Source of the DNA: Rhizopus arrhizus
Lineage: Eukaryota; Mucoromycota; Mucoromycetes; Mucorales; Rhizopodaceae
Reading direction: 5' to 3'
NCBI GenBank assembly: GCA_024220505.1
Contig: JAKZZE010000025.1
Span: forward strand, 1-64,000
DNA: 64,000 bases
Under the pieces are notes generated by a model. It worked only from the letters and a program-made list of their open reading frames with translations, had not been told where the DNA came from and ran no database searches. Numbering within the stretch: position 1 is the first letter of the stretch; the number at the start of each line of letters is the position of its first letter. This document shows positions 1 to 64,000 of this stretch, one piece after another. A program made the position numbers and the translations under genes.

Positions 1-2412
1 TTTTGAAAAAAAATGTTTTTTTACAATGATCTTTTTGGAAAGCGGATTCTCTCCATTGTTTAAAGGCCGATATTTTCTTTTTTTATTTTGAGGACAAATG
101 CGGAAAACAAAAGCACAATGTGATTTTGATCAAAAGAATACATATTTGGAAGGCAGTCTGTGATCTTTAGCTTAGTTCATTTGAAGCGTGTAACAGAACG
201 TAACAAAATAGTTGCGTTTGGGAAAAAAAAAAAGAAGCTGGAAAATTAAAAGTAAAAAAAAAAGACGAAGTTAAAGAAAAAGACTGAGTAAAAAAAAAAA
301 AGAATTAGCAATAAAAGATTCCTTATTCAAATGAAAACAATAATTTAACAGCAAATACTTTATAGAAATGCAAATGTTCTTGCATTATAACAAAAGAATA
401 CATGTGTATTCTAAAAAGAATAAAAAAATAAAGAAGCTCTGCTCAAATTTTATTCAAGGCAGTTATAATTAACAAATACAAGCAAAAGTTTTTGTGTTTC
501 AAGTAAATAGATTGCTTTATTATTTTTTATGACAAATAATATAAAAGAATATATTTTTTAAGCTTATACTAGTTCATTACTTACTTTATGTTTGCACATG
601 GGTGTAATTTGCAATTAGCCATTAGCCATTAGAGATGTTAACATTGCCAACTTCCTTTATCAAAAAGGGCTTTTCAACAACAAGCAACAATATAAGTTTG
701 ATATTCTTATATTTTTATCGTGTTGGAAAGAATAACTTTGCTCATGAGGCTCATGTTCATCATCCGAATGTGTCCCATTAGGAATTCCTAATTTAAAAAA
801 AAAAGACCGACATTAGACTTGGTTGCTATTATTTTTTTTTATAAACTTACATATGATCAATACTTGAGCATTCTTTTTTATCTTTTGTACCTTTGTCATC
901 TAGTGTATTCCATGAAACAAAACAAGGGAGAAAAAAAAAATATTGTTTTACTACTATAATTTGTTAAGATACCGACTTTTTTTTTTATTTCAAGTAAAAA
1001 ATAAAATAAAATAATACCCTTCATGCTAAACATATTGCATTCAAGTAATAAACCTTGTTCAAGTAATGTATCAGTTATCTTTTGGGATACCATTAAATGT
1101 AAACTATATGAAAAGCAACAGTTTTTGATTTCTAATATGGATAGACATTGAATAAGTGTAACATTGGTAAAATAAGGCTACAAAAAACGCACTTCTGTTT
1201 TTTTTTTTTTTTTTTCTTTTTTTCTTCTTCTTTTTTATAAAAGGTAAGTTCTTAATATTATATATATTCTATTCCAGCTCTAATGGTGCTTTTACTGTAG
1301 TAAAGATGTATCGGCTGCTTTCTTTATGGTTTGAATGGTCTTTATAAAGTCTTTTTCCCAGGATTATCATTGCTTCTTCTTTTCCTTGTTGATATAAGCT
1401 TGAGTAGTTTCTTTTTTCTTTTCTTTTTTTTTTTCATGGTCCATCTAAAGCAAGGTATATTACTTTTACTACATACACTCAATAGCTAATAACTATTATA
1501 GATGCCTGCTGCTTTTTTTACTTATGAGTATACGCTTAGCTAGTTTTCTTCCCATGGTCTATCTAAAGAAAGGTACTATTGCTTTTACTACATATACACG
1601 ATAGCTAATAAATGTTATATGAATGCTGCTTTGCTTTGGCCTCTTTCTGTTTCTTTCCTTGTTTTTACTTTGGTTCTTAAGTACTGATGTCTTTTCTTTT
1701 GCTTTGAGTGCTCAAGTCCTTGAATCCTTGCGTCCTTGTGTCTTTGAATTCTTGAGCTTGGCTTTTTTTTTTCTTTTTTCTTTTGAGAACTTTTTGAGTT
1801 CCACGAGACTAATTGATGTATTTTTAGATTAAATGCTGCTGTTCTGGTGACATTAGGTAAGTCAAGTACACTTTTAAAACGCTACAAGCAAAGAAATACT
1901 ATATATTATATTATTTTATTTAAATAAAAAAAAGCTATTTTTTATAAACAAAATCCCTATTTTTTTGTGTATATAAAGCAATATTTATTGCAATATGAAT
2001 GGTCGATAAAGAAGTATATAAAGCAATATAAGTGGTTCATAAAGAAGCATATAAGGCAATATGAGTGGTTTATAAAAGAGCAAAAAGACAAATAAAGTAG
2101 TGTTTTACAAAGCGTGATTGGTTGCCAAGCACCATTAGATACCAAATTGATAATAAACAAGAGCCACAACGTAACTGATGAAAGATCCATCTTGCAAGAT
2201 CAGTTAACGAAAAAGTCTCCCAACAGTCTCCTGTGTTGGCCACAAATCTTGTACCATCACATAACCAAAGGGCGAACAATAACTTACACGATTTGTGGCA
2301 GAGACAGGAGGCTGTGCGTGGATAAATCTCTTACCTGATTGTACACGAATGTAAATTATTTCGCAAGATTGCTAGTCAATCAGGTAACGAATTTGCACTA
2401 TTATTTGCAGTG
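1..2412 (+). mobile_element. CAC-A: internally deleted CACTA-like element, 5' end outside window
   Basis: Positions 1 to about 980 match the 5' noncoding part of CAC-B (about 2632-3610), and about 1140-2412 match its 3' subterminal part (about 8260-9334). The whole coding middle of CAC-B is missing; 985-1140 is unmatched filler. The right end finishes in TTATTTGCAGTG, the inverted form of the CACTGCAAATAA start of CAC-B. It is therefore a non-autonomous derivative that would need a transposase in trans. A segment of about 105 bp around 1440-1500 is repeated at 1551-1620 and occurs only once in CAC-B. No gene is present; the short open frames lie in T-rich DNA. Confidence 0.75.
1970..2080 (+). 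repeat. Subterminal repeats of CAC-A
   Basis: About three imperfect units of roughly 33 bp, each containing ATATAA followed by CAATAT and ATAAAGAAG. They lie about 330 bp from the right terminus. In CACTA elements such subterminal arrays usually bind the element's DNA-binding protein; that role is inferred here. Confidence 0.6.
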
Positions 2413-3702
2413 ATCACTGCAAATAATCGTTCCAATTAGGTACCGGATTGCGCAAGATTGCTCTTCGTTTGGGTAACAATTGTTACTTTTTTTCGTGAAA
2501 AAAATTAAATCTTGCTGTATTGATCATTTTCGAATTTTGAAAAACGATTTAGATGAGAAAAAAATAAAGAAATTTAACGATGTTATTATTTTATTTGTAG
2601 GGTAAATATTCATGGAGTTATTCACATTTTTAAAGAAATGTCTTTTTTTTACAAACGATCTTTTTTTGGAAAGCGTATTTCTCTCCATTGTTTAAAGACC
2701 GATATTTTCTTTTTTTTATTTTTGAGGGCAAAATGCGGAAATCAAAAGCACCATGCGATTATTTTGTACAGAAGAATACATATTAGGAAGGCAATCTGTG
2801 ATCTTAGCTAAGCTCATTGGAAATGTGTAACAGAACGTAACAAAATAGTTGCGTTTAGTAAAAAAAAAAAAAGAAGCTGAAAGATTAAAGTAAAAAAAAA
2901 AAAGACAAAGTTAAAAAAAAGACAAAGTTAAAAAAAAAGACAGCGAAAAAAAAAGAATATAGCAATAAAAGGTTCCTTATTCAAATGGAAACAATAATCT
3001 AGAGCAAATATACTTTATAGAAATGCAAATGCTTTTATGTTATAACAAAAGAATACTTGTATATTCTAAGAAGAAAGAAGCTTTGCTCACATTTTATTAC
3101 AAGGCAGTTATAATTGACAAATACAAGCAAAAGTTTTGTTTTTTCAAGTAAATAGATTGCTTTATTATTTTTTATGACAGATAATATAATAGAATATATG
3201 TTTTTAAACTTATACTAGTTCATTACTTACTTTATGTTTGCACATGATGTAATTTGCAATTAGCCATTAGCTATTAGAAATGTTAGCAGTGGCAGCTTCC
3301 TTTACTAAAAAGAGATTTTCAGCAGCAAGCAGTAATATAAGTTTGATATTCTTATAGCTTTGTCATGTTGGAAAGAACAGCTTCTCTCATGAGGTTAATG
3401 TTCATCATCCGAATGTGTCCCATTAGGAATTTCTAATGTAAAAAAAAAAAAAAAAGAAACCGATATTAGACTTGGTTGTTGTTATTTTTTTTTATAACTT
3501 ATATTTGACCAATACTTGAGTTTTCTTTTGTATCTTTTGTATCTTGGGCATCTCATGCATTCCATAAAACAAAACAAGGGAAAAAAAAAGGTTACTTTAA
3601 GCGCCGACTTTGTTTTTTAAATTTAACGTTTTTTTTTTTTATCAGGCATATTTTCTCTTTCTACCTATTTTCTTTACTATTTCCAAATTTAAAAATATAA
3701 AC

Positions 3703-6530
3703 ATGAACAACTTCAAACGCCACCAAATTATTTGCACCTGTTCTGAATGCAGCAACCATCCCAATGGATTTAGAATGCTTGCAAAGAGAACTGTAAGAGG
3801 CCATGAACTTATCGACAGAGTTAGAAATAGAGGTTTTTGTTTTATTTTTAATAAAAATCCAAATGTGCTAATGTTCAAAAAAAAAAAAATAGAATCAAGA
3901 AGAGTATCTGAAGCTAACGACAACGGGGAGGAAACTGTCGAATACTCATCAGCCATTCCTGAGCCAGCAACTGAAGGTATATTTTTAATCAACAAAGTAT
4001 TTAATATACGAAAGGTTTTATTTATTGAAATGTATTTTGCAACTTGTTAGACGAAATGAATATTGACGAAGAGGAGGGAATGAGTAATGAAGAACAGCTT
4101 CGTCACCTTTTGCTGTTGTTCATTGTGCTTTTTCAAGCAAAGCACCTCTCGGTGAAGGCCGGTGAAGACTTGTTGGCCTTTCTTTCCTTCTTTGTCCGTT
4201 CTCTTGGCCATGGTATGGAGATTCCTACAAAGATCTCTACTGCCCGTACTATGGTCAATTATTCCTCTGCCAGCAATGGTTTGTCCCGTTTTCTTGTTTG
4301 CTCTGCTTGTCGAAGCGTTTACACTTCTGGAAGCTTGCATTCTCGCTCCTGTGGTTATGTACGCTTCCCTAACAACCCTTATCGACAAGCACAACCATGT
4401 GGAAATGCTCTTTTGCAGGCAGCAGTTTAAAGCCAGTGCTTGAGTATCCCTACAACTCAATTACTGAGACTTTAAAAAAGTTCTTTATGCGACCCAGTTT
4501 TGAACAACAAATTGAGCAATGGAGAAGAAGATCAGTTGATGAAGATGTTATGTTCGACATATACGATGGCAGAGTTTGGAATCAGCTTGTGGATTCAAAC
4601 GGGCAAATTTTTACCAGTCAACCAAGATCATTGATGGTATCCTTGAATGTGGATTGGTTCCAGCCAAGTGACAACATGAAGCATTCTAGTGGTGCCATTT
4701 ACCTTGCAATTAACAACCTGCCAAGAAATACACGTATGAAGTTTTCCAACATCGTTTTGGCAGGTGTTATTCCTGGACCACATGAGCCCAACGATGATCA
4801 AATCCAAAACTTCTTGAAGCCATTGGTAGATGAATTGCTTGTACTGTACAATGGTGTTGTAATGCCCACTTACCAAAATCCTAACGGAGAAGTAGTTCGT
4901 GTGGCATTGATGTCCATCAATTGTGATATGCCTGCAGCAAGAAAAGTAGCTGGATACATGGGCGCCATGGCTACTAAAGCATGTAACAAGTGCTCAACTG
5001 CTTTTGGCCGTCTATCAACTGGTACCAGGTCTTCAAAGCCAAACTTTTCTGATTTCAACGATGAAAACTGGGTGCAAAGAACGTGGGAACAGCAAAGATT
5101 TGATGCGTATGACTGGTTGACTGCTACGCACAAGGCACAACAAGAAGAAAAACAGGCAAGTTCTGGTACAAAGTGGAGTGAAGTACATCGACTTCCTTAC
5201 TTTGATGTGGTGAGATATGTAACTGTCGATCCAATGCATAACTTGTTTCTTGGAACACCCAAAAAAATGATTGAAGTCTGCAGGATTTTAGCTTGCTTGT
5301 TTCTACTGATTTTCCAGCAATGGCAGCAGAGTCGACCACTATCATCGTTCCTCAGCAATATGCTAAGCTATCTGAAGGTATGTATACTGCTTGATCGTGT
5401 TTATATATACATGGAATAAAGCTTATTTCATGGTGGAACAAAATACTTATTTTTTTCTTTTTTTTTAAAAAAAAAATAGGAAAAATCTCTGGTGCTTTTG
5501 CTAATATGAAATCAGATGAGTGGAGACCTGGGTTGTTGTGCTGTCACCTTTCCTGCTCAAACAAAAACTGGCAGGTGAACATTTTACAAACTGGTTGCGG
5601 TATGTCGATGCTGTAAAATTGGTCACTGGCCCTTCCATCACAGTAGAAGACATAGATACCGCACATCTATTGATGAAAAACTTTGGCAAGACCTGTGTCG
5701 AGCTGTATGGTGAATCTATGCCCACTCCAAATATGCATATGCATCTCCATTTGAAAGAAAGCTTCCTGGACTTTGGTCCATCATACTCCTTTTGGCTTTA
5801 TGGCTTTGAACGTCTTAATGGCGATATGAAACATATAAACATCAATTTTAAGACTGGATTTGAAACAACTTATGCTACTATGTTCATTCAAAATGTTCAC
5901 ACACAAGATCTAGTATATTCTTTACATTCCTTTATCAATTCAACAAACGAAGACATACTCCTACTAATTAAATTTATAGAAAAGATAGGTGAGGTTACGA
6001 ATGACGAGAGTGGTTTAACGCCATTTGATTACTCTCGTTTCATAGACGGACCTAGCTTATTCAATTCAACAATAACTGGTAGTGAGCCTCTGCCACCCAC
6101 ATCCTTTCCTTTAAATTTCGACAATCGAACCCAACTTATATGCCCAGAACACTATGAACAATTGATTAATTACTACACCTATACCTATGCACTCATCCCT
6201 GGCACGTTTATCAGCAATATTATTCATTCATTTAAAAATATAAACTTGCTTGGACAAAAATATACATCATCAAAAAATACTTCAACTTCTTCATCCTCCT
6301 GCATTATCCAAGCTATTATCAACAATGAAATACGCATTGGTCAAATTTCTTATCTCTTTACACATTCATTTAACAACTACACTCATTACTTTGCATTTGT
6401 CAATTGGTACAGCCATGCGACCCATCACTTTCCCTCCTTTGATGATACTGGCATTCAAGTGTGGAAAAACCAGTTTGACCCAGTCTCACAACAAAATATA
6501 CTTCCTGTTCACAAATTCACAATCCAGTAG
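3703..6530 (+). pseudogene. Tnp2-type CACTA transposase of CAC-B, frameshifted
   Basis: Three exons: 3703-3976, 4051-5377 and 5480-6530, with GT..AG introns 3977-4050 and 5378-5479. The first exon starts with a Cys-rich motif, CTCSECSN. Later come VDPMHNLFLG, the conserved Tnp2-like histidine motif, and SFWLYGFERLNGD, typical of fungal Tnp2 transposases. The protein would cut and join CACTG ends in the nucleus. At least three single-base frameshifts break it: near 4417 (CAC-C is in frame there), near 5276 just after the DPMHN motif, and near 5530 at the start of exon 3. Exon 1 aligns with CAC-C exon 1 at 17156. No DDE triad was assigned with certainty. Confidence 0.75.
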
Positions 6531-6757
6531 CAGTGAAGTCATATTTAGATAATCATATTCTTACACTTTCTCTCCCAAGACGGATCTATATGTAAAAACT
6601 ATGTCGAAGCGTTCATTCATTCATTTATTATTATTATTATTATTATTGTTTTATTATATATTTTACTAAAGAATCATTCAATAGACTTTTTTTTAAAAAA
6701 TTTTATTCAATTTGTGAAGAAACAACAAACCAAGAAAAAAAAAAAGGGGAAGAATGC

Positions 6758-8008
6758 CTACTGCATTGAACTGGAAGTCGCAAAAGAGGAAGAAGCAGAA
6801 ACAGAGGTTGGAAAACCAAGAGCAGAAGAAGAAAAAGCCCAGGAAGGAAAATCGGCATCATCAAGTTTGTCGGGGAACTCCACTTCAACGTTTTCTATTA
6901 TTCTTCTAATAGTTGGTGGAGCCCCCTTTTTCTTCATCGACTCCTTGTATCTTTTTTGCAACTCTTCGTGGAATTGCACCACCTATAGATTAATTAAGGT
7001 ATATTAGAAAATGAAATTTGTCAACAACATTTTGCTTACTTCGTTGCTTCTAAATGATGCCGTTTGACCACGAACGTACGACCGTTCTCGTCCTCTGGTC
7101 CATCTTCTTCATCTGACGTCCAGTCAACAGTCAGAATTTTACCAGCGAACGGGAAACGGGCGTCGAACGCGGAAGGGTTAGCCATATAAACAGATCTCCT
7201 GTTAGAGAGTTTCTATCGTAAGGTATCAATGTAAGTATTTTCTATATTTTATAGTATAATCTTCAAAAATATTAAATACTCACCGTATTTATACGGCTAC
7301 GACAGGTAGTTTTTGGTGAAACAACTGTCTTCCCCCTTGGCCTTGCTCATCATGTAGGAATACTTGCTCCTAATTATTGCATTTACTTGTGAGGTGGTGA
7401 GCAAATCAAAACGATGGTGCTTTCTGGCTTGCTCATACAACAATGCCTTGACTTTTCTGTTATTTTTATGGGCGAAGGTAACGTCCAAGTCAAATTCGCT
7501 TCTGCGACCAACAACGTAATCACGGTAGTATTCTGCTAAATAGCTCTATATGACACAGAAAGGTATAAAATATAGTTATTAAATTACAATTACTAATTTA
7601 ATAAATATGTCCTAAACTTACACTGCATTCTTTTTTGGCCGCGTCGACCTCAGCTTCTGAAGCTCGGTGTTGCTGCTGCTGTTGCTGTTCCTGCTGCTGT
7701 TGCTGTTGCTGCAGCAATTGTTGGAATTGCTGTATCTGAGCAGCTATTATCTCTGGTGCGGCACCAGAGGCTGCTCTGATGGCTTCAGTACCAACAGGGC
7801 TCTCCAAGCGAGGAGCTGTAAAGCTACTGAAGCCTGCAACAGGAACAGAAGCGAAAACAGGAGCAGGAGCAAGAGTAGGAGCAGGAGCAGGAGCAGGAGC
7901 AGAAACAGGAACAACGGTGGATGATGATCCAGCAATGCTCACGGAAATTCTTGCTCTCTTGGGAGCATTGCTGGGAACGTTGATGGGGGTGGCAGCACGA
8001 CGAGACAT
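6758..8008 (-). CDS. CACTA accessory (TnpA-like) protein of CAC-B, probably damaged
   Basis: Proposed exons on the minus strand: 8008-7622, 7545-7301, 7198-7040 and 6982-6758. Exon 1 encodes a Pro/Ala-rich stretch (repeats of AP) and a poly-Gln run that should form a coiled coil. Exon 2 holds a basic Arg/Lys-rich segment ending in KNYLS; the C-terminus is Ser-rich. It occupies the same place and orientation as the gene of CAC-D and shares its exon layout and a weakly similar middle part (NNRKVKALLYEQ versus ENQRVFKLLQDY). By position it resembles the second, DNA-binding protein of plant CACTA elements; this is inference. The exon 3-4 junction does not keep the frame that gives VVQFHEELQKRY, so a one-base lesion or a different splice is likely. 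Confidence 0.5.
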
Positions 8009-8641
8009 TTTTTAAAACAAATTATATAAAAAGGAAGAAAAAAAAAAAAACAGGAGTACAAAATAAATTGAAGATGAATAGAAAACAAGGTGATACTCAT
8101 TTATTTTACAAAAAAGCGAAAGAAAAAAAAAGCCTTTGGTGTTAAAGATATTACATTTAAATAAAAAAAAAAAGAAGAAAAAGTTTAAACTGTTTATGAA
8201 TAGTCTCTCTGAATGTTTCAATAGTTAAGCAGTATTAAAGAAGACTTATTTTTAATCGATAGTGGGTAAATGTAACACTGGTAAAATGAGGCTATAAAAT
8301 AGTACTTTTTTTTCCTTTTTTTTCCTTTTTTTTTCTTTTTTTTAAAACAAAACATTCTCTCTAAAAGGTAAGTTCTTAATATTATATGTACTCTATTATT
8401 GTTCTAATGGTACTTGTACTTTAGTAAAATTGTATTGGTTGCTTTCTTGATGTTTCAAATGGTCTTTATAAAGTCTTTTTCCCAGGATTATAGTTGCTTC
8501 TTCTTTTACTTGTTAGTATAAGCTTGGCTGGTGGGGGGGTTTTTTTTTTTCTTTTTTTTTCTCATAGTCCATCTAAAGCAAGGTACTATTACTTTTACTA
8601 TATACTCGATAACTAATAATTATTATAGAGGAGTACTGCTT

Positions 8642-8675
<34 letters not shown>

Positions 8676-8860
8676 AGAACTTCTTGAGTTCCACGAGATT
8701 AATTGATGTATTTTTAGATTAGATGCTGCTATTCTGGTGACATTAGGTAAGTCAAGTACACTTTTAAAACGCTACAAGCAAAGAAATACCATGTATTATT
8801 ATTATTTTATTCAAATAAAAAAAAAGCTATTTTTTATAAACAAAATCCTATTTTTTTGTG

Positions 8861-9005
8861 TATATAAAGCAATGTTTATTGCAATATGAATGGTCAATAA
8901 AGAAGTATATAAAGCTATATAAGTGGTTCATAAAGAAGTATATAAGGCAATATGAGTGGTCAATAAAGAAGTATATAAGGCAATATGAGTGGTTTATAAA
9001 AGAGC
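8861..9005 (+). repeat. Subterminal repeats of CAC-B
   Basis: Four imperfect units of about 33-45 bp, each TATATAA(A/G)GC..ATAT.AGTGGT..ATAAAGAAG. CAC-A has about three. They are placed about 330 bp from the right tip, where CACTA elements normally carry binding sites for their accessory protein. Confidence 0.65.
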
Positions 9006-9879
9006 AAAAAGACAAATAAAGTAGTGTTTTACAAAGCGTGATTGGTTGCCAAGCACCATTAGATATCAAATTGATAATAAACAAGAGCCACAACGTAACT
9101 GATGAAAGATCCATCTTGAAAGATCAGTTAACGAAAAAGTCTCCCAACAGTCTCCTGTGTTGGCCACAAATCTTGCATCATCACATAACCAAAGGGCGAA
9201 CAATAACTTACACGATTGTGGCAGAGACAGGAGGCTGTGCGTGGATAAATCTCTTACCTGATTGTACACGATTGTAAATTATTCGCAAGATTGCTAGTCA
9301 ATCAGGTAACGAATTTGCACTATTATTTGCAGTGTATCACTGCACCCATCACCGTTATCCAAGTTGATAAAGTTGATCTTTTTTGATAGTGGTAATTCTA
9401 TTAAATGAGTGAGAACTCGGATTTAAATGTTAGAAAGCTGATTTTTATATCAGAAGAAAGCTTGAAAAAATAGATTGTAAATCTATAAAAATAATCAAAA
9501 GTATATAATATGTTTGTTGAATAAAAAGACATTGTATTTTTTTAAAAAAATAAATAATTTTCTGTTGTGCTACATGATGCCGTACAAGATTACAAATTGG
9601 GAAGACTATGCTTTTTCAACTTCAGTGCAATATTTTTTAACTTCAACAAAGATCGAAAACACAGTTCTATTGGCCTACAAGCTCGGAAATCCAAGTGATT
9701 GAGTCGTGGCGTTTTCTTTTCAAGCATTCTTCGGCTCTCATGTCGTATTTTACAAAAAAAAAACTTTGTTTAATACAAAAGGAGATTTATTTTGGTTACT
9801 AATGAACAAAAGAAAAAAAAAAAAAAAGAAGAAAGAGTGAAGAGGCACATATGAATAAGAGGGATGAAACTCTTATATA

Positions 9880-11518
9880 CAGTAGGTGAAAAAATACGAG
9901 CAACCTCTGTTCGATTTGTCTTCATATCTTTTTTTTTTTCGTGTGTACATTCGCCAGAGCTTTGATATCACACAAACTAATTAAGGCAACAAAGATACAT
10001 ACAATACACTAAAGAGATTGACTGTACTTGAAGTACAAGCTTTTTAAAAAGGGAAAGACAGTCATAAAAAAGTCAATGATGATTTTTCAAAATTCGCTAT
10101 GTTTATTTAATATTTTCTATATCTTCCCTTTGCTTTAAATAGTGCTTCTACTTTGGCTGGCATACTATTGATGTACCTCTTGCAAGCATTTGCATTGAGT
10201 TATTTCGCTCTACATCCACTAATTCCTAAATCTTTCTGACACCTCTTTCTCCGACTTCATATGGTGGCAGATTAAGTTTGAGCTGATGCCAAACATGCTT
10301 TATATGATTAAATCCAGACTTTGACCACACCAATAATTTATATACCTTACACTGATACCGCGTACCTATACAGTTATGATTTTTAAGTTATACTTTACCG
10401 CCGCTATCACTCTGAAGGTATACATCAGATGTCTTCAAATAATGGTACTCTAACGTATTCATGTAAATATTGCTAAGTATATGCAGACAAGTCGTTGAGT
10501 TTATGTTATGGTCATAAAGCTGACATGTCTATGCTGGTCCCTGAGTAGGTATGTGACAACACATGTTCATCCTACCGCTGCAGTGATTTACTGTAATGTC
10601 GATGTGATGAGGGAGCAAAATGTCATTTTATACTACTCTATACTATTTTACTCCATCTGATCACTAGATGCTAATCTTTGCTTCAGCTGAGAACGCTACT
10701 GTTCGTCACTCTTGACTTGACCAGTTGCGATGCCTTTTTGTTCAGGTCATCTGCTTTTTTCAATGATCCTTTTTTAAAAATGCCTTCTTTTTTTTAGCTC
10801 TCGGTGGCAGTTTATGGATCTCAGCGCGTTTACTCCTGAACGGTACATCAACAAGTAACCAAACTTACCTAACTCCCTGAATAGCTTTTTAGCTATTGTT
10901 CGATGACCAGTAATAATACACAGTTCGATATAGTGCTTCATGGCATAAGAGACAATAGCATGTCTTCCAGCCGACTGATGTGAATTTCATGGAAAAAGCT
11001 TCCTAGTATACCTTTTAACCTGTGGGAGAATGAACGTAATATTTATCTGCGATATCCTCTAGCTTCATGCTATTCAGTGATATATCTTTTATTTCTGGAT
11101 TGCTTTTCCATTGGTATAGATTTAGGCATGATGATGAGAAGCAGTGAGAGAAATTGAGCAAAAAAAAAAGAAGCCAAGGGCTCTTGAAGTTGCACTTGCT
11201 TTTATATGGACACAATGAGGAAAGCTCACAGTCCTATACAAGTACGCTGTATAGTCTTCCGATATGTTCTTTATTGATTTAAATGTAAACGTATGATTAC
11301 CGTACATAATTTAAGCTGGTCGGAAGTCAAATTTTTAAATTCGGATTCTCATTCCTCTCTCAATTTCCAGTATTGCTACATGAGACCTTTACTGTTTCAA
11401 GACACATGACCCCGAAAATATACCATAGGAGTCCCATGCCGGTAGTTGGCATGCACCTTTTGATATAGCGAAAAAAGTCGATTTTGCCAAAAGGTTGCTC
11501 GTATTTTTTCACCTACTG
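9880..11518 (-). mobile_element. T1: Tc1/mariner element, degenerate
   Basis: 1639 bp with inverted ends CAGTAGGTGAAAAAATACGA.. and TA duplications at 9878-9879 and 11519-11520. It is inserted in the left part of CAC-D. Its transposase remnant is on the minus strand. The inner inverted copy of the TIR tip seen in many other elements here was not found. Confidence 0.9.
10107..11129 (-). pseudogene. Tc1-type transposase remnant of T1
   Basis: The minus strand opens with MPKSIPMEKQ at 11129, the usual start of this family, and closes with CKRYINSMPAKVEAL..KAKG and a TAA at 10107. This is the conserved C-terminus of Tc1 transposases. In between, stops and frameshifts break the frame; for instance the initial frame stops after RYITE, and the helix-turn-helix text (LEDIADKYYV) continues in another frame. 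The span of 1023 nt equals that of intact relatives T8 and T13, so the decay is mostly by substitutions and small compensating indels. Confidence 0.8.
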
Positions 11519-12304
11519 TAAGTGCATAATATCGCTATAATAATAAGTATAAAAGTATGTGTTTATAAATTGGAACAAAAAAAAAAGAATGTGAATATGG
11601 TAGAAAATTTAAAAGATTGAATAAAATATATAAAAAAAAGAAGGATTCTTTTGGCTCTAAAGAAGTTAAACTTGTTTTAAAGCTGAAAAAGATATGTTTT
11701 AAATAGTAAGATCACGGCATAAAAAGACAGAGTATTTTTGATAATCATTTTTATTTTTTGAGAGTAAAGAAAAAAAAGGCGGCAACGGAATGAATGTCTA
11801 TTATGCTACACGTCTTGAGATTTCTATGAAAAGGTTAAAAAGCAAAAGAAAAAGTATATTGTTACTAAGTACTTTTGAAAAAAAAAAAAAAAAAAAAACA
11901 TTCCCAGCATTGACATTACAAAAGGAATCTCCATTCAATGTATTGTTTAAACTTGAATAAAAAAAACGAGTGTTTTAAATTTGGGCTTTAAAAAAAAAGT
12001 ACTTTAGAAATTTTTTCATTAAAAAAAAAATAAAAGTGGACCAAATATGACGAAGGTGGAAAGCATCAAACAGAAATCTAAAATAAGATTCAAAGACCAC
12101 AACACAAACGGCAAACTGATTTTATCTGTAACCAAATCTAGAATGAAACAAAGGTAAAAAAAAAAATTTAAATTTAAAGATCTAAACACCGCTTTCATTT
12201 TTTTTTTTGTTTTATTTATTTCACAAGTTTTTTTTTTTAAAACAGCAAGTTGATTTCATCCAACTCTATTTCACCACCAAAAGCCCAAGCGATACTCTCT
12301 TCAG

Positions 12305-13576
12305 TTATATTTCTTTTTTGATGAAGTCAGGAACAGGCAACGAGCATTTTCTTTGTATACGAGGAAGAAATTGGATGCTGTTATTTCCAGTTCTTTGCCT
12401 CTTTGCCTTGTCACTTGCTATCTGATCATCCAACAGCTTAAAAAATTCGGTACACTGAATATTGGATAATTAGTTGATTGCGCTTAAAAAGATATTAATT
12501 AAACTTACAGCAGGTGATCTGTACTTTGGTACGCGAACTTCAAAATAATCAACTGTTTTCTTGCACAAGACAGACATACGTTCCTTTTCAGTAAAAGGAG
12601 CCATTCTATCTGGATTTTGCTCCAGAAGAATTCCCTCCACCTTATCGATTGTTTCATTGTTGTACATGTCTTCTTCTTCAGACATGTATTGCTGTTGAAG
12701 CAAATACTCACAGTTTGGATAGCTTTCGTAAACGCCTTGATCCTTGTACTGCTCGTATATAGCCTTACGAGCTCTTGTTTTCTAAAAAAGCAAAATCAGT
12801 TATGCGATTACAATATTTTATGTGGCACTTACAGCGCTTCTACGGGTGACTTTTGCTGCTTTTCGTTTTCTTATAAATTCTTCAACTGGATCTTCCTCTT
12901 CACCTGTGGATATTCCCGCCTTCTTTGTATAATATTGGCGCTCGAGGTACTTGCGCAAATCGCGGTTGTTGGTATTTTTATATGAATAATGGCTATTCAC
13001 ATAATCCTGCAGCAATTTAAATACTCTTTGATTTTCAGCAGACTTCAGAGGCTTTTCAAGAACATATTGAGATGATGGCGGCAGGTTGTTGTAGTGATTT
13101 CTCACAGCATCCTATATTTCAGAGAAAAGCGATTAGTATATTTGCTTAAAATTGAATTTTAATGTTCTTACTTTGACAGCAGTAGCAATCGGCTTTGCGC
13201 CTTTGCCTGATTCTGCTTCAAGCTCATCGTATGCTTCTTTGAGCTTGCTGTATGCTACTTGCAAGGCCTGCTTTTCCTCTTGCTCTTTTCGAAGCATCTC
13301 CTTCAAACCATCGTTTTCTTTTCTTAGCTCCATATAAATGGAAAAAGAAAGAGATACTTCATCAGTCTCCATGTCTTCGGCTTGGCGCATTCGCTTCTGA
13401 ACATGGGTCATGGGAGGAAAACCAGGCCTAGGATAGGCAAAGCTATCTGGAATGGCATCGCTTGAAGCAAGCTCAGGAACAACAGCACGAGAAGGAACAG
13501 CGATTGGTTGCCCAACAGAGTTAGAGCCACGAGCATTGGCAGGAGCAGGGTTGAATTGAATACCACGATCAGACAT
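12305..13576 (-). CDS. CACTA accessory (TnpA-like) coiled-coil protein of CAC-D, intact
   Basis: Four minus-strand exons, 13576-13172, 13111-12833, 12781-12509 and 12454-12305, give 135, 93, 91 and 49 codons plus TAA: 368 aa, every exon in phase 0, all introns GT..AG and 51-60 nt. Residues 1-65 are Pro/Ala/Ser-rich. About 85-125 form a strong coiled coil (ELRKENDGLKEMLRKEQEEK). About 136-228 are basic and aromatic, ending in a RKRKAAKVTRR cluster, a possible nuclear signal or DNA-contact patch. Exon 3 is acidic then basic. I recognise no named domain. It shares position, strand, exon layout and a weakly similar middle segment with the CAC-B accessory gene, so a terminal-repeat-binding role is inferred. 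The start at 13576 is the ATG that opens the phase-0 exon. Confidence 0.7.
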
Positions 13577-13786
13577 ATTGTTATAAGAGTAATTTGAAAT
13601 AAAGACAAGTGAGCTTGGCATCAAAATTGAATCTTTCTTAAATATCATCGAGTTTACAATGAAACTCAGTCTTAGTATAGCAAAAGAAAAAAATATAAAA
13701 AGATTTCCTTTTCGAAATTTTGTTCCTTTTTTTTTCTTTCTGTTCAGCAATTTCCTTTTTCAACATCGCTCCGGTTATCGCAAGGT

Positions 13787-13828
<42 letters not shown>

Positions 13829-13867
13829 AAAAGAAAAAGAAAAAAAGAAAACTTTAGTTCTAACATG

Positions 13868-13969
13868 CTGTAGTAGACATTCATACATGTATTCATGGCT
13901 GCTGTAGTAGACATTCATACATGTATTCATGGCTGCTGTAGTAGACATTCATACATGTATTCATGGCTG
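13868..13969. repeat. 34-bp tandem repeat, three copies
   Basis: Three near-perfect direct copies of a 34-bp unit starting CTGTAGTAGACATTCATACA, directly after a poly-A tract at 13791-13826. It lies in the noncoding right part of CAC-D. No function is visible. Confidence 0.9.
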
Positions 13970-14904
13970 CTGTAGTTACTTTGGTTCTTTGCATATCTGC
14001 TCAAAAGGTAAATACATTCATATCTTTCAGTAATCTTTATTAAAAGTAAAATTAGCTTCCTTTAGTTCGTGGCTGAAGCTTTATGGATGTCTTGGCATCC
14101 TGTTTTGTTAGTAAAAGAGCTTTAAGGTAAATAAATCAAGTACATCATGGTTTACTTTTATTAATATTTTATTTTACACAACTTTAGATGCTTTGGCTTC
14201 TGTTGCTCCCTGTTGTCTATAACCTGTTATAGCTTTGGATTTTTTTTTACTACTGGCGCGCTTTTCTTTATGGGCTTTATTTACTACGCTCTTTTGTTTG
14301 CTGCTTCTATGGTCAAGGTAAGCGTATTTTCCTTTTTTTTTGCATCTACCGTTTGAATTTTTTTATTTGATCGTTTCCATGGATCCCCTGCTCGCTTTCC
14401 CTCCTTCCCCTACCCTTTTGTAATACTGTAATGAACCAATAATATATAATCAATATGGCAATAAAGCCCAAAAATAAATGAATAAAACTACATTTTTGAC
14501 CAATAATACCGTGTTTTAAGCCTATTTTATTTCCCAATATAAATCATCCAAAGCTAAATATAGCCATAATAAGCCAATAAGGAAGCATTGCTAAAGAGCA
14601 ACAGACGAATAAGGAAGCATTAGGAAAAGGTAACAAGCCAATAAAGAAGTGGTATTAAAGAGAAACGCAAGCATGTAAGGTCCAATAGAAAGGCATCATA
14701 CTTGTGTTTCGTCGTTAAAAGAATAATGAAGCGGCGCGTTGCCAAACAGTGATACTTGGTTACCGCACTGAAATAGTTAACATTCAACGTAAACAGGTTC
14801 AACTTGGCATACTGCAATAACGCTGCATTAAATATGATAAATCCCGATTAACTGAGGTATATCTGAGGACTATCATACTTTGTAAATAACAATTATGTGC
14901 AGTG

Positions 14905-15844
14905 TTTCTTATTTCTGTGGCTACTACATAATAAAAGTTTTACTTTTATTATTTTAAAATATTCTTGGACACTTCTCCTTTGGGTCTGAAGCTTTGGTTT
15001 AAGAAGATGTTGCAAGTTGTACATGACGAATGAAGACATTGAAGGCATTGAAGAAATTAAAAGAAATGTAGAAATGAAGAAATTCAAGTCCGAAGGTTGG
15101 CCTTGGTGTGCCGGTAGCAAGTTGGGACGGTGTTTGAACATTCTCGGTGAATGAATTGTTGTCCCAGCGGAGCTTCCTTGGACAAGTCGACGATCCTTCT
15201 TCCTCTTCTCTGTATTTCATTTATTTTCTTCAAGTCAGACAGTCTAATGTCTAGGCTTGTATCATTTCGGTTCTTTTTTTGTTGCCAAGAATCAGTTTAT
15301 CAATTATCATCTTAGTCCAGCAGCCAGTTTAGTTTATTTTAGTTAATTTTTTTATTTTATTTTATTTATTTTATTTTTAGTTTGACATGTCGACATTGTG
15401 AATGTCAGTTTTACGCGTTGTAAAACGTATAAAAGAAGTTAATTCTTAATTCAATAAAGATTTTATCATTATTTTCAAAAAAAAAGGAAAAACAATCACT
15501 CTATACTTTCCATTGTATATTTTGGTTTTATCCTCTCTATTTTCAACTTCTGTCGATCTTTTCTCTCGAATTATTGACAGCTTAAACCTACCTTTTTCTT
15601 ACGCGAATATATCTCCTGTGTTGTTGATTTCTGGTACCAATTATACGAGTAGGTTTTTCAGTCGCCTTGGTTCAGTAGTAATTGAAGTGAATTAATAACA
15701 AGTCTCCTTACAGATATATCGTTTCTACTAGTAAATCAAAGACTCCCGCAAGCTCCTTCACTTTTGGTTACTAGTTCTACCGTGCAATTTCAATGGTGGG
15801 CAAAGTCGAATGTAGATTGATAGTCGCCATTGATCCTTTTTTGC
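14905..15844. other. Inter-element stretch with LTR-like signals
   Basis: Between the ends of CAC-D and CAC-C. No gene is supported. 15370-15480 has an LTR-like look: a TGTCGACATTGTGAATG start, TATAAAAG at 15431 and AATAAAG at 15455. I could not find matching ends, a 5-bp duplication or a second copy, so an LTR call stays tentative. 14990-15220 on the minus strand has a weak open frame of unknown identity. Confidence 0.35.
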
Positions 15845-17404
15845 CGCTGCAAATAATTGGTGATTTTCAACGTTATCAGTCATTTTCTGTCACTGCTAAC
15901 ATCAAAATTTCAACGTTCTGAATAAATTTGAATAAACGAAAAAAATTAAAATGCTTTGTATTGCATCTTTTTGAATTTTGAAAAAAGATTTAGGTGCGAA
16001 AAAAATAAAGAAATTTAACAATTTAATTATTTTTTTGGTGGTGTAAGTATTCATAGAGTTATTCATGTTTTAAAAAAGTGTCTTTTTTTATTCAAATAGT
16101 CTCTTTTTGGAAAGCCTGTTCTCCTCTATCGTTGAATGGCCGATATTTTATTTTATTTTTATTTTTGAGGGCAAAATGCGGAAATCAAAAGCACATTATG
16201 ATTATTTTGATCAAAAGAATACATATTAGGAAGGCAGTCTGTGATCTTTAGCTTAGTTCATTTGAAGCGTGTAACAGAACGTAGCAAAATAGTTGCGTTT
16301 GGGAAAAAAAAAGAAGCTGGAAAATTAGAAGTAAAAAAAAAAGACAAAGTTAAAAAAAAAGACCGAGTGAAAAAAAAAAAAGAGCATAGCAATAAAAAGT
16401 TCCTTATTCAAATGAAAACAATAATCTAAGAACAAATATGTTTTATAAAAAATACAAATGCTTGTACATTATAACAAGAATACGTGTATATTCTAAAAAG
16501 AATAAAAAAAGAAGCTTTGTTAACATCTTGTTACAAGGCAGTTATAATTAATAGATACAAGCACAGCGTTTTTATTTTTCAAGTAAATTGATTGCTTTAT
16601 TATTTTTCATGATATACAATAAAAAGAATATATGTTTTTAAGCTTATATTAGTTCATTACTTACTTTATGTTTACACATGGGTGTAATTTGCCATTAACC
16701 ATTAGAGATGTTAACATTGCCAACTTCCTTTACTAAAAAGAGTTTTTCAGCAGCAAGCAGTAATATAAGTTTGATATTCTTATAGTTTCATCTGTTGGAA
16801 AGAATAAATTTGCTCATGAGGTTCATGTTCGTCATCCATTTGTGTCCCATTAGGAATTCCTAATATAAAAAGAAAAAAAAAAAGAAAAACGACGTTAGAC
16901 CTGGTATTATTTTTGTTGTTACAAACTTACATTTTAACCATTGTTGAGTTTTCTTTTATATCTTTTGTATCCTCAATGTTAAATATGTTCTCTGAAACAA
17001 AACAAGGGAAAAAAAAAAACATTTCTTTAGTACACGTAAAACTGTTACTGTTTAGGAACCGACATCCAAATTTAGTATATTTGCTTTAGTTTTTTTTGAT
17101 CACGCATTTTTTTCTATCTTATTCCTCTACTAAGTCCTGAATATTTTTTTTTGAAATGAACGCCACTAACAACAAAGTTAAATGCCAATGCACCAAATGC
17201 AGCAAATGTCCTGAAGGATTCAGAATGATTGCCAAGAAAACCGCTAATACTCATAAGTGTATTGACAAAGTTGGAGAAGGTATATTTTTTTTAAAGAAAT
17301 GCAGAAAGACTAAAGTGCAATTAAAATAGTTTTGAGACAAAGAAGATTAGAAAATATCTTCGAGCAACCCTCCAGTTCTACCGAAAGAAGCACGTTTGAA
17401 GGTA

Positions 17405-19030
17405 CAGTGGGTGAAAAAACTCTAAAAACGTCAGGCATTTTTTCTGTTTTTAGCCTCTGTGAGCATGTATAGTGACTTAGATGATGCAACAACTTTATGA
17501 CATGTTTGTTTGACTTTCTGTTACATCTCATGAAAGTTTTAATCTCAGAATATTATTTAACAGTCCGCAAAAGCGATGGAAGTGTTGTAGGTTTATTTTT
17601 AGAGTTTTTTCCTTTTACTTTTATTATGTTATAGATGACTTAATACTTCGTAGATCCACCATTGGCATCGATTACTGCCTTAATACGCGCAGGCATAGTG
17701 TCAATATACCTTCTGCAAACTTCTTTGTCAAAGGAGTTCCATTCCTTTTCAAGCCTTTCCCACAATTCATGAACACCTTTGGCCTTCTTGTCATATAACG
17801 ATGGCTTCAACTTCAAATGATGCCAAAGATGGTCAATAGGGTTAAGATCAGGACTTTGAGCTGGCCAGTCATCAATATAGCTCATTCTATTAGCGCTTAG
17901 CCATTGGATGACTGACTTGGAACGATGCTTTGGATCTCTATGGTGCTGAAAGTATGCTGTAGACCAATCCATATCATAGTATTTTATTGTTTTCCGAAGT
18001 GTTGTGTCCAATATTTGCTGGTAAAGATCCGAGTTCATAGTTCCATCGTATATTTAACAGGCGTACGCAGGTCCCTCATAGGTCATGCACCCCCACATCA
18101 TTAAACTACCGCCTCCATGCTTGACTGTTACGTTGATATGATGAGGCTTAAGAGGGTCCCCTGGTCTTGACCAATAATACTTGCATCCGTCAGAGCTCCA
18201 AATGTTGACTTTTGTTTCATCAGAGAATGCTACACGTCGCCAGTCATCTGTAGTCCAGTTTTGGTACTTTTTGGCCCATGCTAGCCGTCTCTTCATGTGG
18301 TTTGCGGTTAACAAAGGCTTTTTGACCTTAATTGCGGCAAAGAAGTTCATCGATTTCAATACGTTTATAGCGGTTTTGTATGATATTGAATACCCCAGCT
18401 CCATGAGTTTGTCATGTACTTCCTTCGCAGTCTTGAGTTGGCCTTGTACAACCTGAATTTTGATGAATCTCTTCGTCTGAGCGGACACAACCGTCGGTCT
18501 ACCACCAAGCCCACGCTGTCGGTTAGGGAAAAACTTGTTCGCATAGTTATTAACCGTTGCATACGTAACCCCAAAGCGGTTTGCAACATCCATAGAGTCT
18601 TTTCCGGCAAGTAGAGCGGACTTTATATCGTTTTTGATGTCAGCTGAGAGAGATTTAGGCGTGATTGAAGCGTTTAGGAAATTTAAAAAATTAAACCGAA
18701 AAATTTGAAGAAAAAGAGAAAAGTGGCTTTTTTTATACTTTTGGAGTCTTTATGACTCACAATATGTCAATAAAAGTCCGCAAAGTCTGTCTGTCGGTCC
18801 GTGTATCCGACATTTATGGAAGTGAAAAAACTCTAAAAATGAACCAGTCTTCTTTTAGCAGTTGATTTCGGATCAATTTTTATCATCTGAGATTGAAAAT
18901 ATAGCATACGATATGTTACTATCAGTGCTACATATGTGCAAAATTTCACGGTGATACACCAATTTGGTAAAACAGAACAACCAAAAACGCTAATAATATC
19001 ATAACGTTTTTAGAGTTTTTTCACCCACTG
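17405..19030 (-). mobile_element. T2: Tc1/mariner element in the CAC-C intron
   Basis: 1626 bp, ends CAGTGGGTGAAAAAACTCTA.. inverted, TA duplications at 17403-17404 and 19031-19032. Inside each end an inverted copy of the tip recurs (about 17583-17610 and 18824-18842), so each end can fold into a hairpin. It carries a transposase on the minus strand. Confidence 0.93.
17640..18662 (-). pseudogene. Tc1-type transposase of T2: lost ATG, one stop, altered catalytic site
   Basis: The frame is open over 341 codons except for two point lesions. The start is ACG at 18662 (ACG CCT AAA TCT, where relatives have ATG), and a TAA at about 18053-18055 replaces the residue between the Cys and IYDGTM. The N-terminal helix-turn-helix (MDVANRFGVTYATVNNYANK), the first acidic motif (VAFSDETKVN) and the C-terminal SMPARIKAVIDANGG are present. 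The second motif reads FQHHRDPKH, not FQHDNDPKH, and the third reads SPDLNPIDHLW, not PIEH, so both the second Asp and the Glu are lost. With D and E restored the spacing would be of the DD35E type. The element cannot transpose itself. Confidence 0.88.
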
Positions 19031-19603
19031 TATATTTATAAACACATCCTTTTTTTTTTATTAAACAAATTTAGAATTCGACCTTGATGCTGACATGGAT
19101 GTCGACATGGAAGAAGAAATGACCAACGACCAACAACTGGAGTATCTCCTGGTCCTTTACATTATGCTTTTTCAAGCAAAGCACCTTTCTGTTGAAGCCG
19201 GTGAAGAATTGTTGGCCTTTCTTTCTTTCTTTGTTCGTGCCCTTGGCCATGGCATGGAGATTCCTACAAAGATCTCCACGGCTCGTGCCATGGTCAATTA
19301 TTCCTCTGCCAGTAGTGGTGTCTCCCGTTTCCTTGTCTGTTCTCTTTGCAGAAGTGTCTATGATACGGGAAGTTTGCATACCCGACTATGCCCTTTTGTC
19401 AGGTTTGCAAACAACCCCCACAGACAAGAGCGCCCATGTGGTAATTCACTTTTTGTTGGCAGCAGTCTGAAGCCCGTCCTTGAGTTCCCGTACAACTCAA
19501 TTATCGAAACGTTGAAGAAGTTCTTTGTCCGTCCGAACTTTGGAACAGAAATTGAACAGTGGAGAGGTCGATATGTGGAGGAAGGTGTGTTGTATGACAT
19601 TTA

Positions 19604-21273
19604 CAGTGGGTGGACTAATTGTCCCAGTGTTTCAAGATTTTTTACTTTTGACACTGTAACTCGACCAATTCTTAGGCTATACCATTAGTCTTATACTCAT
19701 TAGAAAGGTCACACTTCGTGCTACATAATATCAAAGAGCCGGTGGTCGGAGTTTACACAGTCTGAGTTGATCAGCAATAGAAAAAAAAACACCGCACTGG
19801 GACAATTTTTCCGCTTGAACATAAATTTTATTTAATAACGGATATGTCCCCCTTTAGCATTAATAGGTGCTTTACAACGATCAGTCATGCTATCTATATA
19901 TCTTCTACAGTCATCCACTGTAAAAGTATTCCATTCTTTTTCTATTTTTTCCCATAACTCATGTACTCCTTTAGTCTTAATGTCATATACACTCAGCTTG
20001 AGTTTAAGGTGATGCCATACGTGTTCAATAGGGTTTAAATCGATACTTTGGGCTGGCCAGCTAAAGATATGATCACTCTTGAAGTTATTATCCACAAACC
20101 ATTGCTTAGCAAGCTTCGAAGTGTGCTTGGGATCCTTGTTGAAAATAGATATTCTCAGGATTGTATCCATAGTACTTTAGGCTGTCCATAAGTGTAGTTT
20201 CCAAGATATTTACATAACCCACAGCTTTCATAGTTCCGTCATATATTCAACAAGCATACCCAGGGCCATCATAAGTAATACAACCCCATACCATGACACT
20301 TTCTTGGCTGCCTTTAACTGTAAGATCTAAGTGATGAGGCTGCAATACATCCTCTGGTCGACTCCAGTAGTACTTGCAACCGTCTGATCCAAAAACATTG
20401 ACTTTAGTCTCATCACTAAACATTATACGCCTCCAGTCATCGGTTGTCCAGTCTTTGTGGGCCATAGCCCATGCTAAATGTCGTTCCTTGTGCTGTTTAC
20501 TGAGCAGAGGCTTCTTCGCTTTGATTTTAGCTCTGAATTTCATACTTTTAAGAAGCTTCAAGACTCTAAAATAACTAATAGCATACACCAAACCATTCAG
20601 ATATTGATGTACTGCATTGGCTGTCCTGAATTCATCCTTTATTATTTGTATACGGATGTATGACTTGGTAGTTTCACCAATAGTTGCTCTTCTACCAGGG
20701 GTTGCCTTCATTCGATTTGGAAAAAACTTGTTCGCATACCTACCTAAAGTTGACTTTTTCAATCCGGAAATGCGTTCCATAACTTGTTCATATGTTATGT
20801 TACTAGCCAAAAACATTTGGATTTGTTTTTGAACAGATTTGCTTATAGTAAGAGTCATTTGATGCAGGACAAAGTCGTAAGAAGTGCAGTATACAAAGAG
20901 ACTAAGAATATTGTAACAAAAAAAGGATAATGTAAAGCTATTTATACTTTAAATTAAAGATATGAGTCATAGATTATCATATATAAGACTGGTATATTAG
21001 TTCCGGTGATTTATGATCGATAAGTAGGCGATGTTTAGAACACATTGCAAAATAAGCAGGTAGCGGAAAAATTGTCCCAGTGCGGTGTTTTTTTTTCTAT
21101 TGCTGATCAACTCAGACTGTGTAAACTCCGACCACCGGCTCTTTGATATTATGTAGCACGAAGTGCGACCTTTCTAATGAGCATAGAACTAGCCGCATAG
21201 CCTAAGAATTGGTTGAGTTACAGTGTCAAAAGTAAAAAAAGTTGAAACACTGGGACAATTAGTCCACCCACTG
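19604..21273 (-). mobile_element. T3: Tc1/mariner element (DD37E-type)
   Basis: 1670 bp, ends CAGTGGGTGGACTAATTGTC.. inverted, TA at 19602-19603 and 21274-21275. Inner inverted tip copies lie at about 19794-19812 and 21067-21086. Its left flank is a CAC-C exon; its right flank is unrelated and resembles the 5' region of T1. A truncated relative lies at 42511-43092. Confidence 0.92.
19832..20858 (-). pseudogene. Tc1-type transposase of T3: one stop and one 5-nt deletion
   Basis: Starts MTLTISKSVQKQIQMFLASN at 20858 and ends with ..MTDRCKAPINAKGGHIRY. Helix-turn-helix, FSDETKVNVFGSDG and ASCMVWGCITYDG-like motifs are present (here SVMVWGCITYDGPGYAC). A TGA follows the conserved GYAC, the same codon that is a TAA in T2 and T14. 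Further on, the QQDNDPKH motif has lost five bases (GATCCC follows CAACAAG), which shifts the frame; adding them back gives 1032 nt, the exact length of the T7 gene. The interval between the second Asp and the Glu (..IDLNPIEH) is 37 residues once that gap is allowed for. Confidence 0.88.
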
Positions 21274-21466
21274 TATGTATACCTACAGTCCTGCTGTTAA
21301 CTGCCTAACAAAAATAAAATTTAAGATAATTCCCGCAAAAATAAAGCAAAACTTTTTAAATTTTAATGGAACAGTGCTAAAACAACATATTTTTATTGAA
21401 CAAATTTTTATAGCACACTAATTAGTAAAATGTGGCGGAATTTGAAAAAAATGCAAAATGACTATA

Positions 21467-23096
21467 CAGTAGCGGACAAAACTGGTGCACAAAACTTTTT
21501 TTTAGCTTTTAACTACCATTACCTGCTCATGGTAATTGCAATAGTCATGAAACTGTACTAGAAGGAGGATATACTAGTCATTGTAATCTATGTATGTTCT
21601 AAGCATGACATTGTTAAAACTGAGCGATAAGCGTGCTTTGAATTTATAAAATCTTATATTTTCTAAAAACCGCAAAAGTGGCTAAAATCTTAGACTTTAT
21701 ATAATCATCTCATCTCTTGATATCATCGGATGTTCTTCTTTGCATATGCTAATAATATGCGTGTATATCATTTTCAGTAAAAGAACCCGGCTCTTTAACT
21801 ATTCTTTTCCAAAGATCATCGACCCTTTTTGATCTAGTGTCGTATCATCATACCTTTGCCATCAATTGCCACCTGGCATGCTTAAGCGGACTTAGGCCGG
21901 GATTAGTGGCGGCTAAACTTGTAGCACAGAAGCGCTGTTATCAAATATTGAGTTTATGACATGCGTTGACTTGTGCCTTGTGTCATTGTCATACTGAAAC
22001 GAGAGATTACGACGTTTTAGACTACTATACGCTAGGCTTTTGTGGTATGAAGTAAGCGAAATATATGTGTATATTTATGAGTTCATTATACCATCGTATA
22101 CCTGACACACATATTCTGGTCCTCAATATCTAATACAGCCTTAAAACATAACAGAGCAGCCAGCATGCTTCATTGTTTGATCACCGTGAAAAAATCGCTC
22201 AGGTTGCTCGACTTGCTTTCAATATTAGTGTATACTATCTGCATCCATAATGTTCATATTTGTTTCATTGCTAAAGATAGCAGACTTCCAGCCCTCTATA
22301 GTATACAATGGCTTGTTGTGATACCACATTCATCGCTTTTTCCGACTTATACAGCTGATGAAATTCTTCGATTCCTTACTTCCGGACTCAAAATCTAGCT
22401 TCCTACTGTGCCTTTAGACTGACAGTCTGCTAACACTGTATCTTAAGGTCCTCACAATGTGCTGAGCATCAGGAACTGTGTGTAGCGGACCTTGTCCAAG
22501 CTCTAGGTTGATGACTGAACTAATAACTTTTCAGGCTAATAGCGGAATACCTTCATGATCACAAGACATTAAGTTTCTTTCTTCCCTCTTTCTCCTGTTG
22601 ATTGTCCATTTAGAGATCCTTGTTACTCTAGAAATATCTGCTGTCGTACGAACTAGGCGTGTTCGAGATCTCAGAGTTTCGTTTTTACAGTTGCTTATTT
22701 TCTTAAACATATAAGGCTAGTACTTTGTTATAGTGAATAGGGTAAAAACAAAAGGGGGGGTTCAATGGGAAATACAAAATAACTACGGTTTTATATATTT
22801 TTTAAGAGCTACTAAAATTTACTAATATGCTGTGAAATCTGAAAGCAAACGGGAGAGATATGGGGAAAATTGAAAGAAGGCTAGACAAGCACCACATTTT
22901 TGGCGAAAATTGAAATATGCAAAAAATCACTAAAAATGACCTTATGCCTGGGGGATGTCCGGCACAGTTCCGGTTTACATAACATAATGTATATTTTGGA
23001 CTGTCTTTCAGATGGTATATGCCACAAAAGTCGCAGACATATGGCGGAGATACAATGTTGATTTTAATTTTTGTGCACCAGTTTTGTCCGCTACTG
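21467..23096 (-). mobile_element. D1: copy of the dead 1630-bp Tc1 family (in T4)
   Basis: Ends CAGTAGCGGACAAAACTGGTG.. inverted, TA at 21465-21466 and 23097-23098, length 1630 bp. The transposase remnant is on the minus strand: a helix-turn-helix segment (DISR..RISKWTINRRKREERN), AIFSNETNMN (first catalytic Asp changed to Asn) and a degenerate end with a TAG before HMQRRTSDDIKR. It is inserted just downstream of the T4 transposase gene. It is nearly identical to D2, D3 and D4. Confidence 0.93.
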
Positions 23097-23120
23097 TAAA
23101 ATCAATCTGACAGCAAATCT

Positions 23121-24145
23121 TTAACGCTTTGTATATCCACCTTTAGCCTTGACAACCTCTTCAATTCTTTTTGGCATACTCTCGTAATACTTCTTCATGT
23201 CCTCTTTAGTGAATTTGTTCCACTCTGCATCAAATCTATCCCACAATTCATCCATATTTTTGGGCTTGGTGTCATATGCATCTAATTTCAACTTAACATG
23301 ATGCCAGAGGTGTTCAATTGGGTTTAGGTCGGGACTATTTGCTGGCCAGTCTTGAATATAGTTAATTCCGTTATCTGCAAGCCATTTTTCAGTGAGTTTC
23401 GATGTGTGTTTTGTATATCCGTCCTGTTGAAAGATGACTTCCTCATTGCTGAGACTGAAGTGCTCGAGTGTATCCTTATAGGAAGTATCCAAGATATGGG
23501 TGTACAGCTCTGATTTCATAGAATACTCAATAATACGGCATGCGTAACCTACTCCTGATGATGTCATGCATCCCCAAACCATCATTGAGCCTCCGCCACC
23601 TTTTAATTGAGTCTGATAATTATGTGGTCGAAGTGGGTCATCCTTATGTTTCCATGTAATTTGAGCTCCATCTGATCCCCATCTGTTGATTTTGGTTTCG
23701 TCGGAGAATATGACCTTGTTCCAGTCCTCTACAGTCCAGTCACGGTGTTTTTTGGCCCATTCCAATCGCTTTTTCTGGTTAGTTCTCTTGATTAAAGGCT
23801 TCTTTTTCTTATACAGAGTTTTAAGGCCGAGGGATCTCATTAGTTGTGTCGTAGATGAGTACCGCAATTTGTAGCCAAGAGACCACAGATATCTTTCAAC
23901 ATCCTTTGCTGATAATAAGAAGCCTTTTCGGACTTTAAAAGCTATGACTTGCTTTGTAAAATCGGGAACGGTGCTGACTCTACCACCACGGGGTTTGACG
24001 CGATCAGGATCAACTTGCTTTTTCATGAGAATAACTAGGGCTCTAGACACTCCAGTGGCTTGTACAATATTTTTAGTACCCTTTCCGGCCTTAATTAATG
24101 AAATGACGTTATTGCGTATGTGTCGTTGCTGAGTTTATAAGGCAT
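23121..24145 (-). pseudogene. Tc1-type transposase of T4, N-terminal frameshift only
   Basis: The frame runs open from VISLIKAGKGTKNIVQATGV.. to ..VVKAKGGYTKR (stop at 23121). The start MPYKLSNDT at 24145 is in another frame, and one base is missing near 24117, so the first dozen codons are out of register; total length is 1025 nt against an expected 1026. Catalytic motifs: VIFSDETKINRWGSDG (first Asp), FQQDGYTKHTSK (second Asp; the usual Asn is Gly) and NSPDLNPIEHLWHH (Glu), with 35 residues between Asp and Glu (DD35E). Initiation at an internal Met near 24050 would lack the helix-turn-helix. Otherwise the catalytic half looks functional. Confidence 0.87.
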
Positions 24146-24507
24146 TACAAAGAAGTAGTTGTCAAGTGTAGAAGTAGAGATGTGATGGAGGAAATGAAGA
24201 GAAAAGTGTCGCTTTTTTATACATTTTTAGCTTCTCTACGTCATGATGATACGTTATGTACGTTATCATTGCATCATGTACGCCAAAATAGGGTTTAAAG
24301 TACATTTAATCATACTTACATCATTTTCCATTTAACCCAAAATCAATTTTTGTTGATTTAGATCTTTGTGTAACAAGCTAGAATTACATTATTCTTTTCT
24401 TCTTATACTATGACGTATGGGCTATCTAATGGTTTTTATTTCGTAGTTCTGACGTAATTATAGCACTGTGCAGGCCATTTTATGGTTTTGTTAGGCAGTT
24501 GACAGTA

Positions 24508-26108
24508 CAGTAAGGGACAAAATCAGTCCGTTTTTTGGTTTTTTTCGCAATGCCTCGCCGGGAATTAAGCTTAGAGCTCTGCTTTGCTGACGAAAAATTT
24601 GTCTCTTCCTTCAACAAAGTTGACAATATTTGTCGGAAATGGTATTTTTTATTTTCCGCCATGTTATAAGAAGATATATTGAAAATAATGTATTTTTATT
24701 TTTTTGAATTTCGATTAGTACTTGGTATCGCGGCCCTTACGCTGGATTACGTCCCGAACTCGACGGGGCATAGAGTGAATAAGGTTTCTACAGTACTCTG
24801 GAGTTGCTAGGTCATACCAAAGCTTCGAAACCCGGTCAAAAAATGCTTGGTCAGTCTCAACCACAGAAGAAGGTGGTCTTGTCATCTGCTCCTTCTTTTT
24901 AAGCATGGCCCATGCATTTTCAATTGGGTTAAGGTCAGGGGAGTATGCTGGCCAACTCAGGAGCTTAATCTTGTTCTTTTGGAACCATTTTGAAGGAGCT
25001 GAAGCACAATGGATGCTTGCATTATCTTGTTGAAAGATCATGTCCTTACTTTGCAGGCCATAATACTTCAATGTCTCCTTGTATTCCTCCTCAAGTACTG
25101 ACGTGTATAGCTCACCATTTACATTACTTTGTAGCCAGGACATGTAGCCCCCTCCATGTATAGTTATGCAACTCCAAAGCATGATCCCGCCTCCTCCATA
25201 AGCATGTTTCTTTTTGTAGTGATGGTCTCGATAAGGTGCATTATCCTCTTTCCAAGCGTATTCTAGGCCATTAGACCCTCTTTTTTGGATCTTTGTCTCA
25301 TCAGAAAAGACAACGCGTTCCCAATCAGTCTCGGACCAGTCTTTATGAGCCTTTGCCAATCATATCGTGCCTTTTGCTTGTCATTATTAAGTGGAAGTAC
25401 CGTCTTTTTCTTAGTCGATTTTAGACCTTTGCGTTTCAAAGTACGAGCAATTGTTTTTGGATTGACCATTTGATCTGGTTTTTTAACGCCAAAGGAAGCA
25501 TCGGCTGCGCTTTTAGATAAGCCAAGTCTTATGTCTCTAGCTGCTTTGGTTTCCTCCCTAGGTGTGAGTAAACGATGTCTACCCGCGCTATTTTTTGACT
25601 GCAACTTGGTTTTCCTTGAAATTCTTCGAATCATGGACTTTCCACAGCCTACTTTTTTTAATTACATCCCATGGAATGGAGTGGTTCAACATGTTTTCAA
25701 TTTGGGCATGTTTGTCGGCATTCTTTGCTGTCATGGCGTGTTTGGCTAATCTGAGATGAGGTAAATGAGGAAAAAGAAAAAATGTAAAAAAATAAAAGAA
25801 GCTAAAATATGAGAACACGTTAGCGTTCACTGACGTCATAAGACGTACCAAACTAAATCTCAAGTCAGTCCAGTGACTGTTTCTGGAGATATGGTGTCTA
25901 ATGCAAAATCGGGCGTTAGCAACAATCACGGAAAATCACGTTTTCCGCCATAACTACAGAGAAAATGGTGGTAGAAGCAATTAGGTTACACCAATAATTT
26001 TGTCTAGCTTGCGTGCAAATGTTTCGTCAGCAAAGCGAAGCCCTAAGTTTAATTCCCGGCGAGGCATTGCGAAAAAACCAAAAAACGGACTGATTTTGTC
26101 CCTTACTG
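24508..26108 (-). mobile_element. T5: Tc1/mariner element in the right TIR of T4
   Basis: 1601 bp, ends CAGTAAGGGACAAAATCAGTC.. inverted with a long TIR of about 90 bp, TA at 24506-24507 and 26109-26110. It landed 8 bp from the right tip of T4. No inner inverted copy of the tip is seen. Confidence 0.92.
24715..25734 (-). pseudogene. Tc1-type transposase of T5, two frameshifts
   Basis: The N-terminus MTAKNADKHAQIENMLNHS starts at 25734. An extra base in an A run near 25660 shifts the frame before VGCGKSMIRRISRKTK. A missing base near 25362 shifts it back before AKAHKDWSETDWERV. The net length of 1020 nt is divisible by three. Motifs: VVFSDETKIQKRGSNG, FQQDNASIHCAS and YSPDLNPIENAW, with 34 residues between second Asp and Glu (DD34E); the C-terminus is SMPRRVRDVIQRKGRDTKY. 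All three acidic residues are kept, so only the two indels block it. Confidence 0.88.
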
Positions 26109-26118
26109 TAGGACTGTA

Positions 26119-26210
26119 GCGTACTTGTATGGAACTGTGAATGTTCCTTATTTTATTCATATAAAAGCAAGTGCGACTTCAAGAGCCCTTGGTTTCTTTT
26201 TTTGGCTAAA
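26119..26210 (-). other. 5' remnant of a T1-like element between T4 and Mer1
   Basis: About 90 bp (GCGTACTTGTATGG.. to ..AGAGCCCTTGG then poly-T) match the T1 region at about 11160-11255 in the opposite orientation; the 10 bp at 21276-21285, left of T4, are part of the same piece. This is the untranslated region just upstream of the T1 start codon. T4 landed in it. It stops at Mer1; the coding part of a T1-like element does not follow on the other side. Confidence 0.65.
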
Positions 26211-26430
26211 TGAAAGATTTACCGTCCACATTTTTGCAAGCCTGTAGCGGAGCTAAAATCAAGCATATAGACATAAGCTATACATCATTCGAAAGCCCGG
26301 ACAATTTACTCTCAGATGGTGTAACATTTATATCCAAAAAAGGCAATAGTCGGACATTAATGAAGCTAGAAGATAGACGCTATATAGCCCTGATTTGTAT
26401 GGTTATCTATGAAAGTTTTATTTGTTTATT

Positions 26431-27757
26431 TTAAGCAGTGCGGAGCTTTTTCATGGTGGTACAAGATGTAGGAGCATAATCTTCATCATATTCGTTATCG
26501 GAATCCTCATCTGAGATGAAAATAATTGGTTCCGTTTCCCCTTGATCACTAGTGCTATCCTCTAAGACGGTAGTCAGCAAAGATACCAGGGGACCTTGGT
26601 TGGCAATGCCTGCTCTAGTGAACGACACTTGCGAAAAGCAAGCAAGTATTGCCTTCCAGTGATCACCGGCATGTTTTCTACGCCATATAAACTCTACTAA
26701 CTTCCATGGCATCATCGATGCTGTACGATGACGACTAGTCACTCCTCGTTTGATACCATTCCAGGTGCCTAGTAGCAGGTTGTTAGCATCGTCTAAGAAT
26801 TCTATGATCAACACAAGTACGTACCTTCTATAGTATTAGTACAAGCACCTGTCTTCGGATCACGGAACGTCTTTGAGTGATTGACCGTTTCCACTATTAA
26901 GTTTCGGCTTGGATCACTGTCAATGCCTTTATAGCCTTTCCAGCAATCTACCATAACATGCGAGCCTGTCATCAATGATTAGGTGCACTGATCATCTAGC
27001 ATATACATATTCTAATCATTACCATCCTTTACGAATGTATCGATTATCAACTTCAAGGTATTTTGATTGCGGTTAGGCACCGTCAACAAGAACACCTTAC
27101 GCTCGGGCGTACGCTCTACACCTCCAACAACCCAAACACCATCGACCCTCTTCCCCTTATTGTACTTTCGCTTCCCAAACTTGCTTTCGTCTATTTCAAC
27201 GACAATTGGCTGCCCATCACTGTTAACTCCACCTAAGTATGACTTGTTAATCACATACTCTGATGTAAACAAAGCATCACGTACCGACTTGAACATCTTC
27301 AATTCGAAGATCTGCCTCCATTACTTGGTATATGTCCGTAATAATGTTGCGGACAGTCGGTAGACTAAGACCAGTCATAGTAGATATTGTTCCGTTTGGA
27401 ACTTGTAACAGAAAAAGGTACACTACTAAGAGTGTTTGATGAATAATGGACTTGCGACCTTGGAAAAAGGAGCCGTCCAAGTAAGAAATACGGCTACGAC
27501 CGCACGCACAGTTCCTTGAGCCACATCGCCAAAAGAATCCATCTCGGCTGGACTGGTTCAAGCGCATTTCAGAGCCTTCTTTACACTTGCGTGTAGAAAA
27601 AAAAGCACCATTTTCCTTTAAATACCTTATACCAGTTGCCTTTAGTTACGTTCCCTCCCATTTAAAAACAAACTTACTTCATAGTACAGTCAGCCGTCAT
27701 AGTTCTTTCGGCAATATAAGCAAGAGTTGGCATGTTGTTAGCAGCGTTGGAAGACAT
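26431..27757 (-). CDS. Merlin (ISXO2-like) transposase of Mer1
   Basis: Exons on the minus strand: start at 27757 (MSSNAANNMPTLAYIAERTM; end of this exon uncertain, near 27680), then about 27591-27285, 27232-27023, 26965-26825 and 26768-26431. Introns 27233-27284, 26966-27022 and 26769-26824 are 52, 57 and 56 nt with GT..AG ends and keep the frame. A CxC zinc-ribbon-like segment (WRCGSRNCACGRS) precedes the catalytic core. Catalytic residues: VEIDESKFGKRKYNKG (first Asp), HVMVDCWKGYKG (second Asp) and TNTIEGTWNG (Glu). The C-terminus is acidic (SDEDSDNEYDEDY). It would cut Merlin ends and insert with an 8-9 bp duplication. Only the first exon junction is unresolved, so it may be functional. 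Confidence 0.75.
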
Positions 27758-28009
27758 TAGATTTTGATGAAATGGAAAAAAAGATGAAGGAAAAAAAAAA
27801 AAAAGAAAAAAGTATCTCTTTTTATATTTTCTTACAAGGTTTGTTATCATTCCGAGATCAGCCGATAGATAGGAAGCATCTCCGCAACGGAAGCTCGTTT
27901 ACCGTAGTGAGATGACAAAAGTTTTCCCGAAACTCTTGAGATTTTGAAAAAAAAAAATGCTAAGTAACTTAGAGTAAAAGTTAAGCAAAAAGTAGATGAC
28001 AATGTATGA

Positions 28010-28081
28010 GCATCTGCAGGGAATCGAACCAACGACCTCCACATTTGAAAGCTATCGACGTAGCTATTTGACCAAGAATGC
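28010..28081 (-). tRNA. tRNA-like segment, probably a pseudogene or SINE head
   Basis: Read on the minus strand it has a perfect B box (GGTTCGATTCC, complement of 28020-28030) and an A-box-like TGGTCAAATAG about 40 nt upstream, with GCAT/ATGC pairing at the outer ends. The D, anticodon and T stems do not pair well, so no anticodon is assigned. It lies inside Mer1 upstream of its transposase gene. Confidence 0.35.
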
Positions 28082-28572
28082 TGATTTGCCGGTTTTCGTT
28101 TTGCAAGTCCTTCTGTCATCAAATTTCTGATTTTTGACGCGGATTTTCTCGACCTTCAGAAGTCGTATCTCGACCCGGATTTTTTTAATGATCTTGTACT
28201 TGCCCGCACTCTTGCTTGGAGTAATAGGATGGAGGAAAAAAACAACGGAACTTCGAGAATCTCGCAGTTGACCATTTTTGGTATAATAAACTCCGCTTGA
28301 AAATAACAGAATCGTGTTCTGTGACCCCAATAACCATATTAAGCATATTAAACTCCGCACGCGGAGTTTATATATGTATATATAGTATGTGGACGGTAAA
28401 TCTTTCACAGATCCGGTCCAAGAAGTCAAACAGCAAAGTAGCAAAACAAGTTGGTGTCAGTCGTACTACTGTTCAGAAGTACCGCTCATCTCTGAAGATG
28501 AGTGGAAATGTTGATGAAGGTGGTCGTCCATCTCTAATTAGTCAACGCATGGTAAGCTACATCCGGAGATTA

Positions 28573-30230
28573 CAGTAGGTAGAAAAATGGTCCGGATGTT
28601 TTTAAATTATTCACAAATATCGCTATAGCTTTACCAAATCTCAATCAAATTGGACAGAACAAACATTGTTTTGAAGAGAAAACATTACTTTATGTTTAGT
28701 AAAAATTTGATATGTCACACAAAAGTTCAAAGAGAGCCACAAAAGATCAAATATTTCAGCAACATCCGGACCATTTTTCAGGGTGCCCTATAGAATTTTA
28801 ATTACCCAGATTGTTCAATGCTGCTGACTCAGAAGCCGTCGCTTTTGTTTCAGATGATTAATAATACGTTAGATTCATATTATTAATCAAAAAAATATAA
28901 ATATCTGCATTTCTTTGGCTGATTTAGCACACTTTCTTCTTCTTTCGTTATTATTGTTGTTTTATACAAACATGATTCGTTCTTTGCGTTTGGATGTACA
29001 AGATAGCATCAAATCCTTACTCAAATCTGGTCATTCTTACTCATCCATCATAAAACGAGTGCCTGGAGTCAAGAAAAGCACCATCAGCGACTATAAGCGA
29101 AGGTGGTTTTCTAACATGAGGCCCCTTAAATCAGGCCACAAGTCCGAAATTACTGCTACAACCAAGCCCTACATCAGACAATCAGCCATATGAGGTAAAT
29201 TAAAGACGGGGAAGGATGTACAACGATATTTATGTGATCTTGGATGCGCAATTGGTTACTCTGCTTGCTTAAAACTTTTAAAATCGATGGGATTCCTGGC
29301 CCGTATTATGAAGCACAAGTCGTTTTTAAAGGCTATTCATATGAAAAAGCGAATTGCATGGGCCAACGCCCACAAGGATTGGACAAACGATGATTGGCGT
29401 CGTATGGTATTCTCTGACGAGACTAAGGTAAACGTTTGGGGATCAGACGGTGTGAAGTACTACTGGAAGAGAGTAGACGATAAGCTTCGATTCCACAATC
29501 TTGACTTAACAGTAAAAGGAGGTGGAGGTAGCGTTATGATGTGGGGCTGTATTACATACGATGGTCCTGGGTATGCTTGTCGTATCTATGATGGAACAAT
29601 GAAGGAAGAGGATTATGTACATATATTGGACGCAACGCTAATGGACATCCTAAATTACTACAATTATGACCCTAAAAACATCTACTTCCAGGAGGATAAC
29701 CATCCGAAACATACGTCGAAGGTCGCAAAAGCTTGGTTTGAAGAAAACAACTTCGACAGCAAGTCTATTTACAGTTGGCCAGCTCAGAGCCCTGATCTAA
29801 ACCAGATTGAACACATTTGGCATCACCTGAGGCTAAGGTTAAGTGCGTATGAAATCAGAGCTAAAGGTGTACATGAACTATGGGATCGAATCGAAGAACA
29901 ATGGGCGAGATTTACAAAAGATGATTGTAGAAAGTATATAGGCAGTATGCCAGATAGAATCAAGGCTGTTATTCAAGCAAAAAGGGGATATACGGACTAC
30001 TAGCAGATATTATGGAGCACCCTGAAAAATGGTCCGGATGTTGCTGAAATATTTGATCTTTTGTAGCTCCCTTTGAACTTTTGTGTGACATATCAAATTT
30101 TTACTAAACATAAAGTAATGTTTTCTCTTCAAAACAATGTTTGTTCTGTCCAATTTGATTGAGATTTGGTAAAGCTATAGCGATATTTGTGAATAATTTA
30201 AAAACATCCGGACCATTTTTCCACCTACTG
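28573..30230 (+). mobile_element. T7: Tc1/mariner element (DD37E-type) in the T6 transposase gene
   Basis: 1658 bp, ends CAGTAGGT(A/G)GAAAAATGGTC.. inverted, TA at 28571-28572 and 30231-30232. The TIRs are about 225 bp long and near-identical, and each contains an inner inverted copy of its own tip (28763-28779 on the left). T10 is the same family and has exactly the same native length. Confidence 0.94.
28972..30003 (+). pseudogene. Tc1-type transposase of T7, one stop codon
   Basis: 343 codons open from MIRSLRLDVQDSIKSLLKSG except a TGA at 29191-29193 (SAI-stop-GKLKTGKDVQ); T10 has Ser there, so this is TCA to TGA. Helix-turn-helix: SYSSIIKRVPGVKKSTISDY. Catalytic motifs: MVFSDETKVNVWGSDG, YFQEDNHPKHTS (usual Gln changed to Glu before the Asp) and QSPDLNQIEHIWHH (usual Pro changed to Gln). 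The interval between second Asp and Glu is 37 residues. The C-terminus is SMPDRIKAVIQAKRGYTDY. Apart from the stop, it is complete with all three acidic residues. Confidence 0.9.
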
Positions 30231-31299
30231 TAGTCACCTTGGGAAGAAAAAATAATGCTGTAGAGATCCAAAAAGCTCTAAAAGAAGAATTTGGAATGTC
30301 TGTAAGTGACAGTACCGTACGCCGCGTCCTTAAAAAAGCTGGCTTTATAGCATTTGTCAAGCCTCAAAAACCATTGCTACGAAGCCAAAACATCATGAAA
30401 CGCCTTCAATGGGCCAAATCGCACCAACATTGGACTGTGGACGACTGGAAACGGGTCATATTCTCAGATGAGACCAAAATAAATTGTTTTGGACCCGACA
30501 GAAAGGTTTATACATGGAAACTACCCAATGAGGAATTGAACTCGCGACATGTACAGCAAACCGTCAAGCATGGGGGTGGCAATATTATGGTCTGGAGCTG
30601 CATTACATGGGAAGGTGTTGGGTGGATAGTTGATGTAGGTCATCCTATGAATAGCGAAGCCTATCTTGAGGTCTTAAAAGATGACTTACTGAAGACAATG
30701 GAGAGTTATGGCTTGGATTCTTCCAAAATAGTGTTTCAGCAGGATAATGATCCGAAGCATACATCGAAGGTAGTGAAAGAATGAATTGACCAGCAGCCTT
30801 TCGAAGCATTGGAATGGCCTCCTCAGTCCCCAGACCTAAATCCTATAGAGCATATGTGGGCACATTTAAAGAGAGAGCTACTTCATAGCTATGAGGCACC
30901 ACCAAGTAGTATGCATGAGCTATGGGAGCGTATAGGTCAGACCTGGTATGCCATTTCTAAAGAGGAATGCCAAAAATAAATCGAAAGTATGCCGAAAAGG
31001 TGTGCTGCAGTTATTAAAGCAAAAGGTCGTTGGACTAAGTATTGATTTTTTTAAATAAAGTGTATCAAAACGTTTACTTATAAACGCCGTCAAAACTGGT
31101 CGCATGTGTCGTCGGACTTTGAGGGCCAGTTATTACCGATACACTGGCTCTACTGCAATACTTGTACCACCACTGAGTTACCCAGAGTTTGCTCTTTCGA
31201 ATGGTGTATACTACATTGCTATAAACTAAGAAATGAAGTAGACCGCAACGTGTATAGGCAAAATATGAAAACATGCGACCAGTTTTGACGGCAACTGTA

Positions 31300-32911
31300 A
31301 TTATAATTCAGGATAAAAGAACAATTTTGATGCAAAGGGGCAAATAGCTAAATTAAGGTACAAAATAAATAATAACAGTTTAATTGTTAGCAAGTGCTTA
31401 GAACAGTAAAAATAATTATGAGCCGTAAGAATTTCGTTAGCAGTGTTGTAAACATAGTTATTTTCTATATGATATCAGTTGTATTAAAATAAATAACGAT
31501 ACACAAAAGATTAAACTATGATTGAACAATTCCACACTTTTCCAAATTTAGAACAATAAGATCAATATCTGTCATCCTAGAGAGTCTAATCAATTGTCAA
31601 CCCCAAAAGTAATTAGATCAAAGTTAATTGACTGGTTATTATTTCTATTGTTCAATTTCAGATGCATATATTAGAACATCGACAAGCTTTAGCTTAATCA
31701 TTGGTTCTTCAGCACGACATCGTGACCGAGTCTATATCTTTTATATCTACGCTCACAAAGAATATAAATAGATGCCAACTTTTTATCCATAAAGCGGGGC
31801 CTTTTCGCAATATAAAGAAATCTGCAATAAAGAAGGATTTTAATTTTATATTGCTGCTATTGTTTTTTTTGTTTAATTTTTTATTTAATCTTGCGATTAA
31901 AACAAGCAGGATTACATGAAGAAAGAAAAGAAGTACAATCGAAAGTTTCTTGTACTTTTTGAAACACTTGTAAGTTCTAACGACGTCATCCCAGAGCATT
32001 TGCAAACTCGTTTTTTTCATGATTAAAACAATTGTTAGGCCTATCGTTCTTTAGTAGTCAAACAGATTGAATTCCTTTGGCTTCAATTAAACTGACTATA
32101 ACAGAGAAAAAATATAATAACAAAGGACAACCTACTCAAATCAATATTTTTACCCAATGAAGAAGTAATTTAAACAAATTACTTTATTGTATATGGTCTG
32201 AATTTGATAATAGTTTATACAACTCTTTTTTATATCTATTACGCATTTATATTCTTCAGTTTATTTCTCCATATTTAATACAAAAAAATAAAGATTCACA
32301 ACTATGACAAATCACTCTCAGTTCAATTAACATAAAAAGTTTGTAATGTAACTCGACTAGTAAAAGTATAATGAAGCAGTACTACAATTGGATACAAAGA
32401 AAAGTTACAGCAATCAAAGCATATCTTGTTTAAATTTGCTAAAATAAATAGAACTAACGGTACAGGTGCATTACTGACTTTTTGCCATAATGCTTACATG
32501 TCTTCTTTTTCACATTTTAAGTTTCCATTAAAAACATATCAGCTAGAGCACAAGATGTGGAAGTGGTTTAAGATACGACAATTGGCAGAGGCATAAAAAA
32601 ACGTAAGCTTTGTTCTTTTGTTTTTACATTTTTGACAGTAATGGGGTTATAAGTTGTCTCTTTTTTTGTTGTTGCAAATTATCTATTCTAAAAACAACCA
32701 TAAAATATAGTTCAAGAAAGAAACAAAAAAGAGAGTCGCAGAACTTTTTTTTTAAAAAAATAAAAATTTGTACACAATCCACTTTGTAATTGCTTAAAAA
32801 AACTAATGAAAAGGAATTTTTTTTACGACCATTACAATCATAATGCAGAAAAATGCAAGTTGTGTAATATCGATTCGTTATGTCTTTTAACAGTAAAATT
32901 CAGGTTTTATA
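31300..32911. other. Stretch without recognised genes
   Basis: 1.6 kb of AT-rich DNA between T6 and D2. Only short, low-complexity frames occur, some with hydrophobic T-rich codons. No TIRs, repeats or protein similarity were recognised. It may hold decayed retroelement DNA, as a gag remnant follows beyond D2. Confidence 0.5.
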
Positions 32912-32913
32912 TA

Positions 32914-34543
32914 CAGTAGCGGACAAAACTGGTGCACAAAAATTAAAATCAACATTGTATCTCCGCCATATGTCTGCGACTTTTGTGGCATATACCATCT
33001 GAAAGACAGTCCAAAATATACATTATGTTATGTAAACCGGAACTGTACCGGACATCCCCCAGGCATAAGGTCATTTTTAGTGCTTTTTTGCATATTTCAA
33101 TTTTCGCCAAAAATGTGGTGCTTGTCTAGCCTTCTTTCAATTTTCCCCATATCTCTCCCGTTTGCTTTCAGATTTCACAGCATATTAGTGAATTTTAGTA
33201 GCTCTTAAAAAATATATAAAACCGTAGTTATTTTGTATTTCCCATTGAATCCCCCCTTTTGTTTTTACCCTATTCACTATAACAAAGTACTAGCCTTATA
33301 TGTTTAAGAAAATAAGCAACTGTAAAAACGAAACTCTGAGATCTCGAATACACTTAGTTCGTACGACAACAGATATTTCTAGAATAACAAGAATCTCTAA
33401 ATGGACAATCAACAGGAGAAAGAGGGAAGAAAGAAACTTAATGTCTTGTGATCATGAAGGTCTCCCACTTTTAGTCTGAAAAGTTACTAGCTCAATCACT
33501 AACCTAAAGCTTGGACAAGGTCCGTTACATACAGTTTTCGATGCTCAGCACATTTTGAGGACCTTAAGATACAGTATTAGCAAATTGTCAGTCTGAAGGC
33601 ACTGTAGGAAGCTAGATTTTGAGTCTGGAAGTAAGGAATCGAAGAATTTCATCAGCTGTATTAGCCGGAAAAAGCGATGAATGTGGTATCACGACAAGCC
33701 ATTGTATACAATAGAGGGCTGGAAGTCTGCTATCTTTAGCAATGAAACAAATATGAACATTATGGATGCAGATAGTATACACTAATATTGAAAGCAAGTC
33801 GAGCAACCTGAGCGATTTTTTCACGGCGATCAAACAATGAAGCATGCTGGCTGCTCTGTTATGTTTTAAGGCTGTATTAGATATTGAGGACCTGAATATG
33901 TGTGTCAAGTATATGATGATATAATGAACTCATAAATATACACATATATTTCGCTTACTTCATACCATAAAAGCCTAGCGTATAGTGGTCTAAAACGTCG
34001 TAATCTCTCGTTTCAGTATGACAATGACACAAGGCACAAGTCGACGCATGTCACAATCTCAATATTTGATAACAGCGCTTCTGTGCTACAAGTTTAGCCG
34101 CCACTAATCCCGGCCTAAGTCCGCTTAAGCATGCCAGGTGGCAATTGATGGCAAAGGTATGATGATACGACACTAGATCAAAAAGGGTCGATGATCTTTG
34201 GAAAAGAGTAGTTAAAGAGCCGGGTTCTTTTATTGAAAATGATATACACGCATATTATTAGCATATGCAAAGAAGAACATCCGATGATATCAAGAGATGA
34301 GATGATTATATAAAGTCTAAGGTCTTAGCCACTTTTGCTGTTTTTAGAAAATATAAAATTTTATAAATTTAAAGCACGCTTATCGCTCAGTTTTAACAAT
34401 GTCATGCTCAGAACATACATAAGTTACAATGACTAGTATATCCTCCTTCTAGTACAGTTTCATGACTATTGCAATTACCATGAGCAGGTAACGGTAGTTA
34501 AAAGCTGAAAAAAAGTTTTGTGCACCAGTTTTGTCCGCTACTG
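32914..34543 (+). mobile_element. D2: copy of the dead 1630-bp Tc1 family
   Basis: Ends CAGTAGCGGACAAAACTGGTG.. inverted, TA at 32912-32913 and 34544-34545, 1630 bp. The remnant transposase is on + with the same SNET change, internal stops and the TAG before HMQRRTSDDIKR (near 34260) as D1, D3 and D4. Confidence 0.94.
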
Positions 34544-34637
34544 TAGTTTAAAAAGTGAGTTTGTCAAGTAGATCCATCCCATTTCAATATTTACCTGCAA
34601 AAAAAAAAAAAGGTGGAGCGATAAAAATGAATGGAGC

Positions 34638-35802
34638 ATGTTAAAAAAAAATGCGGAGAACAACCAAAAACTAAACTCAAAAATACACCAGAAGCACTGT
34701 AAAAAAATGCTTCAAGGAGTATTCGTATCCTTCAAGAAAGATTCTTTGCGCCGTAGTGTATACAGATTATTAGCACCGGAACTCAGAAGCAAATACACTT
34801 TATATCGTAAAGTACCTACATATCCAAAAGAACAGAGACAAGAGTTTGGAACCAAGACGTCAGAATATTCAGACACATTAGCAACCCAACTAGCAAATAA
34901 TTTTACAATTAACAGCAACAAACAACCTACATTTGAAGAAGATACAATATTAGAAGATGCAAAAATGAGCAATACCTATAACAATAATATTAATATGCAA
35001 GATTTGGCATAATTAATTGCTTCTGCTGTGGCAACAGCAATCAATAGTAAACCAGAAAAAGAACTGAATGATGTAAGGATTCCAATGCCATCAACTTACA
35101 ACGGAGAAAGAAATGCGGCCGTCATAAACTTATGGATTCAAGAAATGGAAAGATATCTTAATTTTTACGATGTCCCCAAAACTAGATGGATTTCCTATGG
35201 TGTAACTCTTCTCCGAGATCGTGCACAAAAATGGTGGAACCAATTATCACAGAAAAATGAAGAATCAACAACATTGGGACAGTTTTGGGAGTCACTGTAC
35301 ATTCAAGCCATCGTATTCGGAACATGCTGCAAGAGATCGACTAGCATCAGTAAAACAAGCCCGATTGGTAGCCGAATATGTGGATGAATTTCAAGATATA
35401 TTATTGGATCTGCCTAGAGTATCTGATGATGAAGCGTTGGATAGATTTGTCCGTGGATTGAAAGATGACATTAGAATACATGTTATGACTTAGAATCCAT
35501 GTTCATTAGAAAAAGCAAAGAGATTCGCTATTATCCATGATAGTGCCAAACAGACTGAGATGTTCATACCTACAAATCGTCAAGATCAAATACCAAGCGA
35601 TCCAATGGATTTATCAGTATTGGTACAACAGCTCAATGCTATGAATATGGTAAACAATGGCCATCAACAGCGAGAACGGGTGCCTTTAAGAAATAACCGC
35701 AACATCATTTGCCATTGGTGTAAGAAATCCGGTCATATCATAGCTGGTTGCAGAACTAGACTTCGTGAAATAAGAGAGTTTGAGCAAAATAGAATGCGAT
35801 AA
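34638..35802 (+). pseudogene. Ty3/gypsy-like retrotransposon gag, broken
   Basis: A capsid-type region (RIPMPSTYNGERN, WIQEMERYLN, RDRAQKWWNQLSQKNEE, then FKPSYSEHAARDRLASVKQA and YVDEFQDILLDLP) is followed by a zinc knuckle CHWCKKSGHIIAGC (C-X2-C-X4-H-X4-C) near 35710. Gag packages retroelement RNA in cytoplasmic particles. Breaks: a TAA after NMQDLA near 35011, a frameshift at about 35270-35300 where a 29-bp piece equal to a Tc1 TIR tip sits, and a TAG after IRIHVMT near 35493. No protease, reverse transcriptase or integrase follows. The D2 copy lies just upstream. LTRs were not identified. Confidence 0.75.
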
Positions 35803-36282
35803 AGCCGAGAAAATAGTAGACAACAATTCAACCGTCAGCGTGATTATCGTCAATATTGTTGTATCCACACAACTGATAAAGTGAACATTCATGGATAAAC
35901 GTGTGATTTCCACAATAGCCAACTTTGCCCTGTTGTCCCTATCGGCGTTCTAACGACTACATCGGAACCTGATTACAACAGCGGCAGTTCAATCCAACCT
36001 TATTCGATAATTATCGTTAGATCAATAATTTATCTACTTCATTGTTCCTTGATTCGTCAAGAAGACAGCGGCTATTGATTATTCACTATCTTTCCTTTAT
36101 CTTCCCATCCTTCCCATATCATTCTTTTAACCGATCAATTGAAATAGCGGTAAAGACCCAGACATCCAAAAAGTATAAATAGCCTCATATGTTTTTTATT
36201 AATAATGCAATATATAATCTTTAGTTTCACAACTATTGTCTTTTTAGTTTTTGTCTCCTAGCTTAATACTTGCCAAAACAAA
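35803..36282. other. Downstream remnant of the gag element
   Basis: 35803-35900 still resembles gag/pol linker text (a Cys/His pattern CCIH..) with stops. 36060-36280 has promoter-like TATAAAT at 36174 and could be LTR-derived, but no second copy was found. No gene is supported. Confidence 0.35.
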
Positions 36283-36331
36283 TACAGTGGGTCAAAAAAC
36301 TGCATAAACGTAACCTAATTTTTCGGAAATA

Positions 36332-37965
36332 CAGTGACCCGCAAAACTGTCCCAATGTTTCATAATTTTCTCTTCTAGGACTTGTAGCACCATAGTTGTT
36401 AAGCTAATGTCCATCTTATTGTATATCATTCGATAGCCAAAATTTTGTAGTATCAAAAAATGTAAAGCAAAAACAAATTAAAACAGTGCAGACGGAGATA
36501 GAGGGGATAGAAAACAAGCGGTGCATTGGGACAGTTTTGCGGCACTTTTGAAAAAAAACAAATTGGTTTATTTATTTGACATTAATAGTCAGTCCAGCGT
36601 CCTTTATTCTTGATACATTGCTTTATACGCTTAGGCATTGTTTCTATGACCTTTTGGCACTCTTCCGTCTTCACTAAGTCGTACCAAACTTTAGTTACTC
36701 GTTCGTATAGTTCATTCATGCCTTTTGGTGCTGTTTCATAATCATTCAACCTTCTCTTTAACAATGACCACATATTTTCAATTGGGTTTAAGTCAGGGGA
36801 CTGTGCTAGCCACTCTAAGATGTTGTAGGATTGCTGTTCAAGGTATTCTTTGACTAATTTGGACGTATGTTTAGGATCATTATCATGTTGGAAAATCACC
36901 TGATGTCTTTCTAGCCCTAGCTTATTGGTTCCATACTCAATTGTGCCCTCCAGTTCATCCTCTAAAATCTCTTTGTACAGTGTTTTATCCATATTATCAT
37001 TGATTTTGCACATCCAACCAACCCCAGCATGATATTGCCTCCACCGTGTTTAACGGTCATCTTGAGGTGATGGGATTTCAGGCTTTCTCCGGATCGAATC
37101 CAAGTCCAGGTGCGTCCGTCAGAGTTAAATCTATTGATTTTTGTCTCGTCCGACCAAACAACGCGTTTCCAGTCATCTATTGTCCAGTCTTTGTGAGCCA
37201 TACACCAAGAAAGTCCCTTACAGATGTTTTTCGCACTAAGCAAAGACTTCTTTGGCTTCCCAATCGTACCAAGATCGACCTTATGGAGGGTTCCGCACAC
37301 GTTTTCCGCACTTACTTTTCTTCCAGTGTCTTTTTCTAGCTCCTTAGCCACCTTTGTTGCACTGGATATGCGGTTTTTGGTCACTTGGCGCATACGATAG
37401 CGTTCATCAGCCGCAGATAGTAACTTGGGTCGACCGCCTTTTGGCTTTCCAAGTCCAAAGCAATGGGTTTTTCGGAGTCTCCCAACAGCACTCTTACTCA
37501 AGCCAGTAACCCTTTCCACTTCCCGAACCGACTTACCTTGTTGAAGTAAAGAAATTGCTTGAACAACTGTATCTTGAGAAGCTTGTTTCATGTTGAAATA
37601 TAATGAGCGAGTAATAAATCAGTAGGAGTTTAAAACTTCAGCAGTGAGTAAAGTTTGACTTAGAGACGTACAATGCACATTTGTAAGCAGTTTGGTACAT
37701 CTATGCAACTTATGGGTCGCTATTTCATCGTTTTTTGTTTTTTTTTCAAAAGTGCCGCAAAACTGTCCCAATGCACCGCTTGTTTTCTATCCCCTCTATC
37801 TCCGTCTGCACTGTTTTAATTTGTTTTTGCTTTACATTTTTTGATATTACAAAATTTTGGCTATCGAATGATATACAATAAGGTGGACATTAGCTTAACA
37901 ACTATGGTGCTACAAGTCCTAGAAGAGAAAATTATGAAACATTGGGACAGTTTTGCGGGTCACTG
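36332..37965 (-). mobile_element. T9: Tc1/mariner element in the left TIR of T8
   Basis: 1634 bp, ends CAGTGACCCGCAAAACTGTC.. inverted, TA at 36330-36331 and 37966-37967. Inner inverted tip copies lie at about 36520-36540 and 37753-37775. Removing it joins the T8 left TIR to match the right TIR base for base around the site. Confidence 0.93.
36582..37591 (-). pseudogene. Tc1-type transposase of T9, small internal deletion
   Basis: Starts MKQASQDTVVQAISLLQQGK at 37591 with a helix-turn-helix (SVREVERVTGLSKSAVGRLR). It reads through VVWSDETKINRFNSDG to KHGGGNIM, where about 19 or 22 bases are lost (the usual VWGCMTW text is missing) and the frame shifts. It resumes with MCKINDNMDKTLYKEILEDE, then FQHDNDPKHTSK and QSPDLNPIENMW (34 residues between Asp and Glu, DD34E) and ends IKQCIKNKGRWTDY. 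All three acidic residues remain. Confidence 0.88.
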
Positions 37966-38317
37966 TAAGAGCACAGGTCTGTCAGTTTAACAGCAAACAT
38001 TATGAAACTTGAACCGAACAAAGTTGATGCTATTATAATTTATTGACAAAAATCTCAATGTCAGAAGCTGAGTATACACTTAAAGCACATCGAGAAAAAA
38101 GCGGAGGTCGGTTGGTGCAGTTTTTTGACTTTTAAAGTAAAAGTGGGTTTGATATGATATGCCCGGACTGAGACCTTTCCGGCAGATTTAAATTAGTCTG
38201 TGGAACACCTAGTCACACTGGGGACCTTAAAATAAACTTTTTTGCAATTGTTTTCGTTTTTTTTTCCTACTTTACCCAAACGCATCATACATCGCCAGTG
38301 TCCATCCATCATTAGAA

Positions 38318-39340
38318 ATGCCCAAAACGCTTTCATCCGATGTTCAAAATCGTATCAAAGCGCTATTAGAAGATAGCGTTGACCCTACAGTCATTGGGAA
38401 ACGAGTTGGAGTGCATAGAAATACCGTTAATAGGTATGCAAATAAGTGGATGCATAATAGAATACGTAAAAGTGGAGGTAGACCGAGCATTGTGGCAAAA
38501 TCAACGCGTCGATACATCAAGAGACAAGTACTCACGGGTTATTTGAAGACTGCCAAGGATGTTCAAATGAAGTTGGAGGAGCTTGGACACCCTATGTCGT
38601 ATCAATCGGCCATTAATGTTTTACATTCAGTTGAAATTTATGCTGAGATCAAAAAGAAAAAGCCATTATTGACTGAAAAGCACAAGAAGGCTCCATTGGC
38701 ATGGGCTAAAAAGCATCAATATTGGGCAGTACATGATTGGCGACGTGTGATCTTTTCTGATGAGACCAAAATTAACATTTGGGGCTCTGATGGTTGCAAA
38801 TATTATTGGAAAAAAGAATGCGATCGTTTACAGCCCCATGATATCGACGTTACTGTGAAGCATGGAGGCGGTGGTCTCATGTTATGGGGTTGTATGACCA
38901 GCGCAGGACCTGGATACACATGTCAGGTCCATGATGGTACCATGAATTCAGAGCTATACCAAGAAATTCTTGCTACAAGTCTGAAGGACACCCTGGAGTA
39001 CTATGGTCTGAATTGGAAAACATCGGTATTTCAGCACGACAATGATCCTAAACATCGATCAAAGTCCACAACGCAATGGATGAAAGATAGTGGCATGGTT
39101 CACATCGACAATTGGCCATCACAAACTCCAGATCCTAATCGTATTGAACATGTATGGCATCATTTGAAGCTAAAGCTAAGCATGTATGATAATAGAGCGA
39201 CCAGCATCCATGAACTGTGGGAAAGAGTTGAAAATGAATGGAATTCGTTTACTAAAGAACAATGTATCAAATATATAGACAGTATGCCGGACAGAATACA
39301 AGCAGTATTAGCAGAAAAGGGTGGTTCAACTCGATTTTAA
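38318..39340 (+). CDS. Tc1-type transposase of T8, full length
   Basis: 340 aa with no stop or frameshift. The N-terminal helix-turn-helix region (MPKTLSSDVQNRIKALLEDS, VIGKRVGVHRNTVNRYANKW) should bind the TIRs. The catalytic domain has VIFSDETKINIWGSDG (first Asp), FQHDNDPKHRSK (second Asp) and TPDPNRIEHVWHH (Glu), with 35 residues between the last two (DD35E). Two usually conserved positions next to the Glu differ (PDLNPIE reads PDPNRIE), which could reduce activity. The C-terminus is SMPDRIQAVLAEKGGSTRF. The start is the first in-frame ATG and aligns with MPK starts of relatives. It is a cut-and-paste transposase acting in the nucleus at TA sites, and one of two intact Tc1-type genes here. 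Expression would be disturbed if the promoter lies in the T9-split left end. Confidence 0.92.
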   Translation: MPKTLSSDVQNRIKALLEDSVDPTVIGKRVGVHRNTVNRYANKWMHNRIRKSGGRPSIVAKSTRRYIKRQVLTGYLKTAKDVQMKLEELGHPMSYQSAINVLHSVEIYAEIKKKKPLLTEKHKKAPLAWAKKHQYWAVHDWRRVIFSDETKINIWGSDGCKYYWKKECDRLQPHDIDVTVKHGGGGLMLWGCMTSAGPGYTCQVHDGTMNSELYQEILATSLKDTLEYYGLNWKTSVFQHDNDPKHRSKSTTQWMKDSGMVHIDNWPSQTPDPNRIEHVWHHLKLKLSMYDNRATSIHELWERVENEWNSFTKEQCIKYIDSMPDRIQAVLAEKGGSTRF

Positions 39341-39555
39341 GAAAGTCAAAAAACTGCACAAACCGACCTCCACTTTTTTCTGGACGCGCTTTAATTGTAT
39401 ACTCAGCGTCTGACTTTGAAAGTATTGCCAATCAATCATAATAGTATTAATTTTATTTCGTTCAGGTTTCATAATGTTTGCTGTTAAACTGACAGACCTG
39501 TGCTCTTATTTCCGAAAAATTAGGTTACGTTGGTGCAGTTTTTTGACCCACTGTA

Positions 39556-39842
39556 AGTGCATTTAGAACAAAGGACGTTGGGCGGAGTATTAATGATGAA
39601 TAAATAAAGAGATTTCGATTTTTTCAATGTGCTCCCAAAACCGTCCCAATGCACCGCTACTTTTGATATGCTCTATCTGCGCATGTGCTACATCAATTGA
39701 GACTTAACTTGTACCTCATACATCTATACTGCCATAGCTTTCAAATGAGGTACAACAAGACATATTTTATACAAACAGCAATAGCATCAATGCCAGTCGA
39801 AGACAAAATTACAAAACATTGGGACAGTTTTGGGAGTCACTG
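39556..39842 (+). mobile_element. Right end of a T9-like element
   Basis: Starts in the last codons of a T9-type transposase (KCI-stop-NKGRWAEY, stop near 39590) and runs to a right tip ..ACATTGGGACAGTTTTGGGAGTCACTG, with an inner inverted copy at about 39628-39650. T8 landed in its C-terminal codons; the left part is missing. Confidence 0.7.
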
Positions 39843-39844
39843 TA

Positions 39845-40249
39845 TGACTGTCCTCCATGTAGTATACATGAGCTATGGGACCGTATAGGACACATTTGGT
39901 ACTAAATCACAGCTGAAGGATGCCAAAAGTTTATTAAAAGTATGCCAGAGCGATGCTGTGCAGTTATTGTGGCTGATGACTTTTACATTTGATATTAAAT
40001 AAAATTATTTAACACATTTTGACTTGAAACCATACGGCCGTAAAACCGTTCGAATTTACCTTTGAGTTTTGATTTGTCCGTAGTACTGGTTGGGATGCGC
40101 TTAGGGAGACGTACTATACGTCATCAGAAGGCCAAGAGTTTGTACTTTTAAGCAATACGTATTACAGATAGCAATTAATAGGAGTAATATGTCGCAAAAG
40201 GTGCAGAAAGAAAAAACATGTTTTGTGCGAACGGTTCTGCTGGCCACTG
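39845..40249 (+). mobile_element. Right end of another Tc1/mariner element
   Basis: Encodes the C-terminus SIHELWDRIGHIWY-stop-ITAEGCQKF and SMPERCCAVIVA, similar to T6, then ends ..GTTCTGCTGGCCACTG with TA at 40250-40251. An inner inverted tip copy lies at about 40035-40055. The left part is missing. Confidence 0.7.
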
Positions 40250-40251
40250 TA

Positions 40252-40504
40252 TCTCCCTCCATATTCCCCTGAACCAAATCCTATTGAGCAGTTTGGGTCT
40301 GTTTGTAAGAGCAAAATGAAAAGAGAAGAACTCTTGCAAGAAGAAACTTTATTCTCAAGACTACGTGATGCATGCAATTGTATTCGTTTAAGTAATCTTA
40401 AAGAATTTTGTAGATACTCCATTGTTGCGAACCAAAATTCATTCTTCAATACAGTCTCAGGTCGAGTCATTGCTACGGCAGCCACTTCATATCAAATGGA
40501 TTAA
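40252..40504 (+). pseudogene. DDE_3/IS630-like transposase C-terminal fragment
   Basis: Reads YLPPYSPEPNPIEQFGSVCK and continues about 80 residues to a stop at 40504. LPPYSPxxNPIEQFW is the Glu-bearing motif of the IS630-like DDE_3 superfamily, with Trp changed to Gly here. The element to its left is inserted at the TA before it. The rest of the gene is absent from the window. Confidence 0.7.
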
Positions 40505-41329
40505 GTACTGCACGATCACTAGCAACTACTTTGGCTGCTATACAGAAACTCTACAAATATTTCGACATTTTCTTATATGAGTAAGCATTATCTTTTATCT
40601 AGAAAAACTATCTATTTTATTCTTCTTCCTACTTGAAGTCTCCTATCCATTTAGGCTACTTAGTAAAACCCGACTTCAAGACTTATTTTACCATGACTAG
40701 TTTTGAAGATTGCTTAAACAGAAAACATATTCAATAAAGAAAGAATTACACTTAATTAGCATCCTTCAGCTAACCTGTATGCTGAATTTGGCTGAAAGGC
40801 TTTTTAGCATTCGACTAAGTTTACCTCAGGAAAATGGCTAATTGTGTATTTTTTAAATTCAGCTAATTTTCTGAAAAGTGTGTATGTGGAATTTTATAAG
40901 GTTGTCTGATCACCAGAAGTAAATGTAGGCGTAACAAAAGTTAGATCTGTTTTATTACTTAGGATAGCAGCTTTTAAATTATAAATATAGTATTTTATGT
41001 TTAATTTTATTTAGCACTTAATTGTGGTTGTAGCTTTAATACTTTGTTGATATTAGGTATGTTTAAATTATATATATTTATAACAGGTTCTTTTTCAAGT
41101 AACATATTTCTAAATAAAATATTATATGTATATAGACGCACCAACAGATACGAGGGTGCGTAACGCACGGTATCACCTAGCCTACTCAACTTTATCCGTT
41201 TTTTAACTTGATTTGTATAAACTGAATGTTATGAACAATGCTCTCTCTGTAGGTCTCCTCGTTTTTAGGTAACATTCATATGTTCATTATATACTGCAGG
41301 TTCAACTGCGCTGCTAAAAAACGAGTAGA
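40505..41329. other. Stretch without recognised genes
   Basis: AT-rich DNA with only short frames. No repeats or element ends recognised. Confidence 0.5.
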
Positions 41330-41505
41330 AAATAGCAGGCAAAACTGGTGCACGAAAAGATTTTACAACCTTTAACCATAGTTACTTCCTCTTGCTAATT
41401 GCGATAGCTATAAAATTATGTTAGAAGGAAGACATGCTAAACACAGCAACTTATGCAGATTCTATTATTGTATTGCCGATATAAGGGAGAACATGTTTTT
41501 GTTTA
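41330..41505 (-). mobile_element. Diverged end of a D-family element
   Basis: GCAGGCAAAACTGGTGCACGA and the following 150 bp match the left end of D1 (21467 onward) with many substitutions, much older than D1-D4. It is truncated where the T9-like copy begins. Confidence 0.7.
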
Positions 41506-41645
41506 TAATACAGTGATCAACAGAACTGCCCCAATGTTTTGTAATTTTCTCTTCTTCAGCTTATAGCGTTATGGTTAACAAGTTAATGTACGGCTTGTTG
41601 TATATCATTTGATAGCCAAAGTCACATAACAGTAGACATTGTAGC

Positions 41646-42224
41646 TGTTATGTTCTGGTAAAGTAATTTAAAGGTAGCGATAAAAACCAAAGAACACTTT
41701 TTGAGACTGAACTTTATTTAAGACAATCTTAATTGTTCAAAAGAAATCATTACAAAGTCTACTATTTATATTCTTCTATCAGTTGGCGAGTAAATGAGTT
41801 GTTATGAGCGTAGATCCAATAATTGACATGTTTGATTGAAGAATGATCACTGAATCGATTATGAAAATTTTTAATTCGTTGTTTTATAGATCTTATTGTT
41901 CTTTAACTGATCTGGGAGAATTGTCCCGTCTTCATTGAGAGGAAAGATATATTTATATGAAATGCCTCCAGTCAGATCAAAGTTGACTAGGTACCTGATC
42001 CATTATTATTCATTTACAGAAATAATGAATAGTAAAGGTCATGACTTATTTATTGTTCATGTTTACTTTGTAGAATAAATCTAATTGTGATAGTTTTATA
42101 TAAAAAGAAGAAGATTATATTTTATTTGATAAAGATTTAAATTATTATCTTTTATCAATTTTAATATACTTCTTTTAGTTGTGATTATTCAATGTCCGTT
42201 ATGATCAGACGCTGTTCTACAACA
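41646..42224. repeat. Solo LTR with 5-bp target duplication
   Basis: 579 bp starting TGTTATGTTCTGG and ending GTTCTACAACA (TGTT..AACA ends), flanked by GTAGC at 41641-41645 and 42225-42229. It splits the T9-like element, whose two sides rejoin in sequence when the LTR is removed. No internal retroelement region is next to it, as expected after LTR-LTR recombination. It contains a TATATAAAAAG promoter-like box near 42097. Confidence 0.82.
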
Positions 42225-42510
42225 GTAGCATAGAGACCGATTAAAACAACAATTATGGAGATAGAGGGAATAGAATACAACTGATGAATTGGGACAGTTT
42301 TGTCGCATTTTTTTTAAAAAAAAATGAAATACGATAAAATATCTATGTGCAAGTTGCTTATAACATCGCATCGTATGGCTCTAAGTTGTGATAGGTAGAC
42401 ATAATAAATAAATTATGCAATAAACTAAACATCTCTAGCACTAGCATAGTTAAATCATAAAGATCTGACAATGAATTATATCATAAAAAGTAATAAATGT
42501 CTTGCTTATA

Positions 42511-43092
42511 CAGTGGGTGGACCAATTGCCCCGGTATTTCAACATTTTTTTACTTTTGACACTGTGACTCCACCAATTCTTAGGCTGTGCGACTAGTTTT
42601 ATGCTCGTTAGAAAAGTCGCACTTCGTGCTACATAATACCAAAGCGCTGGTGTTCGAATATTACACAGTCTGAGTTAATCAGCAATAGAAAAAAAAACAC
42701 TACACTGGGACTATTTTTCTGCTACCTGCTTATTTTACAACGTGTTCTAAACATCGCTTTCTTATCAATCAGAAATCACCGAAAATTACATACCAGTCTT
42801 ATATATGATAATCTATGGCTCATACCTTTAATGTAAAATATAAATAGCTTTACATTATTCTTTTTTTTACAATATTCTTAGTCTCTTTCTATACTGCATT
42901 TCTTACGACTTTGCCCCGCATCAAATGACTCCTACTATCAGCAAATCTGTTCAAAAACAAATCTAAATGTTTTTGGCTAGTAATATAACATATGAACAAA
43001 TTATGGAACACATTCCCGGATTGAAAAAGTCAACTTTCGGTAGGTATGTGAACAAATTTTTTCCAAATCGAATAATGGCAGCCCCTGGTAGA
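42511..43092 (+). pseudogene. 5' part of a T3-like element
   Basis: The left end CAGTGGGTGGACCAATTGCC is preceded by TA at 42509-42510 and has an inner inverted copy near 42700. The transposase starts MTPTISKSVQKQI at 42924, then a TAA, then MFLASNITYEQIMEHIPGLK and ..YVNKFFPNRIMAAPGRR, as in T3. It breaks off at 43092, joined directly to a T9-like right tip. Confidence 0.78.
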
Positions 43093-43136
43093 AGAGAAAA
43101 TTACGAAATATTGGGACAGTTTTGCGGGTCATTGTA

Positions 43137-43316
43137 TCCAGCTACTTTTCTTGCTGCAGGCATATCATAGTTGATGGACATTAATGCCACACGAACTAGT
43201 TCTCCGTTAGGATTTTGGTAAGTGGGCATTATAACACCATTGTACAGTACAAGCAATTCATCTACCAATGGCTTCAAGAAATTTTGGATTTGATCATCGT
43301 TGGGCTCATTGTTAAG
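43137..43316 (-). pseudogene. Fragment of a CACTA Tnp2 exon
   Basis: On the minus strand it encodes EPNDDQIQNFLKPLVDELLV.. and VRVALMSINYDMPAARKVAG, matching CAC-B 4786-4954 at close to full identity. It shows another Tnp2 copy once stood here and received the T9-like element at a TA in its exon. Confidence 0.88.
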
Positions 43317-43954
43317 GATACATAAGATTATAGTCACTTTATTTTAGTAAAAGGAATCAGATATGATCCTGAATAATATGTTGACATAACTTGGAATCAT
43401 TTATAACATTATTCCCAACACAGATCAATAAAATACTTTGATTAGATTTTATATTAAGCTTTATTCATATTAACTTCACATAGTCAAATAAGATGACATG
43501 GTTGTAATATAGTTTATTGATAATATGAGCATGTTGAATAAGGAATGACGATTACTTACCGGATCATCATTAGTCATGAAAACATTTATCCTGACTGAGA
43601 TATTATTGTTAGCAATGATATCCAATCACGGAACTAAAGGTCATTATATTCATCCGTACCGTCTCCTTAAATAGTCTTTATCCAGAGTTATCTGAAACCA
43701 TCCCAATAGCATAATTGACAATACAAGCTAGGAACAGGCTAAACTAATAATTAGAAATCGTAATCATCTATTCTGTCAAATTGATTATAAATCTGTCCTA
43801 ATTCTTTATCCGTATCATGTCTATAAATACTCTCACTTTTTACATGTAGAATTTTTTTATCAGACAATAGTTATCTTAACTTAATAAAGAGATACCAAGT
43901 TCTAACAGTATTTCTTTATCTTTGATTGCTATTACATTTTACCTAAAACTCCCC
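43317..43954. other. Stretch without recognised genes, left flank of MerA
   Basis: AT-rich, no gene or element end recognised. A TATAAATAC box at about 43831 suggests old LTR DNA. The 8 bp next to MerA (AACTCCCC) are not repeated at its right side. Confidence 0.45.
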
Positions 43955-45649
43955 GGCTAAAGCAAAAGATAGGTCCCGGAGATCGCTGGCCTCAATTAAG
44001 CTCCGATCTTCATGAAACTCCGAATATGCATTCTTTTACCTCGTATCATCTTTGATGCCAAATTTGGTAAGATTTCAATCAGCGCATCAGGTTCTATTGG
44101 CCATTGAATTTGCCTAGTATACCACTTAGTAAAATGAAATTGTGTGACCAAGATTTCAGAATTGGTCCAGCAGTTGCGGATGAGAAATTTATAGGAGTAG
44201 ATACAACAAGCTTTATTAAAGTCTGTAACAGTAGTTAAACTTTATTAAATGAATAAAACTGCACTGGCTATGCACGATGAACTCTACGAGACCTTCTGTG
44301 TTGTCTAGTAGTAGGTGTTTCCAGACTAGAGCGACCAGCTAAATCGGTCATTGCATCCATTATCGGAGCTGTGGGATCAATCATTCCAGGAGTTACTGCT
44401 GTAGAGCGAGTAGGGGGCATCCAGTCCTCGTCATCTGTACTATCCTCGCTTGAAGAAGCATCAGAATGATAGTCGTGCTCGAACTGGAATGGCTCATACC
44501 GGTCTTCTTGACTATCATCGATCTCAGCACCAACGTTTCCATCTGCAGCACGAGTAATCCATTCATATGAGTCAATATTATCTTCTGTTACCCCTTCACT
44601 AACTGTTCGCTGAAATGATACCTCTTGCAAGCATCGTTCCATCCCGCGGATAAGTCCATTGTCCCGATTTTCATACCTCCATAAGTACTCTAATAAACGT
44701 GCTGGGCAATGCTTTGCGGTGCGATAACGAGGGTGAACCAAAGATTTGACATCTCGCCATAGACCTTCTATAGTGTTTGTATTTACAGTAGGTGGAAAAA
44801 TGGTCCGGATGTTTTTAAATTATTCACAAATATCGCTATAGATTTACCAAATCTCCATCAAATTGAACGAAGCAAGCATTATTTTGAAGAGAAAACGTTA
44901 CTTTATTTTTAGTAAAAACTTGATATGTCACACAAAAGTTCAAAAGGAGCTACAAAAGATCAAATATTTCAGCAACATCCGGACCATTTTTCAGGGTGTT
45001 CCATAATATCTGTTAGTAGTCTGTATATCCCCCTTTTGCTTGAATAACAGCTTTGATTCTATCCGACATACTGTCTATATGCTTTCTACAACCAACTTTT
45101 GTAAATCTCGCTCATTGTTCTTCAATTCGATCCCATAGTTCATGAACGCCTTTAGCTCTGGTTTCATACGCACTTAACCTTAGCTTCAGGTGATGCCAAA
45201 TGTGTTCAATCGGGTTTAGATCAGGACTCTGAGCAGACAAACTGTAAATAAACTTGCTGTTGAAGTTGTTTTCTTCAAACCAAGCTTTTGCGACCTTCGA
45301 CGTATGTTTCGGATGGTTATCCTGCTGGAAGTAGATGTTTTTAGGGTCATAACTGTAGTAATTTAGGATGTCCATTAACGTTGTGTCCAATATATGTACA
45401 GTGGCTCACAAAATTGTACAAGTGTTTTGCATTTTTTGCTTCAGTAGGATTTATCGACACTAAAGCGATAAATAAGCTACAGCATGTTATACATCATTCG
45501 AAAGTATAGCTTCTTGGCGTTTTGCTAATATTATTTAGTCGGCGATAAAATCAGTTTTGATGGAGTTATGACCGTTTACAAATGCCAACTACACTTGTAC
45601 AATTTTGGGACCGATGTTTTACAATACGGTTTTTATTTAAAAGTGTGCG

Positions 45650-48313
45650 CTAATAGTTGATCCAAAGACCCTTATTTTTTATAATGTCAATACATCGTTG
45701 AGGCATACAGTAGCGGACAAAACTGGTGCACAAAACTTTTTTTCAGCTTTTAACTACCATTACCTGCTCATGGTAATTGCAATAGTCATGAAACTGTACT
45801 AGAAGGAGGATATACTAGTTATTGTAATTTATGTATGTTCTAAGCATGACATTGTTAAAACTGAGCGATGAGCGTGCTTTAAATTTATAAAATTTTATAT
45901 TTTCTAAAAACAGCAAAAGTGGCTAAGACCTTAGACTTTATATAATCATCTCATCTCTTGATATCATCGGATGTTCTTCTTTGCATATGCTAATAATATG
46001 CGTGTATATCATTTTCAGTAAAAGAACCCGGCTCTTTAACTATTCTTTTCCAAAGATCATCGACCCTTTTTGATCTAGTGTCGTATCATCATACCTTTGC
46101 CATCAATTGCCACCTGGCATGCTTAAGCGGACTTAGGCCGGGATTAGTGGCGGCTAAACTTGTAGCACAGAAGCGCTGTTATCAAATATTGAGTTTGTGA
46201 CATGCGTTGACTTGTGCCTTGTGTCATTGTCATACTGAAACGAGAGATTACGACGTTTTAGACCACTATACGCTAGGCTTTTATGGTATGAAGTAAGCGA
46301 AATATATGTGTATATTTATGAGTTCATTATATCATCATATACTTGACACACATATTCAGGTCCTCAATATCTAATACAGCCTTAAAACATAACAGAGCAG
46401 CCAGCATGCTTCATTGTTTGATCGCCGTGAAAAAATCGCTCAGGTTGCTCGACTTGCTTTCAATATTAGTGTATACTATCTGCATCCATAATGTTCATAT
46501 TTGTTTCATTGCTAAAGATAGCAGACTTCCAGCCCTCTATTGTATACAATGGCTTGTCGTGATACCACATTCATCGCTTTTTCCGGCTAATACAGCTGAT
46601 GAAATTCTTCGATTCCTTACTTCCAGACTCAAAATCTAGCTTCCTACAGTGCCTTCAGACTGACAATTTGCTAATACTGTATCTTAAGGTCCTCAAAATG
46701 TGCTGAGCATCGAAAACTGTATGTAACGGACCTTGTCCAAGCTTTAGGTTAGTGATTGAGCTAGTAACTTTTCAGACTAAAAGTGGGAGACCTTCATGAT
46801 CACAAGACATTAAGTTTCTTTCTTCCCTCTTTCTCCTGTTGATTGTCCATTTAGAGATTCTTGTTATTCTAGAAATATCTGTTGTCGTACGAACTAAGTG
46901 TATTCGAGATCTCAGAGTTTCGTTTTTACAGTTGCTTATTTTCTTAAACATATAAGGCTAGTACTTTGTTATAGTGAATAGGGTAAAAACAAAAGGGGGG
47001 ATTCAATGGGAAATACAAAATAACTACGGTTTTATATATTTTTTAAGAGCTACTAAAATTCACTAATATGCTGTGAAATCTGAAAGCAAACGGGAGAGAT
47101 ATGGGGAAAATTGAAAGAAGGCTAGACAAGCACCACATTTTTGGCGAAAATTGAAATATGCAAAAAAGCACTAAAAATGACCTTATGCCTGGGGGATGTC
47201 CGGTACAGTTCCGGTTTACATAACATAATGTATATTTTGGACTGTCTTTCAGATGGTATATGCCACAAAAGTCGCAGACATATGGCGGAGATACAATGTT
47301 GATTTTAATTTTTGTGCACCAGTTTTGTCCGCTACTGTAGTTTCAATATAAATTTGACATTCTCTTTCGGTAATTTCGTACCAAGTCTCGAACGTACGAG
47401 TCCATAGTTCATCCATAGAGATAGGAGGAAAATCGTACTGCTTAAACAAGCGTTTTTTTAGGGTATTCCACATATTTTCAATTGGATTTAAGTCTGGAGA
47501 CTGTGGAGGCCACTCCATTGCTGTAAAATCCTGTTTAGACAGCCATTCAGATACGATTTTGGACTTATGCTTCGGATCGTTATCTTGCATAAATTCAAAA
47601 TCAGTCATTCTCAGGCCATTTTCTTTACAACAGTCGGTCATAGACTTCACCAAACCATCTTGCAATACAGATAAATAGACACTCTTGTCCATATTCTTGC
47701 CTACGTCGACAATATACCCAACCCCGTACCAGCTAATACAGCTCCAAACCATAAGTGAGCCTCCACCATGTTTTACGGTTTGCTTTACATGCCTTCTTTT
47801 AAGCTTCTCATTTGGTTGTTTCCAAGCATAAAGCTTACCATCCGATCCAAAACGATTAACTTTAGTCTCATCAGACCAAATCACGCGTTTCCAGTCTTCT
47901 ATGGTCCAGTCAACGTGATTAAGAGCCCAGTCCAATCGCTTTCGTCTGTTTACTTCACTGAGCAATGGTTTTTGAGGCTTCACAAAAGAGGTTAAACCAG
48001 ACCTACGCAACGATCTTCGAACTGTTTCAGCTGATACAATCTTTTGCAAGTCATTCTCAAGTGTGTTTCTGGCTTCTACTACATTCTCTTGACCTTTAAC
48101 AGTTACCAATCGGACTAAATACTGATCATCCCTGCTGCTGAGTAACTTGGGGCGACCTGCTTTAATGCTCTTTACTTCGTTTTTTATTGTTTTTCGAACA
48201 TTCTGAACAGTTCCACGGCTTGCTCCAGTTATTTTTACTGTTTTTGATATAGAGTATCCGCTTTTTAAGCAGCTGATGATACGATTACGGAGATCTTCAC
48301 TGATAGGTTGCAT
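45650..48313 (-). pseudogene. Tc1-type transposase of T11, split only by D3
   Basis: 48313-47340 plus 45707-45650 join, with one TA, into 1032 nt (343 aa). The N-terminus is MQPISEDLRNRIISCLKSGY with a helix-turn-helix (SISKTVKITGASRGTVQNVR). Catalytic motifs: VIWSDETKVNRFGSDG, FMQDNDPKHKSK and QSPDLNPIENMW, 34 residues apart (DD34E). D3 entered within the codons of IET-MPQRC near the C-terminus. As it stands, the gene runs into D3 and makes a 354-residue protein whose last 30 or so residues come from the D3 end. All catalytic residues are kept, so the chimeric protein might still be active; that is inference. Confidence 0.9.
45708..47337 (-). mobile_element. D3: copy of the dead 1630-bp Tc1 family (in T11)
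   Basis: Ends CAGTAGCGGACAAAACTGGTG.. inverted, TA at 45706-45707 and 47338-47339, 1630 bp. Remnant transposase on minus with the same lesions as D1, D2 and D4. Confidence 0.94.
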
Positions 48314-50458
48314 ATTGGACGTTGGTACACTTTTATATAGCAGTTAGCTCCTGTAGATGTAAGTAAAATGGCAAAAAAGGAAAGAAAAACATACTTTGAG
48401 CATTGAAGAATAAAAAAAAATCTTTTCTGGTGGCTTACGCGCTGTGACGAGCAAGATTATAAGCTGATATTGAAATATTTGAAACGGTCCCAAAATTGTA
48501 CAAGTGTAGTCGGCATTTGTAAACGGTCATAACTCCATCAAAACTGATTTTATCGCCGACTAAATAATATTAGCAAAACGCCAAGAAGCTATACTTTTGA
48601 ATGATGTATAACATGCTGTAGCTTATTTATCGTTTTAGTGTCGATAAATCCTACTGAAGCAAAAAATGCAAAACACTTGTACAACTTTGTGAGCCACTGT
48701 ACATAATCTTCTTTCTTCATTGTTCCATCATAGATACCACAAGCATACCCAGGATCATCGTATGTAATACAGCTCCACATCATAACGCTACCTCCACCTC
48801 TTTTTATTGTGAAGTCAGGATGGTGGAATCGAAGCTTATCATGTACTCTCTTCCAGTAGTACTTCACACCGTCTGATCCCCAAATGTTTACCTTAGGCTC
48901 GTCAGAGAATACCATACGACATCAATCATCTTTTGTTCAATCCTTGTGGGCGTTGGCACATGCAAGTCGCTTTTTCATATGAATAGCCTTTAAAAACGGC
49001 TTGTGCTTCATAATACGGGTCTGGAATCCCGTCTATTTTAAAAGTTTTAAGCAAGAAGAGTAGCCAATTGCGCATCCAAGACCACATAAATATCGTTGTA
49101 CACCCTTCCCCGTCTTTAATTTACCTGATATGGCTGATTGTCTAATGTAGGACTTGGTTGTAGCAGTAATTTCGGTCTTGCGGCCTGATTTAAGGGGCCT
49201 CATGTTAGGAAACCATCTTCGCTTATAGTCGCTGATGGTGCTTTTCTTGACTCCAGGCACTCGTTTTATGATGGATAAGTAAGAATGACCAGATTTGAGT
49301 AAGGACTTGATGTTATCTTGTACATCTAAACGCAAAGAACGAACCATGTTTGTATAAAGCAGTAATAATAAAGAAAGAAGAAGAAAGCGTGCTAAATCAG
49401 CCAAAAAAATGCAGATATTTATATTTTTTTTATTATTAATATGAATCTAATGTATTATTAATCATCTGAAATAAAAGCGACGGCTTCTGAGTCAGCAGCA
49501 TTGAATAATCTTGGTAATTAAATTTCTATAGGGCACCCTGAAAAATGGTCCGGATGTTGCTGAAATATTTGATCTTTTGTAGCTCCTTTTGAACTTTTGT
49601 GTGACATATCAAGTTTTTACTAAAAATAAAGTAACGTTTTCTCTTCAAAATAATGCTTGCTTCGTTCAATTTGATGGAGATTTGGTAAATCTATAGCGAT
49701 ATTTGTGAATAATTTAAAAACATCCGGACCATTTTTCCACCTACTGTATCATGCCCTCTGTATGGTTACCCTCTACATTATCCCGAGTAGCAAAGCCATG
49801 GGAATGGTTAACAACCTCATGCCGACGGAAAAGAAACTCACTAGAGCTATAGTTTGCTGGAGCGAATATATGATTCTGCAATCTTGCATCATCAGGATGA
49901 AGTGAGGAATAGGCCCTCCATCCATCGCTACGGATGACTGCTCCTTCCTTGCAAAGCTGGTAAAGGATAGGCAACAATGTAGCAGCAGTCCTATTCGGAA
50001 CGGTACAGAGCATACGGCGTCCAGCAGAGAACTTCTGTCTCGTCTCTTGAACACCAGTTGTAGGATCGGTATAGCTGTACGTAATACAGTGCCCCACAAA
50101 ACCCTTCAAGTGTTTTGCTTTTTTTCGTTTTTTGCTTGTCACGAAGCATTGAGTACTACAATTGGTAGCATGCTATACCTTATTTGAAAGCTACTGTGGC
50201 AGGGTATCTGGATAATGTTTAAACTCCGAGCTCCATGCAATGGCCGTGGAGTAATGACACTTTAAAAACAGACACACACTTGAAGGGTTTTGTGGAATTT
50301 AAAAAATCTCATGTTAATGTCGTAAAAATCATCATACACGTCACAAAGATGTGACTTGTCAACTTTTTGTGTAAAACGTTTTGTTTATTTACAACTTTCT
50401 ATTTTTTTGTTTGCCTTTTTTTATAACATAACCTAATTAAGTGACATGCGACCAATTA

Positions 50459-52120
50459 CAGTGAGTTAAAAAACCGTTTCAGTGTTTTTCCTAAATATGG
50501 TTTTGCTACCATAACTACTGATATACTAAATAAAATGCTACATTTCATACATCATATGAAAGCACTAGTTCTGATGTATAATAAAATATAAAAATAGTAT
50601 TACTTTTTCAATATTTGCTCCCTAAAACTTATAAAATTACTACAGTCGGTGCACTGAAACGGTTTTTTAACTCCATTAAAAAAAACATAAATACCAATTA
50701 CAATTATGCAGACTTCATTTTTAATTTATGCAATACACATAAAGTTAGGGGAAGAGTATAATACTTTGCATTTATTAAAAAAACAAGTATATAAACACTT
50801 TATTTTATTAATAGACGCGTAACAAATTTCATCCTTTTTCATTTTACATTTTCAACCCAATCTTTATTAAAAATGACTCGCTCCATTTCCCAAGATACTC
50901 AAAATGCTTTGAGAGTGCTCTTAGAGTCTGATTTGTCTTATGAAGAGATTGCTAATCGCTTGACTTTCTCTAAAGCCACTGTTCATCGATATTGCAAAAA
51001 ATGGAATATTCAAAGACCCGATAACACTGGCGGACGACCTCAGATCTTAACTGAAGCAAGCAAGTCCCTCATGAAGAGAATGGTAATCTTAGGACGATTG
51101 AAGTCAGGTGTTGAGGTCTTCGATTATTTTAAGGTCATTTACCCAAGGTTGACTTACAACACCACCCTAAATGCCTTAAAGAGCCTAGGATTTAAAGCCC
51201 GACCAAAAAGAAAGGTACCTCTTTTGTCAGCAAAACACAGGAAAGCACGCTTGGAATGGGCACTTGCTCACAGGTACTGGACTACTGACGACTGGAGAAA
51301 GGTTATCTTCTCTGACGAGTCAAAAATCAACGTTTGGGGCTCTGATGGAGTTGAATTCTATTGGAGTCTACCTGGAAGCCCATTACAGCCTCATCATGTA
51401 ATCCCAACCGTAAAACACGGCGGTGGAAGTGTTATGGTGTGGGCTTGTATGACTTCTCATGGAGTTGGATATATCTGCGAGATATACGACGGCAGAATGA
51501 CTGCATCCGATTACATCCATATCCTAAAAACCGAACTGGCAGATACCCTTCATTACTACCGATTAGGAGATGGTGATTTCATCTTTCAGCATGATAATGA
51601 TCCGAAACACACTGCCAAGATAACGACGACTTATCTTATAGAAGAAGCAAAGTACCCAGTATTGCCTTGGCCTTCTCAATCGCCTGACCTGAACCCAATT
51701 GAGCACATGTGGCGACACTTAAAGTTGAAATTAGCTTTATACGAGCAAAGGACAAGAGGTGTCCATGAACTATGGGAAAGAATCAAAATTGAATGGGAAA
51801 CATTTGATAAAGATATTTGCTGTAAATATATTGATAGTATGCCGGCTAGAGTTCAAGCTGTAATAAAAGCTAAGGGTGGAAATACTATATATTAGTATTT
51901 TTTTACCTAGTTAAAAAACCGTTTCAGTCATCCCCTTTTTTTAAAATGGCCATTGCTTAAGATGTAATTCATAGATTAAGATGAGATGTACATTGCTTTG
52001 TTGCAAAAAAGCCATATAATAACATAATAAAAAAAGAACACGTATACTCTAAATATTTCTTTCAAAAAAAGGATAAATGTGTGAGTTTCAATTTTACTGA
52101 AACGGTTTTTTAACTCACTG
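50459..52120 (+). mobile_element. T13: intact Tc1/mariner element
   Basis: 1662 bp, ends CAGTGAGTTAAAAAACCGTTT.. inverted, TA at 50457-50458 and 52121-52122. Inner inverted tip copies lie at about 50652-50670 and 51910-51928. It carries a complete transposase and is the best candidate for an active element in the window. Confidence 0.95.
50873..51895 (+). CDS. Tc1-type transposase of T13, full length
   Basis: 340 aa, uninterrupted. The helix-turn-helix region (MTRSISQDTQNALRVLLESD, YEEIANRLTFSKATVHRYCK) is followed by a GGRP linker and the RNase-H-fold catalytic domain: VIFSDESKINVWGSDG (first Asp), FQHDNDPKHTAK (second Asp), QSPDLNPIEHMWRH (Glu). 35 residues separate second Asp and Glu (DD35E). 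The C-terminus is SMPARVQAVIKAKGGNTIY. Every signature motif is canonical. The start is the ATG matching MPK/MTR starts of relatives, about 415 bp from the left tip. It should cut at its own ends and insert at TA. Both ends and both TA copies are intact. Confidence 0.95.
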   Translation: MTRSISQDTQNALRVLLESDLSYEEIANRLTFSKATVHRYCKKWNIQRPDNTGGRPQILTEASKSLMKRMVILGRLKSGVEVFDYFKVIYPRLTYNTTLNALKSLGFKARPKRKVPLLSAKHRKARLEWALAHRYWTTDDWRKVIFSDESKINVWGSDGVEFYWSLPGSPLQPHHVIPTVKHGGGSVMVWACMTSHGVGYICEIYDGRMTASDYIHILKTELADTLHYYRLGDGDFIFQHDNDPKHTAKITTTYLIEEAKYPVLPWPSQSPDLNPIEHMWRHLKLKLALYEQRTRGVHELWERIKIEWETFDKDICCKYIDSMPARVQAVIKAKGGNTIY

Positions 52121-53348
52121 TAGCAATGACATGCAGAACAGAATCGTTCAACTTCTTAAAGAGGGAGTTTCTGGAGAAGAAATATCGACGAAGACTGGTG
52201 TCAGTACTGGAACTATTTCAAAAATCCGAAAAAACCATGATTTGGGAGATTTTAAAGCTAATGGAGGTAGGCCATTCGTAATCTCGACATTACTAGGTCG
52301 TCGAATCTTGCGAAATTTCAACTCTGGCAATTACAAAAATGCTTCAGACGCTGCTAGAAAGTTGTTAGAAGATGGTGAAAATATTAGTGCTGAGACTATA
52401 AGACGTTTTTTAAAAGAATCAGGTTATGCAGCAATTCATAAGCCTAAAGTCCTTCCTTTAACTAAGCACCGTATGAAGGAAAGATATGAATTTGCACGTG
52501 CGCATCTATCATGGACCATCGAGGACTGGAAAAAGGTCATTTTCAGCGACGAAACTAAAGTGAATAGAATTGGTTCAGATGGTTTACAATGGACTTGGAC
52601 AAATGGTGACAAGTTAAAAGACTTTCAGGTTCAGCATATGATCAAGCATGGAGGAGGTTCATTGATGCTGTGGGGCTGTTTAACATGGTATGGCGTTGGA
52701 TACCTATCGAATATCAAAGGAAGCATTAATTCTGACTTTTATATTGGTATTTTGGAAGATGAATTAATGAAAACAATTGATTGGTATGAGCTTCAAAAAG
52801 AAGAGATTATATTTCAGCAAGACGATGCTAGTATCCATACTGCCAAAAAAGTCTCTGAATGACTGGAAAACAATAATATTACTGTATCAAGATGGCCACC
52901 TCACTCTCCTGACTTAAATTCTATTGAGAACATATGGTCAATCGTAAACCGTCGTTTATTACAATACGAAAAGCAGCCTGACGGAATGCTCGAATTATGG
53001 TCAAGAGTAGAGGATGTTTGGGAGTCAATTACTCAGAATGAGTGTCAAAAGCTCATAGAAAGTATGCCTAAACACATTAAAGCAGTTTACAATGCAAAAG
53101 GAGGACATACTAAATATTAATTGTTGTTAAACAAAAATTCTACAAAACCCTTCAAGTGTGTGTCTGTTTTTAAAGTGTCATTACTCCACGGCCATTGCAT
53201 GGAGCTCGGAGTTTAAACATTATCCAGATACCCTGCCACAGTAGCTTTCAAATAAGGTATAGCATGCTACCAATTGTAGTACTCAATGCTTCGTGACAAG
53301 CAAAAAACGAAAAAAAGCAAAACACTTGAAGGGTTTTGTGGGCACTGT

Positions 53349-53978
53349 GGACAATGTAAAAGATACGATGCAAGGAGATTCCGGGCCGGGTATTTGTCCT
53401 ACATAGATACCAATTACAGCAATCGACGCAAATAATTTTTCCGCATCGAATGGTGTCACTTTCGAGGCAGTCACGTTTAAACTCAGGTAGATATGGCGCT
53501 TGCAACACGAAAAAACCTCTTTTGAGCTAATCCCACAAAAACGATGCGGAGGGATTACTCTACCAATATTTGTACAACATCAGCATCCGGCACCGCAATG
53601 AACGCGAATAATTTCTTCCAATCCAATGGTGGTATTTATAGACCTCTCACTGTAACATACAGGGAGATACAGGCCTTTAAAGACGAAAAAACCCCCTGGT
53701 CGGACGGACATTATGCTACTAGGAAGGATTACAAGCCGAATTCTTGTTCTACCTATATGACAAGCTTACCCATAGGTAGAAACAGTGCTTCCGCATTTAA
53801 TCATGATATTTACAAAGTGATCACATCGAAACTCAGCTTGATATCCGTCTTAAGGCGTGAAAAAAGTGCTTTTGCTGATGGACAAGAAATTGTGCAGGTA
53901 GACTGCAATCTGAATATTGCTTCTAGTTATACTTAAAATATTCTTACAACCTCAGATGATATTTCTGCATTGACTGCT
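53349..53978 (+). repeat. Left 630-bp TIR of MerL
   Basis: Appears identical to 60162-60791 (inverted) except for the outermost bases 3-9. It is made of about 3.5 diverged tandem units of roughly 175 bp, each opening near GATGC..GGA. Read on + it encodes repeats of about 58 residues sharing the shape (D)Y..N..C/ANNF..SNG..Y..(E)KT/S, with an open frame at 53544-53936 (130 aa). The frame resumes past the stop into the element interior (..SALTADNFEALNFFYKKQ). No known domain was recognised; it may be a captured repeat-protein fragment or noncoding repeat DNA. Confidence 0.85.
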
Positions 53979-55351
53979 GATAACTTTGAAGCACTAAATT
54001 TCTTTTACAAAAAACAATTACGAAGCAAGCAAAAAGGAGCATGAATAGATCTTCAGGGAAATTGTACAAAGCCTCTCTTTTTGGCCTGAGCACTATCACT
54101 CCTTTCTGTGTATTTTACAACAATATCAGCCGTACCATCTTTTCTAAGGCGAGGTTCATAATAGGTATACAATGGAAAGCTGACGGTGGTTGCCAGTAGA
54201 AAGCTTATTATACTGTAATGTTTAAGAATTCACCGAACTATTGGTTCTACAATGTGAAAATGGGCAAAAACTTTTTTTAGGTAAATAAAATTATGACAGT
54301 GACAAATTAAGCTAAAAAACTTCATTTGCAAATATGTAGACATGAGACGGGTGAAATATCAAAACTGGTACTATGTGCTATAATCTGCAAATAGAAGTGC
54401 TATAGGTAGACATAATAAAATAATAAATTATGCTATAAACCAAGCATCTCCAACATTAGCATAGTTGAATCATAAAGATCTGACGATGAATTATATCATA
54501 AAGGGTAATGAATGTCTTGCATATATAATACCAACTTGATATAGTAATGAGTCTTTGCATAATTTCTTTTATGATCCAATGTATTAAGTTGCATTGAGAC
54601 TATGCATGTCAAAATAGAATATTGTTTTTCTTGCATAGTAACTTTATTGATCTAAACGAATGATTGAGAAATAATCCTATCAATAATCCGATTGGTGTCT
54701 TAATAGCTCCTGTTGTCTGCATTATTAGGTTTCAGTTTTTCTGTACTTATTTAGTAACCGAGTTTCAGGAACAAAATACGAGAGTCGTCTTAAACAACAA
54801 TTGCATGGGTGCCTATTTATAAATGCAACATCAGTAGCTTAGAATAATGATTTATAATATAATTATACAAGATATGATGGCAATGCCCCAATCCAGAATG
54901 AAACATCAAGAAAGAACCAATTGATTTAACTCAATCGTCCCCATGAATTATTATTCAAAAGAATATAAATATCCCACCTAAATCCTCATTGAAAAAGGAT
55001 AACTTTAACTGGGATATAATCAAGAATAAAAAGTATCTCAAATTATCGTTTTGGTGCATTTTTATTTCTTTTTATTTTCGTTTATTACAAGAAGAACATA
55101 GGGTCAATTAGAATAGTCAAACCATCCATAATAGCATGCATATGTAACCACAAGGCGCAGGCATATAATGAACCGTAACTTCGAATACTAATTTCCGAAT
55201 TGTAACCACGAGTACTAATTTCCGAGTTGTAACCATGTGTATATTTGAGTATCTCATATGTGAAACAACGTGTTTAATTGCTGTTCAAATATCTATATAA
55301 AGAGACATACCTTTTTCTTTTTTTTTTTCGTCTTCATTTTATATAATTAAT
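53979..55351. other. MerL interior upstream of its transposase
   Basis: No gene. 54395-54530 resembles 42385-42508. 55185-55240 holds two copies of a unit of about 28 bp (CGA(A/G)TACTAATTTCCGA). A TATATAAAG box lies at about 55293, about 60 bp before the transposase ATG, a plausible promoter. Confidence 0.5.
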
Positions 55352-57089
55352 ATGCCTCGTTTCAACTCATCTGCTTCTGTCCCTTCAAACAACGATGTCA
55401 CTCCTCGTAGGGGCGGTCGAGTATCTGGTCAAGTAGTCTCACGTTACAGGTCTTATGTTCCTCCTGCTGGTGACCGTGTCCTTGAAGCGCAAATAATTGT
55501 TAGTCCTGAAAGAGCATGGGAGTAAGTTAATTATAATAAAAAATGTTACATTGCGATAGTGGGATTTTTTTTCTTACTAACTCTTTACCTTTGTTTGCAG
55601 TCATCTTTTATCCGTAAACAACGCTTTTCATAGAACTAATGTATGTGGCATTGATGGCTGTCGAAAAGTTTGCACCCTAAGAAATCGTGTCGACAGCGGA
55701 AGACTTACGTACTATTGTGCTGGTGGTCTTGAGATTGATGAAAATGGTGCTACTATTGGTCATGCTGGAAGAAAATCACGCGTTTGTACGTATAATTCGG
55801 TGTTCTACAATCGTAAATGCTTGACCAACTACACTCTTTCTGTGATGTATGACTATTTAAAAGACTCAAGCATTACCAACATTTGCAACTCCCACGACAT
55901 GAGCCGTCCTGCTGTGACTTCATTGGCAAATGATCTTCGTTTAATGATGCTCAGTGATTACAATGCCCATAATCGACAAGAGGAGCATAAGCTAGGTTCT
56001 AACATAAGGTGTCATCACATACAAATAGATGAATCTAAGTTTGGCAAGCGCAAAAACCATCGTGGTCATCGTGTAGAAGGTATCTGGGTCTTTGGTATGG
56101 TTGAGTGCTTGGTCCCCATCAACGAAGCAGATCGATTTTACACCTACACTGATCATCGAACTGGCGAACAAGAGCTAAGACCTAGGTACGAAGCAGGACG
56201 CAAATTCTTTTGCACCGTCCCTAATCGAACAGCGGCAACACTCTTGCCCATCATTTATGATAACTGCCAGCGTGGGTCAACCATTAGATCTGATGGATGG
56301 AGAGCATATTCCGGTCTGCACCCTAGGGAAGAGCATGACGAAAATACTGGCGAGATACTTGACAACACAAGAGCTTACAATGATGGCAACTTCTTTTTTG
56401 CAAGACATCAGGTTGTTAATCATTCCTTAGACTTTGCCACAGTAGATCAAGTTCAAGGTAACCAAGGCGAGTATTCTGGCTTGCCAATATCTGGTAAGAT
56501 TCATACCAACATGATCGAAAGTATGTGGGCTCCTTTGAAAGCATTTATCAAGCCTCGTAACCGAACCAAAAAGAACTGTTACAAACGCATCTTGGAGTAT
56601 CTTTGGCGAAGCGAAAATGGAGGTAGTGTAAAACAGTGCTTTGAACGTATGATTCGTGAGGTGGCAATGGATTCGAATACAGCTCAACAGTCTGCTGAAA
56701 CTGAAAGCTGGTTTACCCGCGGTGTTGATGGCAATTCCCCTTCTGTGTCAGCACGAATTGCAGCTAGAGATGCTCGTCGTTTTGAAGCATGGGTAGAACG
56801 TCGTCGTGCCCGCGATGCTAGGGAATTGTTAGAAGAAGAAGCTATACAAGCAAACGATGGCGGGGAGGAGCTAAATGACACGGCAGAAACATCCAGCTTT
56901 TTACTTCAATCAGAGCAGGGCAGTCCTTTGGTATCTAGCAATGGTCAAAACGAAGCCTTACCTACACATAGTAATCGTCTTGGTGGAAGGCCTCGAACTG
57001 GAAGCCGTCCTGTTGGTAGACCTAGAGGTGCTAACCGTGCTGCCCGTACTACCCGTAGAAATTTAGGCAATAGAGCCAGTAACTCATAA
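55352..57089 (+). CDS. Merlin (ISXO2-like) transposase of MerL, full length
   Basis: Exon 1 55352-55521, intron 55522-55600 (79 nt, GTAAGT..GCAG) and exon 2 55601-57089 give 552 aa (MPRFNSSASVPSNNDVTPRR..). A Trp at the splice junction (ERAWDHL) matches MerA (TTWTHL), which supports the splice. Zinc-ribbon Cys: VCGIDGCRKVC and TYYCAGG. A helix-turn-helix-like segment is near SRPAVTSLANDL. The DDE core reads HHIQIDESKFGKRKNHRGHR, STIRSDGWRAYSGL and HTNMIESMWAPLK. The C-terminus is basic with GGRPRTGSRPVGRPRG, AT-hook-like. It carries out cut-and-paste transposition with 8-bp duplications. No lesion was found, so the gene is a candidate active transposase for MerL, Mer1 or MerA-type ends. Confidence 0.93.
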
Positions 57090-57353
57090 ACTAGCTATGT
57101 TTAAATATAGCTTTAATTAAATATGTACCTTCAGGTTCTATGTCTTAATTGTATCCCTTTCATGCTTAATAATAAAAATAAAATATCACTATCAAAACGC
57201 TAAAAAAATGATTTGCTGTAAACTTACACTCCTTCCAAGTGAAGTTGATACATACTGATGATAGATCTGTTGTAGTAGTGATGTTTATTAAAATTATGCA
57301 AAATCTTAGTCCCTTTGTCTGAGTAAAGGGTGCTGTTGAGCAGTAACCAATTA

Positions 57354-58993
57354 CAGTAGGTCACAAAACTGCTGCAAGGAATTGCAAAACTCAGGTTTTA
57401 CAGCTGGTTGTCCATGGGTACTGCACCAAACTATCTCAAACTTTGACTGTTTGTACCTCAATGGAAAGTGCATTTATTCGTCGATTGTCGGATATGGGCA
57501 ATGGTTATTGGTGGAATTTGAGATCGCTAAAGGTAGTATTATGAACATCCGACATTTTTTACTTGTTCACATATGTTTTAAATGACGAATTTTAATACGA
57601 CCCAACCGGTTGCTATCATAATTTTTCACATTCTTGACATGATTAGAATGATGCCAGTATATATAGAAGCGCTTACAATTCCTTTATTTTAAATTTTATA
57701 TTCCCTTATTTAAATTATTTCTCTTTTTACCCTATCGTCAATCGCATGCCTAAACGGCTGTCAGAGGAGAAAGTAAACGATCTCAAACAGGCATTAACCG
57801 GATCCACATCAATGTATGATATTGCCAAGGAGACTGGATTACATTAATCAACTGTTACTAGATACTCTAGACGGCTGTTTTCAAGTAGGACAGTAAACAC
57901 AGGTGGTAGACCTACATTAGTCTCCAAAGTGACGAAACGGCTAATCAAAAGAAAAGTCATTGAAGGGGTTCTAAAGACTGCCAAAGAGGTACACCGGGAG
58001 CTGGTTCAACTTGGCTATGATATCTCATACCAGTCAGAAATTAACGTACTGAAATCAATGGAGTTCCATTTTCTGATAGAAAAAAAGAAGCCATTTCAGA
58101 CAAAAGTGCATACGTAGCATCAGTTAGAATGGGTCAAGGAGCATCAAGGTTAGGCAATGAGTGACCGACAACAAACAGTGCACTTTAATGAGACCAAGCT
58201 CAGCGTATAGGGCTTTGATGATGCTGATCACTATTGGAAACGGCCAAGTGATCTTCTACAACATCATGACCTGGATTTTGCAATCAATCACGGAGCTAGC
58301 AAAATGATGCCCTGGGGTTGTATAATCTCTGAAGGACCAGGATATACTTGCTAAATTTACGATGGAAACTTGAACTTGGGTGTTTACCAGCATATTTTGA
58401 ACACTACGCTTCGTGATACTATGAAGTACTACAATTTCGACTGGCCCAACATTTAGTTTTAGCATGATAATAACACAAAGCACAAGGCATAATCTACAAT
58501 AGCCTAGTTATGTAGTCACCAAGAGAGCTATGTTAACTATTGGTCAGCTTAGATCCCTGACTTAAATTCAATCGAGCACGTAGGACATCAATTGAAGTTG
58601 AAACTCAACTATTACGAACATAGAGCAAAGAACACGGATGTGTTTTGGGAACGAGTTGATGAAATATGAAATGACTTCCATAAAGATCTTTGCCAAGGAC
58701 ATATAGATAACATTCCGGAAAGAACTCAAGAGATTATTAATAGAAAAGTAGGACCAACTAAATATTAATAAATAAGTTCATTCCGTTCAAATTTTCATTT
58801 TTTCAAATTTTCAAATTGCGCGCCTCATACTTCCTTCAATACTTATCCAATAGGGCATAAACTCTTTCGGATTTTTCAAGACATGTAGAAGATTTACTAT
58901 GTGGGAACAGAGGCAGTTTGTGCCATTGTAACAGGATGTGCGCTACAAAAACCAAGAAAAATGGATTCCTTGCAGCAGTTTTGTGACCTACTG
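57354..58993 (+). mobile_element. T14: Tc1/mariner element inside MerL, degenerate
   Basis: 1640 bp, ends CAGTAGGTCACAAAACTGCTG.. inverted, TA at 57352-57353 and 58994-58995. No inner inverted tip copy is seen. Confidence 0.92.
57746..58768 (+). pseudogene. Tc1-type transposase of T14, killed by nonsense substitutions
   Basis: From MPKRLSEEKVNDLKQALTGS to ..KVGPTKY, 1023 nt, no net frameshift, the same length as T2, T8 and T13. It has about ten stops. Many fall where relatives have Gln (LH-stop-STVTRYS; YTC-stop-IYDG; a TAG just before HDNNTKH) or Trp (a TAG in place of VWG; DEI-stop-NDF), that is CAA/CAG or TGG changed by C-to-T or G-to-A transitions. Catalytic motifs are eroded (HFNETKLSV for FSDETK; IPDLNSIEHV). 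Confidence 0.88.
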
Positions 58994-60161
58994 TAAAGTC
59001 GACATTGATAGATATAAGGTTTAATGCAAGATTGTAATTAAAATAAAACAAGATAAAAGTTAAGTTAAATAAGGCGATGTATGTCGTATTTTCGTTATTA
59101 CACTTAAATATCGAGTGAGATTGTTCAAGATCTCCATGTTATATAATTTAAAGCTATCTTTATCCAACACTACTGATATATAGCATTCAGTATATATAGT
59201 CAACTTTAGTAGCTCATATTTTGTAGCTGTGGTTCCTTCATTACTAATTTTATAAAGACGTCATCTGTATTTAATGGGCTCTCTTCTCTGTCTTCACTCA
59301 ATAAAAAAGCTCAAATAACTCATCGATTAACAAATTTCAATTTTTACTTTATTTTGAACTGTAATCCAGAATACACCATCCCAAACATCACAACAATGAT
59401 TAATTTCAGGTTAATGTATCCTTTTAGAATATGCTTTGTATTAATGATGGTTCTTTGTGCTGCTGTCGTAAGGTTAAAAAAAATACAAAAAAAACAAAAA
59501 CAGAACAAAAGCAAAAGAAAAAAAAACAACAACAACAACAAAAACAATAACAGTAGAACAGTAACTGGTTGTAGTCAACATTGGTAAATATAAGTCTTGA
59601 TACAAGATCATAATTAAAATAAAATAAAATATAAACATATTTAAATAAGACCATGCAATCAATTCCAATTAAACATACTCTAAAAGAATATGTATTGTAT
59701 CCATGAGAGTTCTTTGATAAGAAGAAGTATCAACTAAAATAACCAAGTCCAATCCCATGTCAGGAATATTGCTAATCTTTCACATAATTGAAACAACGCG
59801 TAAAATAACGTTATTCAAATCAGTGAGGAATTCCCAGAATAAAAGATAATCTATGACAGACATACAAAAGAACAAATGAAAGTTTTCATAATCATAATTA
59901 GAGATGACACTTGCTAAAGTACCTGAAGATTAGAAGAACGATCACAATACAACATATCAAGCCACTCACTCAATAAGATATAAATACCTGACTTCAATTA
60001 GAATAATTTATAGTTTAAGTTAAACTGAAATATAAACCAGTCTCATGCAGGACTTACACTCTTTCCTTATTATTGTTTAATAATTTTTTCATTATATGAC
60101 AATTGGATATATGTTACCATTGTTATGTAAGATATTATGAAGGGTAACCTTTAATAGAATT
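58994..60161. other. MerL interior downstream of T14, no gene
   Basis: 58996-59060 and 59570-59640 are direct repeats at roughly 75% identity (ATAAG..CAAGAT..TAATTAAAATAAAA); the left copy appears to continue across T14 into 57339-57353. A TATAAATAC box at 59980 hints at old LTR material. Short A-rich frames at 59354-59587 are low complexity. Confidence 0.5.
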
Positions 60162-60791
60162 AGCAGTCAATGCAGAAATATCATCTGAGGTTGTAAGAAT
60201 ATTTTAAGTATAACTAGAAGCAATATTCAGATTGCAGTCTACCTGCACAATTTCTTGTCCATCAGCAAAAGCACTTTTTTCACGCCTTAAGACGGATATC
60301 AAGCTGAGTTTCGATGTGATCACTTTGTAAATATCATGATTAAATGCGGAAGCACTGTTTCTACCTATGGGTAAGCTTGTCATATAGGTAGAACAAGAAT
60401 TCGGCTTGTAATCCTTCCTAGTAGCATAATGTCCGTCCGACCAGGGGGTTTTTTCGTCTTTAAAGGCCTGTATCTCCCTGTATGTTACAGTGAGAGGTCT
60501 ATAAATACCACCATTGGATTGGAAGAAATTATTCGCGTTCATTGCGGTGCCGGATGCTGATGTTGTACAAATATTGGTAGAGTAATCCCTCCGCATCGTT
60601 TTTGTGGGATTAGCTCAAAAGAGGTTTTTTCGTGTTGCAAGCGCCATATCTACCTGAGTTTAAACGTGACTGCCTCGAAAGTGACACCATTCGATGCGGA
60701 AAAATTATTTGCGTCGATTGCTGTAATTGGTATCTATGTAGGACAAATACCCGGCCCGGAATCTCCTTGCATCGTATCTTTTCCTTCAGCC
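60162..60791 (-). repeat. Right 630-bp TIR of MerL
   Basis: Inverted copy of the left TIR; the 130-residue frame at 60596-60204 on minus is identical to the left one. The inner neighbour sequence differs from that of the left TIR, so the repeat ends s abruptly at 60162. Confidence 0.85.
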
Positions 60792-61699
60792 GGCACTGTA
60801 CCAGTACGAAGGGCTTCTACCATTCCAAAAACCCAAACTCCATCTCTGCGTGATCCACGATTGTATTTACGCTTGCCAAATTTGGACTCGTCAATTTGAA
60901 TATGATCACAGAGTTCGTTGTCACCGAGCTTGTAGTCACCAAAATACCTGATAAAATCGTTGTGCATAAGCATCTGACAATCAACAGCAAGCTGACTAAC
61001 AGTAGGACCACTAATGCGAACCGTTCTGATGATAGTAGCAATTGATGCCTTACGAAAATACTCCGAAAGTACTATGTACACCTTGTTGATGTCCGACTTC
61101 TTATTAAAAAATACAGATCCCTTCGTAATGGATTCTTGTCGATCATTATGAATCCCAATTGATGAAGGTGTGCGACAACGATAGTAGAACTGAGATTTGC
61201 TACGTCTGTACCTAAGGGCCATCTCATTCGTGCATCCATTGAAGTTGCAAATGCGGTTTTCCCTGTAGAACGCACCAATGGATTCCCTCAGGTGACTGTA
61301 ATTCCATCAGTAAACATGCCCTACTTTCCTTTTATATCACTTACGTCCATGTAGTTTCTTCTGGCACAATGATTCTTGCTTCGCTCACTCTGTCACCATC
61401 CGAAGGAGTACGAGACCCATAAGGAGCAGACAATTTGCCAGAAGTACGGCCACCACGACGTGATAAGGATACAACAGAGCTTGAGATGGACATAGACGAA
61501 AATAAGTAAAATACAGAGAAAATACAAAAATGCAAAGGGGTATTTATATTCTTCCTACAAAAAATGACGCAACATAAGTATCCAATCACATTGGTGATTA
61601 TCTATCCCGAGTCAGAGTCCAGGGTCAACAAAAAAAGCGCAAAACACCACAAAAGGAAAGAAAAAAAATTATTCTAAAAAGTCCACTGACGCTGACTTA

Positions 61700-63329
61700 C
61701 AGTAGCGGACAAAACTGGTGCACAAAAATTAAAATCAACATTGTATCTCCGCCATATGTCTGCGACTTTTGTGGCATATACCATCTGAAAGACAGTCCAA
61801 AATATACATTATGTTATGTAAACCGGAACTGTACCGGACATCCCCCAGGCATAAGGTCATTTTTAGTGCTTTTTTGCATATTTCAATTTTCGCCAAAAAT
61901 GTGGTGCTTGTCTAGCCTTCTTTCAATTTTCCCCATATCTCTCCCGTTTGCTTTCAGATTTCACAGCATATTAGTGAATTTTAGTAGCTCTTAAAAAATA
62001 TATAAAACCGTAGTTATTTTGTATTTCCCATTGAATCCCCCCTTTTGTTTTTACCCTATTCACTATAACAAAGTACTAGCCTTATATGTTTAAGAAAATA
62101 AGCAACTGTAAAAACGAAACTCTGAGATCTCGAATACACTTAGTTCGTACGACAACAGATATTTCTAGAATAACAAGAATCTCTAAATGGACAATCAACA
62201 GGAGAAAGAGGGAAGAAAGAAACTTAATGTCTTGTGATCATGAAGGTCTCCCACTTTTAGTCTGAAAAGTTACTAGCTCAATCACTAACCTAAAGCTTGG
62301 ACAAGGTCCGTTACATACAGTTTTCGATGCTCAGCACATTTTGAGGACCTTAAGATACAGTATTAGCAAATTGTCAGTCTGAAGGCACTGTAGGAAGCTA
62401 GATTTTGAGTCTGGAAGTAAGGAATCGAAGAATTTCATCAGCTGTATTAGCCGGAAAAAGCGATGAATGTGGTATCACGACAAGCCATTGTATACAATAG
62501 AGGGCTGGAAGTCTGCTATCTTTAGCAATGAAACAAATATGAACATTATGGATGCAGATAGTATACACTAATATTGAAAGCAAGTCGAGCAACCTGAGCG
62601 ATTTTTTCACGGTAATCAAACAATGAAGCATGCTGGCTGCTCTGTTATGCTTTAAGGCTGTATTAGATATTGAGGACCTGAATATGTGTGTCAAGTATAT
62701 GATGGTATAATGAACTCATAAATATACACATATATTTCGCTTACTTCATACCACAAAAGCCTAGCGTATAGTGGTCTAAAACGTCGTAATCTCTCGTTTC
62801 AGTATGACAATGACACAAGGCACAAGTCGACGCATGTCACAAACTCAATATTTGATAACAGCGCTTCTGTGCTACAAGTTTAGCCGCCACTAATCCCGGC
62901 CTAAGTCCGCTTAAGCATGCCAGGTGGCAATTGATGGCAAAGGTATGATGATACGACACTAGATCAAAAAGGATCGATGATCTTTGGAAAAGAGTAGTTA
63001 AAGAGCCGGGTTCTTTTATTGAAAATGATATACACGCATATTATTAGCATATGCAAAGAAGAACATCCGATGATATCAAGAGATGAGATGATTATATAAA
63101 GTCTAAAGTCTTAGCCACTTTTGCGGTTTTTAGAAAATATAAAATTTTATAAATTTAAAGCACGCTTATGGCTCAGTTTTAACAATGTCATGCTTAGAAC
63201 ATACATAAATTACAATGACTAGTATATCCTCCTTCTAGTACAGTTTCATGACTATTGCAATTACCATGAGCAGGTAATGGTAGTTAAAAGCTGAAAAAAA
63301 GTTTTGTGCACCAGTTTTGTCCGCTACTG
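61700..63329 (+). mobile_element. D4: copy of the dead 1630-bp Tc1 family (at the right TIR of MerA)
   Basis: Ends CAGTAGCGGACAAAACTGGTG.. inverted, TA at 61698-61699 and 63330-63331, 1630 bp. Remnant transposase on +: DISRITRISKWTINRRKREE, AIFSNETNMNIM and FQYDNDTRHKS, with the same stops as D1-D3. Confidence 0.94.
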
Positions 63330-63507
63330 TATCTAAGCGGTAGACTAGGCAAATTCAATGGCCAATAGAACCTGATGCGCTGATTGAAATCTTACCAAAT
63401 TTGGCATCAAAGATGATACGAGGTAAAAGAATGCATATTCGGAGTTTCATGCAGATCGGAGCATAAATGAGGCCAGCGATCTCCGGGACCTATCTTTTGC
63501 TTTAGCC

Positions 63508-64000
63508 CGACTTGTTTGGCCAAGACCACAGGAGCAAGGACGAGGTTTACCAGGAAGCCACCCCATGCGCCATCGCACTAAACGGCTCCGGTCAGCACGG
63601 GAGGCAGGAACAAAGAGAACGGGATCAACCCGAAGTACTGGGCGACAAGCACGAATTAGTACCCGAGAGGTGGACCGGAGGAAGGTATCAAAGCGTTCTT
63701 GACGATACCGACGCAACCAAGACGAGAGATGAGATGTAGATGATGAAGCATCCGGAGGGCAATCATGAACGATACGCCGCTGCTGGAGCCGAGACAAAAG
63801 AGACAAAGGAACGGAGGATGCAAGGAGTGACAGCAGACAGTCATCAGGAAGACCAGAGACACGAAGACAGTACTTGAGCACCAGAGTATCGGCACGGAAA
63901 TCCATAGATGGTAGATTACAAATGTGCCGAAGCACTACTGTAGACGAAGTTCTATGACCACCAACAATCATCCTAAGACACCTATCCTGAACTCGGTTGA
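63508..64000 (-). pseudogene. Non-LTR retrotransposon reverse-transcriptase C-terminal fragment
   Basis: The minus strand is open from the window edge region to MerA. It encodes MIVGGHRTSSTVVLRHICNL.., then RLVRWRMGWLPGKPRPCSCG, a Cys-rich end like those after LINE-type reverse transcriptases (thumb/zinc-knuckle region). It is markedly richer in G+C than the rest of the window. The frame is cut at the MerA boundary (63507), so the C-terminus is lost; the left flank of MerA does not contain the continuation. The upstream part lies beyond the window. Family identity is by pattern only. Confidence 0.6.

Follow-up and report, generated by a model that had tools for sequence, protein, structure and literature searches.

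The window analysed here, 64,000 nucleotides of Rhizopus arrhizus DNA (contig JAKZZE010000025.1, positions 1 to 64,000), carries a 7,443-bp element that is very probably an autonomous DNA transposon of the Merlin superfamily, with long inverted arms that travel as part of the mobile unit and recombine. The recombining arms are more interesting than the size of the element. As shown in Table 1, the transposase gene lies between the arms, and the whole is inserted in the right terminal repeat of a Tc1-like element. The copy in the window is referred to below as C18.

Each arm measures 624 nt and the two are 100% complementary. The perfect inverted repeat begins 9 bp inside the element ends, the outermost 9 bp being tips that are unmirrored except for their first GG: GGACAATGT on the left and GGCTGAAGG, read inward, on the right. 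Since these 9 unmirrored bp stand between each copy of the 8-bp target duplication, GGCACTGT, and its arm, the element spans positions 53349-60791. A first-pass annotation of this DNA had described, at 53341..60799, a Merlin transposase gene between 630-bp terminal inverted repeats that start with GG and are flanked by an exact 8-bp repeat. The gene (see below), the GG shared by both tips and the repeat itself are all borne out, as are the size of 7.4 kb and arms exceeding 600 bp; what does not stand is the boundaries, both those of the arms, which are preceded by the unmirrored tips, and those of the element, which exclude the flanking repeat. A broken Tc1-like element nested in the interior accounts for about 1.65 kb of the total.

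Table 1. Features of the element and its surroundings, in window positions.
Feature	Position	Strand	Remarks
Host Tc1-like element (50085-53348, resumes at 60800)	50085..60800	.	Merlin element in its right terminal repeat; left terminal repeat corresponds to the empty site
Left 8-bp target site duplication GGCACTGT	53341..53348	.	Repeat comparison and empty site
Left tip GGACAATGT, without mirror at the other end	53349..53357	+	GGA(CA/GT)ATGT at 17/17 left ends found
Left arm, 624 bp, three degenerate ~177-bp tandem units	53358..53981	+	
27-bp tandem repeat, upstream of the gene	55170..55223	+	
Transposase exon 1	55352..55521	+	Splice sites deduced from the reading frame and GT..AG borders
Predicted intron	55522..55600	+	Inferred from sequence
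Transposase exon 2, with DDE_Tnp_IS1595 domain; D200, D288 and E363 of the 552-aa product	55601..57089	+	
Nested broken Tc1-like element, 32-bp inverted repeats	57351..58996	.	Also in the other five complete copies
Right arm, 624 bp	60159..60782	-	
Right tip GGCTGAAGG, read inward	60783..60791	-	Identical at 25/25 right ends found
Right 8-bp target site duplication GGCACTGT	60792..60799	.	

The arms are themselves repetitive: in each, a unit of about 177 bp occurs three times in tandem. Units 1 and 2 are 64% alike (z 21.8, 0/500 shuffles) and units 1 and 3 are 62% alike (z 18.0, 0/500 shuffles), the resemblance of units 2 and 3 being weaker (56%, 4/500 shuffles); a partial fourth unit is marginal (1, 4 and 24 of 500 shuffles). 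In the arm of a relative, C22, units 2 and 3 alone stand out (0/500 shuffles). This anatomy of three degenerate units, together with the behaviour described below, fits the term "foldback-like" used in the first-pass annotation. A coding role for the arms was considered and rejected. Each arm has an open stretch of 136 residues, for which 55 matches were found; these were taken by position to be element ends, a status that is assumed for the weak matches among them, such as those at C4:614274 and C8:71009. Differences between related arms show no concentration by codon position. Special constraint on the arm DNA was considered separately: arm differences between copies fall within the range of interior DNA, figures for the C1 interior being left out because that copy was oriented by its tips in the alignment.

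The gene at 55352-57089 is open, with a single predicted intron. A 429-aa part of its product, used as query, matches the Pfam domain DDE_Tnp_IS1595 (PF12762) with an E-value of 6.5e-9 and 36.4 bits against a cut-off of 27; the NCBIfam model transpos_IS1595 scores 45.7, under its cut-off of 75. When the product is aligned with 26 of the 62 relatives from the database, its DDE blocks (D200, D288, E363) line up with theirs: the first D is invariant, the second is present in at least 90% and the E in 23 of the 27 rows, its block being missing or garbled in the other four. The best named relative, at 82%, is from Rhizopus delemar, and further ones are from Rhizopus and Mucor. A full-length transposase is found in five of the six complete copies identified in this genome.

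According to the Merlin summary in PMC8101967, which follows Feschotte 2004, members of the superfamily have arms of 24-462 bp, GG ends and 8-9-bp duplications. The "short TIRs" that the first-pass annotation had treated as a Merlin rule are therefore not general, since published arms reach 462 bp. The arms of 624 bp in the large family go modestly beyond this published range, which is not a strict criterion, and those of the relatives (494-504 bp) lie outside it as well. The same source describes one Merlin family whose 5' end is very unlike its 3' end, so the present element is not alone in this respect. Merlin was already known from Mucoromycota, Rhizopus included (PMC8101967; for Rhizopus also PMC5982828). 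No title on long-armed, arm-exchanging Merlins was found in a literature search whose scope did not extend to Repbase and most subscription literature, so that this is weak evidence of absence.

The genome was searched over 50.26 Mb in 41 contigs. Fifty-nine stretches match the element end, two or more per element and with degenerate ones counted. Six complete large copies are present (C18, C23a, C20A, C20B, C1 and C11; 7,443-7,544 bp). Their tips lie at the same bases in every case, arm length is constant at 624-625 bp, the interiors of the other five align with that of C18 over its whole length, and copies and arms are about 97-100% alike. The search for copies ending elsewhere, which the first-pass annotation had proposed as a check, thus turned up no alternative end points among the complete copies. 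The tract of 27-bp tandem repeats is 81 bp longer in C20A and C20B, and 54 bp longer in C11. A seventh large-family element, C6, measures 9.7 kb and has two right ends; C23b and C17 represent further large-family ends whose copies are truncated within the DNA examined. Relatives comprise C22, C16 and C25 (2.45 kb), C27 (9 kb), C8 (3.8 kb, two right ends) and C5 (12.4 kb). Their arms measure 504 bp in C22, 496 bp in C25 and C16, 494 bp in C27 and 513 bp, mirrored tips included, in C8. C5 is diverged: it is about 67% alike in the end, its arms align over 493 columns at 88%, and its transposase is 81% identical, with internal stops.

Ends were collected with two patterns, allowing up to 3 mismatches over 25 positions. 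This yielded 42 ends, 25 right ones that all carry the tip GGCTGAAGG and 17 left ones that all read GGA(CA/GT)ATGT. GG stands at the start of every one of them, a count that is partly circular, as the patterns themselves began with GG, though mismatches were permitted. Both ends could be paired in 13 elements, 11 with a left and a right end, two with two right ends and none with two left ends; 10 right and 6 left ends are unpaired (the surroundings of some were inspected). The right tip of C16 is tandemly duplicated. The window holds another Merlin-like unit, at 26204-28414, in which the inverted repeat behind the tips is just 21 bp long. At two loci of other Merlin families, C14 and C39, inspected as a baseline for arm length, clear paired ends were not found within 3.4-3.6 kb.

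When the flanks of the window copy are joined with one GGCACTGT, they match the left terminal repeat of the host Tc1-like element over 216 columns, the only differences being one mismatch and a 1-bp gap within a C run. Empty sites were also identified for C23a (at C11:89024, 112/112 bases) and for C27 (in the window at 2169-2320, 151/152 bases). Exact 8-bp duplications flank 5 of the 11 left/right elements: C18 (GGCACTGT), C23a (GATCTTGC), C22 (TAACGATT), C25 (CTTATTTC) and C27 (CACAAATC). A sixth (CGAGGGTA) appears once an exchange between C20A and C20B, described below, is undone, bringing the count to 6/11. The remaining five elements have none even then. At C20Y, one of the two insertions so restored, 51 bp are absent at the target; C11 is inserted in a copy of the sequence that borders C23a, where 64 bp are absent (counted from the sequences); and an 8-bp duplication was looked for at the flanks of C1, C16 and C5 and not found. 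Altogether, the exact duplications and empty sites show that several elements transposed as units and that relatives with 494-504-bp arms moved too; the long repeat is thus not a later rearrangement. Nor is the structure a chance one, given the 59 matching stretches, the common end points of the six complete copies and the empty site of the window copy. The interiors of C18 and C23a are 99.9% identical, and the element has apparently been active not long ago.

Exchange between arms is visible because the two tips differ. Inside the arms, rare variants are common to both arms of one copy, at five columns in C11, two in C1, one in C18 and two in C6. Four of the five C11 variants also occur in the C17 arm. 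Variant 118T is found in both arms of C1, in C23b and in one arm of C20A, and variant 329A in one arm each of C20B and C23a; as these two cross copies, not all shared variants are private and exchange between copies contributes. Over columns 1-575 of the six complete copies, differences between the arms of the same copy sum to 4. The 720 possible pairings give 17.0 on average, and a sum of 4 or less is reached by 6 of them, the true pairing among these. The arms that differ over these columns are those of C20A (at three) and C1 (at one). Close to the inner border, the base at column 623 tells left arms from right ones in five complete copies; in C1 it is swapped relative to the tips.

Larger changes are seen as well. 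In one of the six large copies, C1, the interior runs the opposite way between its tips from that of the other five. When the relatives are likewise oriented by their tips, C22 has its interior reversed with respect to C16, C25 and C27, and the diverged C5 with respect to C18. The truncated C23b has its right tip upstream of its gene, so that it is either reversed or two-right-ended. In C6 and C8 right tips stand on both sides and the right flank is copied along with them, over at least 716 bp at 100% in C6 and over 227 bp in C8. Finally, C20A and C20B lie in opposite orientation about 17.5 kb apart and have no duplication as they stand, but the same 8 bp, CGAGGGTA in element orientation, flank C20A on its left and C20B on its right. 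If an inversion between the two copies is undone, one of the insertions has an exact duplication and the other lies in a single Tc1-like copy, with 51 bp missing. On this sequence pattern the exchanged duplications look like those left when some 17.5 kb of DNA is inverted.

Elements with two right ends, flanks that have changed places and deletions at the target could also have come from aberrant transposition, involving ends of different copies or of sister chromatids, rather than from homologous exchange between arms. Abnormal transposition can cause target deletions, and at C11 and the un-inverted C20Y bases are indeed missing instead of duplicated. A hybrid-insertion model, named in PMC2775673, likewise leaves exchanged duplications. 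However, the reversed interiors of C1 and C22, with both tips in place, and the variants common to both arms inside are explained most simply by homologous exchange. We therefore consider aberrant transposition rather unlikely as the general source of these structures; homologous repair and aberrant transposition are not distinguishable in every case.

A further concern is that the rearranged copies might be assembly artefacts of long inverted repeats. The arms and copies are about 97-100% alike, the flips, palindromes and exchanged flanks were each read from one assembly seen without reads, and a wrong join inside 7.5-kb copies could mimic the C20 pattern. Against this, once the C20 exchange is reversed, one site shows an exact 8-bp duplication and the other a single Tc1-like element with 51 bp missing, and the variants common to both arms are independent of how rearranged copies were assembled. 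An artefactual origin thus appears improbable. Far less probable still is a composite, as the first-pass annotation had suggested, in which two independent inverted Merlin-type elements mobilise the DNA between them. The long, nearly identical arms and the different tips at the two ends would suit such an arrangement, but the terminal motif is present solely at the outer end of each arm, none of the 42 ends recovered with the two patterns made an arm two-ended, and the gene lies between the arms, whose own open frame is unsupported as a gene. That an ordinary short-ended Merlin, of the kind that the unit at 26204-28414 shows to exist in this genome, acquired its 624-bp arms by a later inverted duplication is scarcely credible, given that arms and tips are the same in all six complete copies, that target duplications are located outside the arms, that the diverged C5 is also armed, and that common end points and empty sites are found.

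Recombination between arms of a mobile long-armed Merlin, the reading that we favour, suggests the following scheme. An IS1595-like DDE transposase would act on one left-type and one right-type tip, inserting all 7.4 kb as one unit and duplicating 8 bp of the target, presumably by cut-and-paste in view of the family to which the enzyme belongs. The need for one tip of each type is likely because every duplication-bearing element has one of each. The long arms, as parts of the mobile unit, would also recombine within and between copies: conversion may keep the arms of a copy alike, the interior can flip between them, one end can overwrite the other, and DNA enclosed by two inverted copies can itself become inverted. 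The trigger would probably be breaks at the element ends, mended from the other arm. In its most far-reaching form, which we put forward as a tentative possibility, the ends would be "handed": transposition would need left and right 9-bp tips, and break repair from the other arm would actively renew the arms, flip the interior, overwrite ends with their flanks and invert chromosome segments, a foldback/Galileo lifestyle arisen again in another superfamily. If this is true, long recombining arms arose independently in a further transposase superfamily, the unlike tips provide a built-in marker with which flips, conversions and end overwriting can be counted directly, and the elements give inversions in this genome, rich in transposons, a concrete source.

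Among known systems, Foldback (FB) and FB-like elements have very long inverted repeats with internal repetition and are linked with rearrangements, features that the present family shares. Arm length in foldback elements varies between copies; here, in contrast, all six complete copies have arms of 624-625 bp, and the arm units are only 56-64% alike. The prokaryotic IS1595 family has in common with the element the domain match and, in the account of PMC8101967, 8-bp duplications; the NCBIfam score under cut-off, the intron, the size and the arm length set the element apart. With other Merlins as summarized in the same source it shares the DDE_Tnp_IS1595 transposase, the 5'-GG ends and the 8-bp duplications, differing in its 624-bp arms with 9-bp tips, the tandem units within the arms, the unmirrored tips and the signs of arm exchange. 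Galileo, a P superfamily element of Drosophila, is described in PMC2775673 as having long repetitive arms that are near-identical within a copy, middle segments that are oppositely turned and exchanged duplications at an inversion. All of these have a counterpart here, the exchanged duplications in one pair of copies (C20A/C20B) from one assembly, with a duplication at just one of the two insertions once the exchange is undone. Galileo differs in its transposase superfamily, in its 7-bp duplications and in having been studied at natural chromosomal inversions, as opposed to the one assembly available here. In conclusion, by its transposase the element is a Merlin; by its behaviour it resembles Galileo.

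The main Merlin element is itself contained in a second, outer element of Merlin type, whose inverted ends are at least 175 bp long and begin with GGCTAAAGCAAAAGATAGGTCCC. Tc1-like elements and the main Merlin element interrupt this outer element, and its flanks carry no 8-bp duplication.

Other repeats in the window, where Tc1-like elements are dense, include four copies of a roughly 1.64-kb sequence, with 96-99% similarity among those compared, and an 83-bp direct repeat (77% alike) that lies between the nested Tc1-like element and the main element's right arm.

Features in the window and at the C16 right end
Feature	Position	Strand
Main Merlin element	53349-60791	
Outer Merlin-type element	43955-63507	
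Gene pieces of outer element	near 61589-60809, 50079-49756, 44741-44268	minus
Repeat of about 1.64 kb	21464-23110, 32893-34545, 45705-47358, 61697-63332	
83-bp direct repeat	58997-59079, 59573-59655	
Merlin-like unit	26204-28414	
Duplicated right tip of C16	near L045 3141-3156	

Two copies of the main element lie at sites that lost target sequence, 64 bp at C11 (L037) and 51 bp at the un-inverted C20 copy. Neither shows an 8-bp duplication; in both, the missing stretch stops at the element tips. At C16, a shorter-armed relative, the right tip is duplicated in tandem, GGCTGAAGGAAAAGA being followed by GGCTGAAGGAAAAGATACG.

A further Merlin-like unit, with tips GGCTAAATG and GGATCTGTG, contains no open frame that reaches 130 aa, and no 8-bp duplication was found there. 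Its left/right tip pattern resembles that of the main Merlin element. Its arms are short, the inverted repeat behind the tips measuring only 21 bp.
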